Assembly: GCF_900110705.1 (NCBI RefSeq)
Contig: NZ_FOEJ01000004.1
Coordinates: forward strand, 1-64,000
Direction: 5' to 3'
From: Loktanella sp. DSM 29012
GTDB taxonomy: Bacteria > Pseudomonadota > Alphaproteobacteria > Rhodobacterales > Rhodobacteraceae
Length of the DNA stretch: 64,000 nucleotides
The translations under genes and the position numbers were made by a program. This document shows, one piece after another, positions 1-64,000 of the stretch. Each line of letters begins with the position of its first letter. The first letter of the stretch is position 1. The notes beneath the pieces are model-generated. The model ran no database searches and was not told where the DNA came from. It saw nothing but the letters and a program-made list of their open reading frames with translations.

Positions 1-95
1 GGCCTGACACCGCGCGAATATGCTAACCGGTCAAACGAAGACCAAAACCTGAACAGAGCTAACTCATAAATGAGGACTCTCTGGGGAGCAGGTCA
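1..95 (+). mobile_element. 3' end of an IS3-family insertion sequence (partial)
   Basis: The first 69 bases read in frame as the last 22 residues of a protein (GLTPREYANRSNEDQNLNRA, then N, S and stop). This matches the tail of IS3-family OrfB transposases as I recall it (TPxEYAxRS...DQNxNRAN). About 25 bases after the stop lies CTGGGGAGCAGGTCA. Its complement TGACCTGCTCCCC looks like an IS3-type terminal inverted repeat, so I place the element's end at about base 95. The body and left end lie outside the window. Seen: the peptide and terminal sequence. Inferred: family and exact boundary. Confidence 0.7.
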
Positions 96-413
96 AGAAA
101 AACAGCGATCAATGCATCCCGTTCGAACAATAGCTCGGTACCTTCGTGCAAGACCTGGATCGCGCTACGTTGAATTTCGGCGTCAATCTGCGTGGCCGTC
201 TCGAATTCGCCTAGCATCTCAAGGGCAGATGAATGCGATTGGCCGAGGGTGAAGCTTACGTCCCTAGTAGGAAATTTCAGTTCCAAAGTCACTGTTGATA
301 CCCTCAATCACTGTTTCGTTCAGATGATGAAGCCGGACATTTGCAGCACCAATTTGGGCCAGTGTCATACCGTGGACCCGCATCATAAACGCCTCAGGGA
401 CATCCCCTGACAT
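96..413 (-). pseudogene. Small ORF behind the immunity gene, frameshifted and cut by the IS element
   Basis: Reading leftward, an ATG at 413 lies 15 bases after the stop of the putative immunity gene. It opens a 49-residue frame (MSGDVPEAFMMRVHGMTLAQ at its start) that stops at 264. A second frame entered at about 300 continues with protein-like sequence (VTLELKFPTRDVSF...) down to 59. Its last 11 residues or so lie inside the IS end, so the original C-terminus was lost on insertion. Joined, the frames give about 115 residues with no family I recognise. It may be a second immunity gene or the remnant of an older toxin-immunity pair. A sequencing error or two separate short ORFs are alternatives to a real frameshift. 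Confidence 0.4.
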
Positions 414-428
414 AAAACGGCCAGGGAT

Positions 429-812
429 CTACTGAATCGTGAGAAATGGAAAAGTGTGTTGGAAGCGCTCATGGATATGCGGATTATCATCCAGTAATTT
501 GATGGCATCTGTTTTTGATGCGAGGTCACTCGTGAAGGTGCTGCTCCGCAAATACCCTATTCCGGCCAATGCCTGCTCTTCCTCACGCGAGTGATCCCAG
601 TATGGCGTAAATCCCAATATCTTCAACGGTTTGAAATCGAATTTATCTTTCATATCGAGCATCGACCAGATGTAGTCCGGCAGATCATCTTGTGTCTCCA
701 CAACGTGATGGAGCCATCTCTGGAGCTCGTTAAAGTCGATAACGCCCATGAAAAAACAGCTTTTGACAAAGCCGATGTCTTCGCCGTCGTCTTTGGTTAG
801 CCGGAGCGCCAT
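429..812 (-). CDS. Putative immunity protein for the adjacent pilin-borne nuclease toxin
   Basis: This 127-residue soluble protein has no signal peptide or membrane segment. I do not recognise its family; the interior contains GFVKSCFFMGVIDFNELQRW and a C-terminal helix-rich part. I chose the ATG at 812: it lies four bases after the toxin stop and has GAGGGA about ten bases upstream, whereas the longer reading from a GTG at 830 overlaps the toxin gene. The position immediately 3' of a polymorphic toxin, similar small size, tight coupling and lower GC shared with the toxin tip all fit a cognate immunity protein that would protect the producer and its kin. The role is inferred from context only. 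Confidence 0.6.
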   Translation of the reverse strand: MALRLTKDDGEDIGFVKSCFFMGVIDFNELQRWLHHVVETQDDLPDYIWSMLDMKDKFDFKPLKILGFTPYWDHSREEEQALAGIGYLRSSTFTSDLASKTDAIKLLDDNPHIHERFQHTFPFLTIQ

Positions 813-816
813 TAAT

Positions 817-2856
817 CTATTGTCCCTCACTCATAGCTTCGCCACCGATATGACCGGTGTTCCGGTGAATATCCTCATCGACCAACTGCATCCGCCCAGA
901 ATCTTGGTGATGATGCCATGTGTAGCCTGGAATTTTTGCATTGCCTGACTGGATAGCCTGTAGTTGGGCCTCGTTAAACTGCGATCTGAGCTGCGGATTG
1001 TTCTCGATCTGTGTTCGCAGGTCGCGCGTCCCCATTCTCATCTGAGTTTGATAGCTGGCATTCCTGAACTCTGGGCCAGTGAAGCGCGTGTCATACACTG
1101 TAAAGTCATCAAACACTGGAAATCCACGTTGATCAAATACGACCCCAGTATTTGGGTGTCGCTGGCCGGCAAGCGGGACATTCTTTGCGTTGTATGGTGG
1201 CACTGTCGTAGAGGTAACGTTGCCTTCGTAAAACTCGTCATAATAATCACGCCATGCTCTAGCATCGTAGGGTGCATTGCTTGGAGTCTCTGCCAGATCT
1301 TCATCAAGATCGCGATTTCGAGCCTCAACCAGCTCATCCGTCCTGGTGCGCACCTCGCCCATGTCGAACGGTGTCGTGCGACCGGGTTGACGGCTGAGGT
1401 CGCCGACCGCCTCGGTGGCGAGCCGGGTTTGGCGCACGCCGTTCAGAGCGATGGCAAGCGGGGTTGCACCGTCCAGTTTGTCGGCGATCCGTGCCGCGCG
1501 CAGACCCTTGGCAATCGCGCCGACGCCGACAACGGTGGCCGCCGTCTCGACGCCCATGATGCCCAGTTCGGTGGTTGTGCGGGCGCGGATACGCTCTGCT
1601 TCTTGGTAGAGGGAGATGTCGCCTTCGCCTGCGCGATATGCGGCCTCCAGCGCGTCGGCGTGTTCGTATTGGGCGGCGTAATATTCGGCAAAGGCCTCGG
1701 CCACGGCAGCCGGGTCATCCATCAGCTCTTGTGCGGCCTCCAGAATGCCGGTGCCGCGGTCCACCAGGTCCTGTTGCTGCGAGGCGGCGTAGTCGTCGGG
1801 GATCCAGCCCGTGGCTTCTTCGAGACCGACCACGCCCGCCTCGTAGACCGTTTCGACGGCCGTGGCGGCACCACCGACCATGTCGCCCACCCAGCCGATC
1901 GCACCCTCTGCCACACCTTGTGCGGTCCCGATCCGCGATGCGAGCGTTTCGCGCATGTAGTTCGACAGGTTGTCCAGCGGGGGCGTCGCATATGACGCGG
2001 GTGCGCCGCCGGTGTCGCCGCCTTCGGACGTGGGGGGTGCGTTTGGCTGGTTTCCCGTGCCGCTGGCCGTCACCTGCGTCGGCACCGTCGTTTCCGTGGC
2101 CGTTGTCACGGCCCCCGTATCGACAGTCGCGGCCACCGCCGTGATGCGTTCCAGCTCTTCGGTGATGTTGAAATCGGGGCGCACGGCGCTGGCATAATCA
2201 ATCTCGAGCTCTTCGAGGTTGCTGGCGGATGCGGTGCCCGTCGATGGGGTCTTGGCGCTGGGATAGACGCGCGGGAACAGGTCCTTTTGACGGTTGGTGA
2301 AATGTTCCCAGATCACCTTGTCATGGCCTTCGGCCCAGCGGGGGACGTTGAACAGCCATGTTTCATTGCTGGGTGCAAAGGTTTCGTTGTTGAACCAGAT
2401 CATCGACGTGCTGGTGGGCGACCCAAAGAATGTCGAGAATTGTTCGGACTGCACGGCGCTGAACGCCATGACAGGTTCCTGCGCGCGGTTCAGGTTGGGA
2501 TAGACGGCATCGCCTGCGGCCTGCAACATTGTCCAGAACCGCTGATCATCCTCGACCGCGGTTTCGCCGTTGATGTTCATGTTGCAGTGGATCGTGACCT
2601 GGCTTTTCTCGCGGAAACCGACCGTGATCGGCTGCCCCGGAAACAGCCCCGTGTGGCTGCAACTTTCGTTCAGGGACGCATTGCGGATGACCGTGCGATT
2701 GTCGATCGCGCCGGATGCCCCGTTCTTGACGATGGGGAACAGGGCGAAACACGACACGGCGACCGACATCAGGAACACGAGAAAGCAGATCGCCTCGATC
2801 GTGACAGATCCGTGTTCGCGCCGGAAAAAACGAAGGAAATCAGCGTGTAACGGCAT
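817..2856 (-). CDS. TadE-like pseudopilin fused to a C-terminal HNH/EndoVII-type nuclease toxin
   Basis: 679 residues from the ATG at 2856, which follows GGGGTGGG and overlaps the TadG stop by 17 bases. Residues 10-43 form a class III prepilin signal: FFRREHG then SVTIE (cleavage after G16, Glu at +5) and one hydrophobic helix. Residues 44-210 resemble a TadE ectodomain; 215-300 are Thr/Ala/Pro-rich; 300-490 are Ala-rich helices typical of pre-toxin linkers. From about 510 the sequence changes to a toxin module with PLAGQRHPNTGVVFDQRGFP and, at 645-673, YTWHHHQDSGRMQLVDEDIH followed by a GHIGG motif, a His-rich signature of HNH/EndoVII nucleases of polymorphic toxins. The catalytic His cluster (648-650, 664, 669) is intact. 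Likely a DNase or RNase carried on a pilus tip or released from it; the delivery role is inferred. Confidence 0.8.
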   Translation of the reverse strand: MPLHADFLRFFRREHGSVTIEAICFLVFLMSVAVSCFALFPIVKNGASGAIDNRTVIRNASLNESCSHTGLFPGQPITVGFREKSQVTIHCNMNINGETAVEDDQRFWTMLQAAGDAVYPNLNRAQEPVMAFSAVQSEQFSTFFGSPTSTSMIWFNNETFAPSNETWLFNVPRWAEGHDKVIWEHFTNRQKDLFPRVYPSAKTPSTGTASASNLEELEIDYASAVRPDFNITEELERITAVAATVDTGAVTTATETTVPTQVTASGTGNQPNAPPTSEGGDTGGAPASYATPPLDNLSNYMRETLASRIGTAQGVAEGAIGWVGDMVGGAATAVETVYEAGVVGLEEATGWIPDDYAASQQQDLVDRGTGILEAAQELMDDPAAVAEAFAEYYAAQYEHADALEAAYRAGEGDISLYQEAERIRARTTTELGIMGVETAATVVGVGAIAKGLRAARIADKLDGATPLAIALNGVRQTRLATEAVGDLSRQPGRTTPFDMGEVRTRTDELVEARNRDLDEDLAETPSNAPYDARAWRDYYDEFYEGNVTSTTVPPYNAKNVPLAGQRHPNTGVVFDQRGFPVFDDFTVYDTRFTGPEFRNASYQTQMRMGTRDLRTQIENNPQLRSQFNEAQLQAIQSGNAKIPGYTWHHHQDSGRMQLVDEDIHRNTGHIGGEAMSEGQ

Positions 2857-4600
2857 CGGCCCACCCCGCGGATGCTGTGCCATTGAGGCGTTCCAGATAC
2901 GTGCGATACGGGCCAAAGCTTTCGGGTACTTCGCCGTCCATCCGGTTCAATACACCGCTCAGGCGCGTCATCTTGTCGGCGGGTACCAGTCTGGCACGCC
3001 AGTTTTGCGAATAGATCGAGATCTCATCAGGGTTGAACACCAGCCCCTGCGCGTACCGCAGATACCCCGCCTCGTGCGTGCGGAAATACCGCCCGGCCCA
3101 GCGTTCGTTCGGCGCACGGAGCGCAAAAACCAGCGCGTTATAGTCATCGTGGAAATCATCGATGTCCGGCAGGATGCTGACCGAGGGGACAAAGCCTTCT
3201 TCTTCGAGGGGGATCGCATTGTAGAGGTCGAAATCCTCGACCTGTGTGACCAGCCCTATTGCATCGAGGAACCCGCCCATCGCGTCGATACCGGGGACGG
3301 CGCTGAACTGGACGCTGCTGCATTGCGCCAGCGTGCGCAGTTCGACCATGCGCGTGAACATGTTGGAATCGATACGCTGATCGAACGGGTAGCTGGTCGC
3401 CAGCGGATTGAAGCTGCGGTAGGTCTTGGTCGATTTGCCGCCAATGATCAGAAATTCCAGCGGGTTAAGGCTTTCGATCGCCTCGCGCAGTCTGTTTTCC
3501 TGGCGGCGGGTGCTCAGGCCCCACGCGGCACGCCATGCCATGCCGGCGATCAACTCGGTCGTGATGCCGGGGATCTGGAACGCATTGATCAGCCCGTCAT
3601 ACAGCCGCTTTTCCTGGCTGACCTTGTGATAATGCTTCAGCTTGTCGCCCATCGTTGAATCGCGCGAGATATGCGTCGGCAGATATGGGTCATTCTCGCT
3701 GCCGCCGTACATCGGGCCGCTGTTGATGTCGAAACCGCGCCTGTGGAATGACCCATGGATCGCGGGTATCTGTGCCAGACTGCCCATCTGCGGGGCGATG
3801 TTGCTGAGGAATGGTATCTTGCCCAGGTCCACACCGCCGGTTCCGAAATACAGCGCGGCGCAGAACCGGGGATAGACCGCACGCGGTTCGTTGCGCGTCA
3901 CCGGCAGTTCCATGCCCTGCCGTTGGGTGCCGTTGTCGCAGCTTTCCGCCATGCCTTTTTCGCAGGACGCATCAATGTAGAAATCGCTGATCTTGTGCTC
4001 TGCCGCGATCAGGCGGCCCTGCTGGCGGATCACGTCCGGGAAACGGTCCACGATTTCGGTGTTCTGGGCGGTCAGCGCCAGAAGCGCGTCATTGGCGTTG
4101 TCCAATGCGCCTTTGGGGTTGATGGTCACGTGAAGCGCCAGCGTTAGTGCCGCATCCGCGGCCAGTTCCGCCGCATAGGTCGTCGCGGGGATCATGCAGG
4201 CGGCCATCAGAATGGCGCCGATCTTGGGGATATTCTTGTATTTCTTGCAGGTCTGATAGGCGTAGTAACCGGCCTCGACCGACGCCATGCCCAGAACCGC
4301 CGCATGCATGTTGATGGTATTGTGCAGCGAACTGGCGTTCACCGCTGTCGTGTAATTCTGCGCAAGGCTGACGTGGTTCATGCCCAGCGTATTCATGGCG
4401 CGCGCGGCCTCGGTCGCATGGGCCATCGCGATCATGTCGGCTGCGTCCTGCGTGCGGGTGTTGTCAAAGGTCGATTTGCCGGAATTCACGATCAGGAACA
4501 GGATCAGCATCAGCGGCAACACGGCCGTCAGCGCGATCAAGGCAAATGCGCCACGTTCGTCGCGCCGCAGATCGGCGAGGGTGGCGCGCAGCGCGATCAT
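2840..4600 (-). CDS. tadG: TadG-like pilus assembly protein
   Basis: 586 residues. The N-terminus (DLRRDERGAFALIALTAVLP, then a hydrophobic helix) is the TadE/TadG-type anchor: a short basic leader, Gly at 17, then a membrane segment. It lacks the Glu at +5, as is usual for TadG. The rest is a long periplasmic part; early helices (QDAADMIAMAHATEAARAMN) match TadG proteins. No vWA MIDAS motif is visible here, unlike some longer TadG proteins. Its start overlaps the stop of the TadE gene by four bases (ATGA at 4597-4600), and its end overlaps the toxin-pilin start, so the three are co-translated. Likely a tip or initiation component of the pseudopilus. Confidence 0.75.
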   Translation of the reverse strand: MIALRATLADLRRDERGAFALIALTAVLPLMLILFLIVNSGKSTFDNTRTQDAADMIAMAHATEAARAMNTLGMNHVSLAQNYTTAVNASSLHNTINMHAAVLGMASVEAGYYAYQTCKKYKNIPKIGAILMAACMIPATTYAAELAADAALTLALHVTINPKGALDNANDALLALTAQNTEIVDRFPDVIRQQGRLIAAEHKISDFYIDASCEKGMAESCDNGTQRQGMELPVTRNEPRAVYPRFCAALYFGTGGVDLGKIPFLSNIAPQMGSLAQIPAIHGSFHRRGFDINSGPMYGGSENDPYLPTHISRDSTMGDKLKHYHKVSQEKRLYDGLINAFQIPGITTELIAGMAWRAAWGLSTRRQENRLREAIESLNPLEFLIIGGKSTKTYRSFNPLATSYPFDQRIDSNMFTRMVELRTLAQCSSVQFSAVPGIDAMGGFLDAIGLVTQVEDFDLYNAIPLEEEGFVPSVSILPDIDDFHDDYNALVFALRAPNERWAGRYFRTHEAGYLRYAQGLVFNPDEISIYSQNWRARLVPADKMTRLSGVLNRMDGEVPESFGPYRTYLERLNGTASAGWADAVTR

Positions 4601-5277
4601 AGCAGTGTCGCCTCGGCCTTGATGATGCGGAAATGCGTCCCGTCATCGCGCCGCCCTTGGGAAAACAGGCCAGCAACCGGCCCGTAGATCGACATGTGAT
4701 ATGTGACCTCGGCGCGGATCGGGGGCAGGGTCTGCACCAGCGTCACCTGTGCCTCGGTCCAGACCCAATCCAGATCGACGGACACGTTTGCCCCCTCAAA
4801 CACATAGCAGGCCTTCTGCTCGACGGCGTCGCGCAGTGTTTCACCCACGGGCCCCCGCACGATGAATTCAACCGCCGCCTCGGGGTAGCGGCAATTGCCC
4901 TGTCGTTCCTGGCTGAACAGGCTGGACGGTGCAATCGGCAGCAATGCCATGCGGGCGGCAGTTTCCCACGGGACCGACCCGTCCTCTGTGGTGGGTTCGT
5001 CGCAATTCAGCGCGCCCCAGATCGCCTTGGCGGTGCCGATGGGGCTTTCTCCGGGCGCCATGATCGGCACGGGGCGGCACGAATGCACTAGCGCAGATCG
5101 CCCCGCCGCATAGGCCGCGTATTCCGTCGTCACCACAGCCTGCGCGATCAGGATCTGCTGGATCAGCGACATGGTCACGATAAACACGGGAAACAGTAGC
5201 AGGATGAACTCAATCGAAGGCAATGCACCGCGCTGGCATTTCGCAAGCCGCATCACACTTCGGAAAAGTCCTTGCAT
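4597..5277 (-). CDS. tadE: TadE-like pseudopilin
   Basis: About 226 residues. A basic leader ending RLAKCQRG is followed by ALPSIEF and a hydrophobic helix, then AAYAAGRSALVHSC, typical of TadE minor pilins that prepilin peptidase processes after the Gly; the Glu sits at about +6 rather than +5. The ectodomain contains several Cys that could form disulfides in the periplasm. I use the ATG at 5275-5277; a GTG one codon earlier is equally possible and neither has a strong ribosome-binding site. It is first in the minus-strand set TadE-TadG-toxin pilin-immunity, divergent from the plus-strand machinery genes. Minor pseudopilins like this usually prime or cap the fibre. Confidence 0.75.
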   Translation of the reverse strand: MQGLFRSVMRLAKCQRGALPSIEFILLLFPVFIVTMSLIQQILIAQAVVTTEYAAYAAGRSALVHSCRPVPIMAPGESPIGTAKAIWGALNCDEPTTEDGSVPWETAARMALLPIAPSSLFSQERQGNCRYPEAAVEFIVRGPVGETLRDAVEQKACYVFEGANVSVDLDWVWTEAQVTLVQTLPPIRAEVTYHMSIYGPVAGLFSQGRRDDGTHFRIIKAEATLL

Positions 5278-5300
5278 CACAAAACCACGAGATAAATCTG

Positions 5301-5339
5301 TTGACCAATCATTGACCTAGAGTAAGGTAGCGATCAACC
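5301..5339. promoter_or_regulatory. Clustered TTGACC-type repeats in the divergent intergenic region
   Basis: Between the divergent pilin and machinery operons there are two direct TTGACC copies 11 bases apart (5301-5306 and 5312-5317) and an inverted relative, GATCAACC (5332-5339). Direct repeats on one DNA face suggest a regulator-binding site controlling both operons. TTGACC could also serve as a -35 element, but I see no convincing -10. No regulator gene lies next to it. Confidence 0.3.
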
Positions 5340-5387
5340 TTTTAACAGACTTTAGTTTGCGGATTTTTCAATGCTGATTTGCGTAAC

Positions 5388-7367
5388 ATGAGCCTGAAAA
5401 AACGATCTTCAATCCATTGGTTTTGCAGGTATTTTCTCATCATTGGCCTTGCCGCACACGCCACGTCTCCGGCAGGGGCGCAGACTGATTCCGCAGCAAG
5501 CGATGCTGATGCCAACGTCGTCTTTTCCCTACCGATTCCATCTGGATTGCAGGCGCGTGATCTCGAATTGGTGGGCTGTCGCTTTGTAAATGTCAGCATT
5601 GATGCGCAGAGTGCGGCATTCGAATGTCCAGACCGATCCACTCGCCTATTGCGGTACAATTCAGGCGATCGCGCAGCTGTCGAGATCGATCTGACCGATC
5701 TGTCCTATGATGCTGAAAGTCTTGCATTTCCGCTGATGGACGGCGTGATGCAATACGCGGGCCAACTGTTGTCAAATGACCCCGGTGCCGCCTCGCAAGA
5801 GGAGGTGCCCACACTGGCACAGGCCCAGCCGGCACAGGATCGCACATCGCAGCGCGTCCGCATCGCTGTTGCGGATTGGCAGGCGCCGCTTGACGATCGC
5901 GCCCTCAACATCGTCGAGGTCGGCCTGGATGACGCGGGCCGTCAATTCTATGACATTGACCTGCCGTTGCGTTCGACGGTCATGCTGCAATCGCAGGACT
6001 ACCCATTCTGTGCCGAATTGCTCGCGGGCGCGCGATTTGCCGACGCAGACGCCGGTATGGTCGTGCATGATTTCGCGCCTGCTTGCCGGGCTGTCGCCGT
6101 GACGGGCCCCGCAGGCGATACGCTGCGCGCCCAGGATTGCAGCGGAGAAGGCGCTGAGTTGACTTGCGTGCTGGCCGACGGCGTAGACCGTCTGCGCGTG
6201 ACATCTGCGATCTGGGGCGATTTCGACGTGGCTCTTGGCGATGCCGCAGAGGTGGTGCTCGCCCCGGCCCCCGAACTGCGGCCGGCGATCACGATCGACA
6301 TGAACATGGTGGATGGCGCTGCGACTTGCGGCTTGGCGGACGCACAGTTGCAGGTGACCGGATACTGCGCGGCGGACGCATGCAATGATGTAGCACCGTT
6401 CGACATCACTGGGCAGGGCGCGACCCTGTCCGAGGCTGGCTGGACACAGGCGGTGTTTCCCGATGCTGTCCGCCTAGCGGTGCAGCGCCCCGGCGAGGAT
6501 CTGTTGACACAGGTGGCACCGCTGGGTCCGTCGCTGACGGATGTGGCTGCGGATATGGTCAGGCAACTGCCCGATCTGCGGTTGCCGCTGGCGCTGTCGG
6601 ATGGCGTGACCGCGACTGCTGGTACTGTCGTGCAGTTGTTTGGTGACAACGCCTGTCAGACCCGGTCGGACAGTATCGCATTGGACGCGCTGGATGATGC
6701 AGCACCCGTGCTGGCCTGCGGATCGCTGCAACTTCAGTCCGATACAGGCACCGCTCTGTCGCGCTGTGCCGCATTGCAGGTGTCAGAGGATCGACTGAGC
6801 GTCGCACCCGACACACCGCTGTCGACCTGCACGCAACCGCCTGTTCTGGTGCATCTGGCCCAACACGACAGCATGAACGGCGATCTGGGTTTTGCCATCG
6901 TCGATGCCCTGCTGGACGCCGCCACGTCCCAAAGCGAGGCCGAAGTCTGCGCCAACGTCAGCTATACGATGTCTCGTAATGAATTGCGCGAAACGCTGGT
7001 GTCCGGTCAGTCGCTCTATCTCAATGCGAACGCGGTGCAGGACGCGAATTTCGCATCGCTAGATTTTTTGACACCCCGCTCCGAACTGTTGCGCGATTTC
7101 ATCTGGATCTGGCGTCAGGCGGGACGTGACATGTCAGGCTTGGTCATCATCGCGCAGGGCGATGATGTCTATGTCGATGACCTGACATCTTCGCCAGAGG
7201 CGCTCGCCTGGGAAGTACTGGGCATTCCCGTGCATTTGCTCGATACCTCCGGTGCTGTTGATTGTGACATGTTCACACAGCGCCTTTTGTTCGACAGTTG
7301 TACGTCAGTGACCGCAGGTTCGGTCAGCGCCGACTTGCAGTCGCTGCTGTCCGATCTGACAAAATAG
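5388..7367 (+). CDS. Secreted Cys-rich protein of the Tad-like locus, possible degenerate vWA domain
   Basis: 659 residues from the ATG at 5388; an upstream TTG is possible. The N-terminus MSLKKRSSIHWFCRYFLIIG ending in SPAGAQ is a signal peptide, so the protein is periplasmic or secreted. The mature part is acidic and rich in Cys, suggesting disulfides, with several beta-rich stretches. Near the C-terminus VLVHLAQHDSMNGDLGFAIV followed later by LVIIAQGDDVYVDD resembles the first and fourth strands of a vWA fold with a broken metal site; this is a weak call. It is the first gene of the plus-strand operon and stands 19 bases before an SH3-vWA protein. I do not recognise a family. Confidence 0.6.
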   Translation: MSLKKRSSIHWFCRYFLIIGLAAHATSPAGAQTDSAASDADANVVFSLPIPSGLQARDLELVGCRFVNVSIDAQSAAFECPDRSTRLLRYNSGDRAAVEIDLTDLSYDAESLAFPLMDGVMQYAGQLLSNDPGAASQEEVPTLAQAQPAQDRTSQRVRIAVADWQAPLDDRALNIVEVGLDDAGRQFYDIDLPLRSTVMLQSQDYPFCAELLAGARFADADAGMVVHDFAPACRAVAVTGPAGDTLRAQDCSGEGAELTCVLADGVDRLRVTSAIWGDFDVALGDAAEVVLAPAPELRPAITIDMNMVDGAATCGLADAQLQVTGYCAADACNDVAPFDITGQGATLSEAGWTQAVFPDAVRLAVQRPGEDLLTQVAPLGPSLTDVAADMVRQLPDLRLPLALSDGVTATAGTVVQLFGDNACQTRSDSIALDALDDAAPVLACGSLQLQSDTGTALSRCAALQVSEDRLSVAPDTPLSTCTQPPVLVHLAQHDSMNGDLGFAIVDALLDAATSQSEAEVCANVSYTMSRNELRETLVSGQSLYLNANAVQDANFASLDFLTPRSELLRDFIWIWRQAGRDMSGLVIIAQGDDVYVDDLTSSPEALAWEVLGIPVHLLDTSGAVDCDMFTQRLLFDSCTSVTAGSVSADLQSLLSDLTK

Positions 7368-7386
7368 TAAAACGAGGACGAATACG

Positions 7387-9957
7387 TTGCTTTTGAAACC
7401 CTATGCACGCCTTGCCCTGGTTTTTGCTCTGTCTGCCGCGCCTACCTTTGTCGCGGCCCAGATCGAAGGCAGCTGCCTAGGCTATTATGACCGACCCGAT
7501 GCGCTGGGGAGCTTCAACGCCGAAACCGGCGAAATCATCCGCAACGGGATCATTCCGGTGATGGTTGGGGCGACCCCCCTACGGGACGGTCCCGGTGCCG
7601 ACGCCACCGTGATCGGCGAACTGGTGTTCAACGAACGTATCAACCCGATTGCGCAGGACGGCGACTATATCCACGTGCGGCGCGACACGCGACCGGACTC
7701 GCCGATGCTGGGCTGGGTGGCTGCCGATGACGTGTCCTGTCGCGCCACGCCGCTGATGACCGAAGAAAACATCTCGCGCAAATTCTACATCCGCACGGCT
7801 GCCAACGCGGCCGAGGATGCGCAGGTCGGTGTCGTGCCGGTCACCGACCCCGGCGGCGATGATTGCGCGGAACTGAACGGCATCTGTCAGAGCATGACAC
7901 GTTTCCAGCGGTTCTTCATCTTTGCCGAGGACCCCGAGACGAACAGCGTCCTGCTCATGAGCTCGAACCTGTCAGAGGCACTGGAGCCACTGAATGGCTG
8001 GGTCTCCGCCGACGACGGATATCGCTGGAACACGCGACTGGGCCTGCGCCCGTCCGACAACATGGTCGTAAACGCCGATACGGGCAGCCTCGAGGTCGAA
8101 AAAGAAACGATCATGTGCGTCTACGAGACCGAAGACGCCGCGCGCGCCTCGCTCTCAACGGCTGAGGCCGAAACCGGCAATGCCTGCGACGTGCAGGTTC
8201 TGGGCGGTCCGCGCTGGTTCACGTCCAACGTGCGCCTGCCAATCATCGGCGATCTGGAAATCGACGGAGAAGATTTCTACGAAATCGCCGTGCCCGTCGC
8301 CACCGTGGGCGAGGACGGGCGCGATGCCCTGCTGGAACAGGTCGCCGGTCTGGACAACGCGATCCGTGAATTGCAGCAGCTGAAAAACCTCGATGTTTTC
8401 TTTCTCATCGACGGCACCCAGTCGATGGAACCGCATATCGAGGCGCTGATCGGCAGCGATACCGTCAAGGGCGTGATCCCGGCCATTCAGGATTCATTCG
8501 AGGGCGATCCACGCTTTTCCAATGTGACCGTCCGGTACGGTTTCCGGGTCTACCGCGACACCTATGCCGGGAATTTCGGCATCGGTGAAGGCCTGCCACT
8601 GGATCGCAACTGCACCCCGGACGAGGCCGCGCTGACCCAGAACCGCGAGACTTTCAACACGATGCTGCAAGAGATCGACACCGGTTTCGGCAGCGGCAAT
8701 GAACCCGATCCCGACCACGAAGAGGCGCTGATCGTGGCGCTTGCACAAGCGTCCGACGACATCACCGCCTGCGAGGACAACGTCAAAATGCTCTTTGTCA
8801 TCGGTGACACGGGCTATGACAGCGAAAGCCTGATTTCGCGCGGCGTGCCGGACATGCTGACGGATGAACTGGCCGTCGTGGACATGCTGGTCAACGGTGT
8901 ATCGTCCAAGACCGTGGACCCGATCATCCCGTTTTTCATCCATGTGCCAGAGGCGGCTGAGGCGCTTCAGGCAACGGGCGACCGGCTGGAACGCTACCTT
9001 AGCGCCTATCAGAAATACGAGGTGCAGGCCAAACTGATGATCGGCACCATCGGGTCGATCTATCAGGACAGCCAGCAGATCCCGGTATCGCTGGATCTGG
9101 AACAGAACTATTTCTCGATGAACGGCCAGGACAGCGACGCAGCCCAGCGCGAGCTGATCCGCATCATCACCGATCAGGTCGCCCGGTTTGGCGATCAGGG
9201 GCCGGTGACGGAAATCATCGCGGGCCTTCAGACCGGCGAGGCGCTGGTTGAAATCATCACTGCCCTGCAATCCAGCGCCAACGGGGTGCCTGCGCTGCGT
9301 CTGGCCCAGATCGAACGGCGGGTCTGCGACACGCTGGGTGATGCCTGCACCCAAAAGATCGTGTCAGACACCACGCGCGGCTATGTCCGCGCGGGCGAGG
9401 ATACGCAGGTTGACGTGCTGGTGTCGGCCGAGGAATTCGACGACTGGGGCCTGATGCTGCGCCCGCTGCGCGATGTCACCGACATGTCGGTTCCGCAGCA
9501 GTCCCAGATGATCCTGACCTCGCTGGTCAAGGGGCTGGAACGGTCGCTGGGTGAATTGTCACCCGCCGAACTGGATATGCCGTTGTCGGATTTCCTCAAC
9601 CTCAAGGCCGCCTTGCCCGCAGGCAGCGAAACCCCCCTGATGAACTACAGCCTGCGTGACTTCATCTTTGCGGCAGAAGGCGGCGGTTCGGCTGACGAGG
9701 CGATCGATTCCTGCGAGATCTATTTCGTGATCCGCTGGCTGGCCGTCAGACGCGATTTCTTTCGCGAAATCGACCGTGGCAACGTGCCGACCTTTACCAG
9801 CGCCGAAATCCCGACCGATCGGTGCGACATGCGGTATGACGGCGTGACGGACCTGACCTTCGACGACTTCAAGAGCTTTCCCGAAGACACGATGCAATAC
9901 AGCTATGTCGATCTGAACGCGCGCTGGTTCTGGATACCCAACCAGTTCCTGCCATGA
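7387..9957 (+). CDS. Secreted SH3-like and vWA domain protein
   Basis: 856 residues starting at a TTG preceded by ACGAGGACG; no nearby ATG fits. A signal peptide (ending TFVAAQ) is followed at residues 55-118 by a bacterial SH3-like domain (GATPLRDGPGADATVIGELV ... LGWVAADDVSC) and, from about 338, by a vWA domain. Its metal-site motif is DGTQS (residues 342-346), a variant of DxSxS, in LDVFFLIDGTQSMEPHIEAL. The C-terminal third is of unknown fold. vWA proteins bind partner proteins through a metal ion, and periplasmic SH3-like domains often contact peptidoglycan. Next to an ABC ATPase and FtsX-like permease, it may be the periplasmic partner that the transporter pulls on. The role is inferred. 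Confidence 0.7.
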   Translation: MLLKPYARLALVFALSAAPTFVAAQIEGSCLGYYDRPDALGSFNAETGEIIRNGIIPVMVGATPLRDGPGADATVIGELVFNERINPIAQDGDYIHVRRDTRPDSPMLGWVAADDVSCRATPLMTEENISRKFYIRTAANAAEDAQVGVVPVTDPGGDDCAELNGICQSMTRFQRFFIFAEDPETNSVLLMSSNLSEALEPLNGWVSADDGYRWNTRLGLRPSDNMVVNADTGSLEVEKETIMCVYETEDAARASLSTAEAETGNACDVQVLGGPRWFTSNVRLPIIGDLEIDGEDFYEIAVPVATVGEDGRDALLEQVAGLDNAIRELQQLKNLDVFFLIDGTQSMEPHIEALIGSDTVKGVIPAIQDSFEGDPRFSNVTVRYGFRVYRDTYAGNFGIGEGLPLDRNCTPDEAALTQNRETFNTMLQEIDTGFGSGNEPDPDHEEALIVALAQASDDITACEDNVKMLFVIGDTGYDSESLISRGVPDMLTDELAVVDMLVNGVSSKTVDPIIPFFIHVPEAAEALQATGDRLERYLSAYQKYEVQAKLMIGTIGSIYQDSQQIPVSLDLEQNYFSMNGQDSDAAQRELIRIITDQVARFGDQGPVTEIIAGLQTGEALVEIITALQSSANGVPALRLAQIERRVCDTLGDACTQKIVSDTTRGYVRAGEDTQVDVLVSAEEFDDWGLMLRPLRDVTDMSVPQQSQMILTSLVKGLERSLGELSPAELDMPLSDFLNLKAALPAGSETPLMNYSLRDFIFAAEGGGSADEAIDSCEIYFVIRWLAVRRDFFREIDRGNVPTFTSAEIPTDRCDMRYDGVTDLTFDDFKSFPEDTMQYSYVDLNARWFWIPNQFLP

Positions 9958-9973
9958 TCCGGCTGTCGGACGC

Positions 9974-10753
9974 ATGGCAGGCTGCATGACGGATTGGGGC
10001 TGCACGGTGACAGACCTCGATTTCGCACGTGGGCGTGCGGGGTCAGGCACCCAGTTCCGCATCCGCTGCGACGGACGGCTGGACATCCGCTATGCCGGTG
10101 GGAACACCAATCGCGTGCCGGTGATGGGACCATCAGGCGCGGGCAAGAGCACGCTGATGCACCTGATTTCCGCGACCACACTTCCGCAAAGCCCCAAGGC
10201 GCGGATCGCATGGACCTTTCCCGATGGGGCGCAACTGGACTGGGGGCATCGTGGCCCATCCCCGGACATGCTGGGCCGGTTGCGGCGTCGGTATTTCGGT
10301 TTCGCCTTTCAGACGCCGCATGTGCCCGAATTCATGACCATCACCGAGGCGCTGACATTTGCGCTGGAAAACCGAGGTCACAGCCGCGCTCAGGCGCGGG
10401 ATGCGGCACAGCGCAGTCTGCATTCCGCCTTTGACGGTGATGCGCAAAAGGTCGCGCGCATCGCCGCCAGCTTTCCGGGGCAGCTGTCGGGCGGGGAACG
10501 CCAGCGGACGTCCCTACTTATGGCGCTGGTGCAGGATCCGGTCGTCTTGTTCGCAGATGAACCCACGGGCAGTCTGGACGGCGAGACACGGCGCACGATC
10601 ATGGCGATGCTGACCGACTGGCTGACGCCGGAACGCATGTTGATCTGGGTTACGCACCATGACAGCGATCCCGCGGATACGGGTGCACCGCGCCGGCTGG
10701 TCGTGGCCGACGGGTCCGTGCGGTGGGATAACACAGCGGGTGTGATGGCCTGA
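9974..10753 (+). CDS. ABC transporter ATP-binding protein (FtsE/LolD/MacB type)
   Basis: About 259 residues; the start may be the ATG at 9974 or at 9986. All ABC ATPase motifs are present: Walker A GPSGAGKST, signature LSGGERQR, Walker B VVLFADEPTGSLD and the switch His in WVTHH. The ADEPTGSLD form is typical of the FtsE/LolD/MacB branch, which couples ATP hydrolysis to mechanical movement of periplasmic partners rather than to substrate import. It overlaps the following permease gene by one base (TGATG), so the pair is one transporter. It lies inside the Tad-like locus between a vWA protein and a CpaF ATPase, which is not a usual Tad component. Confidence 0.85.
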   Translation: MAGCMTDWGCTVTDLDFARGRAGSGTQFRIRCDGRLDIRYAGGNTNRVPVMGPSGAGKSTLMHLISATTLPQSPKARIAWTFPDGAQLDWGHRGPSPDMLGRLRRRYFGFAFQTPHVPEFMTITEALTFALENRGHSRAQARDAAQRSLHSAFDGDAQKVARIAASFPGQLSGGERQRTSLLMALVQDPVVLFADEPTGSLDGETRRTIMAMLTDWLTPERMLIWVTHHDSDPADTGAPRRLVVADGSVRWDNTAGVMA

Positions 10754-12648
10754 TGTTGATCCTGCGCATGGCTTGGAACGAATTGTTCCGCAGTTTTCTG
10801 CCGCGCCCGCCGGGGGGGCGCGATTTTGCATATCTGCTGGCCCTCATCGCCTTGCTGCAACTGCTGGGTATCGTGATTTTCAGCGCCAAGCTGGGGGTGC
10901 TGGAACGCTCTGTCGATGCGTTTCTGGGCAAGGTGCCGGGCTACGGCGTGCCGGTCTGGGTGCGGCAGAACTATCTGGCGGAAAACGACGCCGGTGCAAT
11001 GACCCAAGACATGGTGGACGATCTGGAGGCGCGTGGCTTTCCCGTCCAGACATTCCGGCGCACGTTTGACGGCGACCTGATCCGGTTGCCCGCGCAGGAC
11101 GTCTGGACCGAACCGCGCTTGAATGCGGAACCCGCGTTCGAGGGGATATTTGCCGACACAGACAGCGTACTGGCCGGTCAGCAACGGTCCACGGCAACAG
11201 CAACCCGTCTGTCGCAGGACGTGGTGGCGCACATGTGGTCCATCGTGCTGGACCGCGAGAATTTTGCGCAATTCCTGGATCTGGACGCCTATCGCGCGGC
11301 GCTGGCCGGGCGGGTGCCGCCCGCAGCGCTGGATGATATTCCACAAGACACCGCATCGCTGGACGACATGTCGCTGCTTTGGCTGGAAATGCGGGTCAAC
11401 GACCGCGCACATCTCGTGCCGTTTCGCGTGACTTGGGCCAATTACCTTGGCGCGGGCCATATCGCGCCCGACTTTGTCCTGCCCGCCGCGCTGCACACGC
11501 TGGAAGCAGCAGCCTCTGCCAGTCCGGGTCTGTGCCTTGATTTCAGCGCGGGGCCTGCGCCCATTGCCCCTGTAGCCGGCGTTCAAAGCCCGTCGCTATT
11601 GCTGATGTCGGCCGAGGATCGCGCCGCCCGCAGCGCGCCCATGGGGGCCGCACTGACGGACCTGCACGCGGCCATGGGCGGGTCATTGTCTGTCGCCAAT
11701 CCCAGTCGCGTATCTTGGTCAGCGCCCGACAATAGCGGCGGGACCTGTGCTGCGACCGTGCCTTGGGTTGTGGCCGCGCTCTTTGCCACCGGGGGCGATC
11801 TGGCGCTGTCGGACTGGGACGGCCTGTCACCCCAGCCTGTTCCGGATGTGGGCGTCGACGTCAGCCTCTACACGGCCCCCTGTTCTGCGATCAATCCACG
11901 CGAGCGGGCCTTTGCCCTTGGCGCGACCGATTCCGCGCAATCGTCCTGCGGCGATGATCCGATCACGATCGAAACGGCGAACGCATCCTCGGGCTATGAC
12001 GAAATGCTTGTCTTTGCCGAAGACCGGATCGGCCTGGATGGCCTGGTGTCCGTCATTTCCTGTGATGGCGTCACGTCGGGTGCGCTGGATGATACGCTGT
12101 GCATGCCCCTTGCCAGTGCATCTGATGAGAGTGGAGATCAGGCGACCGAGAGCCGGATCGCCATACACAATATCTACCGCGACAGCCTTATGCGCTTTGG
12201 CTTCTTGTCACGCCTGATCGATGCGGTGTCCGGGCCGGTCGGCTGGTCGCTGGTCGGTCTGGGCGTCGCAATCCTGTGGGTGCAGTTGGGAACCGTGCTG
12301 GGTCACCGGCGCGGGCAATATGCGACGCTGATCGTGGGTGGCTTGTCGCCGCTGCAGATCGTCGTGCTGGTCTGCACGCAGGTGGCGATGTGCGTTGTGC
12401 TGGGGCTGGCCGTGGCGTTTGGCCTGTTTGTTGCCATTCGGGCGACGCTCTTTGGCGCGATCCGCGCGCTGTCGACGGAATATGACCGGATTGCGCTGGG
12501 CGAAATGCTGGATGTTTTGCCGGTCCCTGCATTAGGACTCCTCGCGTTCCTCGGTTTCATGTTATTGATCGGGTGGGCGCTGACCTATCTGCAATTGCGA
12601 TCCAAGGGTGTGTCCCGCGGCGGCGTGATCGACCGCTTGATGGAATAG
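10753..12648 (+). CDS. FtsX/MacB-like permease of the Tad-locus ABC transporter
   Basis: 631 residues. One membrane helix near residues 23-45 (YLLALIALLQLLGIVIFSAK), a periplasmic domain of about 450 residues with several Cys, then three helices between about 495 and 620 (GWSLVGLGVAILWVQLGTVL and beyond). This 1+3 layout with a large first periplasmic loop is the FtsX/MacB arrangement. The last residues are cytoplasmic. Together with the ATPase just upstream it would form a mechanotransmitting complex; the neighbouring SH3-vWA protein is a candidate periplasmic partner. The periplasmic domain shows no family I recognise. Confidence 0.75.
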   Translation: MLILRMAWNELFRSFLPRPPGGRDFAYLLALIALLQLLGIVIFSAKLGVLERSVDAFLGKVPGYGVPVWVRQNYLAENDAGAMTQDMVDDLEARGFPVQTFRRTFDGDLIRLPAQDVWTEPRLNAEPAFEGIFADTDSVLAGQQRSTATATRLSQDVVAHMWSIVLDRENFAQFLDLDAYRAALAGRVPPAALDDIPQDTASLDDMSLLWLEMRVNDRAHLVPFRVTWANYLGAGHIAPDFVLPAALHTLEAAASASPGLCLDFSAGPAPIAPVAGVQSPSLLLMSAEDRAARSAPMGAALTDLHAAMGGSLSVANPSRVSWSAPDNSGGTCAATVPWVVAALFATGGDLALSDWDGLSPQPVPDVGVDVSLYTAPCSAINPRERAFALGATDSAQSSCGDDPITIETANASSGYDEMLVFAEDRIGLDGLVSVISCDGVTSGALDDTLCMPLASASDESGDQATESRIAIHNIYRDSLMRFGFLSRLIDAVSGPVGWSLVGLGVAILWVQLGTVLGHRRGQYATLIVGGLSPLQIVVLVCTQVAMCVVLGLAVAFGLFVAIRATLFGAIRALSTEYDRIALGEMLDVLPVPALGLLAFLGFMLLIGWALTYLQLRSKGVSRGGVIDRLME

Positions 12649-12658
12649 GAGGGCGGAA

Positions 12659-12787
12659 ATGAGCCTGGAATACGTAATTATCCTTGCGGTGTTCGGTGTG
12701 CCGATCATGGTCCTGATGATCCGGCTGACCATTTCGCTCATGCTCTATTGGCGCATCGCCGAAGGCGTGTGGATGCTGCCGCTATGA
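12659..12787 (+). CDS. 42-residue single-pass membrane microprotein
   Basis: ATG at 12659 is preceded by a strong site (AGGAGGGCGGAA) and opens a 42-codon frame. The peptide starts MSLEYVIILAVFGVPIMVLM and ends in YWRIAEGVWMLPL, one hydrophobic helix with an Arg in its middle and a short amphipathic tail. Its stop overlaps the start of the CpaF gene (ATGA at 12784-12787), which argues for translational coupling and therefore for a real gene. It has no prepilin leader (no Gly-Glu pattern), so it is unlikely to be a pilin. A small subunit that holds the ATPase or ABC permease at the membrane is possible. Family unknown. Confidence 0.6.
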   Translation: MSLEYVIILAVFGVPIMVLMIRLTISLMLYWRIAEGVWMLPL

Positions 12788-13965
12788 ACGGCATGCTGGA
12801 TGATTTTGTAGTCATTGGCGCAAGCGAAAGCGACGACGAGGTTTTCGCAAGATACCATGCGCAGGTCATCCAGGGACTGTTGGGCCCAATCGCCCCCTAT
12901 TATGGCGACCCCGAGGAAAAAGACCCGGAACGCCGGAAAATGGCTGATTCCGTTCAGGAAATCATGATCAATGGCCCGGATGAGATCTATGTCGAATTGT
13001 CGGGCAAACTGACCCGCCTGCCGGGTGCCAGTTTCGGAGAGCCTGAGAACCTGACCGCGCTGGCCCGTGCGATCCTGCAATATGCAGGCAAACGCCTTGA
13101 TCCCAACGACCTGTCGATCGAGGCGCGCACCCCCGAAAAGCACCGGGTTCATATCTTGCAGGCCCCGGCCGCGCGGCCCGGTCTGTCGATGGCGATCCGC
13201 AAGTTTCCAAAGGACCGCATCAGCCTTGATATGCTGCGCGAAAAGGGGTCATTCAGTGCGGCAGCACAGGATTATCTGCGCGTGGCGATGGAACAGCGTC
13301 GGAACCTGCTGGTGTCGGGCGGCACCGGTTCGGGCAAGACGACGATTCTGAACGCCCTGTCCGAAATGATCGCCCCAGATGATCGCGTTCTGATCATCGA
13401 GGATACCACCGAAATCCGGTTCGAGGATGATCGTCACGTCCTCCAGCTCGAGGCGCAGAAACCGACCGAACACGGCGACGGTGGCATTTCGATCCGCGAC
13501 CTGCTCAAGGGGTCGCTGCGGATGCGCCCTGACCGGGTCATCGTCGGCGAATGCCGCGCGGGCGAGGCGCTGGACATGGTGCAGGCAATGAATACCGGCC
13601 ACGCAGGATCGATGTCGACCGTGCACGCCAACAGCCCGGTCGATTGCCTTGCCCGCGTCGAAACGCTGTGCCTGATGTCGGGGGTGGACATGCCGCTGGT
13701 CGCGCTGCAACGCCAGATCGCGGCGGCGGTCGAGGTTGTCGTTCAGATTTCGCGTGTGCGGGGTTTTCGACGGGTGGTCGAGATTTCCGAGGTCCGCGGA
13801 TTGGACCCCGAAACGAACTATTACCAGATGGCCCTGATCTTTAACTTGCAGCCCGATAAGGACGGCCCCAACGGCAAGTCATTGATGTGGACAGGAGAAA
13901 TGCCGACCTTTCCCGAATTGCTGCCCGAGGAGATCAGCGAACTTACGCGATTGTGGCAAAAATAA
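12784..13965 (+). CDS. cpaF: CpaF/TadA-type secretion ATPase (no FHA domain)
   Basis: 393 residues from the ATG at 12784. The N-terminal half contains the CpaF domain (GPDEIYVELSGKLTRL); the C-terminal half is a type II/IV secretion ATPase with Walker A GGTGSGKTT (near residue 180), acidic IIEDTTEI, and RPDRVIVGECRAGEALDMVQ followed by NTGHAGSMSTVHAN, the Walker B and His-box region. It powers assembly or retraction of the pilus from the cytoplasmic face of TadB/TadC. The ATG used overlaps the stop of the preceding microprotein, and a longer frame upstream lies inside that gene. A second, FHA-fused CpaF lies 1.2 kb downstream, so this locus has two ATPases. Confidence 0.9.
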   Translation: MNGMLDDFVVIGASESDDEVFARYHAQVIQGLLGPIAPYYGDPEEKDPERRKMADSVQEIMINGPDEIYVELSGKLTRLPGASFGEPENLTALARAILQYAGKRLDPNDLSIEARTPEKHRVHILQAPAARPGLSMAIRKFPKDRISLDMLREKGSFSAAAQDYLRVAMEQRRNLLVSGGTGSGKTTILNALSEMIAPDDRVLIIEDTTEIRFEDDRHVLQLEAQKPTEHGDGGISIRDLLKGSLRMRPDRVIVGECRAGEALDMVQAMNTGHAGSMSTVHANSPVDCLARVETLCLMSGVDMPLVALQRQIAAAVEVVVQISRVRGFRRVVEISEVRGLDPETNYYQMALIFNLQPDKDGPNGKSLMWTGEMPTFPELLPEEISELTRLWQK

Positions 13966-14040
13966 GAAAAAATGCTTTTAACAAGCAGACTTCCGCTTAT
14001 AATAAGACAATCTTTAATTGATTCTTCGAAGGAGTACGAG

Positions 14041-14202
14041 ATGGGTCCTGGAGATATTCTGAAAATCGGCGTCATTGTTTTGCCGCTGGTCATGTTTCTT
14101 GCTTATGTTGGCACGGCTGTGGTGGACAACACCAAGACAGCTGGCACCAGCATGGACTCGGCCGCTGATGGCCTGTCCAGCACGGCCGGTTCTTCTTGGT
14201 AA
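14041..14202 (+). CDS. Short Flp-sized membrane peptide lacking a prepilin leader
   Basis: 53 residues from the ATG at 14041, behind a good site (GAAGGAGTACGAG). The sequence MGPGDILKIGVIVLPLVMFL leads into a helix and a small Ser/Ala/Asp-rich tail ending GSSW. Length and hydrophobic pattern match a mature Flp pilin, but the basic leader and the Gly with Glu at +5 are missing. It directly precedes a true Flp-like prepilin and its tail is Flp-like in composition. It could be a minor pilin inserted without processing, or a chaperone-like partner of the pilin. TATAAT at about 13994-13999 upstream is a possible -10, but no good -35 stands at the right distance. Confidence 0.55.
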   Translation: MGPGDILKIGVIVLPLVMFLAYVGTAVVDNTKTAGTSMDSAADGLSSTAGSSW

Positions 14203-14211
14203 GGCAATCCG

Positions 14212-14409
14212 TTGCGTAAATTCATAGACGTCGCGGCGCGTATTTTGCGCGATGACCGCGGCGTCACCTCGCTTGAGGCAGTCCTGATACTTGGTGTCGT
14301 GTCCGTGCCTTTGGTGACGTTCCTCGCATTGGCGGGAACCAAATTCATCGTATGGATGCGGTCGCAGGCACCCAACATCTTCGATGAGGCCGAAACTTTC
14401 ACCTTCTAA
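14212..14409 (+). CDS. Flp-type prepilin
   Basis: 65 residues from a TTG start nine bases after the previous stop, with AAGG in range. The leader MRKFIDVAARILRDDRG is followed by VTSLEAVLILG: Gly 17 at the cleavage site and Glu at +5, the class III (Flp/TadE) prepilin signature, then a single hydrophobic helix and a short tail. The prepilin peptidase encoded at 26727-27218 would be the processing enzyme. It is the best candidate for the major pilin of the system. The Glu-Tyr pair seen in many Flp pilins is absent (here Glu-Ala). Confidence 0.75.
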   Translation: MRKFIDVAARILRDDRGVTSLEAVLILGVVSVPLVTFLALAGTKFIVWMRSQAPNIFDEAETFTF

Positions 14410-14426
14410 GTCGGGTTGGTCACTTC

Positions 14427-15131
14427 ATGAAATACGTGGCAATGATCGTCGTTGGGCTTTTGCTGGGCGGGGTCGCCGGATACATGTCGTGGCAGCGCAT
14501 GGCCGAAATCGAGGCCGTGAATGATGCACCCGCCTATCTGGTGTTGCGGGCCGACTTGCCTGATGCCTTTCTAGAGGCCGGCAGTCAGTTGCGCCCCGAA
14601 CACCTGACATCGGTCCAGATACCGGAAACCGGTGGCAATCTTGGCGATTATGCCTTTCCGGACAGTGCCGCTACACGTCAGTTCGTGACACTGCAGCCGA
14701 TCAACATGCGTCTGCCGCGCGGTCGCATTCTGACCCGCGACCTGTTCGAGGATGTTGCCGAAACCCGTCTGGACCAGGTGATCACACCGGGCATGCGTGC
14801 CCTGACCATTTCCGTCGATACCAAGAGCGCGCTGAACTATCAGGTGGCCCCCGGCAACCGCGTCGACCTGATCGGCGTGCGGTCCAACCTCGCCGGGTCA
14901 GAGGCCGAAATCCTGATGGAAGACGTCAAGGTCATCGCGGTGGGCGACATGTTCAGCTACGACGAATGGCTGGCGTCGGGACGCGACAATTATTCGACCC
15001 TGACCCTTGAAATGACGCCACAGGACGCGCTGGCCCTGTCACAGGCGACACCCGCCCTTGACGGTCCCGTGTCCGTGGTCCTGCGCAGCCAGTGTGACAC
15101 TGACGCCGCGACGGACCCGGGATGCCTGTGA
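14427..15131 (+). CDS. cpaB: CpaB/RcpC-like pilus assembly protein with SAF domain
   Basis: 234 residues. An N-terminal anchor (MKYVAMIVVGLLLGGVAGYM) is followed by a SAF-like region (VLRADLPDAFLEAGSQLRPE ... LPRGRILTRDLF) and the CpaB core (ITPGMRALTISVDTKSALNY, VAPGNRVDLIGV). CpaB proteins sit in the periplasm of Tad systems, normally next to the secretin CpaC. No secretin follows here: the next gene is the FHA-CpaF ATPase. The C-terminus has two Cys close to the end. It lies 17 bases after the prepilin gene, in the same operon. Confidence 0.85.
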   Translation: MKYVAMIVVGLLLGGVAGYMSWQRMAEIEAVNDAPAYLVLRADLPDAFLEAGSQLRPEHLTSVQIPETGGNLGDYAFPDSAATRQFVTLQPINMRLPRGRILTRDLFEDVAETRLDQVITPGMRALTISVDTKSALNYQVAPGNRVDLIGVRSNLAGSEAEILMEDVKVIAVGDMFSYDEWLASGRDNYSTLTLEMTPQDALALSQATPALDGPVSVVLRSQCDTDAATDPGCL

Positions 15132-15144
15132 AGGTGGTCTAGAC

Positions 15145-17058
15145 ATGGAACTGGTCCTTGAGGTTCGGCACGGCAAGAAACCACTCGTGCGTCACCCTCT
15201 GGGCCGTGCCACTTATGTTCTGGGCTCTGGTGAAAATAGCGAACTTGGCGCGCCGATCACGATCCATTCCGACCGGGTGAAACCCAACCACGCCGTTCTC
15301 GAATACACCTCGCTGGGGTGGTATCTGACGCCCCGCCAGACGGGCGTGCGGCTTGATACCGTCAACATCCTGCCGGTCAACGAACGCCGCAAGATCAGCA
15401 GCGATGCGGCATTCGCCATTGCCGACGTCAGTTTTCAGCTGGTGTCGCCCACCGGTGCCAATCGGCAGGACGATGCCGCAGTCACCACGCCAAAGGCCGT
15501 GTTTGACGAACTGGTGTCGGATATCCAGCAGCGCACAAGCCGCGACACCGAACGCCGCGCCTCGACCGGCGAAATGGAACGCGACGATCCGTTCTATCGT
15601 CAGAAAATCCTGCCCTTCATCGAAGGACACCTGCGCACCGCCCTGTCGCAAGTGTCTCAGGATCTGTTCGAAAATTACGCGCACGAAACTCTGCGCCGCG
15701 AGTTGGTGCTGCGCCTGCTGGGGCATCCGGGGTTGCTGCGCAAGGCGCTGGGCGCTGAAATCACCGAAGGCGACCGCACGGGCGTCGACCGGCTGGCCAA
15801 GGAACTGCTGGATGATATGGGGATCGATACCGCCCCGAACCGCCGCCCGCAGAAACTGGACATCCTGTCGAAACAATTCGCCAAGGTCTTTTCGCGCCGC
15901 ATGATGACCTTCAGCCGCGCGCTGCTGGACAAGATCGTTGCCGAAAGCGTGCGTTTTTCGGTCGTGGCGGCGATGGACGGTGTTGGGCCTCTCGAGGCGC
16001 TGATGGCGATCGAGGACATCAACGAGGTCATGGTCGTGGGCTATGACAAGGTGTTCGTCGAAATTGACGGCAAACTCGTGCTGTCCGGTCTGGCCTTTCG
16101 CTCGCCAGGCGAGGCGCTGACCACGGCCCAGAAAATCGCGACCCGGTCAAATACCAGCGTTGAAAAACAGCACCCCTATCGTGACGCCCGTCTGCCGGAC
16201 GGCAGCCGCGTCAATATCGTCATCGACCCGATCGCGCTGTCGGGCACCACCATCACGATCCGCAAATTCCGCCCCAAGGCGCCGAATCTGTTGTTCCTGC
16301 GTCGCAAGGAAAGCCTGTCCAGCGCCATGGCAAGCTTTCTCAAGGGGTGCGTGGTCTCGAAAAAGAACATCCTCGTCGCGGGCGGCACCGGCACCGGCAA
16401 GACGACGATCGTGAACTACCTCGCATCCATGATCCCGCCTGACGAACGCATCGTCACGGTCGAGGATACCGCCGAACTCAAGATTTCGGAAAAGGACGGT
16501 GGCCGTCTGCCCCATGTCGTCACCATGCAGGGCGTCGCCCCGACCGGCGACAGCAAGGGGCATTCGATCCGCGATCTGGTGCACAACGCGCTGCGGATGC
16601 GGCCCGACCGCATTATCGTCGGGGAATGCCGTGGTGGCGAGGCGTTCGATATGTTGCAGGCCATGAACACGGGTCACGAAGGATCGATGACGACGCTTCA
16701 CGCCAATGATCCGACCGAAACCGTGGCACGTCTGGAAAACCTCGTGCTTAGCGCGGGTGAGGGTCTGCCCCTCGAGGCGATCCGCTATCAGGTGGCCGCC
16801 GCCATTGATTTCATCGTGCAATTGCACCGCTACGCCGACGGTCGCAAAAAAATCTCCGCCATCGCCGAGGTTGGCGCGGTCGATCCCGTCACGGGCCGGA
16901 TCGAGGTCAACCCGATCTTTGAAACCTATTACAATCCCGTGCGCCCCGATCTTGGGACGCGGTTTACCTTTGCCGGGCGCACGCCCGTGGCAATCCGCGA
17001 AATCATCGACGGCGGGTTCAACCCCCGCCGCCTGAAATTCGGAAACCGGAATGTTTGA
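15145..17058 (+). CDS. FHA-domain CpaF fusion secretion ATPase
   Basis: 637 residues from the ATG at 15145 behind GAAGGTGG; a longer frame upstream overlaps cpaB and is not needed. Residues 1-105 form an FHA domain (a GSGENSE strand-loop, then [14 protein letters not shown]), which binds phosphothreonine. After a linker, residues from about 150 make a full CpaF protein: [20 protein letters not shown], Walker [10 protein letters not shown] near 413, [29 protein letters not shown] and the [12 protein letters not shown] box. An FHA head on the pilus motor implies control by Thr phosphorylation. FHA-bearing CpaF proteins are known from some Tad-like systems. The start of TadB overlaps its last eight bases. 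Confidence 0.9.
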
Positions 17059-17947
17059 ACAAAACGCCCCAGTGATCCTTGCCCTCGGGCTTGCCGTCGG
17101 CATCGCAATGGCCGTGATCGGCCTGTTCCTGTTGCTGCGCCCCTGGCTCGAGGGCATGTTCGCGCAGATCATCACATCCTATGACAACCGCTTTGTGTTT
17201 GTACTGCAATGGCGCCCGCTGACGGTGAACATGCTGTGGGTCATTCTGGCGTTCATCTGCATTGTCTCACTCTTGATGGGGTTGCTGTTCGGCCGGTCCA
17301 GCGGCTGGCCCTTTGGCATCGTCGCGGCCATCGTCACCGGGTTCATCATGGTGCTGGTGCCGCTTGCCGTGGCCACCCCGGCGTTCGAGTTGTCCCGTCG
17401 CAAGCGGGGCAGGGACATTGACAATGGCCTGCCCGGTCTGCTGCAACAGCTGTCTGCGAACCTCGCCAACAACAAGAATGTGGGCCTCGCCCTCGAAGAG
17501 GTGTCGCGCACGGCACCGCCGCCGCTGGACTATGAACTGCGCCTGCTGGCGCAAAAGGAACGCGATCTGGGGTCCCTGCCGATGGCGCTGGACGACGCGG
17601 CGGAACGGGTCAAATCGGACTGGTTCGCCGTGACGGCAGCGGTGCTGAAAACCACCAACGAACGCGCCAGTTCCGAATCCGAGGTGTTGCAGAACCTCAG
17701 CCGCGTCTTTGCGCAGCAGCGTGCCATGCGTGACCGGATCGACACCGCGACCCGCCAAGGTGAGACATCGATGCGGATCATGCTGGTGGTGCCCTTTCTG
17801 GTGGTGGCCATCGCCCCCTTTGCCCTGCCAGAGGCGACATGGGACACCGCCGATATGGGCATCCTCTGGACCGTCGTGACATTCGGCATCCTGCTTGCGT
17901 TTACCGCAATCGGGCTGGCCTGGTATTTCAAGGCGCAAGACATATGA
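17051..17947 (+). CDS. tadB: TadB-like inner-membrane platform protein
   Basis: 298 residues. Membrane helices near residues 8-30, 57-75 and 80-105, then a cytoplasmic T2SSF domain (LPGLLQQLSANLANNKNVGL, with ALEEVSRTAPPPLDYELRLL following) and two further helices at the C-terminus. TadB and TadC form the inner-membrane platform that the CpaF motor acts on. The ATG overlaps the end of the FHA-CpaF gene, and its stop overlaps the TadC start (ATGA at 17944-17947), the usual motor-TadB-TadC order. Confidence 0.85.
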   Translation: MFEQNAPVILALGLAVGIAMAVIGLFLLLRPWLEGMFAQIITSYDNRFVFVLQWRPLTVNMLWVILAFICIVSLLMGLLFGRSSGWPFGIVAAIVTGFIMVLVPLAVATPAFELSRRKRGRDIDNGLPGLLQQLSANLANNKNVGLALEEVSRTAPPPLDYELRLLAQKERDLGSLPMALDDAAERVKSDWFAVTAAVLKTTNERASSESEVLQNLSRVFAQQRAMRDRIDTATRQGETSMRIMLVVPFLVVAIAPFALPEATWDTADMGILWTVVTFGILLAFTAIGLAWYFKAQDI

Positions 17948-18816
17948 CCCCTGCCGTGATGATCCCGCTGATTTCGGCCCTTGGCCTGATGCTCGTCGGT
18001 ATCGGCGTCGTGGGCCAGGTCTGGAATCCCGCGCGCAAGTATCTGACGATCTACCGCGACGTCGCCCCGTCCTATGGCCCGGTGCAGGCCATGGTGATTG
18101 CCGGGGCAGGGGGCCAGATGCGGGCCGACATGGACGCCTCGCTTGACGCCAGTCTCAGCAGCGAACCGCATCGCCTGCTGGGGGTGACGGAACAATCCTA
18201 CAAATCATCCATGCTGGTGAACGGCGTCATTCTGGGCGCGATCGTGGCCGTGCTGTCATGGCCGACACTGGGCCTGATCGGTGCGCTGATCGCGGGGATC
18301 TGTTTTAGCGTGCTGGGGTCGGTCCTGTTGCAATGGACCCTGGTCGACAGCCTGAAACAGGCGCATGTGAAACAGGCCCGCCAATTCCCGTTCTTTCTGG
18401 ATATCTTCTTGCTGACGGTGCAGTCGGGCGGCGGTCTGGACGACGCCATCGCCATGTATCTCAAGGTGTTTGGCCGTGATCCGCTGGGCCGCGAACTGAA
18501 TATTCTGGCTGAGACATTCCGCGCCTCAAACGAAGAAGAAAGCTTTTTGCGACTGTCCGCCCGCGTCGGCGACCCCGAGCTGAAAAAGGCGATTGGCGAA
18601 CTGGCGCAGAAGCTGCGCAGCGGTGTCGAAATGGCCGCCACGCTCGAAGCGCAGCGCAACGACCTGCGCGCCATGCGCGAGGAACACGCCGCCAAGATTG
18701 CCGAGGCGCTGAATGCCAAGTTCATGATCTGCGTTGTGCTGGCGGCGGCCTCCGTGTTCCTGATTATCCTGTCCCTGCCGGTTGCGACCCTGATGGGCAG
18801 CAACGTGGTCTTTTGA
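17944..18816 (+). CDS. tadC: TadC-like inner-membrane platform protein
   Basis: 290 residues from the ATG at 17944, which overlaps the TadB stop. An N-terminal helix, two central helices (residues about 90-140), a T2SSF domain (FPFFLDIFLLTVQSGGGLDD, with MYLKVFGRDPLGRELN following) and a C-terminal helix (FMICVVLAAASVFLIILSLP). It pairs with TadB as the platform of the pseudopilus. The next gene starts within its stop codon (TTGA). Confidence 0.85.
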   Translation: MTPAVMIPLISALGLMLVGIGVVGQVWNPARKYLTIYRDVAPSYGPVQAMVIAGAGGQMRADMDASLDASLSSEPHRLLGVTEQSYKSSMLVNGVILGAIVAVLSWPTLGLIGALIAGICFSVLGSVLLQWTLVDSLKQAHVKQARQFPFFLDIFLLTVQSGGGLDDAIAMYLKVFGRDPLGRELNILAETFRASNEEESFLRLSARVGDPELKKAIGELAQKLRSGVEMAATLEAQRNDLRAMREEHAAKIAEALNAKFMICVVLAAASVFLIILSLPVATLMGSNVVF

Positions 18817-21800
18817 TCCGCCTGGCAACCATAGGGGCGTTTTGCGTCGGCCTGTCGCTGCCCGCGCTCGCCGTGGCGCAACAGTCGGACGTTCCGCTGT
18901 CGGCGCTTGCGCTGGTCTTTGACGAAAACGGCATGACATCTGACGCGATACCCAATGCCGATGTGGCCATTGACGGGTTCGTGTCCACCGCGATCGAATG
19001 GGGCATTCCGCGCGACCGCCGTCGGTTCCTGTTGAACCCGGCCCAGACGACGGTCGAGGATGCGCTGATCGCACTGGCCGAAACCGCAGCCCCCGACGAA
19101 CGTGTGCTGGTCTATATCCACGGTGCGGCCTTCAGCCTGGTGGGTGCCGATGATGTTCGCATCCTGACGGCGGGCACGCGGTTCGACGGTCAGTTTGCCG
19201 CGCGGCTGGCGCTGCGACGTCTTGAACGCGGCAGCCTGCCAGTCTCCCGGATGAAAGAGGATCTGTTGGCCTTTGGCTTTGGTCAGGCACAGGTCATCGT
19301 CGCGGCCTGCGCCACTGACCCCGTTGACGCGGATTTGCGCGCGGCCCTCGATGACCAGATCGCAGAGGTGTCCTGTCCGGATACCATTACCCATGATGGC
19401 ATCGTCTTTGCCGATCCGGCTATGATGGATTTCGGCATCTGGGAAACCCTTGCCGCGCGCGACCCGGCTGATCTGTTCGATGATGCGGACACGCTGCCCG
19501 CCCTGTTTCGTCAAGCCGGTGACCCGTCGCCCGAGACCCCGCCAGCGCCTACGGCAGAGGATCCCCCCGCAACCGCCGACATCGCGGATGAACCAGACAC
19601 AGTCACGTCGCCCGCGCCAGAGGAGGCACTAGCTGCCGATGACGCCCCCGCCCAGACGGATCCCGCACCGGTCGCGGCAGCGGAACTTGCGCCAGAGGCA
19701 GCGCCTGAACCCGCGCCGGAGGCAACGCCTGAACCTGCCCCGGAGCCAGAGACCGCTGAACCGGCACCGTTGCCAGTGATTGCCGGCGTACGTGAAACCG
19801 ACGGCGATGCGTGGCGCGTGGTCTGGGCCGGGCTTCAGGATGCGCCGGATTGTCAGGGGCTCGTCGATTTTCAGGTGCAGTTTCCGCAGACGCCTGTCAG
19901 CCTGATGTTCCTGCCCGGCATGATCACCCAGCATTGTCCGGATGGTCCTGTGCCGCCGACGCCGGGATTGACCGCTGCCCCGCAAACGGCCCCAGAACCA
20001 GAACCAGCCTCGGACGACCCGGCCACGGTGACCGCAGACACCGTTGTCGCCACCGATGAACCCGCCCCCAGCGACGTGTTGCCCGTCGCGGAACGTGCCG
20101 CAGAAGCCTGGCAGGTTGCCTGGGACGCGCTTCAGGGGACGACCGACTGCACCGGCTACCGCGTGTTCATGCGCGACCATGCCGACAGCCTGATGGCCTT
20201 GCTTGGCGCACCGGGTGCAATCGCGCGCTACTGCACGGACGAGGATCTGGCGATCCCGCTGCCGCCGCGTTCCGCCCTGCCCGACGCGCCGCCCGCCGAA
20301 GACTCTGCGGTGGTGCTGCTGCCGCCAGAGCCCGAGGCAACGGATGCCGCTGATGATACGGCTGCACCCACGGTCACCGATCTGCGTGATGATCTGCGTG
20401 CCATCAGTCTGATCATTGACAGTTTCGACGCGCCATCCCTGCCTGACCGCAGCTTTGACGCGGGTCGCAGGGCTTTTGATCGTTTCGTCGCGCAAATGGG
20501 GGGCGATCCAGCAGCCATTACCACTGCTGTGGATGCTGCCGATTTTGCGCAGGTCCTGCAGACCGATCCGGATGCCGCACCGGTGACCGAGGTGCTGGTC
20601 TATCTCGCAGGACAGATGGCCGTGACCGCCGGCGACAACCGGCTGTGGATGCTGCCTGCGGATTTCGATTTCGATACGCCGCAGCGCCGTGCGCTGCCGC
20701 CGGGGGATTTCCGCGACACCGCCTTTGACGTGACAGCGGCCCTTTCGGACCTGTCCGAGGCGACCGGCGCACGGGTTCTGGCCATGATCGAGGATTGCCG
20801 CCCGCCTGCCAAACCCGACGTTCCCGGGAACATCGACCTGTGGCCCTATATTGCTGATGACAGCGGCTGTGCGCGGGTGTCGGGTGCTGCGAATGTCATC
20901 GTGTTCAACGGTCAGGATCACAGCCAGCCTGATACCGAGACAGGCGCGATGCTCGACGTTCTGACCGGGATCGTTCAGGACGCACCGGATCTGTCGTTGC
21001 GCTTTGTGCGGGACAGGGTGATGGTGGCACTTCCCGATATCGGCAACCGTGCGGTCGCGGATGATCTCGACTTGCTGGCCGTAGCCCGCGATGCAACCGG
21101 CGTGCTGGACAGCTGCCTGCGCCCGGTGGCCGATGGCGACACCGTGACCTGTGTCGATTTCGAGGGGCAGCCGGTCACATCACCGATCCTCGCGGCACTG
21201 TCCGCGCCGCGCCCCGAGACGGCACCACCCGCGCCCCCCACCGACCCGGAGTCCGTTCTGTCACCGCGCGACATCGCCTATGCCGCGGCCGAGGGGGCGG
21301 ACACCTGTGCGGGTTGGGATGGATTTTTGCTGGCCTATCCCGACCTTGCCGAACAGGGTGACGCAGTGGCGCGCCGTGATCGGGCCTGCCTGCTGGCGCG
21401 CGCCCGTGCGGCATCCGACCTGTGCACGGTGTCGGGCGACGACGAGCTGACCCTGACACGGGACGGGACACGGGCGCTACAGGATGCTCTGCTTGAAAAC
21501 GCCTGCTGGCCGGGCGTGATCGATGGTCTGTGGGGCCAACGCACGGCGACGGCGCTGGATCAATTCGTGACCGAGGCGCTGGGCGGTGCGACGCTGGCGG
21601 GCTGGGCCGGCGACGGCAGACCCGGCTGCACCACGCTATTTGCATTGCAGGATTTCGACAGCGACGCAGGGGCTTGCACATTGACCTGCCCTGCCGGTTT
21701 CGAGATCAGCGGCGATACCTGTGCGCCCGTGCAGGTCGCGGCCCCGCCGCCCGCACCGCGTCCGGCTGCGCCGACACCTTCTGCACCACGCCCTGCCGCC

Positions 21801-21926
21801 GCCGCCCCGCGGGCCCAACCCGCACCCGCACCTGCCCCAGTTGCCCGTCAACCCGCCCCGGCACCTGCACCTGCACAGCCCTGCGTCGGTTTCAATTGCC
21901 CCGGGGCCGGAGTCGGGACATTCTGA
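18813..21926 (+). CDS. Large periplasmic protein with two caspase-like segments and a peptidoglycan-binding-like region
   Basis: 1037 residues from a TTG overlapping the tadC stop; a signal peptide ends ALAVAQQ. Residues 90-200 resemble a peptidase C14 (caspase/metacaspase) core: VLVYIHGAAF with His 103-Gly, then QVIVAACATD with Cys 166, a plausible His-Cys dyad. A Pro/Ala/Glu-rich linker contains two related WxVxWxxLQ...DC units (about 330 and 430). Residues 520-750 repeat the caspase-like pattern (TEVLVYLAGQ ... RVLAMIEDCR), but the His is replaced, so this copy looks inactive. Near 890-930 TRALQDALLENACWPGVIDG followed by LWG resembles a PG_binding_1 motif; the tail is Pro/Ala-rich. The fold calls are by eye. 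It may be a periplasmic scaffold or protease of the delivery system. Confidence 0.6.
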   Translation: MIRLATIGAFCVGLSLPALAVAQQSDVPLSALALVFDENGMTSDAIPNADVAIDGFVSTAIEWGIPRDRRRFLLNPAQTTVEDALIALAETAAPDERVLVYIHGAAFSLVGADDVRILTAGTRFDGQFAARLALRRLERGSLPVSRMKEDLLAFGFGQAQVIVAACATDPVDADLRAALDDQIAEVSCPDTITHDGIVFADPAMMDFGIWETLAARDPADLFDDADTLPALFRQAGDPSPETPPAPTAEDPPATADIADEPDTVTSPAPEEALAADDAPAQTDPAPVAAAELAPEAAPEPAPEATPEPAPEPETAEPAPLPVIAGVRETDGDAWRVVWAGLQDAPDCQGLVDFQVQFPQTPVSLMFLPGMITQHCPDGPVPPTPGLTAAPQTAPEPEPASDDPATVTADTVVATDEPAPSDVLPVAERAAEAWQVAWDALQGTTDCTGYRVFMRDHADSLMALLGAPGAIARYCTDEDLAIPLPPRSALPDAPPAEDSAVVLLPPEPEATDAADDTAAPTVTDLRDDLRAISLIIDSFDAPSLPDRSFDAGRRAFDRFVAQMGGDPAAITTAVDAADFAQVLQTDPDAAPVTEVLVYLAGQMAVTAGDNRLWMLPADFDFDTPQRRALPPGDFRDTAFDVTAALSDLSEATGARVLAMIEDCRPPAKPDVPGNIDLWPYIADDSGCARVSGAANVIVFNGQDHSQPDTETGAMLDVLTGIVQDAPDLSLRFVRDRVMVALPDIGNRAVADDLDLLAVARDATGVLDSCLRPVADGDTVTCVDFEGQPVTSPILAALSAPRPETAPPAPPTDPESVLSPRDIAYAAAEGADTCAGWDGFLLAYPDLAEQGDAVARRDRACLLARARAASDLCTVSGDDELTLTRDGTRALQDALLENACWPGVIDGLWGQRTATALDQFVTEALGGATLAGWAGDGRPGCTTLFALQDFDSDAGACTLTCPAGFEISGDTCAPVQVAAPPPAPRPAAPTPSAPRPAAAAPRAQPAPAPAPVARQPAPAPAPAQPCVGFNCPGAGVGTF

Positions 21927-21966
21927 TGCGACACACCGCCGCCAGCCGGAACTGTATAGGTCACTT

Positions 21967-22758
21967 ATGCCAAGAAACCTGATTTTGACCGTCGAACACG
22001 GGACCGCCAGTACGGGGCGCAAGCTGACCTTGTCTGATGGTCGCCCCAGTATCGGTGGCCGTGGGTCCGGTGCCACGCACGAACTGGTCGATGTGCCTGC
22101 CGGTCTGGTTTATCTGCAATTCGAACGCAGCGAGGATGACTGGTTCGTCGAAGAGGTGACCAACGGTGCCGCGCGGTTGAACGACGGCCCGCTGCGCCGC
22201 ACGAACAAGCTGGCGGCGGGCAACGTACTGACCCTTCCGCGCAGCGATCAGGCGGGCGCTGTGCAGCTGAGCGTGCGGTTCAAGTCGGAACGCGCCGGTT
22301 TCACCATGCCGACCGCGCGTGAATTCATGGACGGTCCCTATTTTTACGGTCTGGCACTCGTCTGCATGATGATCGCGGGCCTGCTATTCATGGCGATTCA
22401 GGATCAACCTGGCACCGGGGGCGAGGGGCTGACACCCGCCATCATCGAAGAAGAGGTGATCGCCCTGCTGCGCGACGAAACCGGAGAGGTCGCGCGCGAT
22501 CTGCCGGGTGGCCAGCCGCGCACCTTGCAAGAGGCGCGACTGGCCCTGCGCGGCGCACCCGATGCCGAAACCCGCGACCGTATCGCTGCCGATTATGCCA
22601 GCGAGGTGATCGTACTGATGAGCGAGGCGCGCCGTCTGGAACGGATGCGCCTCTATGACGAGGCGCGGGCGGCCTATTCGCAGGTTGTCACGCGTGTGGG
22701 CGATCTGGACGCCCGTGTCTCGCAAACTGCCCTTCAGGCGCTGAACCGCCTCAACTAG
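21967..22758 (+). CDS. Membrane protein with N-terminal FHA-like domain
   Basis: 263 residues from the ATG at 21967. Residues 1-105 have an FHA-like beta pattern (LTLSDGRPSIGGRGSGATHE, then LVYLQFERSEDDWFVEEVTN and ARLNDGPLR), though the usual Ser-x-x-His is not clear, so phosphopeptide binding may be lost. One membrane helix lies at about 123-144 (FYGLALVCMMIAGLLFMAI), so the FHA part is cytoplasmic and the C-terminal 115 residues are periplasmic, with a helical TPR-like stretch (ARRLERMRLYDEARAAYSQV). It sits ten bases before the pseudokinase gene; the two may form one membrane signalling unit with the FHA-CpaF motor. Confidence 0.65.
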   Translation: MPRNLILTVEHGTASTGRKLTLSDGRPSIGGRGSGATHELVDVPAGLVYLQFERSEDDWFVEEVTNGAARLNDGPLRRTNKLAAGNVLTLPRSDQAGAVQLSVRFKSERAGFTMPTAREFMDGPYFYGLALVCMMIAGLLFMAIQDQPGTGGEGLTPAIIEEEVIALLRDETGEVARDLPGGQPRTLQEARLALRGAPDAETRDRIAADYASEVIVLMSEARRLERMRLYDEARAAYSQVVTRVGDLDARVSQTALQALNRLN

Positions 22759-22768
22759 GACGATAGAT

Positions 22769-25700
22769 ATGACCCACCACGCGCTCTTGGATCGGATCGA
22801 ACAGCACTACCGTTTCGACCGGAACACCTTTGAAACCTATGGTTCCAGCAACGTGCACCGCGGTGTGGACAAGAACAACGAACGTCACGAGGTCACGATC
22901 TACGTCCCCGAACCCGAGGTGATGAAGGACGCCAAGGCGCGGTCCGAACTGTTCGAACAGTTCCAGCGCTACAATAGCTCGCATCACCCCGCGACCCTGC
23001 CCGTGCCCTACGATATCGTCGAGATCGCCCCGAAGAAGGGCAAGGACGGCATGGCGCTGGTGCTGAAACGCGCGACCGTCGGCGGCTTTTTCGGGATCGA
23101 ACGCGACGGCGGCGGGCGGTCGTGGTTCGAGGGAACCAATATCCCCTACGCCCAGCGACAGGGGGCTGCAGTTGCGTTTCTCGACGGTGTGAACGCGCTG
23201 GAAAACATGGACCTGCGCCTGCCCGAATTCGGCGTGTCGACCACGCAGGTGGTTCCCGACGGGAACGGTGTCAAACTGCTGATTGATCTGGTTTATTTTC
23301 CCGGCACATCGCCGCTGGGACGCAACACCCCGCACGAGCCGGCCTTTACGGCGCCTGAACGGGTGGCAAACGGCAGCGCGCAGCCTGCCTCGGGGCCGGA
23401 CCGCGTCTATTCGCTGGCGGCTCTGTTGATCTATTTCCTGGCCGGTCCGGTCGGTTTCGCCAAGGTGTTCAGCGCGCCAGAGGTCACGACCAAGGACGAT
23501 GTGCTGCCGATGCTCCAGAACATCGATTTCTGGGTCAACCGGGCCGAGCGCAAGGTCGGGATCGACGACACCGCCCTGCGCGCGGCGACCGACAACGAAA
23601 TGTCGCTCGACCTTGCGGCGCTGTTCGCGCGCGCCACGTCGCCGGTGCCCGATGACCGATTTGGCACCGTCGATCTGTTCATCTCGGCGCTGCGCAACAC
23701 GCTGAACGTGTCGACCGCGCCGGTGGTGGGTACTGGCCTTGGCGTGGCGGGTATGGGCACCGGGATGCCACCCAAGAAATCGAAATTCGGGATGCTGACA
23801 GCCGCTGCGATCGGGTCCGTCCTGTTGGTCGGAACCGGCGGACTTTGGTACGTGGACAAGCTTGAAAAGGACCGCATTGCGGCCGAACGCGCCGCGGCCA
23901 TGAACGAGGCCGCCGAGGTCTGCGGTCAGATGGCCGCGACGTTCGAGACATTGGGCGAAACGGGTTTTGCCACCACGGCGGATTGGGATGCATTGGTCGC
24001 GGACCGCGCGGCCTTGCCGCCGCCCGACACCACCGACAACATCAGGGCCGCCGTGCGGGACTGTCCCCAGATCAACGCGCGTGCGACGGCGCTGGCAGGT
24101 GACTACCTGGCCGGACTGCAGACAGCGCTTGAGGATGAAATCGCGTTTGCCGCCGAAAATCCGGCGATGGCGGGTGCCCCTGCGTTGAACGACGCCCGCG
24201 CCGTTGCCGAACGGGGTGACGCCGCAGACCTGCCCATCGCCGAACGCGAGGCAGGCATCATCACGGCGACGGACGCATTGGTCGCGGCCCATATGGCCGC
24301 CCTTCAGGATCGGGCGACCGCCCTCGCTGCCTTGCGCGACGAGGTCGCAGGCATCTGGTCACTGCCCGCAGATGCAAATGACACGGGTCCTGCGTTCGAT
24401 GCGCTGGGCGCGGCCGCAGCACAGGACACATCCGCCCCGGCGCTGCGCACCCTGTCCGAGGCGCAAGCCGCCGGTGAATCCGCCCTGATGTCGGGGCTGA
24501 CCCGCGATCTGGGAGCACAGCGGCAGGATCTGCTTGATGAAATCGCCGATCTGCGGGCCAGCCTGGGCGAAAGCGCGCAGTGGTCCGCACTCGAGGCTGA
24601 CATCGCCGACCTGCCGAACCAGCCGCGGGCCCTGACGTCCGAGGCTGTTCAGGCCGTCTATGCTGCCGTGGCGCAATTGCAGGGCGCCGTGGGTGAGGCC
24701 GGCGGTCAGGGTGCGCAGGCGTTGTCGGAAATCGCGGAACTGCGCGACACGATTGCCACGCTTGCCGATGGGGCAGGGCAGGCGGGTTATGATGATGTGG
24801 ACGAATGGCAGACCGCGGCGGCTGCGATGTCCGAACTGCCGGTCAACCCCGACGCCTTGCCGCGCTGGGCAGACCTGACCACCCAATTGTCGACGCTGGA
24901 TGCCGAACTGGCGGCGGAATGGCAGGCGGGGCGCGCGCAATGCGACAGCTTTGCCGCCGAATATGCCGAACAGGCCGCGCTGCTGACCACCTGGGACGAG
25001 GCGCAGGCGCTGGACACCGCGCGCACCGCTGCCGCGCAGGTAACGGACGGAGAGGCCGACCGAGAGGCCTTTGCCGCCTGTGCCGCAGGGCTGCCGCAAC
25101 TGACGGCTGCCACGATCCGGGCCCAAGGGAAATCCGTCCTGAATGACGCAGCCGAGGCCTATGCCGCTGCCGAAGAGGTCGCCGGGCTGACCGAGATCCC
25201 CGGCAATTTCGATCTGGCCGAACGTGCAGCCGAACTGGCCGCGACCGCCGTGCCGGAAACCGCCGATGCACTGGCTGACCTGCGTGACCGCGCCGCCGAC
25301 CTGACGGCCGAAATCGCGGCCCGGACCACGGCACTGGAACGTGCGCAGGCGCAGCGCCAGAGGCTTGCGTCAGAATACGAGGTGCTGACCGCCGGCATTG
25401 CGGAAACCGGGCTGGGCACGCACCCGGCCTATGTCGAGGCCGTCGCGGGGTTCGGTGACCCCGACGCCGTGGATATCCTGTCCGGCAACAGCATGTTGGC
25501 CGAACAGAACGCGACCCTGCGCAAACTGGTGTCCGACTTTGACGCCGGTGCGCTGCTCAACTGCACCTTCGAGGGGTACGACATGGCGGCACTTGTCGTC
25601 CGGTCCGAAGACCTGGCCGCGCTGCCGGCGGCATATGCGCCGCAAGAGGGCAGTCTTGATGCGCTTGCCGGACAGCACTGCGTCGGCATGGCCCCTGTTA

Positions 25701-26101
25701 CCCTGGCCGAGGTGCAGGCCTGGGGCGACGGTTTGCAACCGAACCAGGCAGCGGTTCTGACCGAAATCGCGGCAACCACCCAGGCCGAGACATCGGAAAC
25801 CGCGACCAACATCAGCGGATTTCTTGCGTTGTCCTACGCCCGGCATTTGTCAGAACAAAGCGGCGAGGCTGTCTGCCTGGTGCCTGCGCCACTGGTCGCG
25901 CTGATCAGTCAGGCTGATCCCGCATCCGCAGGTGTCGAAATGACCGGAACAGCCTGTGGCGAATCCTCGGTTGCGCGGCCGTTCTACGCGGGCGTCGATA
26001 CCGCTGCCCCACTCGAGGCACCGACCTGTCTGGATGGTCAAAGCCGCCTGTCAGAGGTCGGCTTTCGTCTCGCCTTTGGCGCGATTTGCGCGGGGGAATG
26101 A
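22769..26101 (+). CDS. Membrane-anchored pseudokinase with a large periplasmic helical region
   Basis: 1110 residues. Residues 1-320 have a protein-kinase-like layout: GSSNVHRG in the glycine-loop position, HEVTIY where VAIK is expected (no Lys), NMDLRLPEFGVST at the catalytic loop (Asp kept, His and Asn lost), LLIDLVYF instead of DFG, then clear TAPERVAN and DRVYSLAALLIYFLAG matching the APE motif and helix F. Catalysis is therefore unlikely. A membrane helix follows at about 339-362 (GMLTAAAIGSVLLVGTGG), then some 730 residues of Ala/Glu/Asp-rich helices in the periplasm with scattered Cys. With two FHA proteins nearby it probably senses or scaffolds. No true Ser/Thr kinase lies in the window. 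Confidence 0.7.
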   Translation: MTHHALLDRIEQHYRFDRNTFETYGSSNVHRGVDKNNERHEVTIYVPEPEVMKDAKARSELFEQFQRYNSSHHPATLPVPYDIVEIAPKKGKDGMALVLKRATVGGFFGIERDGGGRSWFEGTNIPYAQRQGAAVAFLDGVNALENMDLRLPEFGVSTTQVVPDGNGVKLLIDLVYFPGTSPLGRNTPHEPAFTAPERVANGSAQPASGPDRVYSLAALLIYFLAGPVGFAKVFSAPEVTTKDDVLPMLQNIDFWVNRAERKVGIDDTALRAATDNEMSLDLAALFARATSPVPDDRFGTVDLFISALRNTLNVSTAPVVGTGLGVAGMGTGMPPKKSKFGMLTAAAIGSVLLVGTGGLWYVDKLEKDRIAAERAAAMNEAAEVCGQMAATFETLGETGFATTADWDALVADRAALPPPDTTDNIRAAVRDCPQINARATALAGDYLAGLQTALEDEIAFAAENPAMAGAPALNDARAVAERGDAADLPIAEREAGIITATDALVAAHMAALQDRATALAALRDEVAGIWSLPADANDTGPAFDALGAAAAQDTSAPALRTLSEAQAAGESALMSGLTRDLGAQRQDLLDEIADLRASLGESAQWSALEADIADLPNQPRALTSEAVQAVYAAVAQLQGAVGEAGGQGAQALSEIAELRDTIATLADGAGQAGYDDVDEWQTAAAAMSELPVNPDALPRWADLTTQLSTLDAELAAEWQAGRAQCDSFAAEYAEQAALLTTWDEAQALDTARTAAAQVTDGEADREAFAACAAGLPQLTAATIRAQGKSVLNDAAEAYAAAEEVAGLTEIPGNFDLAERAAELAATAVPETADALADLRDRAADLTAEIAARTTALERAQAQRQRLASEYEVLTAGIAETGLGTHPAYVEAVAGFGDPDAVDILSGNSMLAEQNATLRKLVSDFDAGALLNCTFEGYDMAALVVRSEDLAALPAAYAPQEGSLDALAGQHCVGMAPVTLAEVQAWGDGLQPNQAAVLTEIAATTQAETSETATNISGFLALSYARHLSEQSGEAVCLVPAPLVALISQADPASAGVEMTGTACGESSVARPFYAGVDTAAPLEAPTCLDGQSRLSEVGFRLAFGAICAGE

Positions 26102-26730
26102 CCGGCCGGGCGTGCATGACACGCCGGTGGCGTGCGGTTGCTGCGACATGCGTCATCTGGGTGACCGCATGTCCTGCGGTTGCGCAATCCGCGACCGATC
26201 TATCGGTGCGTGACCAGTTTCAGCAGGCCTTTGCCGCGCTGTCGCAAGGCGATAGTGTCACAGCACAACGAGGTTACACCAACCTGATGCGCACGCAGGA
26301 TCTGGGGGCCGATCTGTTGGACGCGGCCCAGCGGGGCCTGATTGCGGCACAGCTGATGCAGCTGGACCGCCTGGTCGCGGACAACGGGCCACAGGGTGCG
26401 GCTGTCGCAGCACTGGTGAATGAAATCCTGATCCAGATGGCAATGCCTGACAGTGCCCTGACTGCGCCGCAGCGGCGGGCGATTGCGGCGCGCCTGCCAG
26501 GCGTTGCAGATGCGCCAATGATCGCACGCTACCGGGTCCGCGTCGTGGTGGCCTCTGTACGCGCGCTGCCGTCCTCTGCACAGGATTCGGCGCGTGTGGG
26601 CCGCGCACCCGAGGGGGCGGTGCTGGATGTGGTGGCGATCGTGCCGGGCCGTGAGCCGGGATACGATTGGGCGCGACTGGCTGGCGGGCAGGGCTATGTC
26701 CGCATTGATTTGCTGGTGCCGCTGGAATGA
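26098..26730 (+). CDS. Secreted protein with C-terminal SH3-like domain
   Basis: 210 residues from the ATG at 26098, overlapping the pseudokinase stop (ATGA). A signal peptide ends TACPAVAQ. Residues 35-130 are helical; residues about 145-210 (IARYRVRVVVASVRALPSSA ... ARLAGGQGYVRIDLLVPL) form an SH3b-type domain like the one in the vWA protein at 7387. Periplasmic, possibly binding peptidoglycan or a partner in the complex. It overlaps the prepilin peptidase gene by four bases, so it belongs to the same operon. Confidence 0.65.
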   Translation: MTGRACMTRRWRAVAATCVIWVTACPAVAQSATDLSVRDQFQQAFAALSQGDSVTAQRGYTNLMRTQDLGADLLDAAQRGLIAAQLMQLDRLVADNGPQGAAVAALVNEILIQMAMPDSALTAPQRRAIAARLPGVADAPMIARYRVRVVVASVRALPSSAQDSARVGRAPEGAVLDVVAIVPGREPGYDWARLAGGQGYVRIDLLVPLE

Positions 26731-27218
26731 TCGGCCTGCCGGACCCGACGTTGTTGTCGCTTGGCCTCGCCTTGGCGGTGGCCCTGATTTCCACATGGAT
26801 CATCTGGACGGATATTTCGGCCCGCAGGATCAGCAATGCGGCTGTCGCGGCGCTGGCGGCGGTCTGGTTGATTGCAGCGCTGTTCCTGTTGCCTTGGTTC
26901 GAGGTGCTGCGTGGCCTCGGTCTGGCGATCGCCGTCTTTGTGGTCGGGGTGCTGATCTATCAAAAGGCGCGGATCGGCGGTGGCGATATCAAGCTCTTGT
27001 GCGCCACGCTGGCGCTGGTGCCGTCTGCACAATTCTGGAACGCGGTCTGGGTGTTCTACGGGCTGCTGGTGTTGCACGTGGTCATCAGTTTGATCGTCAG
27101 CGGAATCGCGCTGAAATCAATCCGCAAATCCTGGCAGAACGTACGACAATATCCCTTGGGCGTGCCGTTGGCTGGCGTTTTGCTAGTTGGCGCGTTGCGT
27201 TATCTGGCATCTGCCTAA
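26727..27218 (+). CDS. cpaA: Prepilin peptidase, CpaA/TadV type (family A24)
   Basis: 163 residues, a short A24 peptidase without the N-methylase domain, typical of Tad loci. Both catalytic Asp motifs are present: WTDISARRISNAA in the first cytoplasmic loop and RIGGGDIKLLCA (GxGDxK) before a membrane helix. Four to five membrane helices. It would cut the class III leaders of the TadE-like proteins, the Flp prepilin and the toxin-bearing pilin in this locus, all of which have Gly at the expected cleavage position. It is the last gene of the plus-strand operon. Confidence 0.85.
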   Translation: MIGLPDPTLLSLGLALAVALISTWIIWTDISARRISNAAVAALAAVWLIAALFLLPWFEVLRGLGLAIAVFVVGVLIYQKARIGGGDIKLLCATLALVPSAQFWNAVWVFYGLLVLHVVISLIVSGIALKSIRKSWQNVRQYPLGVPLAGVLLVGALRYLASA

Positions 27219-27471
27219 AACATAGGCCATTGCGAACAATCGTTTCAAATCGGTGCAATTGCGCACCTGCTAAGGGATTTACGGCAATATTGTGGCCGTT
27301 GCCCTTGACTCCGGTCCTTACGTAAACTCCTAAATACAATAGAAAGTGATCGTGACCTTGCGTAATCGGCAAATTTTCGCCCCCGCAGGTTCGCAACACG
27401 GGACACACCCGATCGGCCACAGGTCGACGCTGAACAAAATTTTTAGACGCATTCGCTGCATTGAGGGCATC
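27219..27471 (+). promoter_or_regulatory. Intergenic region upstream of the autotransporter, candidate promoter
   Basis: 253 bases without a supported gene. TTGACT at 27305-27310 lies 19 bases before CTAAAT (27330-27335) and could be a weak sigma-70-type promoter. GGTGC-AATTGC-GCACC at 27254-27269 is a short inverted repeat with no T-run after it. I see no clear terminator for the Tad operon here. Confidence 0.3.
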
Positions 27472-30153
27472 ATGACTGACAACTCCAACCTCCGCCAAAC
27501 CGGTATCCGTCAAAAATCCTTGGCTGGCCATTGCCGTCTGGGCCGCGCGACTGCCCTCGTACTGACGTTTGCGACAGGCGCGGTGGTGACGCTGGGTGTA
27601 TCCCACGCCGACGCGCAGACGCTGACATGGGATATCGTGTCCGGTGACGGCGCTACGGTCACCTCGGGTGACGGCACTTGGGATGATGAGCGGACGGTCG
27701 AAAACTGGAACGACGGCACGGGCAGTGTCGGGTTCCGCCCCTTCGATGACGTTGTCATCCGTGATTCCAATGCGGCCCCGGGTTTTACGATCACGGTCGA
27801 TGATCAGGGCGGAGATGGTATCGTGCGCGCGGGCGACGTTTTCGTGCGGGCAGCGGACGTGACGATCACGGGGCCAAGCCAACTCGCGCTTGAGGCGCTG
27901 CGGGTCGCTCCGGGTGCGTTTGTTGTTCTCGACGGTATCGAAATTGCCGGTACGCTGAACCTGTCTGGCAGCGGTCTGATCGACTTGGGTGATGTCTTTG
28001 TGACTGGCAATCTGGCATCCGCGGGTCAGGATGTGTTTCAGTTCGGTGATGTCGATGTGTCTGGGGTGACGCAGATCAGGGGTGACTACCTAATCGACGG
28101 TGGGGCAACGCTCACGACGCGCGGCGTCAACGTTTCCAACAACGCGCTGTTTGTCGCCAGTGGTGACATCATCGGAACGGTGACGTCCTTTGGCCGTACG
28201 TTCATTGCGGGCGATGTGGATGGCGCCGTGAACGTGCGTGGCGGTCAAACGGTGTTTGACGGTGATTCCACGGTCGGGGGCGTGCGCGTCTTTAAGAGAA
28301 CGATGACCGTCGCGGATGGCGCGTCTTTGACGACAGTTAATGGTGCCCGCGTTTCTGACGGTGGTCGCGGGATCATTGAAGGCACGATGGTTTCTGATGT
28401 TCGAAATCTTGGTGAGCTGAACGTGACCGGAACGCTCGACGGTGATGTGCAAAACACTGGTTTGATACGTTTGTCCGGCTTGATTGATGGCGATATTTTC
28501 AATACCGGAAGAATTTCTGTTGAAGATGGGTCGGCCGGCTTGTTGGGTGATATCGACAACCGTGGCCCTGGTCGGATTGATATCCGTGACGGTGCTGTTG
28601 TCGCAGGTGGTTCGATCAACAACGTGTACGGTAACCTGTCGATCGCAGGCACCTACAACGGTGACGTGATGAACGCGCGGACCGTGCAGCTGGACGGTGG
28701 CACGATCGGCGGGGACTACACATCCGCCAATCTGGGGTCCAGCAATTCAGCCGTTCTGGCGGCACGCGGTCAGACCCGGATCGGCGGCGACGTGAACGGT
28801 GCGGGCATCATTGACATGCGCGGCCGTGGCACAACGGACAACATCTCCATCGGTGGCGCGATCACGGGCAGCAACACGTTCAATCTGGACGTGAACACAT
28901 CGGCGGCTGCACCCAACGTCGACACCATCACGCTCGAAAGCCCGGGCGACGTATCGGCGGTGCAGACGTTGAATTTCGTCAACGCAGGCACCGGGCTTCA
29001 GACTGATCCTGTCGATGTCGTCATCGGCGACGGCGGCACGGTTGATCCCGACGATTTCGAGGTTGGGCTCCAGGCGCTGCCGGGTGGGACGACCGTGACC
29101 GCGCTGACGCAGAACGGCGACAACCTGGCCTATACGGTCTCGGTGACACCTGCTGTTGGCGGTGTGATCGGTGGCGTTGCAGCAACAAATGCCCTGATCG
29201 GTTCGATCGTGAACCGCCCGGCGTCGGCCTTTGTGACGCAAAGCGCGACACAGGCCGCTGACACCTGCGGTCGCGGGCTTTGGGCACGTGCGATTTCGGG
29301 CGAGGCAGATGGAAATGTCACCACCACAGATTCGCTGGGCCAGACCGATAACGACGTGAACATCACCTATGGTGGTGTGACCTTGGGACGTGACGTGGCC
29401 TGCGTGCAGGGCGGCCCTGGCGGATTTGATCTGGTCATGGGTGGTCAGGTGTCTGCCGTGACCGGTCAGTCCAGCGTGCCGGTGGATGCGATCGGCACCG
29501 TCGCCGCGTCGACAACCGCGACCGATTTCGACCAGTTGTCGTTCGGTGCCTATGTCGCCGCGACCAAGGGGTCGCTGCTGATCGACGGCCAATTGACCGG
29601 GACACGGACCAACAGCGAAATCTCGAACTCGTCCGTCAGCCTGAACGACAGTGAGTTCAGCGTCAGCGGCCTGGGTGTTTCGCTTGCGGCGCGTTATTTC
29701 TACGCACTGCCGCAGGAAGGCTGGGCGATCATTCCCAGCGCCGGTGTGTCGGTCGAGCGCATGCAGTTCTCGAACCTCGGCTTTGGTGATGGCAGCACGC
29801 TGTCGCTGGACGATCACACCCGCACGCTGGCCTATGTTGGCGGGACAGTGCAGAAAACCATCAACTCCCCTTCGGGTGACTCGCAGCAGCGGTTCCGTGG
29901 TACGGTCTCCTTGTTCGACGACCTGTCCGACGATCAGGTGGGCACCTTTACCCTCGCAAACGGTGGCGGCACGGAAACACTGTCGACCGGCAACTTGGGC
30001 AGCTTTACCGAGGCCAGCTTTGGCTACACGTTCTCGCAGCTGTTCACCGATGGTCCGGTCGATCAGATCGACCAGCAGATCCGCATCGACGGCCGGTTTG
30101 GCGACAATGTGGACAGCTACGGCATCACCGCAGAGGTGCGTTTCCACTTCTGA
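27472..30153 (+). CDS. Autotransporter (type Va) with beta-helical passenger
   Basis: 893 residues from the ATG at 27472, which has TTGAGGGC upstream; a longer frame from 27346 is less likely. An extended signal peptide (about 48 residues) ends SHADA. Residues 50-590 are Gly/Asp/Val/Thr-rich with recurrent short strands (GDV, NTG, GLID, IEGTM), as in a right-handed beta-helix passenger. From about 595 (CGRGLWARAISGEADG) an autotransporter beta-barrel runs to the terminal Phe (ITAEVRFHF). It would insert in the outer membrane and display the passenger. It may have nothing to do with the Tad-like system, but is the only outer-membrane protein beside it. A terminator follows at 30189. Confidence 0.8.
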   Translation: MTDNSNLRQTGIRQKSLAGHCRLGRATALVLTFATGAVVTLGVSHADAQTLTWDIVSGDGATVTSGDGTWDDERTVENWNDGTGSVGFRPFDDVVIRDSNAAPGFTITVDDQGGDGIVRAGDVFVRAADVTITGPSQLALEALRVAPGAFVVLDGIEIAGTLNLSGSGLIDLGDVFVTGNLASAGQDVFQFGDVDVSGVTQIRGDYLIDGGATLTTRGVNVSNNALFVASGDIIGTVTSFGRTFIAGDVDGAVNVRGGQTVFDGDSTVGGVRVFKRTMTVADGASLTTVNGARVSDGGRGIIEGTMVSDVRNLGELNVTGTLDGDVQNTGLIRLSGLIDGDIFNTGRISVEDGSAGLLGDIDNRGPGRIDIRDGAVVAGGSINNVYGNLSIAGTYNGDVMNARTVQLDGGTIGGDYTSANLGSSNSAVLAARGQTRIGGDVNGAGIIDMRGRGTTDNISIGGAITGSNTFNLDVNTSAAAPNVDTITLESPGDVSAVQTLNFVNAGTGLQTDPVDVVIGDGGTVDPDDFEVGLQALPGGTTVTALTQNGDNLAYTVSVTPAVGGVIGGVAATNALIGSIVNRPASAFVTQSATQAADTCGRGLWARAISGEADGNVTTTDSLGQTDNDVNITYGGVTLGRDVACVQGGPGGFDLVMGGQVSAVTGQSSVPVDAIGTVAASTTATDFDQLSFGAYVAATKGSLLIDGQLTGTRTNSEISNSSVSLNDSEFSVSGLGVSLAARYFYALPQEGWAIIPSAGVSVERMQFSNLGFGDGSTLSLDDHTRTLAYVGGTVQKTINSPSGDSQQRFRGTVSLFDDLSDDQVGTFTLANGGGTETLSTGNLGSFTEASFGYTFSQLFTDGPVDQIDQQIRIDGRFGDNVDSYGITAEVRFHF

Positions 30154-30188
30154 TCTCGGGCCGGTCTGATCCGGCAGCATTGAAACAG

Positions 30189-30214
30189 GGGCATCCCGCG
30201 CAATCGGGGTGCCC
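30189..30214 (+). terminator. Rho-independent terminator after the autotransporter
   Basis: GGGCATCCCG (30189-30198) pairs with CGGGGTGCCC (30205-30214), ten pairs with one G-U, followed by TTTGCTTT. Confidence 0.75.
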
Positions 30215-30349
30215 TTTGCTTTGGCCACGGGGTGTGGGGTAGGCAGCGGCAGTTCGACTCTGGCCAAGCACGGCCTTGTGGAAACGCTGTCGGCATTGAG
30301 CAATGGACTTGCCACCCCGGCGCCCCCCTGCTATCAGCCGCCAACTGAC

Positions 30350-30374
30350 CGGCCTCGGATTCGTTCCGGGGCCG
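30350..30374 (+). terminator. Terminator or attenuator hairpin upstream of rplB
   Basis: CGGCCTCGG (30350-30358) pairs with CCGGGGCCG (30366-30374) with one G-U, followed by TTTGGTTTATTCTTT. It lies 84 bases before rplB, inside what should be the rplB leader, so it may attenuate ribosomal-protein transcription. Confidence 0.55.
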
Positions 30375-30458
30375 TTTGGTTTATTCTTTGGCACCTACGG
30401 GGGCCTTCACATCAGGGTCCGCGTCAGTGGACCCGCCAAGCAAACGGAAGAAGCTAAC

Positions 30459-31301
30459 ATGGCACTCAAGTCGTATAAGCCGACGACGCCGGGCCAGCGT
30501 GGGCTGGTGCTGATCGACCGTTCGGAGCTTTGGAAAGGACGTCCCGTCAAATCCCTCACCGAGGGTCTGACGAAATCGGGCGGCCGGAACAACACCGGAC
30601 GGATCACGTCGCGTCGTATTGGTGGGGGCGCAAAGCGTCTGTACCGCATCGTCGATTTCAAGCGTAGCAAGCTGGACATGTCCGCTGTTATCGTGCGGAT
30701 CGAATATGACCCGAACCGCACCGCATTCATCGCGCTGATCCAGTACGAAGACGGCACTCAGAATTACATCCTCGCACCGCAGCGTGTGTCCATCGGCGAC
30801 AAGGTGATCGCGTCCGCAAAGGCCGACATCAAGCCGGGCAACGCCATGCCGTTCTCGGGCATGCCGATCGGTACGATCGTTCACAACATCGAGCTGAAGG
30901 CAGGCAAGGGCGGTCAGATCGCACGTTCCGCCGGCACCTACGCCCAGTTCGTCGGTCGTGACGGTGGTTACGCTCAGATCCGTTTGTCCTCGGGCGAACT
31001 GCGTCTGGTGCGTCAGGAATGCATGGCCACCATCGGTGCCGTGTCGAACCCCGACAACTCCAACCAGAACTTTGGTAAGGCCGGTCGCACCCGCCACAAG
31101 GGCAAGCGTCCTTCGGTCCGCGGTGTCGCGATGAACCCGATCGATCACCCGCACGGCGGTGGTGAAGGTCGGACCTCCGGTGGTCGTCACCCCGTGACAC
31201 CCTGGGGCAAGCCCACCAAAGGCGCCAAGACCCGTAACCGGAAGAAGGCTTCCAGCAGCCTGATCATCCGTACGCGTCACCAAAAGAAGAAAGGCCGCTA
31301 A
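30459..31301 (+). CDS. rplB: 50S ribosomal protein L2
   Basis: 280 residues (E. coli 273). [20 protein letters not shown] is the usual N-terminus, and the conserved [13 protein letters not shown] loop near the peptidyl-transferase centre is intact. I use the ATG at 30459 (site GGAAGAAG); the frame is open further upstream by chance. It is the first ribosomal gene in the window: rpsJ-rplC-rplD-rplW, which normally precede it in the S10 operon, are not directly upstream. Accessory DNA and an autotransporter lie there instead. Confidence 0.97.
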
Positions 31302-31302
31302 T

Positions 31303-31581
31303 ATGGCTCGTTCCGTCTGGAAAGGCCCGTTCGTCGACGCTTATGTGCTGAAAAAAGCCGAAGCTGCGCGCGAAAGCGGTCGTAACGAAGTGATCAAGAT
31401 CTGGTCGCGTCGCTCCACCATCCTGCCTCAGTTCGTTGGCCTCACCTTTGGTGTGTACAACGGCAAGAAGCATATCCCCGTCAACGTCAGCGAAGACATG
31501 ATCGGTCAGAAGTTCGGTGAATATTCCCCGACGCGGACCTATTACGGTCACGCCGCCGACAAAAAAGCGAAGCGGAAGTAA
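31303..31581 (+). CDS. rpsS: 30S ribosomal protein S19
   Basis: 92 residues, the same length as in E. coli. [18 protein letters not shown] and the conserved [20 protein letters not shown] tail are present. It binds 16S rRNA in the small-subunit head with S13. It starts one base after the rplB stop. Confidence 0.97.
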
Positions 31582-31584
31582 GTC

Positions 31585-31965
31585 ATGAGCAAGGATAAGA
31601 ATCCCCGCCGCGTGGCCGACAACGAAGCCCGCGCAAAACTGCGCATGCTGCGTACCTCGCCGCAGAAACTGAACCTCGTCGCAGAGCTGATCCGTGGCAA
31701 GAAAGTCGAGCGGGCATTGACCGACCTGACTTTCAGCAAGAAGCGCATCGCAGCTGACGTGAAGAAGTGCCTGCAGTCGGCCATCGCCAACGCAGAGAAC
31801 AACCACAACCTGGACGTCGATGAACTGATCGTCGCCGAGGCCTATGTGGGCAAGAACCTGTTGATGAAGCGCGGACGCCCCCGGGCCCGTGGCCGTTTCG
31901 GCAAGATCGTCAAGCCGTTCTCTGAAATCACCATTCTGGTGCGCCAAGTTGAGGAGCAAGCGTAA
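31585..31965 (+). CDS. rplV: 50S ribosomal protein L22
   Basis: 126 residues. Conserved core [20 protein letters not shown] and the exit-tunnel hairpin [14 protein letters not shown] are present. A short N-terminal extension ([15 protein letters not shown]) is common in alphaproteobacteria. Its last base overlaps the rpsC start (TAATG). Confidence 0.97.
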
Positions 31966-32681
31966 TGGGTAACAAAGTTAATCCTATCGGCATGCGTCTT
32001 CAGGTGAACCGCACGTGGGACAGCCGCTGGTTTGCAAACACCAAGGACTATGGTGATCTGCTGCTAGAAGACCTGGCCATCAAGGCGTTCATCCGCAAGG
32101 AATGTGCACAATCCGGCGTCAGCCGCGTGATCATCGAGCGTCCGCACCGCAAGTGCCGCGTCACGATCCACGCAGCCCGTCCCGGCGTCATCATCGGCAA
32201 GAAAGGTGCAGACATCGAAGGTCTGCGTCAGAAGCTGGCGAAACTGACGGCGTCCGAACTGCACCTGAACATCGTCGAAGTCCGCAAGCCCGAATTGGAC
32301 GCAGCCCTGGTTGCCGAAAACATCGGTCAGCAGCTGGAACGCCGTGTGTCCTTCCGTCGCGCGATGAAGCGTGCGGTGCAGAACACCATGCGCATGGGTG
32401 GCCTGGGCATCCGGGTGAACCTCGCTGGTCGTCTGGGTGGTGCCGAAATCGCACGGACCGAATGGTACCGCGAGGGCCGCGTGCCCCTGCACACCCTGCG
32501 GGCCGACATCGATTACGCGCTGTACGAGGCAATGACCCCCTATGGTATCATCGGGATCAAGGTCTGGATCTTCAAAGGCGAGATCATGGAACATGATCCG
32601 CAGGCGCACGATCGCAAACATGCCGAGCTTCAGGAAGGCGCTGTTCCGCGCGGTCCTGGTGGCCCGCGTCGCGACCGGTAA
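31965..32681 (+). CDS. rpsC: 30S ribosomal protein S3
   Basis: 238 residues (E. coli 233). [20 protein letters not shown], the KH-domain loop ([20 protein letters not shown]) and the C-terminal [20 protein letters not shown] are all as expected. S3 lies at the mRNA entry site and has helicase activity with S4 and S5. Translation is coupled to rplV by a one-base overlap. Confidence 0.97.
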
Positions 32682-32693
32682 GGAGTAGAACCA

Positions 32694-33107
32694 ATGCTAC
32701 AACCGAAACGCACAAAATTCCGCAAGATGCACAAAGGCCGCATCAAGGGTGAAGCAAAGGGCGGGTTTGACCTGAACTTTGGCACCTTTGGCCTGAAGGC
32801 ACTGGAGCCCGAGCGGATCACCGCACGTCAGATCGAAGCGGCACGTCGTGCCATGACGCGTCACATGAAGCGTCAGGGCCGCGTCTGGATCCGGATTTTC
32901 CCGGATCTGCCCGTGACCTCCAAGCCGGTCGAAGTCCGGATGGGTAAAGGTAAGGGGTCCGTCGATTTCTGGGCAGCCAAGGTCAAGCCGGGCCGCGTTA
33001 TGTTCGAGATCGACGGCGTCGACGAAGTCACCGCACGCGAGGCCCTGCGCCTGGCCGCGATGAAGCTGCCGATCAAGACCCGCACCGTGGTCCGCGAAGA
33101 CTGGTAA
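32694..33107 (+). CDS. rplP: 50S ribosomal protein L16
   Basis: 137 residues (E. coli 136). [20 protein letters not shown] and the conserved [18 protein letters not shown] region are present. L16 organises the A-site region of the large subunit. In E. coli one Arg of L16 is hydroxylated by the 2OG oxygenase YcfD; a different 2OG oxygenase gene follows this one. A strong terminator (33131) ends this transcription unit, so rpmC is separated from it. Confidence 0.97.
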
Positions 33108-33130
33108 ACCCGGTCGTTCGTTAATGATAG

Positions 33131-33158
33131 AAGGCCCCTGCCGAAAGGTGGGGGCCTT
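33131..33158 (+). terminator. Terminator after rplP
   Basis: AAGGCCCCTGCC (33131-33142), a GAAA tetraloop and GGTGGGGGCCTT (33147-33158) form a 12-pair stem with two wobble pairs, followed by TT. Confidence 0.85.
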
Positions 33159-33260
33159 TTGCGTTTGGATTGCCAATTGGCAATCGGGGCGATGTGCACG
33201 GGTGATCAACGGCTTGTCCTGGATGGCATAAAGCGTTCACCCCTGCGTGCGGTCCAGACA

Positions 33261-33324
33261 CGTTTTCGCCGAAAACGAGTCCACCCGGCCCGCCAGAGGT
33301 GCCAGAATTTTCGCGAAAATTCTG
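33261..33324. promoter_or_regulatory. Two AT-arm palindromes upstream of the 2OG oxygenase gene
   Basis: CGTTTTCG-C-CGAAAACG at 33261-33277 is a perfect 17-base inverted repeat. A second perfect palindrome of 22 bases lies at 33303-33324: CAGAATTTT, CGCG, AAAATTCTG. Both share a TTTTCG/CGAAAA core and sit 45 to 105 bases before the gene start. Paired operators or a transcribed hairpin are possible; neither has a T-run after it. Confidence 0.45.
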
Positions 33325-33367
33325 ACGCCCCGTGGCGCAGGTCCGGCAATGGGGCTAGATGTGGCAC

Positions 33368-33988
33368 ATGACCCAGATCAGATCCCTCTTTGTGACCCGC
33401 CTGTACCAAGCGCCCCTGTCCGCGCATGGCAAACCCATCGACCCCGAAGAATTGGAGGCGACATGCCTGTCTATCGCAGAGGATGACGAGGCGGGACAGG
33501 ACTGGTGCGAGGAAAACAGCTTTCCCGGCTATACGTCCTATGCCTCGCTGACGGACCTGCCGTGGCGCATGCCGATCTTCAAGACGCTGAAAAAGGCGTT
33601 GGACAAGCACGTGAAGGCATTCGCCAAGGACCTGTCATTCGACCTGGGTGACAAGAAGCTGAAGCTCGAAGACCTCTGGATCAACATCCTGCCAGAGGGC
33701 GGCATTCACACCGCCCACATCCACCCACATTCTGTCATTTCCGGCACGACCTATGTGGCGATGCCTTCCGGCACATCCGCGATCAAGTTCGAGGACCCGC
33801 GCTTGGCCATGATGATGGCCGCCCCCGGCCGTACCAAGGATGCGGACGAGGCGCTGCGCCAGTTCATCTACGTCGCCCCCGAGGTCGGTGACGTGCTGCT
33901 ATGGGAAAGCTGGCTGCGCCACGAGGTGCCGATGAACATGGCCGAAGAGGACCGGATCTCGGTAAGTTTCAACTACCGCTGGGACTAA
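33368..33988 (+). CDS. Putative 2OG-Fe(II) oxygenase (TIGR02466/PF13759-like)
   Basis: 206 residues from the ATG at 33368 (MTQIRSLFVTRLYQAPL, the usual start of this family as I recall it); an ATG three codons earlier is possible. The double-stranded beta-helix core shows LWINILPEGGIHTAHIHPHS followed by SGTTYV (iron-binding His region), then GDVLLWESWLRHEVPMN (distal His) and RISVSFNYRWD (2-oxoglutarate-binding Arg). A soluble cytoplasmic dioxygenase of unknown substrate. It stands alone after the rplP terminator, within the ribosomal-protein block. A ribosomal or translation-related substrate is a guess from position only. Confidence 0.75.
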   Translation: MTQIRSLFVTRLYQAPLSAHGKPIDPEELEATCLSIAEDDEAGQDWCEENSFPGYTSYASLTDLPWRMPIFKTLKKALDKHVKAFAKDLSFDLGDKKLKLEDLWINILPEGGIHTAHIHPHSVISGTTYVAMPSGTSAIKFEDPRLAMMMAAPGRTKDADEALRQFIYVAPEVGDVLLWESWLRHEVPMNMAEEDRISVSFNYRWD

Positions 33989-34035
33989 AGTTCGGATGTA
34001 AAGCACAACGGCGACGCCACTCCTTATCTTTGAGA

Positions 34036-34287
34036 CTAGGTAAGGTCGGTTAGGGGTTTGAACTTTGACGCTTCGATCAAGTGTAGTGCTTCCGATAGAT
34101 CCTGAAACCTTAGTTCATCCGCGCCGTCTGCGCTTTCGTAGCGGGTTTGTATATCTCTATACACAGATTTGCTTAGGCGCTCTGATTTATACCAAAGATA
34201 TAACTCCCACCAGTATAGCTTCGTAGATCCCCGGGCTACTAACTCGTCCATTCTACCGGCAATGATGTTCTCGTGACGCTTGTTCAT
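34036..34287 (-). CDS. Small hypothetical protein in an AT-rich islet
   Basis: 83 residues starting MNKRHENIIAGRMDELVARG. It is predicted soluble, with an aromatic patch (TKLYWWELYLWYKSE) and a helical C-terminus. The ATG at 34287 is preceded by ACAGGAAAACATCTT, an acceptable ribosome-binding site. It is the only minus-strand gene within the ribosomal-protein block, and its base composition is clearly more AT-rich than its neighbours. A perfect 32-base palindrome lies 19 to 50 bases upstream of its start and may be its own operator. I do not recognise a family; transfer into this spot is likely. Confidence 0.55.
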   Translation of the reverse strand: MNKRHENIIAGRMDELVARGSTKLYWWELYLWYKSERLSKSVYRDIQTRYESADGADELRFQDLSEALHLIEASKFKPLTDLT

Positions 34288-34305
34288 AAGATGTTTTCCT
34301 GTAAA

Positions 34306-34337
34306 TTTGTGTGTATTAAAATTTTAATACACACAAA
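34306..34337. repeat. Perfect 32-bp palindrome upstream of the small AT-rich gene
   Basis: TTTGTGTGTATTAAAA (34306-34321) is followed at once by its exact reverse complement (34322-34337). There is no central spacer, so it would form a cruciform or bind a dimeric protein. On the plus strand it runs into an A-rich tract; on the minus strand it lies in the leader or promoter of the 83-residue gene. Confidence 0.8.
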
Positions 34338-34403
34338 AAAATAGCAATCGTTAAAATACTGTTGGCCTAATTTCGGATTTGCATGTCGGTCCGGGATAGC
34401 CCC

Positions 34404-34432
34404 TTGCCAACTGACCGCATCCCTTCTATGAG
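34404..34432 (+). promoter_or_regulatory. Candidate promoter for rpmC and the following ribosomal genes
   Basis: TTGCCA (34404-34409), a 17-base spacer and TATGAG (34427-34432). Because rplP is followed by a terminator and an unrelated islet, rpmC needs its own promoter, and this is the best sigma-70-like pair in the gap. Confidence 0.4.
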
Positions 34433-34506
34433 GCCACTTCATCACGAACTCCACTGGATGCAGGGTGACCCGAAAGGGCCCTCCAGTGATGTTGAAAGGA
34501 TACGGC

Positions 34507-34716
34507 ATGAAAGCCAACGAACTGCGTGACAAGACGCCCGACCAACTGCGGGAAGAGCTTGTAAATCTTAAGAAAGAATCGTTCAATCTGCGGTTCCAGC
34601 AGGCCACCGGCCAGATGGAAAACACCGCTGCGATCCGCGCTGCACGTCGCAACGCGGCCCGCGTCAAAACGATTCTCAACCAGAAAGCCGCTGACGCGGC
34701 CAATTCGGAGGCCTGA
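34507..34716 (+). CDS. rpmC: 50S ribosomal protein L29
   Basis: 69 residues from the ATG at 34507 ([20 protein letters not shown], then [11 protein letters not shown]), with AAAGGATACGGC upstream. It is a two-helix protein near the exit tunnel that contacts SRP and trigger factor. It starts a new ribosomal-protein unit after the islet at 33108-34500, where rplP-rpmC adjacency has been broken. Confidence 0.95.
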
Positions 34717-34720
34717 GCCC

Positions 34721-34951
34721 ATGCCAAAGCGTATTTTGTCCGGGGTCGTCACCTCCAACCAGAACGAACAGACCGTCACCGTGTCGGTCGAGCGTCGCTT
34801 CAAGCACCCGCTGCTGCACAAGACAGTGCGTAAGTCCAAGAAGTACCGCGCCCACGACGAGAACAACACGTTCAACGTCGGCGACCAGGTCCGCATTCAG
34901 GAATGCGCGCCGAAGTCGAAAACCAAACGCTGGGAAGTGATCGCGTCCTAA
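34721..34951 (+). CDS. rpsQ: 30S ribosomal protein S17
   Basis: 76 residues (E. coli 84). [20 protein letters not shown] and the OB-fold core ([34 protein letters not shown]) are intact. A primary 16S rRNA binder. It begins four bases after rpmC. Confidence 0.95.
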
Positions 34952-35034
34952 TCGGCGCCCACCCCCAATTCAACGAAACCCTGGGGCCCCGGTCGGAAAT
35001 CGGGCATACCCCATAGGTCGAAAAAGGACATCAC

Positions 35035-35403
35035 ATGATCCAGATGCAGACCAACCTGGATGTTGCTGACAACAGCGGCGCACGCCGTGTGCAGTGCATC
35101 AAGGTTCTCGGCGGTTCGCACCGTCGTTACGCATCGGTCGGCGATATCATCGTCGTATCGGTGAAAGAGGCCATTCCCCGCGGCCGCGTGAAAAAGGGCG
35201 ACGTGCGTAAAGCTGTCGTCGTGCGCACCGCCAAGGAAGTGTTCCGTGAAGACGGAACCGCGATCCGTTTCGATCGCAACGCGGCTGTCATCCTCAACAA
35301 CAACAACGAGCCGGTCGGCACCCGTATCTTTGGGCCGGTCGTGCGTGAGCTTCGTGCAAAGAACTTCATGAAGATCATCTCTCTCGCTCCGGAGGTGCTG
35401 TAA
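35035..35403 (+). CDS. rplN: 50S ribosomal protein L14
   Basis: 122 residues. [20 protein letters not shown] and the conserved ending [10 protein letters not shown]...[12 protein letters not shown] are present. Site AAAAAGGACATCAC. An 83-base spacer separates it from rpsQ; I see no terminator in it. Confidence 0.97.
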
Positions 35404-35405
35404 CC

Positions 35406-35711
35406 ATGGCTGCAAAACTCCGCAAAGGTGACAAGGTCATCGTTCTGGCTGGCAAGGACAAAGGTCTGACCGGCGAGATCAAGAGCGTCGACCCCAAGGC
35501 CGGCAAGGCCGTGGTCGAAGGTGTGAACATGGCGATCCGCCACGTGAAGCAGAGCCAGTCCAGCGAAGGTGGCCGCACGCCCAAGGCGATGCCGATCCAG
35601 CTGAGCAACCTGGCTGTTGTTGATGCGAACGGCAAAGCCACCCGCGTCGGTTTCCGCATGGATGGCGACAACAAGGTGCGTTACGCCAAGACGACAGGGG
35701 ATGCGATCTGA
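35406..35711 (+). CDS. rplX: 50S ribosomal protein L24
   Basis: 101 residues. An N-terminal KOW motif ([20 protein letters not shown]) is followed by the rRNA-binding part ([20 protein letters not shown]). An assembly-initiator protein of the 50S subunit. It overlaps the rplE start by one base (TGATG). Confidence 0.97.
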
Positions 35712-36274
35712 TGCTTGACCAAGCGAACTACACCCCGCGCCTGAAGCAGCAGTACATGGACACGATCCGCGCTGCGCTGAAGGAAGAATTCGGCTACAAG
35801 AACGACATGCAGATTCCGAAGCTGGACAAGATCGTCCTGAACATCGGCTGCGGTGCAGAGGCCGTGCGCGATTCCAAGAAGGCGAAGACCGCTCAGGAAG
35901 ACCTGACGACCATCGCCGGCCAGAAGGCCATGACCACACGTGCCAAGAAGTCCATCGCTGGCTTCCGCGTCCGTGAGGACATGCCCCTGGGTGCAAAGGT
36001 GACCCTGCGCGGTGACCGCATGTACGAATTCCTGGACCGCCTGATCACCGTCGCAATGCCGCGCATCCGCGACTTCCGTGGTGTCTCTGGCAAATCCTTC
36101 GACGGCCGCGGCAACTATGCCACGGGCATCAAGGAACACCTCATCTTCCCCGAGATCAATTTCGACAAGATCGACGAGAACTGGGGCATGGACATCGTGA
36201 TCTGCACCACCGCCGCAACCGACGCTGAAGCCAAGAGCCTGTTGAAAGCCTTCAACATGCCCTTCAACAGCTGA
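35711..36274 (+). CDS. rplE: 50S ribosomal protein L5
   Basis: 187 residues (E. coli 179). [40 protein letters not shown] and the [19 protein letters not shown] stretch match L5, which binds 5S rRNA and contacts the P-site tRNA. Coupled to rplX. Confidence 0.97.
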
Positions 36275-36295
36275 TCGCGTCAGGAGAACAAAGAT

Positions 36296-36601
36296 ATGGC
36301 TAAGAAATCCATGATCGAGCGCGAGAAAAAGCGCGAACGCCTGGTGGCGCAGTACGCTGAAAAGCGCGCGGCCCTGAAGGCAATCATCAACGACCGTGAA
36401 AAGCCCGTCGAGGAGCGCTTCAAGGCGTCCCTGAAGCTGGCCGAACTGCCCCGCAACTCCAGCAAGGTGCGTCTGCACAACCGCTGCCAGCTGACGGGTC
36501 GTCCGCACGCGTATTATCGTAAACTGAAGATCAGCCGGATCGCGCTGCGGGACCTTGGTTCCAACGGCGAGATCCCCGGCATGGTCAAGTCGAGCTGGTA
36601 A
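36296..36601 (+). CDS. rpsN: 30S ribosomal protein S14 (zinc-independent form)
   Basis: 101 residues, the long form without the CxxC zinc site. [20 protein letters not shown] and [20 protein letters not shown] are typical. Site CAGGAGAACAAAGAT. Confidence 0.97.
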
Positions 36602-36613
36602 GGAGAATTTAAT

Positions 36614-37006
36614 ATGAACGATCCTATCGGTGATATGCTGACCCGCATTCGTAACGGTCAGATGCGCGGCAAAGCCTCGGTCGAGACACCTGCATCCAAG
36701 CTGCGTGGCTGGGTGCTGGATGTGCTGGCTGACGAAGGCTACATCCGCGGTTACGAGAAAAAAGACGGCAAGGACGGTCACCCGGCCTTTTCGATCGAGC
36801 TGAAGTACTACGAAGGTACGCCCGTCATCCAAGAGGTGAAGCGCGTGTCCAAGCCCGGTCGTCGTGTTTACATGGCCGTCAATGACCTGCCGAGCGTCCG
36901 TCAGGGCCTGGGTGTGTCGATTGTCTCCACCCCCAAGGGTGTGATGTCTGATGCAAATGCACGCGCAGCCAATGTTGGCGGCGAAGTGCTTTGCACCGTA
37001 TTCTAA
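36614..37006 (+). CDS. rpsH: 30S ribosomal protein S8
   Basis: 130 residues, the same length as in E. coli. [20 protein letters not shown] and the C-terminal [18 protein letters not shown] region are conserved. It binds 16S rRNA helix 21; in E. coli it also represses the spc operon at the rplE leader. No such site is recognisable here. Confidence 0.97.
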
Positions 37007-37016
37007 GGAGGGACTG

Positions 37017-37550
37017 ATGTCTCGTATTGGTAAAAAACCGGTCGAGCTGCCCTCCGGGGTTGAGGCGAAAGTCTCCGGCCAGACCATCGAAGTGAAAGGC
37101 CCCAAGGGGACCCGCAGCTTCAAGGCGACCGACGATGTGACACTGACGGTCGAAGACGGCGCAGTCAGCGTGACGCCGCGCGGCAAGTCCAAGCGCGCAC
37201 GGCAGCAGTGGGGCATGACGCGCACGCAGGTGTCAAACCTTGTGACCGGTGTGACCACCGGCTTCAAGAAAGAGCTTGAGATCAACGGCGTGGGTTACCG
37301 GGCACAGATGCAGGGCAACGTCCTGAAGCTGGCGCTGGGTTACAGCCACGACGTGAATTTCGATGTGCCCGAGGGCGTCACCGTGACGGCCCCCAAGCAG
37401 ACCGAGATCATCGTCGAAGGCATCGACCAGCAGCAGGTTGGTCAGGTTGCCGCGAACATCCGTGCTTGGCGCAAGCCCGAGCCCTACAAGGGCAAGGGTA
37501 TCAAGTACAAAGATGAGTACATCTTCCGCAAAGAAGGGAAGAAGAAGTAA
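37017..37550 (+). CDS. rplF: 50S ribosomal protein L6
   Basis: 177 residues, from the ATG at 37017 after TAAGGAGGGACTG; a longer open frame upstream overlaps rps[41 protein letters not shown] and [10 protein letters not shown] are L6 hallmarks. It lies near the factor-binding site. Confidence 0.97.
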
Positions 37551-37551
37551 C

Positions 37552-37911
37552 ATGGCCAACAGCAAAAGAACCCTGTTCCTCAAGCGCCGTCTGCGCGTCC
37601 GGAACAAGCTGCGCAGCGTCAATGCTGGTCGGATGCGTCTGAGCGTCCACCGCAGCAACAAGAACATCAGCGTCCAGCTGATCGACGATGTGAACGGCGT
37701 GACCGTCGCCTCTGCCTCCACGCTGGAGAAAGATCTGGGCGTCGTCGGCACAAACAACATCGAGGCCGCCAAGAAGGTGGGCGCGGCGATTGCCGAGCGC
37801 GCCAAGAAAGCCGGCGTGGAAGAAGCATATTTCGACCGCGGTGGTTTCCTGTTCCACGGCAAGGTGAAGGCTGTTGCCGACGCTGCCCGTGAAGCTGGCC
37901 TGAAGATCTAA
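37552..37911 (+). CDS. rplR: 50S ribosomal protein L18
   Basis: 119 residues. [35 protein letters not shown] and [20 protein letters not shown] are typical; it binds 5S rRNA. After the stop, CGGCCCC-CCGGT-GGGGCCG (37923-37943) forms a hairpin without a T-run, probably not a terminator because rpsE follows. Confidence 0.97.
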
Positions 37912-38020
37912 ACGACACGTAGGCGGCCCCCCGGTGGGGCCGTCTCGATGATCGGGGCCCGGTGGGGCACTGCGATCGTATCCACAAGGCGCGAGCCTGA
38001 AACAGAAAGGACAGCCAGAC

Positions 38021-38623
38021 ATGGCAGAACGTGATAACCGGGGTGGCCGCGGCCGCCGCGAAGAGCAAACACCGGAATTTGCCGACCGTCTGGTCGCGAT
38101 CAACCGCGTGTCCAAGACCGTCAAGGGTGGTAAGCGCTTCGGCTTTGCCGCACTCGTCGTCGTCGGCGACCAGAAGGGTCGCGTCGGTTTCGGCAAGGGC
38201 AAGGCCAAAGAGGTCCCCGAGGCGATCCGCAAGGCAACCGAATCCGCCAAGCGCAACATGATCCGCGTCGCCCTCAAGGATGGCCGGACGCTGCACCACG
38301 ACATGGAAGGCCGCCACGGCGCTGGCCGCGTCGTGATGCGTCAGGCTCCCGCAGGTACCGGTATCATCGCCGGTGGTCCAATGCGTGCCGTGTTCGAGAT
38401 GCTGGGTGTGCAGGACGTCGTGTCCAAGTCGCTGGGTTCGCAGAACCCGTACAACATGATCCGCGCCACGCTGGACGGCCTCCGCAAGGAGCAGTCGCCC
38501 CGCAATGTGGCACAGCGTCGTGGCAAGAAGGTCGCCGACATTCTGCCAAAGCAGAACAACGTCGATCAGCAGTCTGACGTGGCACACAACGCCACCGAAG
38601 CCGAAGCAACCGCTGACGCGTAA
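38021..38623 (+). CDS. rpsE: 30S ribosomal protein S5
   Basis: 200 residues, longer than E. coli (167) through a charged N-terminal extension and a C-terminal tail ending EAEATADA. The core [20 protein letters not shown] and [20 protein letters not shown] is conserved. Site AGAAAGGACAGCCAGAC. Confidence 0.97.
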
Positions 38624-38636
38624 GGAGTAGATGACA

Positions 38637-38825
38637 ATGGCTAAAACAATCGTCGTCAAGCAGGTGGGTTCGCCCATCCGTCGCCCCGAAAAGCAGCGCA
38701 AAACGCTGATCGGCCTGGGCCTGAACAAGATGCATCGCACCCGCGAACTGGAAGACACACCTTCCGTCCGCGGCATGGTGAATTCGATCCCGCACCTGGT
38801 GCAGATCATCGAAGAAAAGGGCTAA
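38637..38825 (+). CDS. rpmD: 50S ribosomal protein L30
   Basis: 62 residues. [40 protein letters not shown] and the [17 protein letters not shown] tail are typical. I chose the second ATG (38637) because it gives the standard MAKT start; the first (38631) would add two residues. A strong terminator follows. Confidence 0.96.
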
Positions 38826-38850
38826 GGCCTCTTTCAACGACAAGATTTTG

Positions 38851-38881
38851 GAACGCCCGCAGCAGCACGCTGCGGGCGTTC
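38851..38881 (+). terminator. Terminator after rpmD
   Basis: GAACGCCCGCAGC (38851-38863) pairs perfectly with GCTGCGGGCGTTC (38869-38881) across AGCAC. The following bases (TGCGTTGC) are only weakly T-rich, but the 13-pair stem is strong. Confidence 0.75.
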
Positions 38882-39016
38882 TGCGTTGCAGCATTTGCAT
38901 GGCGGGTCTGAAGTTCTGTGCGTTGTGGGAATGTCTGGACGGTTCTATCTAACGGTCACGAGAGAGATAACCGGCCTGCACAGAACCGCGGGCACCTAAA
39001 CCCGAAGGACGTACAG

Positions 39017-39229
39017 ATGACTTTTGCAAGCACATTCAACACCGCCAACGCCGACAGCCTGATGGGCCGCCTGGCAACGACACTGCGCACCGCACGCGCC
39101 CGCCACAAGGCCTATGTGCGCACCCGTGACGAGCTGCACGCCATGTCCAGCCGCGAACTGGCCGACATCGGCATCAACCGCAGCATGATCCCCGCCGTCG
39201 CGCGCGAGGCCGCTGCACTGGCTGGCTAA
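39017..39229 (+). CDS. DUF1127 (YjiS-like) small protein
   Basis: 70 residues from the ATG at 39017, behind CCCGAAGGACGTACAG. The C-terminal motif RTRDELHAMSSRELADIGIN followed by RSMIP is the DUF1127 signature, a short Arg-rich helical protein. In other alphaproteobacteria small DUF1127 proteins affect phosphate metabolism and RNA turnover through RNA binding (family knowledge, not shown here). It lies alone between rpmD and rplO, with a terminator on each side, so it is its own transcription unit. Confidence 0.8.
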   Translation: MTFASTFNTANADSLMGRLATTLRTARARHKAYVRTRDELHAMSSRELADIGINRSMIPAVAREAAALAG

Positions 39230-39253
39230 GCCGCCACCGACGCAAGATTCAGG

Positions 39254-39279
39254 ACGCCCTGCCAGTTTTGGCGGGGCGT
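39254..39279 (+). terminator. Terminator after the DUF1127 gene
   Basis: ACGCCCTGCC (39254-39263), loop AGTTTT and GGCGGGGCGT (39270-39279) with one wobble pair, followed by TTTGCGTTT. Confidence 0.8.
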
Positions 39280-39324
39280 TTTGCGTTTCAGGTCGCGACC
39301 CAAACTGCCGGTCGCCGGCCATTC

Positions 39325-39353
39325 TTGACGCGCTGCAGGTGCGCCGCTATACG
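39325..39353 (+). promoter_or_regulatory. Candidate promoter for rplO
   Basis: TTGACG (39325-39330), a 17-base spacer and TATACG (39348-39353), a near-consensus sigma-70-type pair. It lies 95 bases before rplO and after the DUF1127 terminator. GCACCC-GTC-GGGTGC in the leader forms a short hairpin. Confidence 0.55.
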
Positions 39354-39448
39354 CCGCCTGTCTGCACCCGTCGGGTGCGACTCACTGTAATGCCGTGTGC
39401 CTCGTTCCCGTCGCTGGGTGAGGTCCTCCGGCCAAGGAGATAGCGACA

Positions 39449-39931
39449 ATGTTTAAACTGAACGAACTGTCCGACAACGAAGGCGCAACCCACCGCAAGA
39501 AGCGCGTTGGCCGCGGTGCAGGTTCCGGCAAAGGTAAGACCGGTGGCCGTGGTATCAAAGGTCAAAAGTCGCGCTCTGGTGTGGCGATCAAGGGCTATGA
39601 GGGCGGCCAGATGCCGCTGTACCAGCGCCTGCCCAAGCGTGGTTTCAACAACATCAACGCCAAGACCTATTCCGTCGTGAACCTGGGCCTGATCCAGAAA
39701 TTCATCGACGCCGGCAAGATCGATGCCAGCAACGAGCTGACCGAGGACGCACTGATCGCATCCGGTCTGATCCGCCGCCGCAAGGACGGTATCCGCGTTC
39801 TGGCCAAGGGCGATCTGACGTCCAAGATCACGCTGAACGTGACTGGCGCATCCAAGGGTGCCATCGAAGCGGTCGAGAAGGCAGGTGGTTCCGTCACCGT
39901 CGCAGCCCCGAAAGCGGCCGCAGACGCCTGA
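39449..39931 (+). CDS. rplO: 50S ribosomal protein L15
   Basis: 160 residues. The Gly/Lys/Arg-rich N-terminus ([20 protein letters not shown], then GIKGQKSR) and the C-terminal domain (ADLTSK-type strand, KAGGSVTV) are as expected. Site CCAAGGAGATAGCGACA. A terminator at 39981 separates it from secY. Confidence 0.97.
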
Positions 39932-39980
39932 TCGCTTGTGGGTCAGGGAAACCTGCCCTAGATAGGATCAACGTTTTCCA

Positions 39981-40014
39981 AACGCCGCCGACCGGGAAAC
40001 CGTTGGGCGGCGTT
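39981..40014 (+). terminator. Terminator between rplO and secY
   Basis: AACGCCGCC (39981-39989) pairs with GGCGGCGTT (40006-40014), followed by TTTATTATC. Read-through or a promoter of its own is needed for secY. Confidence 0.8.
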
Positions 40015-40037
40015 TTTATTATCGAAGAGGCCTTTGC

Positions 40038-41399
40038 ATGGCATCCGCAGCAGAACAAATGGCATCCAACATGAGTTGGGGCGCTTTCGGCAAGGCGAAG
40101 GAACTTCGCAGCCGAATCCTTTTCACCATCGGACTTTTGTGTGTCTACCGTCTGGGCACCTATATCCCGGTGCCGGGGATCGACGGCGTGCAGTTGCGCG
40201 CCTTCATGGACGACGCGGCCGCCGGAATCGGTGGCATCCTGTCGATGTTCACAGGTGGTGCGCTGTCGCGGATGGGTATCTTTGCCCTGGGCATCATGCC
40301 TTATATTTCGGCCTCGATCATCGTGCAGCTGCTGGGCGCGATGTGGGAGCCGCTGAAAAACCTGAAAAAAGAGGGTGAGCAGGGGCGTCGCAAGATGAAC
40401 CAGTACACCCGTTACGGCACCGTGGCACTGGCGACGGCGCAGGCTTACGGTTTGGCCAAGTCGCTGGAAGCGGGCGGTCTCGCCGCCGATCCGGGCCTGT
40501 TCTTTACCGCGAGCTGTGTGATCACCATCGTGGGTGGCACGATGTTCCTGATGTGGCTGGGTGAGCAGATCACCGCACGCGGTATCGGCAACGGTATTTC
40601 CTTGATCATTTTCGTCGGCATTATCGCCGAGGTTCCCGCCGCTCTGGCGCAATTCCTGAGCCAAGGCCGGTCCGGCGCAATCAGCCCCTTTGTCATCGTT
40701 GGCGTGATCGTGATGGTAATTGCGGTGCTGACATTCGTGGTGTTCATGGAACGGTCGCTGCGCAAGATCCACATCCAGTATCCACGCCAGCAACGCGGCA
40801 TGAAGGTCTATGACGGATCGTCCAGCCACCTGCCGATCAAGGTGAACCCGGCTGGCGTGATCCCTGCGATTTTCGCAAGCGCATTGCTGCTGTTGCCGAC
40901 CACGATCAGCACCTTCTCTGGCGGGTCCAACAGTCCGATCATGTCGGCGCTGCTGGCCTATTTCGGTCCGGGGCAGCCGTTGTATCTGTTGTTCTTTACG
41001 GTGATGATTGTGTTCTTCACCTACTTTTACACCCGTGAGGTCGCGTTCAAGACGGACGAGGTTGCCGAAAACCTGAAGAACCAGAACGGTTTCGTACCCG
41101 GTATTCGTCCGGGTCAGAAAACCAAGGAATACCTCGACTATGTTGTGACCCGTGTTCTGGTGCTGGGGTCCGGCTATCTGGCGCTGGTCGCGCTGTTGCC
41201 GGAAATCATCCGCAGCCAGTTCGCGATCCCGTTCTATTTCGGCGGAACATCCGTGCTGATTATCGTGTCGGTGGGGATGGACACGATCCAGCAGATACAG
41301 TCACATCTGCTGGCGCATCAGTATGAGGGACTGATCGAGAAATCACAGTTGCGCGGCAAGCGCGGCGGCACGAAGCGGAGGGGGCCAGCGCGCCGATGA
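40038..41399 (+). CDS. secY: Protein translocase subunit SecY
   Basis: 453 residues with ten membrane helices, the pore of the Sec translocon with SecE and Sec[21 protein letters not shown] (first helix), the plug-side [20 protein letters not shown] and the cytoplasmic loop [20 protein letters not shown] are intact. The C-terminal tail ends [12 protein letters not shown]. Its stop overlaps the adk start (ATGA at 41396-41399). All exported proteins of the Tad-like locus and the autotransporter would depend on this channel. Confidence 0.97.
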
Positions 41400-42043
41400 A
41401 CATTATCCTGTTGGGACCGCCGGGGGCGGGTAAGGGCACGCAAGCGCGTCGCCTGGTCGAAGAACGCAATCTGGTGCAGCTGTCCACAGGTGACATGCTG
41501 CGCGCCGCCCGGACATCGGGCACCGAGATGGGCCAGATGGTTGCCGGGGTCATGGACCGGGGCGAGTTGGTCACCGATGAGATCGTGATTGGTCTGATCC
41601 GCGAGCAACTGACCAACGACGACGGCGCTGACGGCTATATCTTTGACGGATTTCCCCGCACCCTGGCCCAGGCCGATGCGCTGGGTGATCTGCTGAAGGA
41701 ACTGGGTGAGGATCTGGACCGCGTTGTCCTGATGGAAGTCGACGACGAGGCACTGGTCGCCCGGATCACGGCACGTTCGACCTGTGCCAACTGTGGTGAG
41801 GTCTACAACGACAACACCAAACCTGTCCCCGACGACGGCGTCTGCGTCAGCTGCGGCGAAAAGGCAGAGTTCACGCGCCGTTCGGACGACAACGAGGACA
41901 GCCTGAAAACCCGTTTGCTCGCCTATTACAAACAGACCAGTCCGCTGGTCGGTTACTACTATGCGAACGGCGACCTGAGCACGGTCGACGGCTTGCAGTC
42001 GATGGACGATGTATCGGCTGCGATCCGCGCTGCACTGACCTGA
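41396..42043 (+). CDS. adk: Adenylate kinase
   Basis: 215 residues, the long form. P-loop [23 protein letters not shown] is the conserved NMP-binding region. The LID domain has two CxxC pairs ([10 protein letters not shown] ... GVCVSCG), so it probably holds a structural zinc ion, as in Gram-positive enzymes and unlike E. coli. It catalyses 2 ADP = ATP + AMP. Coupled to secY by a four-base overlap, a common arrangement. Confidence 0.97.
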
Positions 42044-42056
42044 TGCGCCAATGGTG

Positions 42057-42078
42057 AACAGGGGGTTGACCCCCTGTT
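42057..42078 (+). terminator. Hairpin after adk
   Basis: AACAGGGGG (42057-42065), loop TTGA, CCCCCTGTT (42070-42078): a nine-pair perfect stem, but without a clear T-run after it. Possible terminator. Confidence 0.45.
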
Positions 42079-42168
42079 GCCTTACTCCTAAACACCCGCA
42101 TCCCGCGAGGGAATCATTCTTGGTGTCCGGGTCGCACCCACGCCGCCAAGATTACCTCATATGACACC

Positions 42169-42227
42169 GGCCTGCCGCGAAAATCGGTAGGCCTGCGTTG
42201 TGAAAAAAGGGTCTGGCATGACGGACC
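42169..42227 (+). promoter_or_regulatory. Structured leader upstream of rpsM (two hairpins)
   Basis: GGCCTGCCG (42169-42177) pairs with CGGTAGGCC (42184-42192), and GGGTCTG (42208-42214) pairs with CGGACCC (42221-42227), each with one G-U pair. The second ends 22 bases before the rpsM start. In E. coli the alpha-operon leader binds S4 for feedback control; whether this leader does so is unknown, and rpsD is not in this operon. Confidence 0.35.
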
Positions 42228-42249
42228 CGCAACGAAAAGGATTGCTATT

Positions 42250-42618
42250 TTGGCACGTATCGCTGGGGTTAACATCCCGTCTGGTAAGCGCGTTCCCATC
42301 GCACTGACCTATATCACCGGTATCGGCAACACGACCGCTGAAACCATCTGTGAAGCCGTTGGCATCGACCGCGCGCGCCGCGTGAACGACCTGTCCGACG
42401 CCGAAATCCTCAAGGTGCGCGAGTATATCGACGAGCATCTGACAGTCGAGGGTGACCTGCGTCGTGAGACCCAGATGAACATCAAGCGCCTGATGGACCT
42501 CGGTTCGTACCGTGGCCTGCGTCACCGCCGGAACCTGCCGGTTCGCGGTCAGCGGACCCACACCAACGCACGCACGCGCAAGGGCCCCGCAAAGGCCATC
42601 GCCGGCAAGAAGAAATAA
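42250..42618 (+). CDS. rpsM: 30S ribosomal protein S13
   Basis: 122 residues. [40 protein letters not shown] and the basic tail [20 protein letters not shown] are typical; S13 contacts the P-site tRNA and L5. The start is TTG at 42250, with AAAAGGATTGCTA upstream; no ATG is available at the conserved position. A TTG start may keep expression low or be part of leader control. Confidence 0.96.
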
Positions 42619-42630
42619 GGAGCCTCCATC

Positions 42631-43023
42631 ATGGCACGTGATACTCGTCGTGGGGGCAAGAAGAAGGTCTCCAAGAACATCGCCGCTGGTGTGGCGCATG
42701 TGAACTCTTCGTTCAACAACACGAAAATCCTGATTTCCGACGTTCAGGGCAATGCAATTGCGTGGTCCTCTGCCGGTACCATGGGTTTCAAGGGGTCGCG
42801 TAAATCGACACCCTATGCCGCCCAGATGGCCGCAGAAGACGCCGGTAAGAAAGCACAGGACCACGGCGTGAAAACGCTGGAAGTCGAAGTGCAGGGCCCC
42901 GGTTCCGGCCGCGAAAGCGCGCTGCGCGCTCTGGCCGCCGTCGGTTTCAACATCACCTCGATTCGTGATGTGACCCCGATGGCCCACAACGGCTGCCGCC
43001 CCCCAAAGCGTCGCCGCGTCTAA
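42631..43023 (+). CDS. rpsK: 30S ribosomal protein S11
   Basis: 130 residues. [40 protein letters not shown] and the C-terminal [18 protein letters not shown] are conserved, including the Asn-Gly site that forms isoaspartate in E. coli. Site TAAGGAGCCTCCATC. Confidence 0.97.
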
Positions 43024-43039
43024 GCCTATTTATGGTGAT

Positions 43040-43063
43040 GGGGCCGTGCATCCGCACGGCCCC
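43040..43063 (+). terminator. Hairpin between rpsK and rpoA
   Basis: GGGGCCGTGC (43040-43049), loop ATCC, GCACGGCCCC (43054-43063), a ten-pair perfect stem. The following GTTGCGCCGTTTT is only partly T-rich, so it may attenuate rather than stop transcription. Confidence 0.5.
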
Positions 43064-43132
43064 GTTGCGCCGTTTTGAAACCTCGAGCGTCGGACCTTTT
43101 GGACATAGGGTCGGGCAAGGATGGAGGGACAT

Positions 43133-44149
43133 ATGATCCACAAGAACTGGGCCGAATTGATTAAACCGTCGCAACTGGACGTCAAGCCGGGCAACGACCC
43201 CGCACGCCAGGCGACCGTGACCGCCGAACCGCTGGAACGCGGCTTTGGTCTGACGTTGGGCAACGCGCTGCGCCGCGTTCTGATGTCGTCGCTGCAAGGC
43301 GCTGCCATCACCGCCGTCCAGATCGACAACGTCCTGCACGAATTTTCGTCCGTGGCCGGTGTGCGTGAAGACGTGACCGACATCGTTCTGAACCTCAAGG
43401 GCGTCGCGATCCGCATGGACGTCGAAGGCCCCAAGCGTCTGAGCGTTCAGGCCAAGGGTCCGGGCATCGTGACGGCCGGCGATATCTCGGAAACGGCCGG
43501 GATCGAGATCCTGAACAAGGATCACGTGATCTGTCACCTGGATGACGGCGCCGATCTGTACATGGAACTGACCGTCAACACCGGTAAGGGCTATGTCGCC
43601 GCCGACAAGAACAAGCCCGAGGATGCGCCAATCGGCATGATCGCCATCGATGCGATCTATTCCCCGGTCAAAAAGGTCAGTTATGACGTGCAGCCCACCC
43701 GTGAGGGCCAAGTGCTGGACTATGACAAACTGACGATGAAAATCGAAACAGATGGTTCGCTGACCCCCGACGATGCAGTGGCCTATGCCGCGCGTATCCT
43801 TCAGGATCAGTTGCAGGTCTTCGTCAACTTTGATGAGCCGGAATCCGCATCCGCCGGTGGCGATGACGATGGTCTGGAATTCAACCCGCTGCTGCTGAAG
43901 AAGGTCGACGAACTGGAACTGTCTGTCCGTTCGGCAAATTGCCTCAAGAACGACAACATCGTCTATATCGGCGATCTGATCCAGAAAACCGAAGCCGAAA
44001 TGCTGCGCACGCCGAACTTTGGCCGCAAGTCCCTGAACGAGATCAAGGAAGTGCTGTCCGGCATGGGTCTGCACCTTGGCATGGACGTCGAGGACTGGCC
44101 GCCAGACAACATCGAAGACCTGGCCAAGAAGTTCGAAGACCAGTTCTAA
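43133..44149 (+). CDS. rpoA: DNA-directed RNA polymerase subunit alpha
   Basis: 338 residues (E. coli 329) from the ATG at 43133 after ATGGAGGGACAT. N-terminal dimerisation domain ([20 protein letters not shown], then [18 protein letters not shown]) and C-terminal domain with the DNA- and activator-binding helices ([37 protein letters not shown]). It sits between rpsK and rplQ as in most bacteria. Confidence 0.97.
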
Positions 44150-44284
44150 GAGCTACGCGCCCTGGTCACGATCGGGGCGCGACAATGCCCGCAATGGCGG
44201 GGAAGATCCGGGCATGGTGCCCCAATAACGGAGCTACGCGTCATCGCATCGCGGGCCCATCATAAAACGTAATGGAGACTTAAC

Positions 44285-44704
44285 ATGCGTCACGCACGTG
44301 GATACCGCCGCCTGAACCGCACCCATGAACACCGCAAGGCGCTGTTCGCGAACATGGCTGGCTCGCTCATCGAACATGAGCAGATCAAGACAACCCTGCC
44401 CAAGGCCAAAGAACTCAAGCGCGTCATCGACAAGCTGATCACGCTGGGCAAGCGCGGCGACCTGCACGCCCGCCGCATGGCCAATGCGCAACTGAAGCAG
44501 GAAATGCACACAGCGAAACTGTTCGAAATCCTGGGGCCACGCTACCAGGACCGTCAGGGCGGCTACTGCCGCGTTCTGAAGGCCGGTTTCCGTTATGGCG
44601 ACATGGCCCCGATGGCGATCATCGAACTGGTCGACCGCGACCGTGATGCCAAGGGCGCATCGGACAAGGCACGTCTGGCCGAAGAAGATTCCGCCGAAAG
44701 CTAA
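44285..44704 (+). CDS. rplQ: 50S ribosomal protein L17
   Basis: 139 residues (E. coli 127). [20 protein letters not shown], then [20 protein letters not shown] are typical; a charged tail ends the protein. It lies by the exit tunnel. It is the last gene of the ribosomal block; a strong terminator follows at 44726. Confidence 0.97.
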
Positions 44705-44725
44705 GCTGACGGCAGTTCGTCAAAG

Positions 44726-44754
44726 AGGCCCGGTCGCAAGATCGGGCCTTTTTT
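44726..44754 (+). terminator. Terminator after rplQ
   Basis: AGGCCCGGTC (44726-44735), loop GCAA, GATCGGGCCT (44740-44749) with one wobble pair, followed by a run of T (44749-44754). Confidence 0.9.
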
Positions 44755-44854
44755 GTGTTTAAGGGTCAAAAATTCGCCACGCGGCGAAAATATCTATTAG
44801 AAACAATTTTATAAAACCGCAGCATACTGTCGGTGACCCAATATAGATCAGGCC

Positions 44855-45466
44855 ATGACCGTCCAATCCGAAATCGAACGCCACACGCGCGAACTGGTAA
44901 AAATGGCCCCGTCGGGGCTGTTCTATGCGCTGCATTTTCGGTTCGCGCTGCCCCTGATGCACTATCACAGCTATCCGCGCGACTGGACCGACCGCTATAC
45001 CGAACGGGCCTATGCGCTGCGCGATCCGGTCATTCTATGGGGGTTTGGGAATTCCGGTACCGCCCGGTGGTCGGATATCCAGCTACCTGATCCGGAGAAC
45101 ATCATAGGGCAGGCTCGCGAATTCGGCATGAACTACGGATTTGTCGTGGCAACGGGGTCAATCAAGTCTAGGACCATTGCGTCCGCCGCCCGCGCAGATC
45201 GCGAATTCACGCAGAGCGAAATCACCCAGTTCGCCAAGACGATCGAGACGATGCATCGTCTGGTTGAACCACCCGGTTCGCTGTCCGCCGCACAGATCGA
45301 GGCGCTGGCGCTGATCGCGGGTGGGGATCGCCATGCCGCCGCTGCTGCAAAGCTGGGCATTTCAGAAAGCGCTCTCAAGGCGCGACTTGCTGCCGCACGT
45401 ACCAATCTGAAAGCAAGAACAACGGTTGAGGCGATCCAGAGGGCCCGCAACTACAAGTTGCTCTAA
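44855..45466 (+). CDS. LuxR-family quorum-sensing transcriptional regulator
   Basis: 203 residues, shorter than usual (230-250) through trimming at the N-terminus. Residues 30-135 match the autoinducer-binding domain: YHSYPRDWTDRYTERAYALR followed by DPVILW, with the conserved Trp, Tyr and Asp-Pro positions and TARWSDI. Residues 140-200 form a GerE-type HTH (LSAAQIEALALIAGGDRHAA, LGISESALKARLAAARTNLK), somewhat diverged from the LxxREREVL consensus. It precedes a luxI gene by 71 bases on the same strand and is presumably the receptor for that signal. The region upstream (44760-44854) is AT-rich; I see no convincing lux box. Confidence 0.85.
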   Translation: MTVQSEIERHTRELVKMAPSGLFYALHFRFALPLMHYHSYPRDWTDRYTERAYALRDPVILWGFGNSGTARWSDIQLPDPENIIGQAREFGMNYGFVVATGSIKSRTIASAARADREFTQSEITQFAKTIETMHRLVEPPGSLSAAQIEALALIAGGDRHAAAAAKLGISESALKARLAAARTNLKARTTVEAIQRARNYKLL

Positions 45467-45537
45467 ACACTTTTTTAAGCATGACTCCGAAACGATGACC
45501 AGCCGTCGTCGCCATTTCATTCATCGGAGAAACAATC

Positions 45538-46128
45538 ATGCAAGCAACCACGCTATCCTTTGCGAATCTGCACAATCATGGCGAGCTTTTCGCCAACATC
45601 CTGCGCGCACGGCGCGAATCATTCATCGTGCGAAACAACTGGAAACTGCCCGAGAGCATGGGCATGGAATTCGACCAGTATGATACACCTGCGTCACGTT
45701 GGCTCGCGGTTCATGATGTCGATGGGCGGGTGCTGGCGGGCGTGCGTCTGACACCGACAACCGCGCAATGCGGTGTCTATTCCTACATGATCCGCGATGC
45801 GCAAAACGGGCTGTTGTCGTCGATCCCCGATGACCTGTTGTTTGGCGCGGCACCTGTCGACAGCGGTACGTGGGAGGTCACGCGCGGCTTCATCGTTCAT
45901 GACCTGCCCGCAGCCCAGCGTCAGCGGGTCCGCATCCGGCTGGTGAACCAGATGCTGCGCACCGCCCGCACCGAAGGGATCGGCCGCATGATCGCGCTGT
46001 TGCCGTCGAACTGGGGTCGTTGGGCCGGGCGCTGCCATCTGACGATGGAACCCGCAGGGCGCAACATGAACATGGGCGGGATCGACTATCAGGCCGTCTG
46101 GATCGGATTTGCCCGCCAGATGCACTGA
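45538..46128 (+). CDS. LuxI-family acyl-homoserine lactone synthase
   Basis: 196 residues. The invariant residues of the LuxI active site are present: Arg 26 and Phe 29 (RARRESFIVRNNW), Trp 35, Asp 46 and Asp 49 in GMEFDQYDTP, Arg 70 (LAGVRLTPT), and Glu 113-Arg 116 in TWEVTRGFIV. These enzymes make N-acyl-homoserine lactones from S-adenosylmethionine and acyl-ACP (or acyl-CoA). The acyl chain cannot be told from the sequence. Site ATCGGAGAAACAATC. The luxR-luxI order on one strand suggests autoregulation. Quorum control of the pilus-toxin locus is possible but not shown. Confidence 0.9.
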   Translation: MQATTLSFANLHNHGELFANILRARRESFIVRNNWKLPESMGMEFDQYDTPASRWLAVHDVDGRVLAGVRLTPTTAQCGVYSYMIRDAQNGLLSSIPDDLLFGAAPVDSGTWEVTRGFIVHDLPAAQRQRVRIRLVNQMLRTARTEGIGRMIALLPSNWGRWAGRCHLTMEPAGRNMNMGGIDYQAVWIGFARQMH

Positions 46129-46167
46129 CGCTTTGCCAAGTTGCCGGGCAAGGCCTATCTGTCGCAG

Positions 46168-47487
46168 ATGGCTGATTTGTTCGACTCTGACCCTCCTCCC
46201 GCGAAACCTGCCGGTCCGCGCCCCCTTGCGGATCGGCTGCGGCCGCGCGCCTTGTCGCAGGTGATCGGGCAGCAGCAGGTGCTGGGACCGGATGCACCGC
46301 TGGGCGCGATGCTGGCGTCTGGCAGTTTGTCGTCACTGGTGTTCTGGGGGCCGCCGGGCGTCGGCAAGACGACGATTGCGCGGCTGCTGGCGAATGAATC
46401 CGACCTGCATTTTGTTCAGATTAGTGCAATTTTCACCGGCGTGCCAGACCTGCGCAAGGTGTTCGAGGCGGCCAAGATCAGGCGCGCGAACGGGCAGGGC
46501 ACGCTGTTGTTCGTGGACGAGATCCACCGGTTCAACAAGGCGCAGCAGGACGGATTTCTGCCGTATATGGAGGATGGCACTATCCTGTTGGTCGGTGCCA
46601 CGACGGAAAATCCCAGTTTCGAACTGAACGCCGCGCTTTTGTCGCGGTCGCAGGTGCTGATCCTGACGCGGCTGAACGAGGATGACCTCGAACTGCTGGC
46701 CCAGCGGGCCGAGGCGGAACTGGGTCGTGGGCTGCCGCTGGATGCGCCGGCGCGTGCGGCGCTTATCAACATGGCAGACGGTGACGGGCGGTCGCTGCTG
46801 AACCTGATCGAACAGATCGCGGGCTGGAAAACGGACAAACCGCTGGGCGTCGATACCCTGACCAGCCGCTTGATGAAGCGGGCGGCGAAATACGACAAAT
46901 CCGGCGACGAGCATTACAACCTGATTTCGGCCTTGCACAAATCCGTGCGGGGATCGGACCCTGATGCAGCACTGTACTGGCTGGCCCGGATGCTGACCGG
47001 CGGCGAGGACCCGCGATACCTGGCGCGGCGTATCGTGCGGATGGCGGTCGAGGATATCGGACTGGCCGATCCGCAGGCACAACACATCTGCCTGCAAGCC
47101 TGGGAAACCTATGAACGGCTGGGCAGTCCAGAGGGCGAATTGGCGCTGGGGCAGGCGGTGACCTATCTGGCGCTCGCGCCGAAATCCAACGCGGGCTACG
47201 TCGCGTTCAAGGCCGCCATGGTGGCCGCGAAAAAGACCGGATCCGAACCGCCGCCGGCCCATATCCTGAACGCACCGACCACGCTGATGAAAGAGCAGGG
47301 GTTCGGCGCGGGCTATGCTTATGACCACGACGCAGAGGACGGGTTTTCCGGTCAGGACTATTTCCCCGAAGGCATGAAGCGCGGCATCTACTATCTGCCC
47401 GTCGATCGCGGGTTCGAGCGTGATCTGAAAAAGCGGCTGGATTTCTTTGCCGGGTTGCGGGCCAAGCGCAAGGCCCGTCAGAATTGA
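46168..47487 (+). CDS. rarA: Replication-associated recombination protein RarA (MgsA)
   Basis: 439 residues from the ATG at 46168 (MADLFDSDPPPAKPAGPRPL); a TTG nine codons upstream is possible. AAA+ clamp-loader-like ATPase: RPRALSQVIGQQQVLGPDAP, Walker A GPPGVGKTT, Walker B LLFVDEIHR, sensor GATTENPSFELN. The C-terminal tetramerisation domain ends with GMKRGIYYLPVDRGFERDLK. It acts at stalled replication forks and gaps. It is first in a compact run with crcB, the pseudouridine synthase, the HAD gene and ATP12. Confidence 0.93.
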   Translation: MADLFDSDPPPAKPAGPRPLADRLRPRALSQVIGQQQVLGPDAPLGAMLASGSLSSLVFWGPPGVGKTTIARLLANESDLHFVQISAIFTGVPDLRKVFEAAKIRRANGQGTLLFVDEIHRFNKAQQDGFLPYMEDGTILLVGATTENPSFELNAALLSRSQVLILTRLNEDDLELLAQRAEAELGRGLPLDAPARAALINMADGDGRSLLNLIEQIAGWKTDKPLGVDTLTSRLMKRAAKYDKSGDEHYNLISALHKSVRGSDPDAALYWLARMLTGGEDPRYLARRIVRMAVEDIGLADPQAQHICLQAWETYERLGSPEGELALGQAVTYLALAPKSNAGYVAFKAAMVAAKKTGSEPPPAHILNAPTTLMKEQGFGAGYAYDHDAEDGFSGQDYFPEGMKRGIYYLPVDRGFERDLKKRLDFFAGLRAKRKARQN

Positions 47488-47518
47488 CTTCTACCGCGTC
47501 AGGGGCCAGAGAGCGCGG

Positions 47519-47893
47519 ATGATTTTGACAGGCATCTCTGTGGCATTGGGCGGCGCGATTGGCGCGACCCTGCGGTGGCTGACCGGGCTGTGGGCGCTGC
47601 GCGTCATGGGGCCGGGATTCCCGTGGGCCACGTTGTGCGTCAACGTGGTCGGGTCGTTCCTGATGGGGGTGCTGGTCGTGGTGCTGGCGGAACGGTCCGG
47701 CAATCGGTTCGCACCGTTGCTGATGACCGGGGTGCTGGGTGGGTTCACCACGTTTTCCGCGTTTTCACTGGACGCGATCCGCCTGATCGAGACGGGCCAG
47801 CTGGGGCTGGCGGGATTATATGTGGGGGCCAGCGTGGGCGTGGCCCTGTTGGCGCTGTTCGCGGGCCTGATCGTGACAAGGATGATGATATGA
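47519..47893 (+). CDS. crcB: Fluoride exporter CrcB/Fluc
   Basis: 124 residues with four membrane helices. The motifs GATLRWLTG, WATLCVNVVGSFLMG and TGVLGGFTTFSAFSLD (central Phe and polar track) define Fluc channels, which work as antiparallel dimers and export fluoride. Start at ATG 47519; a longer frame upstream overlaps rarA. Its stop overlaps the next gene's start (ATGA at 47890-47893). No fluoride riboswitch is seen, because the upstream space is only 31 bases. Confidence 0.92.
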   Translation: MILTGISVALGGAIGATLRWLTGLWALRVMGPGFPWATLCVNVVGSFLMGVLVVVLAERSGNRFAPLLMTGVLGGFTTFSAFSLDAIRLIETGQLGLAGLYVGASVGVALLALFAGLIVTRMMI

Positions 47894-48942
47894 GTGGTGT
47901 ACAAACACGCACAATCGGTGACGACGATGGCGATCAGCGGGTGGACCGCTATCTGCGGCGGCTGTTCCCGCACCTGACGCAGGGGCGCATCGAAAAGATG
48001 TGCCGTAAGGGCGACGTGCGCGTCGACGGCGGCCGGGTGAAATCCAATACCCGGCTGGAGGTGGGGCAAACGATCCGCATCCCGCCGCTGCCGACCGAGG
48101 AACAGGTCGCCGCCGAACGATCCTTGCTGAAACAGGGTGTGACCAAGGCGGATGCCGCGCTGATCCAGTCCTGCGTGATCTACCGCGACGATCATATCAT
48201 CGCGATCAACAAACCGGCGGGGCTGGCGACGCAGGGCGGATCGAAAACCACGCGGCACGTGGACGGTATGGCCGAGGCGCTGACCTTTGGTTACGATGAA
48301 AAGCCGCGTCTGGTGCACCGGCTGGACCGCGACACCAGCGGCGTGCTGCTGCTGGCGCGCACGCGCATGATGGCCAAGGCGCTGACAGAGAACCTCAAGC
48401 ATCACGCGACGCGCAAGATCTACTGGGCCGCTGTTGCCGGCACACCGCATCCGCGCGCGGGCACGATCAAATACGGTCTGGTCAAGGCGGGCGGTCACGG
48501 CCATCACGGCGAGGGTGAAAAGATGCACTGCATCCACCCGCGCGAGGTCGACACGACCGAAGGTGCAAAACGCGCGACGACGGATTACGCCGTGCTGGAT
48601 ACCTTGGGTGGTCGCGCGTCCTGGGTGGCGCTGGTCCCGATCACGGGGCGCACGCACCAGCTGCGCGCCCATATGGCCGAGATGGGGCATCCGATCATCG
48701 GTGACGGCAAATACGGCGGGTCGAGCCAAGAAAACCTGGGCGATGGTTGGGGCGCTGGCATGGGCGGCGACATCAGCCGCAAGATGCACCTGCACGCCCG
48801 GTCGCTGACGATCGAACATCCCGAAACCGGTGCCATTCTGCATCTGACAGCACCCATGCCCGACCACATGAAACGCACCTGGGACTTTGTGGGCTGGGTC
48901 GAGGCGCATGCGCCCGTCGATCCGTTCAACATGCCTGACTGA
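47890..48942 (+). CDS. rluC: RluC-like 23S rRNA pseudouridine synthase
   Basis: 350 residues from the ATG at 47890. An N-terminal S4 domain (RVDRYLRRLFPHLTQGRIEK, then GDVRVDGGRVKSNTRL) is followed by the RluA-family catalytic domain with HRLDRDTSGVLLLAR, the catalytic Asp lying in RLDRDTSG. The family modifies U955/2504/2580 of 23S rRNA in E. coli (RluC) or similar sites; the exact target here is inferred. It overlaps the HAD gene by one base. Confidence 0.85.
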   Translation: MSGVQTRTIGDDDGDQRVDRYLRRLFPHLTQGRIEKMCRKGDVRVDGGRVKSNTRLEVGQTIRIPPLPTEEQVAAERSLLKQGVTKADAALIQSCVIYRDDHIIAINKPAGLATQGGSKTTRHVDGMAEALTFGYDEKPRLVHRLDRDTSGVLLLARTRMMAKALTENLKHHATRKIYWAAVAGTPHPRAGTIKYGLVKAGGHGHHGEGEKMHCIHPREVDTTEGAKRATTDYAVLDTLGGRASWVALVPITGRTHQLRAHMAEMGHPIIGDGKYGGSSQENLGDGWGAGMGGDISRKMHLHARSLTIEHPETGAILHLTAPMPDHMKRTWDFVGWVEAHAPVDPFNMPD

Positions 48943-49616
48943 TGGACCTGCGGCTGGTCATATTCGACGTGGACGGCACGCTGGTGAACAGCCGCGCCGC
49001 CATCGTTCATGCCATGCGGGCAGGCTTTGCTGCCGTGGGGCGCGATTATCCGGGAGACGCCGCCTGCCTGCGCGGCGTCGGCCTGTCGGTCGACGTGATG
49101 TTTCGCGCACTCGTGCCCGATGCACCGGACACAGAACTGGTCGCACTGCGCAGTGCCTATCAGCAGGCCTATTACGATCACCGCGCCTCACTCGGGAGTG
49201 AGGCGATGGCACCATTCTACGACGGTGCCCGCGACGCGTTGGACCGGTTCCGCGCGCAGGACACGCTCTTGATGGCGGCGGCGACAGGGAAATCGCTGCG
49301 CGGCATGCAGGCGATGATCGCGGATCACGGGCTGGTGGGCTATTTCCAAAGCGTGCAGACTGCTGACCATCATCCGTCCAAGCCGCATCCGTCCATGATC
49401 CATCAGGTGCTGTCGGATACCGGTGTCGAGCCTGCACGCGCGGTCATGGTGGGCGATACCAGTTTCGACATGCAGATGGGACGGGCGGCAGGCGTCGCGA
49501 CCATCGGTGTCAGCTGGGGCTATCATCCGCCAGAGGCACTGGACGCCGACCGGATCATCACCGATTTCGCGCAGCTCGACGCGGCTGTCGATGCGCTGAC
49601 AGGAGGACACCCATGA
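48942..49616 (+). CDS. HAD-superfamily phosphatase (phosphoglycolate phosphatase-like)
   Basis: 224 residues. All four HAD motifs: FDVDGTLVNS (nucleophile Asp), AAATGK, the Lys in SKPHPSMI, and MVGDTSFDMQMG. An alpha-helical cap lies between residues 15 and 85, as in subclass IA. A small-molecule phosphatase such as phosphoglycolate phosphatase is the likely function, but the substrate is not fixed by the sequence. It overlaps the ATP12 gene by four bases (ATGA). Confidence 0.82.
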   Translation: MDLRLVIFDVDGTLVNSRAAIVHAMRAGFAAVGRDYPGDAACLRGVGLSVDVMFRALVPDAPDTELVALRSAYQQAYYDHRASLGSEAMAPFYDGARDALDRFRAQDTLLMAAATGKSLRGMQAMIADHGLVGYFQSVQTADHHPSKPHPSMIHQVLSDTGVEPARAVMVGDTSFDMQMGRAAGVATIGVSWGYHPPEALDADRIITDFAQLDAAVDALTGGHP

Positions 49617-50326
49617 GTGACTGGGCACCGAAACGATTCTGGACCATGGCCGAGGTCGTGACCCGTGACGGCGGATTCGCCGTCGATCTGGACGGTCGCC
49701 CCGTCAAGACGCCTTACAAGACACCTCTGGTGATGCCGACCCGCGCCCTGGCAGAGGCGGTGGCGTCCGAATGGCAGGCCCAGGTCGAGCTGATCGACCC
49801 CCAGACCATGCCCGTGACCCGTGCCGCAAATTCCGCGATAGACAAGGTGATGCCGCAACGTGCCGAGGTCGCCGCGATGCTGGCGGTCTATGCCGAAACC
49901 GATCTGCTATGCTACCGCGCGACCGCCCCAGAGGCGCTGATCGCGCAGCAGGATGCGGCGTGGAACCCCTGGCTTTCCTGGGCGGCGCAGGCATTGGATG
50001 CCCCCCTGCATGTGACGGCGGGGATCATGCCGATCGAGCAGCCCGCTGAATCGTTGCAGCGCCTGCACGACCGGGTCGCCGCATTTGATGCCTGGGAGCT
50101 GACAGGATTCCATGACCTGGTGCAGCTGTCGGGATCGCTTGTTCTGGCGCTGGCGGTGGCTGCGGGCAAGTTGACCCCTGATGAGGCCTGGACCCTGAGC
50201 CGGATTGACGAGGATTTCCAGATCAGCCAGTGGGGCGATGACGAAGAGGCCACCCATGTGGCCGAGATCAAAGCGCAGGCGTTTTCCGACGGTGCCCGAT
50301 TCATGGTCATGGCCCGGTCCGTTTAG
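49613..50326 (+). CDS. ATP12-family F1-ATPase assembly chaperone
   Basis: 237 residues. The sequence KRFWTMAEVVTRDGGFAVDL, then DGRPVKTPYKTPLVMPTRAL and AEAVASEWQAQ is the N-terminal signature of ATP12, which binds the F1 alpha subunit during ATP-synthase assembly in mitochondria and alphaproteobacteria. The C-terminal helical region (ELTGFHDLVQLSGSLVLALA) is also conserved. It is the last gene of the rarA-crcB-rluC-HAD run; the F1 genes are not in the window. Confidence 0.88.
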   Translation: MSDWAPKRFWTMAEVVTRDGGFAVDLDGRPVKTPYKTPLVMPTRALAEAVASEWQAQVELIDPQTMPVTRAANSAIDKVMPQRAEVAAMLAVYAETDLLCYRATAPEALIAQQDAAWNPWLSWAAQALDAPLHVTAGIMPIEQPAESLQRLHDRVAAFDAWELTGFHDLVQLSGSLVLALAVAAGKLTPDEAWTLSRIDEDFQISQWGDDEEATHVAEIKAQAFSDGARFMVMARSV

Positions 50327-50530
50327 CAGTCAATCCCGCCCATTTGGGCAGCAGATGTCGAATGAATGGGCATTTGACACGCTGTCTTGTGCAACATGCC
50401 CTTGACCTTTCGGCGGCTTATCGCCCAGTTTGTATGCAGGTGAAGGATCAACCTTCTTACCGCTAACGTCCGTCTGGACGAAATAATTGGCTGCCCCCGA
50501 TGTGGGGCGGGAACTCAGGAAGAGGTATAC

Positions 50531-51550
50531 ATGAAAAAGACGATTTTTCTCGGAACGCTGACCGTTGCCGGTCTGTGTGCTGCCGCTGCAAGTGCGGCAA
50601 CACTTGACGACGTCAAGGCACGCGGCAATCTGAACTGTGGTGTGACGACTGGTCTGACCGGTTTCGCAGCACCCGACGCAAACGGCGTCTGGGAAGGTTT
50701 CGACGTCGACGTGTGCCGTGCCGTCGCTGCCGCGATCTTTGGCGATGAGAACGCTGTCGAATTCGTCCCGACAACCGGCGAAACCCGTTTCACCGCACTG
50801 TCGTCCGGCGAAATCGACCTGTTGGCGCGTAACACCACGTGGACCATGTCCCGTGACACCGACCTGAAGTTCGATTTCATCGGCGTGAACTACTACGACG
50901 GTCAGGGCTTCATGGTCCCGCGCGAGCTGGGTGTGACCTCTGCCAAGGAACTGGACGGTGCCACCGTGTGCATCCAGACCGGCACCACGACCGAGCTGAA
51001 CCTGGCCGACTACTTCCGCGCCAACAACATCAGCTATGAGCCGGTTCCGATCCAGACCAACGCCGAAGCACAGCAGCAGTATCTGGCTGGTGCATGTGAC
51101 GTCTATACGACGGACGCATCCGGCCTTGCCGCAACCCGTGCGACGTTCGAGGCACCCGCAGACCACGTGCTGCTGCCCGAAATCATCTCCAAGGAACCGC
51201 TGGGCCCGCTGGTCCGTCACGGTGACAACGAGTGGGGCGATCTGACGATGTGGGTGCTGAACGCACTGATCGCGGCCGAAGAGCTGGGCATCACCTCTGC
51301 AAACATCGCTGACATGTCTGCTGCACCGACCAACAACCCTGAAGTGAACCGTATCCTGGGCACCGAAGGCGAGCTGGGCACGATGATCGGCCTCGAAGCT
51401 GACTGGGCCAAGAACGCGATCATGGCCGGCGGCAACTACGGCGAGATCTTTGAGCGCAACATCGGTGAGAACACCCCGATCGGTCTGGCGCGTGGTCTGA
51501 ACGCACAGTGGACCGACGGCGGCCTGCTGTACGCACCTCCGTTCCGCTAA
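50531..51550 (+). CDS. aapJ: General L-amino-acid ABC transporter, periplasmic binding protein
   Basis: 339 residues with a signal peptide (MKKTIFLGTLTVAGLCAAAA, cut after ASA). The family 3 solute-binding core is clear: RGNLNCGVTTGLTGFAAPDA, GFDVDVCRAVAAAIFGD and TRFTALSSGEIDLLARNTTW. It matches AapJ/BztA, which bind glutamate, glutamine, aspartate, asparagine and other amino acids. The 204-base gap upstream has TTGACA at 50374-50379 but no clear -10. A hairpin follows, so the binding protein would be made in excess over the membrane parts. Confidence 0.92.
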   Translation: MKKTIFLGTLTVAGLCAAAASAATLDDVKARGNLNCGVTTGLTGFAAPDANGVWEGFDVDVCRAVAAAIFGDENAVEFVPTTGETRFTALSSGEIDLLARNTTWTMSRDTDLKFDFIGVNYYDGQGFMVPRELGVTSAKELDGATVCIQTGTTTELNLADYFRANNISYEPVPIQTNAEAQQQYLAGACDVYTTDASGLAATRATFEAPADHVLLPEIISKEPLGPLVRHGDNEWGDLTMWVLNALIAAEELGITSANIADMSAAPTNNPEVNRILGTEGELGTMIGLEADWAKNAIMAGGNYGEIFERNIGENTPIGLARGLNAQWTDGGLLYAPPFR

Positions 51551-51560
51551 AACGTTAGGC

Positions 51561-51587
51561 AAAGGCCCGGCAAATTGCCGGGCCTTT
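51561..51587 (+). terminator. Attenuating terminator between aapJ and aapQ
   Basis: AAAGGCCCGGC (51561-51571), loop AAATT, GCCGGGCCTTT (51577-51587), an 11-pair perfect stem followed by CGCC, so only a short T-run. It probably trims transcription of the permease genes. Confidence 0.7.
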
Positions 51588-51691
51588 CGCCACAGCGACC
51601 CAAAAACAAAAAAATGCAGAACTGACCGTGGTGCGCTGGTCTAAACCCGTGCACCTATTTGATCGTTAGCACTGCAACCGGGAGACACCCT

Positions 51692-52906
51692 ATGTCATCG
51701 ATGTCGGAAAACCCGCCGCGCAACAGTTTCCACCTGAGCCAACTTATCTACGACACACGTTACAGGTCCATGACGATTCAGGTCGTGACACTGGGTCTGG
51801 TGTGCGTCGGAATCTGGTGGCTGGTGGACAACCTGCTGGCCAACCTCACGGATCTGGGCATCGAGCCGAGTTTCAGCTTTTTGAGCAGCCGTGCCGGATA
51901 CGACATCGGGATGACGCTGATTCCCTATTCCTCGGCCAGTTCGCATCTGGATGCGGCCTATGTCGGTATTCTGAACACATTGCTTGTGGCCGCGCTCGGG
52001 ATTGTGCTCGCGACCGTGCTTGGCGTGATCGCAGGGGTCCTGCGCCTGTCGAAAAACTGGCTGGTCAGCCGTCTGATGGCTGTCTACGTCGAGGCATTCC
52101 GCAACGTACCGCTGCTGCTGTGGATCGTGCTGATCTACGCGGTGATGAGCGAATCAACCCCGCAGCCGCGCGATTTCCGCGAAGGTGGCGGCGCTTCGAT
52201 GATCTGGGACGCTATCGCGATCACCAATCGCGGCGTCTATGTTCCCGGGCCGGTCTGGGGGGCGAATTCCGGTATTCTGGTGGCCATCTTTGCCGCGTCC
52301 CTGGTTGGTGCCTTTGTCTATCGCCGCTGGGCCAAGAAACTGTTGTTCGACACAGGGCGCCTGTTGCCACTGGTCTGGCCCGCGATCCTGATCGCGATCG
52401 TGCCTTCCATCCTGTTTTATTTCATCCTGGGCCGTCCGGTGACGCTGGATTACCCCGCGCTGGGTGGCTTCAATTTCAGTGGCGGATTGCAGATCAGCAC
52501 GCCGCTGGTCGCACTGTGGCTGGCGTTGGCGCTGTATACGGGCGCGTTCATCACCGAAATCGTCCGGGCCGGTATCCTGGCCGTGTCCAAGGGGCAGTCC
52601 GAGGCATCCGAGGCGCTGGGCATGCGTGCCAACCGCACCATGAGCCTGGTGATACTGCCTCAGGCGATGCGGGTCATCATCCCGCCGCTGACGTCGCAAT
52701 ATCTGAACCTGACCAAGAACTCTTCGCTGGCGATTGCCGTGGGTTACCCGGATGTGCGGGCCACGCTGGGTGGCATCACGCTGAACCAGACGGGCCGCGC
52801 GCTGGAATGCATGTTGCTGCTGGGCCTGTTCTACCTCGCGCTGTCGCTGATCATCTCTTTCGTGATGAACATCATCAACAATTCCATGAAGCTGGAGGAG
52901 CGTTAA
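51692..52906 (+). CDS. aapQ: General L-amino-acid ABC transporter permease AapQ
   Basis: 404 residues from the ATG at 51692 (site CCGGGAGACACCC). About eight membrane helices; the HisM-type permease half contains EAFRNVPLLLWIVLIYAVMS and the EAA loop (SKGQSEASEALGMRANRTMS). The long insert between helices is typical of AapQ/BztB. It pairs with AapM. Confidence 0.92.
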   Translation: MSSMSENPPRNSFHLSQLIYDTRYRSMTIQVVTLGLVCVGIWWLVDNLLANLTDLGIEPSFSFLSSRAGYDIGMTLIPYSSASSHLDAAYVGILNTLLVAALGIVLATVLGVIAGVLRLSKNWLVSRLMAVYVEAFRNVPLLLWIVLIYAVMSESTPQPRDFREGGGASMIWDAIAITNRGVYVPGPVWGANSGILVAIFAASLVGAFVYRRWAKKLLFDTGRLLPLVWPAILIAIVPSILFYFILGRPVTLDYPALGGFNFSGGLQISTPLVALWLALALYTGAFITEIVRAGILAVSKGQSEASEALGMRANRTMSLVILPQAMRVIIPPLTSQYLNLTKNSSLAIAVGYPDVRATLGGITLNQTGRALECMLLLGLFYLALSLIISFVMNIINNSMKLEER

Positions 52907-52907
52907 G

Positions 52908-54224
52908 ATGAGCGATACCGACGCACACGTCACGAACGCCTATTTCCGCGAAACCATGATCGCTCAGCAACCGCCACCCGCGACGGAAACCGGGGCGATC
53001 AAGTGGTTGCGCGAAAACCTGTTTCCCACGTGGCTGAACGCCATCGGGACCGTGGTTTCGCTGTATGTGATCTATTTCATCCTCAGCCATGTTGCGCCCT
53101 GGTTCCTGAACGGGATCTGGAACGCGTCGTCGTTGTCGGAATGCCGCGAAATCCGCGACGCAACGCTGGGGCCGGATGCCTCTGCTGCCTGTTTCGCCGT
53201 GATCAGCGACCGCTGGCAGCAGCTGTTGTTCGGATTCTATCCGTCCGAGGCCTATTGGCGGCCCGTTGTGGCGCTGGTGATCCTGCTGGCCGGTCTGGCA
53301 CCGGTGCTGTTCGGGTCGATCCCGCGCCGGTTCATGGCATTTTCGCTGGCGTCGCCGTTCATCATCTTTTTCCTGCTGTGGGGCGGGTCCATCTGGCTGC
53401 CGATCATGGCTGCGGTCGGTTTCGTCATCGGGTTCTATGTCGCGCGGGCGCTGGCATCGGTAAATCAGATCGTCGCTGTTCTGGGAGCGATCATCGTGCC
53501 GATCCTCTATTGGTTCGTCGTGATGATGCCGCTGGTGAACATCCTGCAAGGTATTCTGCCCATCGGCATCATGGCCATCGAATCCAAGCAATTCGGCGGC
53601 TTCATGTTGTCCATCGTCATAGGTGTGGCTGCCATCGTGCTGTCGCTGCCTTTGGGGATCATCCTCGCACTGGGCCGCGCGTCCGATCTGTTCATCGTGA
53701 ACAAGCTGTCGGTCGGTTTCATCGAGGTCATCCGCGGTGTGCCGCTGATCGTCTGGCTGTTCACCGCATCGCTGCTGCTGAACTATTTCCTGCCGCCGGG
53801 CACCACGTTTGACCTGACACTGCGCGTCATCATCATGGTGACACTGTTTTCGGCGGCCTATATCGCCGAGGTCGTGCGCGGTGGTCTGGCCGCCGTGCCC
53901 AAGGGCCAGTACGAAGGCGCGGACAGCCTTGGTCTGGATTACTGGCAGTCGATGCGTCTGATCGTGCTGCCGCAAGCGCTGAAAATCTCGATCCCTGGAA
54001 TCGTGAACACCTTTATCGGGTTGTTCAAGGATACCACGCTGGTCGTGTTCATCGGCCTGCTGGACCCGCTGGGTCTGACCAATTCGATCCGCGCCAGCAC
54101 CGACTGGAACGGGATCTATTGGGAACTCTATGTCTTTATCGGTCTGCTGTTCTTTGTCGCCTGCTACGCGATGGGCCGATATTCCATGTACCTGGAGCGC
54201 AAGCTTCAGCGTGAAAACCGCTAA
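52908..54224 (+). CDS. aapM: General L-amino-acid ABC transporter permease AapM
   Basis: 438 residues, starting one base after aapQ. Several membrane helices, with the permease core at the C-terminal half: IEVIRGVPLIVWLFTASLLL and the EAA loop PKGQYEGADSLGLDYWQSMR. The N-terminal domain has a Cys-containing periplasmic loop (SSLSECREIRDATLGPDASA). Partner of AapQ in the translocation pore. Confidence 0.92.
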   Translation: MSDTDAHVTNAYFRETMIAQQPPPATETGAIKWLRENLFPTWLNAIGTVVSLYVIYFILSHVAPWFLNGIWNASSLSECREIRDATLGPDASAACFAVISDRWQQLLFGFYPSEAYWRPVVALVILLAGLAPVLFGSIPRRFMAFSLASPFIIFFLLWGGSIWLPIMAAVGFVIGFYVARALASVNQIVAVLGAIIVPILYWFVVMMPLVNILQGILPIGIMAIESKQFGGFMLSIVIGVAAIVLSLPLGIILALGRASDLFIVNKLSVGFIEVIRGVPLIVWLFTASLLLNYFLPPGTTFDLTLRVIIMVTLFSAAYIAEVVRGGLAAVPKGQYEGADSLGLDYWQSMRLIVLPQALKISIPGIVNTFIGLFKDTTLVVFIGLLDPLGLTNSIRASTDWNGIYWELYVFIGLLFFVACYAMGRYSMYLERKLQRENR

Positions 54225-54236
54225 GGGAGGCCAGAC

Positions 54237-55028
54237 ATGTCTGAAGCCGTTCAGGACCGCACCATCAACCGCAGCCAGATGAAGGTCAGCGACGAGGTTG
54301 CGATCGAAATCAGCAACATGAACAAGTGGTACGGCACGTTTCACGTGCTGCGCGACATCAACCTGACCGTGCAACGTGGCGAGCGTATCGTCATCTGCGG
54401 CCCGTCGGGGTCCGGCAAATCGACGCTGATCCGCTGCATCAACCGTCTGGAAGAACACCAGAAGGGCAGCATCATCGTCGACGGCACGGAACTGTCTTCC
54501 GACCTGAAAAATATCGACAAGATCCGGTCAGAGGTCGGCATGTGCTTTCAGCACTTCAACCTGTTCCCGCATCTGACGATCCTGGAGAACTGCACGCTTG
54601 CCCCGATCTGGGTGCGCAAGACGCCCAAGAAAGAGGCCGAAGCCACGGCGATGCATTTCTTGGAAAAGGTCAAGATTCCGGATCAGGCGCACAAATATCC
54701 CGGCCAGCTGTCCGGTGGTCAGCAGCAGCGCGTCGCCATCGCGCGGTCGCTGTGCATGAAACCGCGGATCATGTTGTTCGACGAACCGACCTCGGCGCTG
54801 GACCCCGAGATGATCAAGGAAGTGCTTGATACCATGATCGAGCTGGCGGAAGAGGGCATGACCATGCTGTGCGTGACGCACGAAATGGGATTTGCGCAGG
54901 CCGTCGCCAACCGGGTCATTTTCATGGACCAAGGTCAGATCGTCGAACAGAACGAGCCTAAGGAATTCTTTAACAACCCGCAGTCGGACCGGACTAAGCT
55001 GTTCCTGAGCCAGATCCTGGGCCACTAG
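54237..55028 (+). CDS. aapP: General L-amino-acid ABC transporter ATP-binding protein AapP
   Basis: 263 residues. Walker [11 protein letters not shown]-loop [10 protein letters not shown], signature [15 protein letters not shown], Walker [16 protein letters not shown] and the His in VTHEMGFA. This is a polar amino-acid importer ATPase (GlnQ-like) that powers AapQM. Site AAGGGAGGCCAGAC. It ends the aapJQMP operon, before a terminator hairpin. Confidence 0.93.
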
Positions 55029-55030
55029 GG

Positions 55031-55055
55031 TCGGTTTTGCCGTTGGCAAAACCGA
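55031..55055 (+). terminator. Terminator hairpin after aapP
   Basis: TCGGTTTTGCC (55031-55041), loop GTT, GGCAAAACCGA (55045-55055), an 11-pair perfect stem. No T-run follows; the intergenic repeat begins at once. Confidence 0.55.
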
Positions 55056-55056
55056 T

Positions 55057-55089
55057 GCCTCCGGCGGGGATATTTTCGACCAGAAGAAG
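55057..55089. repeat. Rhodobacterales-type intergenic repeat
   Basis: GCCTCCGGCGGGGATATTTT followed by CGACCAGAAGAAG. I recognise this pattern (a Gly-Ala-rich-looking GC head, ATATTTTT, then AGAAGAAG) as very common between genes of Rhodobacteraceae genomes. Function unknown; it may be a transcribed 3' element or a dispersed short repeat. Confidence 0.5.
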
Positions 55090-55092
55090 TGA

Positions 55093-55115
55093 GGGTCGCA
55101 CTAGGGGTGCGGCCC
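55093..55115 (-). terminator. Terminator after the SixA-like gene (minus strand)
   Basis: Read on the minus strand, GGGCCGCAC (55115-55107), a five-base loop and GTGCGACCC (55101-55093) pair over nine positions with one wobble, followed by TCACTTCTTCT. Confidence 0.45.
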
Positions 55116-55604
55116 TTATGCGTTCAGGGAACGTGGGGTCACGAAGGCGGTGCAGATGCCCGTGGTGATGCTGGACCAATCCGGCACATCAAAGGTCAGA
55201 ACTGTGGTTGCGGATGTCGGATAGCTGTCAAAACGCGGGTCAGTCGGGGGCTGGCGGGCGAGTCTTGTGGCTAGATCACCAATCCCGGGGTTATGGGCGA
55301 TGACGGCTATGCTCGCGGCCGTCTGTTTCGCAATGTGCCGCAGCAGCACGTCGCTGGACGCAAGATAAAGCGCATCCACCAGCTTCAGTGTGCCGGGCAA
55401 ATCGAGCGCTGTTGCCGTTTCACGTGTGCGCTGTGCCGATGAGCACAGGATGACGTCGGGGGCGTGCCCCTGAGCGCGCAGCCATGCGCCCATCGCGGCG
55501 GCGTCGGTGCGCCCGCGGTCCGTCAGGGTACGGTCGTAGTCGTCCAGCGCGTCGTCGTCCCAGCCAGATTTCCCGTGCCGGATCAGGATCAGCTTGTGCG
55601 TCAC
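55116..55604 (-). CDS. SixA-like histidine phosphatase
   Basis: 162 residues. The N-terminal [11 protein letters not shown] carries the RHG phospho-His motif. Further family residues are in [15 protein letters not shown] and [14 protein letters not shown] (second catalytic His). E. coli SixA removes phosphate from His of phosphotransfer proteins; the target here is unknown. The start overlaps the argB stop by four bases (55601-55604), so it is co-transcribed with argB. Confidence 0.85.
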
Positions 55605-56500
55605 GTGGCGTTGCCGCGGGTTTTGACACGCGATTCAGAGCTGCGGATGATCGAACCCGCGCCATGTTCGGTGAACAGTTCCAAGAGTGATGCATTGGGG
55701 AGGCGTCCGTCCAGGATCACGACGGCGCGCACGCCATCCTCGATCGCCTTGAGCGCGGTTTCGGTTTTCGGGATCATGCCGCCCGCGATCACGCCGTCCT
55801 GCGTCATCTGGCGGACCTGTTCGGGCGACAGTTGGGTGACAACCTTGCCATCCGCATCCTTGACCCCTGACACATCGGTCAGCAACAGCAGGCGGTCCGC
55901 CTGAAGTGCCCCGGCAATCGCGCCAGCGGCCGTGTCGCCGTTCACGTTGAAGGTTTCCAAGCTGTTCATGCCGGTGGCGACGGGGGCCACGACGGGGATT
56001 ATGCCCGCACCATAAAGGTCGCGCAGCACCTGCACGTTCATTTCGACAGGGCGGCCCACAAACCCCAGTTCGGGATCGTCGGCCTCTGCGACCATGAGGT
56101 CGTCGTCCTTGCCCGAGAGGCCGACAGCGCGGCCTCCTTCGTCCATGATCGCCTGCACGATGCGTTTGTTGACAAGGCCGGTCAGCACCATTTCGACCAC
56201 TTCGACCGTGGCCTGATCGGTGACGCGTTTGCCGCGGATAAATTCGGATTTGATGCCCAGCTTGTCCAGCATCTGGTTGATCATCGGGCCGCCGCCGTGA
56301 ACCACGACCGGGTTCATGCCCACCTGTTTCATCAAAACGATATCGCGGGCAAAGCTGGCCATTGCATCCGCATCGCCCATGGCGTTGCCGCCGAATTTGA
56401 CGACGACCACAGCACCTGCGTAGCGCTGCAGGAATGGCACTGCCTCAGACAGTGTCCGTGCCGTGCTGATCCAGTCCCGGTCCATATTCTGCGCCCTCAT
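55601..56500 (-). CDS. argB: N-acetylglutamate kinase
   Basis: 299 residues. Second step of arginine biosynthesis: phosphorylates N-acetyl-L-glutamate. [20 protein letters not shown] (phosphate loop), [20 protein letters not shown] (substrate loop), [16 protein letters not shown] and [12 protein letters not shown] (nucleotide site) are intact. The N-terminal helix ([20 protein letters not shown]) is the kind that forms hexamers in arginine-inhibited enzymes. I keep the first ATG (56500); another lies five codons later. Confidence 0.95.
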
Positions 56501-56565
56501 CGCCTGTGCTCCCGTTCGAAACTTGGCAGACGGTAGACGAGGGCGCGTGCGGCCTCAAGCGGGGA

Positions 56566-58383
56566 TCACTTGGGCAGCGGGTCCTGCGCGGCAAACCAGG
56601 CAGCAACGTCATGGCGTTCCTGCACGTTCATGTCGCGGGCGATGCCGTGCATGGGGCTGAGACTGTAAAGACCCGTATTCGCGTCGGACCCGAGAGCCTG
56701 CAGGCGGTTTTCGATATATCGACCGGCTTGTCCGTGCAGGCGCCCCACGATCGGCAGATCTTCCGTGGGTTCGGCACCGTGGCAGGACAGGCAGGCGGGG
56801 ATATTTTTGTCCGCGATGCCGTTCTGCGCGATCAATTGGCCGTTGGTGATTTCGGCAGCGGTCGCGAAGGGGTCGGACGGTGCAGGTGATGGCTGCGCGA
56901 CGGCGTTGCCAAAGTATTGGGCAAGGTCGGTCTTGTCCTGATCCGACAAGCGCCCGGCCACCATCGACATCGTTTCGTTGTCGCGTTCGCGCGCATGAAA
57001 GGCGCGCAGTTGCTGGGCAAGGTACGTGGCGGTCTGGATCGTCAGGTTCGGAAATTCGCCCGAATCCACGCCCACGCCGGATTCGGTGTGACATTCGGCG
57101 CAGACCTGTCCCACGATCGTTTCGGCATTCGCCAGATCGGCGGTGGCCATGGTCAGGGCTGGTGCCGTTTCACCCGCCGGCTGTGCTGCGAAGTAGGCGG
57201 CGAGGTTGGCGCGGTCCTCGGGCGTCAGCGCCTGGCTGATGTGGCCCATCGGCTGCCACGCGCCGTCACCATACCAGGTGCCTGTGGCGAATTGGTCCAG
57301 CTTGTTGCGCAGGTAGGCCTCTGATTGGCCGGAAATGCCGGGGACGACCATGTTGGCCTGTGCTGCGATGTTCTGGTGGCACGTATAGCAGGCCGGGATG
57401 ACGACGTCCGGCTTGCCCATCAGCGCGATCTGTTCACCGGCGGCGAGATCGGCGGCAGAGGCCTGATCCTGCGGCGACGGCACATCGGGCAGGCTGTCAT
57501 AATAGGCGGCGAGGCCGTCGATCTGGTCGTTCGTCAGGCTGGCGGCGACGGTCATCATGATGCCAGAGGGCCGGGCACCGGATGCGTATTCGCGCAGCGC
57601 CTTGGCCAGATAGTCGGCCGATTGAACGGTCAGGTTCGGGGCAAGGCCCAGCGTCGGGCTGCCGCTGCCGTCGGCACCGTGGCAGGACGTGCAGGTTGCG
57701 ATGATATCGTTGTTGCTGGCGTATTCGTGCCAGCCTGTGCCCGGGGCCGCGTAGAGGTATTCGTCGATCGGGTAGGCTTGGGGACCGCGATCCATCGGGC
57801 CAAGTGCGACCGGTGCCTCGAACGGCAACGCGGGCGCACCTTCGGGCATGGTGCGGGTGGTGCCGGCGATATATTCCTCTGCAGTCATGTTGGGCAGATT
57901 GCGGATGAACGCCACGACAGACCAGATTTCGTCAAAATTGCTGTCGGCAGGCCAGGACGGCATGGCCGAGAATTTCACCCCGTTACGCAGGATCACATAG
58001 AGCTGTTCGTCAGAGAACTGGTCGACGACGGCGGGCAGGTGCTGCGGGCGCGGGCGTTGTGACAGGGCGATTGGCGATTGTCCCAGTTCCGGGCCACCGT
58101 GGCAGCTGGAACAGACGTTGTTGTAGTGCTGCATGCCAAGGGCGATGCGTTCCGGGGACATCAGGTCATCGGGGGCGGTGAACTGTTCGGCAGTGCGTGC
58201 GGTGGACCGTTTGAACACAAAGTGCAGAAGCTGCGTCGTCACCTGCATGTGCGGGGTGCGGGCAGATATGGGCATCAAGCCGAGGCTGATGGCCGCGACC
58301 CCCAAAATCCCCACCACGACGCCTGCGGCGGCAACCACGGCAAAGAACTTTTTCCAAAAAGCGCGCGTAAACTGATCAAACAT
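56566..58383 (-). CDS. Membrane-anchored pentahaem cytochrome c
   Basis: 605 residues. A basic N-terminus and one membrane helix (residues about 12-38, FFAVVAAAGVVVGILGVAAI) anchor it with the rest in the periplasm. Five haem-binding CxxCH motifs occur: CSSCH, CTSCH, CYTCH, CAECH and CLSCH, each followed by a class I cytochrome fold with a Met region (for example SGIMM, WQPMGH, ETMSMV, SPMHGI). This looks like tandem fused monohaem domains, perhaps the electron-transfer subunit of a periplasmic dehydrogenase; no partner gene is next to it. It stands between engB and argB, 65 bases before argB. Confidence 0.85.
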   Translation of the reverse strand: MFDQFTRAFWKKFFAVVAAAGVVVGILGVAAISLGLMPISARTPHMQVTTQLLHFVFKRSTARTAEQFTAPDDLMSPERIALGMQHYNNVCSSCHGGPELGQSPIALSQRPRPQHLPAVVDQFSDEQLYVILRNGVKFSAMPSWPADSNFDEIWSVVAFIRNLPNMTAEEYIAGTTRTMPEGAPALPFEAPVALGPMDRGPQAYPIDEYLYAAPGTGWHEYASNNDIIATCTSCHGADGSGSPTLGLAPNLTVQSADYLAKALREYASGARPSGIMMTVAASLTNDQIDGLAAYYDSLPDVPSPQDQASAADLAAGEQIALMGKPDVVIPACYTCHQNIAAQANMVVPGISGQSEAYLRNKLDQFATGTWYGDGAWQPMGHISQALTPEDRANLAAYFAAQPAGETAPALTMATADLANAETIVGQVCAECHTESGVGVDSGEFPNLTIQTATYLAQQLRAFHARERDNETMSMVAGRLSDQDKTDLAQYFGNAVAQPSPAPSDPFATAAEITNGQLIAQNGIADKNIPACLSCHGAEPTEDLPIVGRLHGQAGRYIENRLQALGSDANTGLYSLSPMHGIARDMNVQERHDVAAWFAAQDPLPK

Positions 58384-58457
58384 GACAAAGGCTCCTGACC
58401 CAACACGTCTGAGTTAGGCCACGATCGCACCGTGTCGCGTAAAAACCGGATTTTATT

Positions 58458-59102
58458 TCAGATGGTCGCGATGATGGCGCGCAGCACGTCGATTCCATCA
58501 CCCTTGTCAGAACTGGTCAAAATCAGTTCCGGGTAGGCGGCAGGGTGTTTGGCGAGCGCCGCGCGGGTCTTGGCCAATGATTCTTCCAGTGCCGCACCTC
58601 GGACCTTGTCGATCTTGGTCATCACGACCTGGAATGTCACCGCGGATCGGTCCAACAGCGTCATGATTTCCTCGTCCACGGCCTTGGCCCCGTGCCGTGC
58701 GTCGATCAGCACAAAGACCCGGCGCAGGGTCGGACGGCCCGAGAGGTATTGTTTCAGCAGGGCCTGCCATTTTGCGACGACGGCGACAGGCGCATTGGCG
58801 AAACCGTAGCCGGGGAGGTCGACCACATAGAGGTCACCAGCCGTGAAAAAGTTGATTTCCTGCGTGCGGCCCGGCGTATTGGATGCACGGGCAAGCCCCT
58901 TGCGGCCCGTCAGCGCGTTGATGAGGGACGATTTGCCCACGTTCGACCGCCCGGCAAAGCAAACCTCGAGCCGGTCGGCCTCTGGCAGGCCGTCCATGGC
59001 GACGACGCCTTTGACGAATTCGGTTTCGCCGGCGAACAGCAGACGGCCCTTTTCCAGGGCTGCGTCGTCGGGGCGTTCTGCCTCGGGGAAGGGTAGTTGC
59101 AT
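58458..59102 (-). CDS. engB: Ribosome biogenesis GTP-binding protein EngB (YsxC/YihA)
   Basis: 214 residues. G1 GRSNVGKSSLINAL, the switch I region (ASNTPGRTQEINFF), G3 DLPGYGFA, G4 TKID and G5 TSSDKGDG are all present. It is a TRAFAC GTPase needed for 50S assembly. Its start codon overlaps the stop of the MOSC gene by one base (59102). Confidence 0.95.
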   Translation of the reverse strand: MQLPFPEAERPDDAALEKGRLLFAGETEFVKGVVAMDGLPEADRLEVCFAGRSNVGKSSLINALTGRKGLARASNTPGRTQEINFFTAGDLYVVDLPGYGFANAPVAVVAKWQALLKQYLSGRPTLRRVFVLIDARHGAKAVDEEIMTLLDRSAVTFQVVMTKIDKVRGAALEESLAKTRAALAKHPAAYPELILTSSDKGDGIDVLRAIIATI

Positions 59103-59860
59103 CAGATCACCTCTGCCGTGTCGCCAAGTGCGATTGTGCCGCCTTGGGCGACGGTGGCGTAAACGCCAAAATCCGTATGACCGAACCTATCGCGCAATAC
59201 TGCGACAGTATCCAGATCACGCTGGCCCGTCACGGGGTTTGCACGGGTATGCGCGCAACGTTCGATCGGGTCGCCGATGTCGAGGACGACGTCACCGATC
59301 CGCAGGCTGCGGCCATACCAGTTGAATTCGTCCCATGCGGCAAAACCGTCCAGCCAGACGTTGCCACGCCAGCGGGTCTGTTCCAGCGCACCGCCGCATG
59401 CGTCAGCGACGGCGGCATGGCTGGCGGTCGACATCAGCGAGAGGCTGGGGAAATCGCTGTCGGTCATGCCGCGGTCGCCTGCGCTGACGATGCTCTGCGG
59501 CTGCGGGCCGTCACCGGTCAACGGCGCGACCCATTCGAGGAACCGCGCGATATCGTCGGAAGCGTCGGGGCGGAACGTCAGGTCGCCCAGATCGACGTGC
59601 GACAGGGTCACGGTCGCTGTCGCCGTGTCGAGACGCGCACACAGTCCGGCAAGCCCCGGCGTGATCGCCCCGATCATGAAGTTGCGGCAAACGTCCCAGC
59701 CGTCACGGTCGCGGCTGCGGTCGTGGGTCACGGCCCAGCGGCGGTCCCAGGGCATCGTCTGCCCCTTGGTCAATGTCACGCCGTCCAGCGCCTCGCGGCC
59801 ATGGCTTTTGATGGGGTGACGCCACAGGGCGGCGACGCTCCCCATCCGTTGCGGTGCCAT
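59102..59860 (-). CDS. MOSC domain protein
   Basis: 252 residues. An N-terminal MOSC beta-barrel-like part (VAALWRHPIKSHGREALDGV, RRWAVTHDRS) and a C-terminal MOSC domain with the conserved Cys in DPIERCAHTRANPVTGQRD, where MOSC proteins are proposed to carry sulfur to molybdenum cofactor or reduce N-hydroxylated substrates. GNVWLDGFAAWDEFNW is also typical. The ATG lies immediately after the yidC stop; the genes yidC-MOSC-engB are contiguous, a conserved order in Rhodobacterales. Confidence 0.85.
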   Translation of the reverse strand: MAPQRMGSVAALWRHPIKSHGREALDGVTLTKGQTMPWDRRWAVTHDRSRDRDGWDVCRNFMIGAITPGLAGLCARLDTATATVTLSHVDLGDLTFRPDASDDIARFLEWVAPLTGDGPQPQSIVSAGDRGMTDSDFPSLSLMSTASHAAVADACGGALEQTRWRGNVWLDGFAAWDEFNWYGRSLRIGDVVLDIGDPIERCAHTRANPVTGQRDLDTVAVLRDRFGHTDFGVYATVAQGGTIALGDTAEVI

Positions 59861-61711
59861 CTACTTGGCCTTGTCCTTGTTGGATTTGGCCTTGGGGGCC
59901 TTGTTCGTGTTGGCGGGCACCGCTGCCTTGGCGTCTTTGCGACGCTGGAACGATTCCTTGATGTTGCCGAACACGTCAGGCTTGGCCCCGTGGCTGCGCA
60001 TGATGATGTACTGCTGCACGAATGTGATCGTGTTGTTGGTGATCCAGTACAGCACCAGACCCGATGCAAAGTTGCCGAGCATGAACATGAACACCCAGGG
60101 CATCCAGGCAAAGATCATCTTTTGCGTGGGGTCGGTGGGGGTCGGGTTCAGTTTCTGCTGCAACCACATTGAGATACCCAGCAGGATCGGCAGGATACCG
60201 AGGCTGAGCAGTGCAAAGATCGAAGCCGGATCCGGCACGCCCCAGGGCAGCAGGCCGAACAGGTTCAGGATCGACGATGGGTCAGGCGCGGACAGGTCGT
60301 TGATCCAGCCGACCCAAGGGGCGTGGCGCAGTTCGATGGTGACAAAGATCACCTTGTACAGCGAAAAGAAGATCGGGATCTGCAACAGGATCGGCAAACA
60401 ACCCGCGGCGGGGTTCACCTTGTTGTCCTTGTACAGTTTCATCATGCCCTGCTGAAGCTGCTGGCGGTCGTCGCCGGCCTTTTCCTTCAGCTTTTCCATT
60501 TCGGGCTGCAGTTCTTTCATCTTGGCCATGCTGACGTAGGATTTGTAGGCCAGCGGCAGCACGATCAGTTTCAGCACAAAGGTCAGGCCGATGATCGACC
60601 AACCCATGTTGCCGATCACGATGTTGATGTGGTGCAGAACCCAGAAAATCGGCTTGGTCAGGAAAAAGAACCAGCCCCAGTCGATGCTGTCGACAAAGTT
60701 CAGCACGCCAGCACGTTCATAGTCGCGGATGGCCTCCCATTCCTTGGCCCCCGCGAACAATTGGGTGGTGACGGTGGCCGACGCGCCTGCGGCCACGTTG
60801 ACGGGCATCTGCACCGCCTCGGCCTGATAGATGTCGCGGCTAGGGAAGTATTTAGACGTGGACCGGAACGGCGTGCCGTCCTGTGGGATCAGCGTCGTCA
60901 TCCAGTAGTGGCCGGTGTAGCCGATCCAGCCGCTGCCCGTGACGTCCAGCCGTTCGGCGTTGGTGCCTTCGGCGGGGTCGACGTTGTAATCCTCGATATT
61001 GCCGTATTTCGTTTCTTCCAGCTCGCCGTCGGTCATGCGGACCAGACCTTCGTGCAGGATAAAGAAATTTTCGACGTCGGACGGAATACCGTACTGGCGG
61101 ATCAGGCCATAGGGACGGATCGCGATTTCGGCAGTGCCGGTGTTTTCGACGGATTGGGTCACGTCGAACATGAACTTGTCATCGACCGCGATTTCGGTGC
61201 GGAAAATCTGTCCTGCACCGTTGTCCCAGGCCAGTGTGACGGGGCTGTCGGGGGTCAATGTCTCGCCGCTTTCCAACGACCACAGCGTGTCGGGGCCGGG
61301 TACGTTGGCGGCGTCAACACCGGTCACAGCCGCCCAGCCAAAGCTGGCGAAATAGGCGTCGGGCGTGCCTGCGGGGGACAGCAGCGTGACCTCGGGCGAT
61401 TCAGGATCAACCTCTTCGCGGTAGCGGACCAGTTTGATGTCGTCGATGCGACCACCCAGCAAGGAGATGGAGCCATCCATTTCAGGTGTTGCGATCGGCA
61501 CGCGCGGCGCGTCGGCGCTGGCGTCGGTGGGGGCCGTCACACCGCTGTCGGTCAGCGCGGCGTTGGGCACCGTCGCCTCTTCCATCTGGGCGGTCACATC
61601 CTCGAGCGCGGCGGGCGATTGCGCGGGTGGCGGGAACAGCAGGAACCAGACGAGGATAACCCCAAAGCTGAGGGCTGTCGCCAAGATCAGATTCTTGTTT
61701 TGGTCGTCCAT
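59861..61711 (-). CDS. yidC: Membrane protein insertase YidC
   Basis: 616 residues. N-terminal helix (LILATALSFGVILVWFLLFP), a large periplasmic domain (about 60-360), then the conserved insertase core with five helices: KPIFWVLHHINIVIGNMGWS, LTFVLKLIVLPLAYKSYVSM, AKMKELQPEMEKLKEKAGDD (the coiled-coil C1 loop), and LPILLQIPIFFSLYKVIFVT. The tail is Lys-rich (KAPKAKSNKDKAK), as in forms that bind ribosomes. It inserts membrane proteins with or without SecYEG, and its usual gene order with rnpA/yidD is only interrupted by ttcA and a lipoprotein gene. Confidence 0.96.
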   Translation of the reverse strand: MDDQNKNLILATALSFGVILVWFLLFPPPAQSPAALEDVTAQMEEATVPNAALTDSGVTAPTDASADAPRVPIATPEMDGSISLLGGRIDDIKLVRYREEVDPESPEVTLLSPAGTPDAYFASFGWAAVTGVDAANVPGPDTLWSLESGETLTPDSPVTLAWDNGAGQIFRTEIAVDDKFMFDVTQSVENTGTAEIAIRPYGLIRQYGIPSDVENFFILHEGLVRMTDGELEETKYGNIEDYNVDPAEGTNAERLDVTGSGWIGYTGHYWMTTLIPQDGTPFRSTSKYFPSRDIYQAEAVQMPVNVAAGASATVTTQLFAGAKEWEAIRDYERAGVLNFVDSIDWGWFFFLTKPIFWVLHHINIVIGNMGWSIIGLTFVLKLIVLPLAYKSYVSMAKMKELQPEMEKLKEKAGDDRQQLQQGMMKLYKDNKVNPAAGCLPILLQIPIFFSLYKVIFVTIELRHAPWVGWINDLSAPDPSSILNLFGLLPWGVPDPASIFALLSLGILPILLGISMWLQQKLNPTPTDPTQKMIFAWMPWVFMFMLGNFASGLVLYWITNNTITFVQQYIIMRSHGAKPDVFGNIKESFQRRKDAKAAVPANTNKAPKAKSNKDKAK

Positions 61712-61774
61712 GAACCGGGCCTATCCATCGCTGATTTAGAATCCGGTTGGTTCAACCCCCCAAGGCCCCAAAGG

Positions 61775-62626
61775 TCAAGGGGTTTCAGGGTCTTTGTGAT
61801 CGCGCGCCAGTCCCGTGAAGTCGAAAAGAGCAGGGTCCAGCAGGTGACTGGGACGAGTATTCATCAGCGCGCTGAACATTTTGCCGCGCCGGCCGGGGGC
61901 GTTTGCCTCCCAACCGTCCAGCAGCTGTTTGACCTGCTGGCGCTGCAAACCGTCCTGCGACCCGCACAGATCGCAGGGAATGATCGGATAGTTCATGGCG
62001 CGGGCGAATTTGTCGCAATCCGCTTCGGCCACATGGGCGAGGGGGCGATAGACGAACAGATCGCCTTCGTCATTCAGCAGCTTGGGCGGCATGGTCGCCA
62101 GCTTGCCGCCGTGAAACAGGTTCATGAAGAACGTTTCCAGAATGTCGTCGCGGTGATGGCCCAGCACGATGGCGCTGCAGCCTTCTTCGCGCGCGACACG
62201 GTAGAGGTTGGCGCGACGCAGGCGCGAACACATGGTGCACAGGGTGCGGCCCTGCGGTGTTTTTTCCATCACGATGGAATAGGTGTCGCGGTATTCGATA
62301 CGGTGCGGGACGCCCATTTTTTCCAGAAACTCAGGCAGGACTGTCGCGGGAAAACCCGGTTGCCCCTGATCCAGATTGCAGGCCAGCAGATCCACCGGCA
62401 GCAGGCCGCGCCATTTGAGTTCGTGCAGCACGGCAAGCAGGGTATAGCTGTCCTTGCCGCCCGACAGGCACACCAGCCAGCGTGCGCCGGGTTCGATCAT
62501 GCCGTAGCGGTCGATCGCCTCGCGGGTGTCGCGCACCAGCCGCTTGCGCAGCTTGCGAAACTCGGTCGTGTCGGGTGCGCCGTAAAACAGCGGGTGGATT
62601 TCTGGATCATCTAGCATGGGCTGCAT
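61775..62626 (-). CDS. ttcA: tRNA 2-thiocytidine synthetase TtcA
   Basis: 283 residues. PP-loop [10 protein letters not shown], and two CxxC pairs (CTMCSRLRR and CDLCGSQ) that hold the Fe-S cluster, match TtcA, which thiolates C32 of tRNAs. [20 protein letters not shown] is also a family signature. The sequence contains the Asp and Cys needed for catalysis. It is the first gene of a minus-strand run leading to yidC, 63 bases before it. Confidence 0.92.
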
Positions 62627-62716
62627 CTACTGCGATCAGCGCACAAGACCAAGTGAAATTGCGCTGGGCACGCGATGCTGTGGCGCTACCTGCGTTACAT
62701 AACAGGAGGGCATCCC

Positions 62717-63256
62717 ATGCGATTTTTCACGGTAGCGATTTTTGCGGTCTTGGCGGCCTGCACGGGCAAGCCGTCGTTCGATGACGAAACCCTTGGCGGG
62801 CCGAAATTGAACCTCGAGGAATTTTTCGACGGCGAACTGGTGGCCTACGGTCAGTTTCAGGACGTGCTGGGTACGGTACGCCGCAGCTTTGTGGTGGATA
62901 TCACAGGTGAATGGGACGGTGAGGTGCTGACCCTGACCGAGGATTTCGTCTATGAGGACGGCAGTACCGAACAGCGGATCTGGTCGCTGACGAAAACCGG
63001 GCCGGACAGCTGGGTCGGCACCGCGCCCGGCGTGATCGGGCAGGCCGTGGGGCAGGAACAGGACAACCGGTTCAACTGGCGCTACGAGATTGACCTCCCG
63101 ATCCCTGCGGCGGATGGCACATCAGAGACGTTGCGCGTGACCTTTGACGACTGGATGTGGTTGCTGACGGACAAGCGGCTGTTCAACCGCGCCTATGTCA
63201 AACGCTACGGGTTCGATATCGGTGATGTCAGCATTTCGTTCGAGAAACCGGATTAA
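62717..63256 (+). CDS. DUF3833 family lipoprotein
   Basis: 179 residues from the ATG at 62717 behind ACAGGAGGGCATCCC. The signal peptide [15 protein letters not shown] ends in a lipobox (LAAC), so it is an envelope lipoprotein. The mature part ([20 protein letters not shown], then [17 protein letters not shown], ending with [20 protein letters not shown]) matches DUF3833. Function unknown. It is the only plus-strand gene among the 55-64 kb minus-strand genes and converges on yidD, with its stop overlapping the yidD end. Confidence 0.85.
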
Positions 63257-63474
63257 TCCGGCACGTTGTCGATACCGCTGCCGCCCCAGGGGTGGCAGCG
63301 CGCGATACGGCGGATGGTCAGCCAACCGCCCTTGATGGCACCATGTCGTTCAAGCGCCTCGAGCGCATAGGCCGAACAGGTGGGGTGATAGCGACAGCCG
63401 TGGCCGACCCAGGGTGACAGCAACAAGCGGTAGGCGCGCACCGGCAGCGCCAGCAATCGCGCGCCAGGCGTCAT
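63253..63474 (-). CDS. yidD: Membrane protein insertion efficiency factor YidD
   Basis: 73 residues. [20 protein letters not shown], then [20 protein letters not shown] and RIARCHPWG are the YidD signature (conserved Cys, PTCS, and CHP). It is an amphipathic inner-membrane-associated protein that aids YidC. It overlaps the rnpA stop by four bases and follows the canonical rpmH-rnpA-yidD order. Confidence 0.93.
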
Positions 63475-63866
63475 CCGTGGACCTTGCGCAGGGCGCGGAT
63501 CAGGTCGGATTGCAACTGGGTGAAGGGCAGAGCCGCTGTCTGTTCTGCGCGGCCGACCAGAACGTAGTCCCAGCCGGGGCGGGCGTGTTCCGGCAAGGTC
63601 AGGCGGGCCACCTCGCGCAGGCGGCGCTTGGCTCGATTGCGCGCCACGGCATTGCCGACCTTTTTCGAACAGGTGAAACCGACGCGCACGGTGTCATCGC
63701 CGTCGTCGCGGTTGCGCCCCTGCAGATGGATGCCCGGTGTGCCCTGACGGCGTGCGTGGCTCGCGGCAATGAAATCACGCCGCTTTTTCAGGACCGGCAA
63801 ACGCGACAAGGCCGCCGGAGCAACCCTGTCGGGTGCCTCCGGCGGCCTGTTGTTGACGTCGCTCAA
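63471..63866 (-). CDS. rnpA: Ribonuclease P protein component
   Basis: 131 residues. The C5 protein core [20 protein letters not shown] followed by RRLREVARL carries the RNR motif that binds RNase P RNA. The N-terminal part ([20 protein letters not shown]) is also standard. With the RNA component (not in the window) it matures tRNA 5' ends. Confidence 0.95.
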
Positions 63867-63877
63867 AACCTGTGCGC

Positions 63878-64000
63878 TTACGCGCTCAGCTTCGACCGGC
63901 CCTTGGCGCGGCGTGCGTTGATGATGTTGCGACCTGCCTTGGTCGCCATCCGTGCGCGAAAACCGTGACGGTTCTTGCGGACCCGGTTGCTGGGCTGGAA
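63878..64000 (-). CDS. rpmH: 50S ribosomal protein L34 (N-terminus outside the window)
   Basis: The last 40 codons and the stop are in the window: [20 protein letters not shown], then [21 protein letters not shown]34 has 44 residues in most bacteria, so only about four N-terminal residues (normally MKRT) are missing. It precedes rnpA by 11 bases in the usual order. Confidence 0.93.

Follow-up and report, generated by a model that had tools for sequence, protein, structure and literature searches.

The Tad/Cpa pilus of Caulobacter crescentus is driven by one bifunctional motor, and how a single ATPase performs both extension and retraction in Tad pili is an open question. Type IVa pili have two ATPases, PilB and PilT, one with an extra N-terminal part and the other minimal. 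The available part of PMC8460266 describes the Kil system of Myxococcus xanthus as having a single ATPase, a short secretin, and split gene clusters, and the available text of Yen et al. 2025 (PMC12019362) places alphaproteobacterial CpaF proteins almost exclusively in class II. Against this published single-motor view, a Tad locus in Loktanella sp. DSM 29012 is unusual, as a first-pass annotation had held, in carrying two motif-intact motors; no two-motor Tad class was found in the literature searched. The locus lies within the 64,000 nucleotides of contig NZ_FOEJ01000004.1 that were analysed (positions 1 to 64,000, here called the window).

Both open reading frames were as first claimed, each with an ATG start: a plain CpaF of 393 residues and a CpaF of 637 residues with an extra head, referred to below as the S and L motors (Table 1). 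Both matched Pfam T2SSE (PF00437; E=3.6e-48 and 6.2e-49, respectively), and the Walker A, Asp box, Walker B, and His box motifs were intact in both. The S motor was reduced to little beyond an N-terminal domain and the ATPase core. Beside the two motors, the locus contained one CpaB, one TadB, one TadC, and one A24 peptidase. A CpaF-type ATPase, a platform split into TadB and TadC, and CpaB/RcpC were thus present as in Tad systems, with S plus L in place of a single motor, and the Flp-like, TadE-like, and TadG-like proteins all fell below the Pfam cut-offs. The window locus contained no outer-membrane secretin; the sole match in the genome was in another Tad locus, C7, and that secretin might be shared with the window locus. 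Two more CpaF-type motors of the same genome were found in separate Tad-like loci, C7 and C18.

Table 1. Features of the window locus, with supporting matches (G004, sister genome; G333, alphaproteobacterial relative)
Position	Strand	Feature	Evidence
90..382	-	orphan remnant of a different toxin tip	94.2% DNA identity to G004 tip end and the DNA after it
429..830	-	candidate immunity gene, 133 aa	position; overlaps toxin gene end; no Pfam family
817..2916	-	third minor pilin, C-terminal nuclease	Colicin-DNase 7.5e-22, WHH 4.5e-16
2840..4600	-	TadG-like minor pilin	PF13400 E=0.015, below cut-off; relatives have a homologue close to both motors
4597..5280	-	TadE-like minor pilin	PF07811 E=0.042, below cut-off; homologues in relatives
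5379..7367	+	protein, secreted by eye	no Pfam match; homologue next to S in G333
7387..9957	+	SH3 and weak vWA protein	vWA E=0.11, below cut-off; homologues in G333, Rhizobium L1K21
9974..10753	+	ABC ATPase	PF00005 1.9e-17
10753..12648	+	FtsX-like permease	E=5e-4, below cut-off
12659..12787	+	leaderless mini-pilin-like peptide, 42 aa	4-nt overlap with the start of S
12784..13965	+	S-class CpaF motor (plain, 393 aa)	Pfam, motifs, trees
14041..14202	+	Flp-like small protein, 53 aa	no Pfam match
14212..14409	+	Flp-like pilin with leader, 65 aa	PF04964 E=0.074, below cut-off
14427..15131	+	CpaB/RcpC	PF16976 5e-16
15145..17058	+	L-class CpaF motor, degenerate FHA-fold head (residues ~1-101)	Pfam, trees, head model
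17051..17947	+	TadB platform	PF00482 7.7e-10
17944..18816	+	TadC platform	PF00482 8.5e-6
18813..21926	+	large protein, secreted by eye	no Pfam match above cut-off
21964..22758	+	membrane protein (by eye)	no Pfam match
22769..26101	+	large membrane protein	resembles a pseudokinase by eye only; no Pfam match
26727..27218	+	A24 prepilin peptidase	PF01478 3.8e-9

The FHA head attributed to the 637-residue motor stood as a predicted fold but was not supported as a phosphothreonine reader. In FHA domains, the GR, SRxH, and N(G) motifs serve phosphothreonine binding; the window head has GS, KPNH, and QTG in their place. By sequence, the head scored E=0.019 and 15.9 bits against PF00498 (cut-off, 20.7 bits), and a Pfam scan at E 0.01 gave no FHA match. 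Because the model of the whole motor was poor (pLDDT 54; best solved match, TadA/CpaF), the head was modelled alone (mean pLDDT 79), and its top solved-structure matches were FHA domains. The heads of the window motor and six alphaproteobacterial relatives aligned as FHA-type, with the full motif set in none of them, G333 included; among L motors, FHA heads that keep the motifs do occur in Myxococcota, Planctomycetota, and Acidobacteriota. Gating of one ATPase by phosphothreonine signalling, an early suggestion, is unsupported here, because the head lacks the binding motifs; moreover, the neighbouring "pseudokinase" gave no Pfam kinase match, and the adjacent membrane protein said to bear an FHA head gave no Pfam match.

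Phylogeny, a check proposed with the first-pass annotation, placed the two ATPases in separate deep classes. In the motor trees, a deep and fully supported split divided the window motors, placing one in a compact class (S) and the other in a class (L) to which the canonical CpaF rows also belong. Support for the split was 100/100 (bootstrap/SH-aLRT) in a 62-row tree of chosen rows, from which the divergent third motor of locus L116 was omitted, and SH-aLRT was 100 in trees of 133 and 98 rows; the 133-row tree, the first built, left out motor frames covering <260 profile positions. One motor, L124, was L by HMM score yet lay inside S in the trees, and the S group of the 62-row tree was named after this placement was seen. 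The branch between the classes was long (0.41-0.56). A recent local CpaF duplication, with the window motors as sisters, was rejected by the AU test (p=0.00028), as was a single clade of all seven alphaproteobacterial S and seven L motors (p=0.0018); derivation of the alphaproteobacterial L motors from a resident CpaF was not rejected (p=0.0545). The S/L tree is effectively unrooted, the GspE-type outgroup being too distant (branch, 4.23), and rooting with GspE/PilB relatives was uninformative. The Walker A pattern matched 31 of 36 S rows and 43 of 45 L rows (fewer had been matched with a more stringent early pattern), and the open residues before Walker A had a median of 184 in 31 S rows versus 342.5 in 44 L rows, with overlapping ranges (<=260 residues in 13 L rows; >260 in 7 S rows).

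Pairs of S and L within one locus were found in Alphaproteobacteria, Myxococcota, Planctomycetota, Verrucomicrobiota, and Lentisphaerota. Among the matches listed, 18 of the 82 loci examined had at least two motor frames, and 14 of these were S+L, although in one the L frame was a fragment at a contig edge, assigned to its class from HMM score alone; of the other four, L150 and L155 had two L-type motors, and L165 and L170 had L plus partial frames. With the best few candidates scored in each of 295 family genomes, S and L-type relatives turned up in the same four. Plasmid records of Rhizobium/Neorhizobium comprised 89 with S and 89 with L, divided identically by organism and by mobility. On its plasmid pRL11, Rhizobium johnstonii 3841 has a compact two-motor locus with S (RL_RS32605), L (RL_RS32645), the mini-peptide (RL_RS41075), and a small Tad set. 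A further candidate, G025, was dropped because its short protein resembled a motor only distantly (30% over part). All 20 mapped S+L loci contained one TadB and one TadC in the stretch read, placed after L; the two motors therefore probably serve the same machine. In Bdellovibrionota and Myxococcaceae, S and L were on different contigs or far apart, so a single machine is an assumption for these groups.

The model that we put forward, with about even confidence, is a single Tad-type (type IVc) pilus apparatus powered by a pair of ancient paralogous motors, L extending and S most likely retracting. The L motor, beside TadB/TadC, would be the core motor and drive extension; S would be an added motor, likely for retraction, as PilT is to PilB; and both would act on the single TadB/TadC platform. 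A division of labour, anticipated at first pass, asks for the fewest assumptions, since the two motors form an ancient pair that is met with in several phyla and has a single platform pair in common. The role of S as the retraction motor in particular, drawn by analogy, could well be correct, at slightly under an even chance.

The best-surviving alternative, which we consider unlikely, makes S a helper that joins L in mixed hexamers or raises the force of L, in the way that PilU assists PilT (available part of PMC6711533). In favour of this reading, and of the model above, an L motor was read in 20 of the 21 S-bearing genomes examined, which is weak evidence alone because L motors are common; S and L distances covaried over 20 pairs (Mantel r=0.875, p=1e-4, species kinship uncorrected), and the window S motor retains all four ATPase motifs. 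However, the long class branch and the shorter N-terminus disfavour shared hexamers, and the S genes that stand alone in Bdellovibrionota suggest separate assembly.

It is less probable still that S serves another device, the adjacent ABC/FtsX/vWA module or another pilus, and lies beside the Tad genes by history. In the window, and likewise in G333 and Rhizobium L1K21, S sits behind SH3vWA-ABC-FtsX genes; in several alphaproteobacterial relatives (G333, G359, and Rhizobium), it forms a separate gene group, divergent from the L operon. In the mapped myxococcal, planctomycete, and lentisphaerote loci, however, no FtsX/vWA relative was detected and the only ABC ATPase lay ~11 kb from S, in one Polyangiaceae locus; the 18 kb shown of the R. 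johnstonii 3841 locus had no annotated ABC genes. The idea that the motors belong to separate transcripts and different pili holds at most in its first part: with a 75-nt gap after the S gene, two transcription units may exist, but nothing points to two pili because only one TadB/TadC pair, and no second platform, was found. Between 12500 and 15200, no sigma-70 promoter or terminator was found above chance (1 versus 1.3 and 1 versus 2.2 in shuffles). Of 11 proteobacterial loci inspected for a counterpart of the 42-aa peptide, 10 had a small hydrophobic open reading frame ahead of S; none was convincing in 15 loci outside Proteobacteria, and those in L123, L169, and Poly2 were judged chance. 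Very doubtful is a pair of bifunctional motors alternating by condition, with the FHA-type head tuning L only, since, although a single CpaF can extend and retract (available text of PMC12019362) and some L motors of other phyla bear FHA heads above the Pfam cut-off, the three S motors scanned gave no Pfam FHA match, most S rows have a shorter N-terminus, and a merely redundant duplicate should hardly have remained this different from one phylum to the next.

The pilus probably serves contact-dependent antagonism, since in the window genome and its sister the third minor pilin ends in an exchangeable C-terminal tip, a nuclease here (residues 593-699 of the 817-2916 product). This pilin has a TadE-like N-terminus, by eye and by its relatives. 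Its residues 1-541 were 96% shared with G004 and the proteins then diverged; DNA identity was 95.8% over window positions 3200-1329, with divergence beyond. A conserved N-terminus with an exchangeable C-terminus, typical of polymorphic toxins, is thus indicated by the sequences; the G004 tip matched no Pfam family, and its toxicity is assumed. Matches to the toxin pilin among 394 family genomes were limited to the window and a relative in G1082, and residues 1-539 had no match on plasmids. In the G1082 relative, a lipase tip was rejected (GHSMGG motif present, but Pfam E=0.057, below cut-off), and the 59 kb read there showed no motor. Tad pili as a delivery route for polymorphic toxins were not found in the literature searched; the toxin-bearing pilin suggests that such toxins can ride on them.

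Tentatively, these observations may reflect an unrecognised two-motor Tad class in at least five phyla, with S a dedicated retraction motor convergent with PilT, a pilus that in the window genome and its sister is fired and withdrawn with an exchangeable-toxin tip, and Kil-type predators that hold an overlooked, unlinked S motor although described as single-motor. Such a natural class would allow genetic separation of extension and retraction and suggests seeking a second motor in the predatory Kil system. In Corallococcus, the FHA-bearing motor beside a secretin, KilF-like by layout alone, was L-class, and a separate S motor was present elsewhere in the genome.

Compared with known systems, the window locus resembles Kil (KilF) in being Tad-like, with variable-ended minor-pilin tips, and perhaps in its FHA-fused motor, whose FHA fold is degenerate; it has two motors, no linked secretin, and a single locus; contact killing, a feature of Kil, is only suspected here, and a nuclease fused to the tip pilin was not found for Kil in the available parts of PMC8460266 and PMC12075869. 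An FHA-fold head on a CpaF core is shared with the class III (FHA) CpaF proteins of Yen et al. 2025, as far as the available text of PMC12019362 describes them, whereas the window head lacks the phosphothreonine motifs. The CpaF core, CpaB, TadB/TadC, and A24 peptidase are as in the Caulobacter crescentus Tad/Cpa system, to which the TadE/TadG-like and Flp-like pilins are weakly similar; the window locus differs in its two paralogous motors and its lack of a secretin. Like PilB and PilT, the window motors comprise one with an N-terminal extra and one minimal. The S profile, however, scored L motors at 277-371 bits and GspE/PilB-type motors at 38-64 bits, making S a CpaF relative, and any likeness to the PilB/PilT pair would therefore be convergent.

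Two motors lie in the locus. Both are complete and retain Walker A, the Asp box, Walker B, and the His box; the first-pass annotation had likewise listed Walker A, Walker B, and the His box for each. They are surrounded by CpaB, TadB, TadC, an A24 peptidase, and Flp-like small proteins, and the opposite strand carries three minor-pilin-like genes whose pilin parts scored under the Pfam cutoffs. Judged by its relatives, the window probably comes from an alphaproteobacterium, the class name used below. The genome contained four T2SSE places and six T2SSF places, the latter arranged as three pairs, along with one secretin and two CpaB; the locus is therefore one of three Tad-like loci, and it combines two motors with a single platform pair while lacking a secretin. 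By eye, the Tad locus was followed by an autotransporter-like ORF and then by the ribosomal genes rplB and rpsC (27346-30153; 30303-32681), so the island adjoins a ribosomal operon.

Features of the two-motor locus (window coordinates)
Feature	Position	Strand	Size	Evidence
Candidate immunity ORF	429-830	minus	133 aa	
TadE-like third minor pilin with C-terminal Colicin-DNase/WHH nuclease domain	817-2916	minus		Pfam
Mini-pilin-like peptide lacking a leader; overlaps the start of the S motor	12659-12787		42 aa	
S motor	12784-13965		393 aa	Strong T2SSE match
L motor	15145-17058		637 aa	Strong T2SSE match

Phylogenetic analysis of the two ATPase domains separated the motors by a deep, supported split. 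The first tree covered 133 CpaF cores; in it, the plain motor fell in a compact class, S (47 rows), and the headed motor fell among the L rows (86 rows), which include the genome's canonical CpaF and motors from other phyla. SH-aLRT support for the split was 100; S stayed together with SH-aLRT 100 in a second tree (98 rows, including GspE-type motors), and support was 100/100 in a third (62 rows). Forcing the window S and L motors together was rejected (p=0.00028), as was a single clade of alphaproteobacterial S and L (p=0.0018); the split and these constraint tests exclude local duplication as the source of the two motors. Descent of the alphaproteobacterial L motors from the resident CpaF was not rejected (p=0.0545). 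The GspE-type outgroup, on a branch 4.23 long in the 98-row tree, was too distant to root S against L.

Close orthologs of the window S motor were rare, occurring in 2 of 9 genomes of the genus, 4 of 295 of the family (the window's included), 2 of 385 of the class, and 3 of 398 of the phylum. The family scores were 897, 332, 309, and 290 bits versus 271 for the next match, the call of four also using the 133-row tree, and the phylum scores were 676, 460, and 448 bits versus 363. An L-type partner was present in the same four family genomes. A survey of 82 loci (the best 80 of the matches listed from a scan of genome contigs, plus those of genomes G333 and G359) yielded 18 with at least two motor frames. 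Fourteen of these were S+L loci, L being represented in one of them just by a fragment at a contig edge; their sources were Alphaproteobacteria, Lentisphaerota, Myxococcota, Planctomycetota, and Verrucomicrobiota. The other four (L150, L155, L165, and L170) were not S+L. One Polyangiaceae genome had three S+L loci, with motors about 4.3 to 4.4 kb apart, start to start. Among plasmid records, the Rhizobium S motor occurred in 89 (88 Rhizobium and 1 Neorhizobium) and the L motor in 89, the two sets agreeing in their totals and in their breakdown by organism and mobility (60 rows of each listed). Plasmid pRL11 of Rhizobium johnstonii 3841 carries a compact set comprising S, the mini-peptide, a small protein, A24, TadE/TadG, Tad, the third pilin, an unknown protein, CpaB, L, two platform proteins, and an FHA protein. 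These surveys confirmed the two-motor arrangement as a recurrent Tad class rather than a one-genome curiosity. In Neorhizobium galegae pNgVX (L235), the L, TadB, and TadG frames were interrupted and S was open, so that this two-motor locus is apparently decaying. A 1536-aa frame of Candidatus Wallbacteria (L179:2683-7290), to which the L profile gave 1230 bits, perhaps holds several fused motor domains.

Whether S and L form one machine was addressed through their neighbors and distances. By local profiles, one TadB and one TadC directly followed L in 20 of 20 S+L loci (stretches of 11 to 40 kb, some contig cut). L was read in 20 of the 21 S-bearing genomes, the remaining one being a Granulosicoccaceae MAG with S on a 4.2-kb contig (Chloroploca, the 22nd genome of the set, was an L-only comparison); since L motors are common, this co-occurrence by itself weakly supports one machine. 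S distances correlated with those of their L partners over 20 pairs (r=0.875, p=1e-4) and within the eight myxococcal (0.718, p=0.0022) and seven alphaproteobacterial (0.52, p=0.0114) pairs, species relatedness being included in all three values. Counting against one machine, S lay on a different contig from L in Bdellovibrionota and Myxococcaceae, and ABC/FtsX/vWA genes preceded S in the window, G333, and Rhizobium L1K21. The window genes at 5379-12648 (an unknown protein, an SH3/vWA protein, and an ABC/FtsX pair) also accompanied S in G333 and, without the unknown protein, in Rhizobium L1K21. In Kil-type predators (loci L205 and L218; Corallococcus and Myxococcaceae), the S-class motor was on a contig other than that of the KilF-like motor/secretin locus.

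The PilB/PilT pair is the model of separate extending and retracting motors. L adjoins TadB/TadC, like the CpaF of the genome's separate Tad-like locus C7. S started shortly upstream of the EIMING motif in most loci examined, and the median number of open residues before Walker A was 184 for S (31 rows) versus 342.5 for L (44 rows); the two ranges overlap, in part an effect of reading each frame between stop codons. From these features we infer that L would be the core motor, driving extension as PilB does, and that S would be an added motor, probably retracting in the manner of PilT. The extension/retraction split suggested in the first-pass annotation gains from the recurrent pair and the single platform pair, and the directions given to S and L are borrowed from PilB/PilT. 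A hydrophobic peptide, mostly of 40 to 45 aa, preceded or overlapped S in 10 of 11 proteobacterial loci, 4 of the 11 being close Rhizobium-type relatives and the exception being G276; no convincing case was seen in 15 loci of other phyla. Its N terminus was MS(I/L)EY in the window, G135, and G333, which we take to resemble a mature Flp pilin without its leader. A possible role for the peptide is to link S with the pilus base.

The L head missed the Pfam FHA cutoff (E=0.019). A model built from seven alphaproteobacterial heads (pLDDT 79) matched FHA domains at ranks 1 to 4 (best E=1.3e-4), with the YscD cytoplasmic domain lower. Four L motors that pass the FHA cutoff (Polyangiaceae, Planctomycetota, Acidobacteriota, and Corallococcus) had GR, SRxH (SKxH in one), and NG/NS where the window head had GS, KPNH, and QTG, and the neighboring large membrane proteins had no FHA or kinase match in Pfam. 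Gating by phosphothreonine, an earlier suggestion, was accordingly not borne out for the window motor. Gating of the FHA type may have been the ancestral state of these L motors and looks to have been lost here, where the head may by now serve as a docking fold. A Bdellovibrio L motor (L206:8611-10779) had a ParA/MinD-like head (CbiA, 4.1e-15) where others have FHA.

The third minor pilin was 96% identical to that of the sister genome G004 over its first 541 residues, and the ends differed; the other G004 locus proteins were 89 to 100% identical, and the G004 tip had no Pfam family. Downstream of the toxin and the 133-aa ORF, a 293-nt piece (90-382) was 94.2% identical to the G004 tip end and following DNA, an orphan piece such as cassette displacement would predict. 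In six other mapped two-motor alphaproteobacterial loci, the third pilin was 211 to 244 aa (open frame), without such an extension. The window locus joins the two-motor Tad class with a toxin-bearing tip. A third-pilin relative in G1082 (L236:13157-16015) had a long C terminus with a GHSMGG motif and Lipase_3 under the cutoff; no motor was found near it in the 59 kb read.

In the consulted parts of PMC12019362 and PMC6711533, the Tad machine is given a single motor that is bifunctional, and those of PMC8460266 give the Kil system one, FHA-fused ATPase. According to the sections consulted of Denise et al. 2019 (PMC6668835), it is the platform that is duplicated in Tad, and retraction is a speculated role for other, rarer duplications of the ATPase. 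Within the portions covered of the open-licence literature, including PMC8383342, PMC11300603, and PMC10934763, we found no Tad locus described with two paralogous motors and no Tad pilin reported as fused to a toxin. The minor-pilin tips of Kil pili are shown to be interchangeable by Herrou et al. 2025 (PMC12075869); in the sections consulted, no toxin fused to the tip was found, whereas the third pilin of the window carries a fused nuclease.
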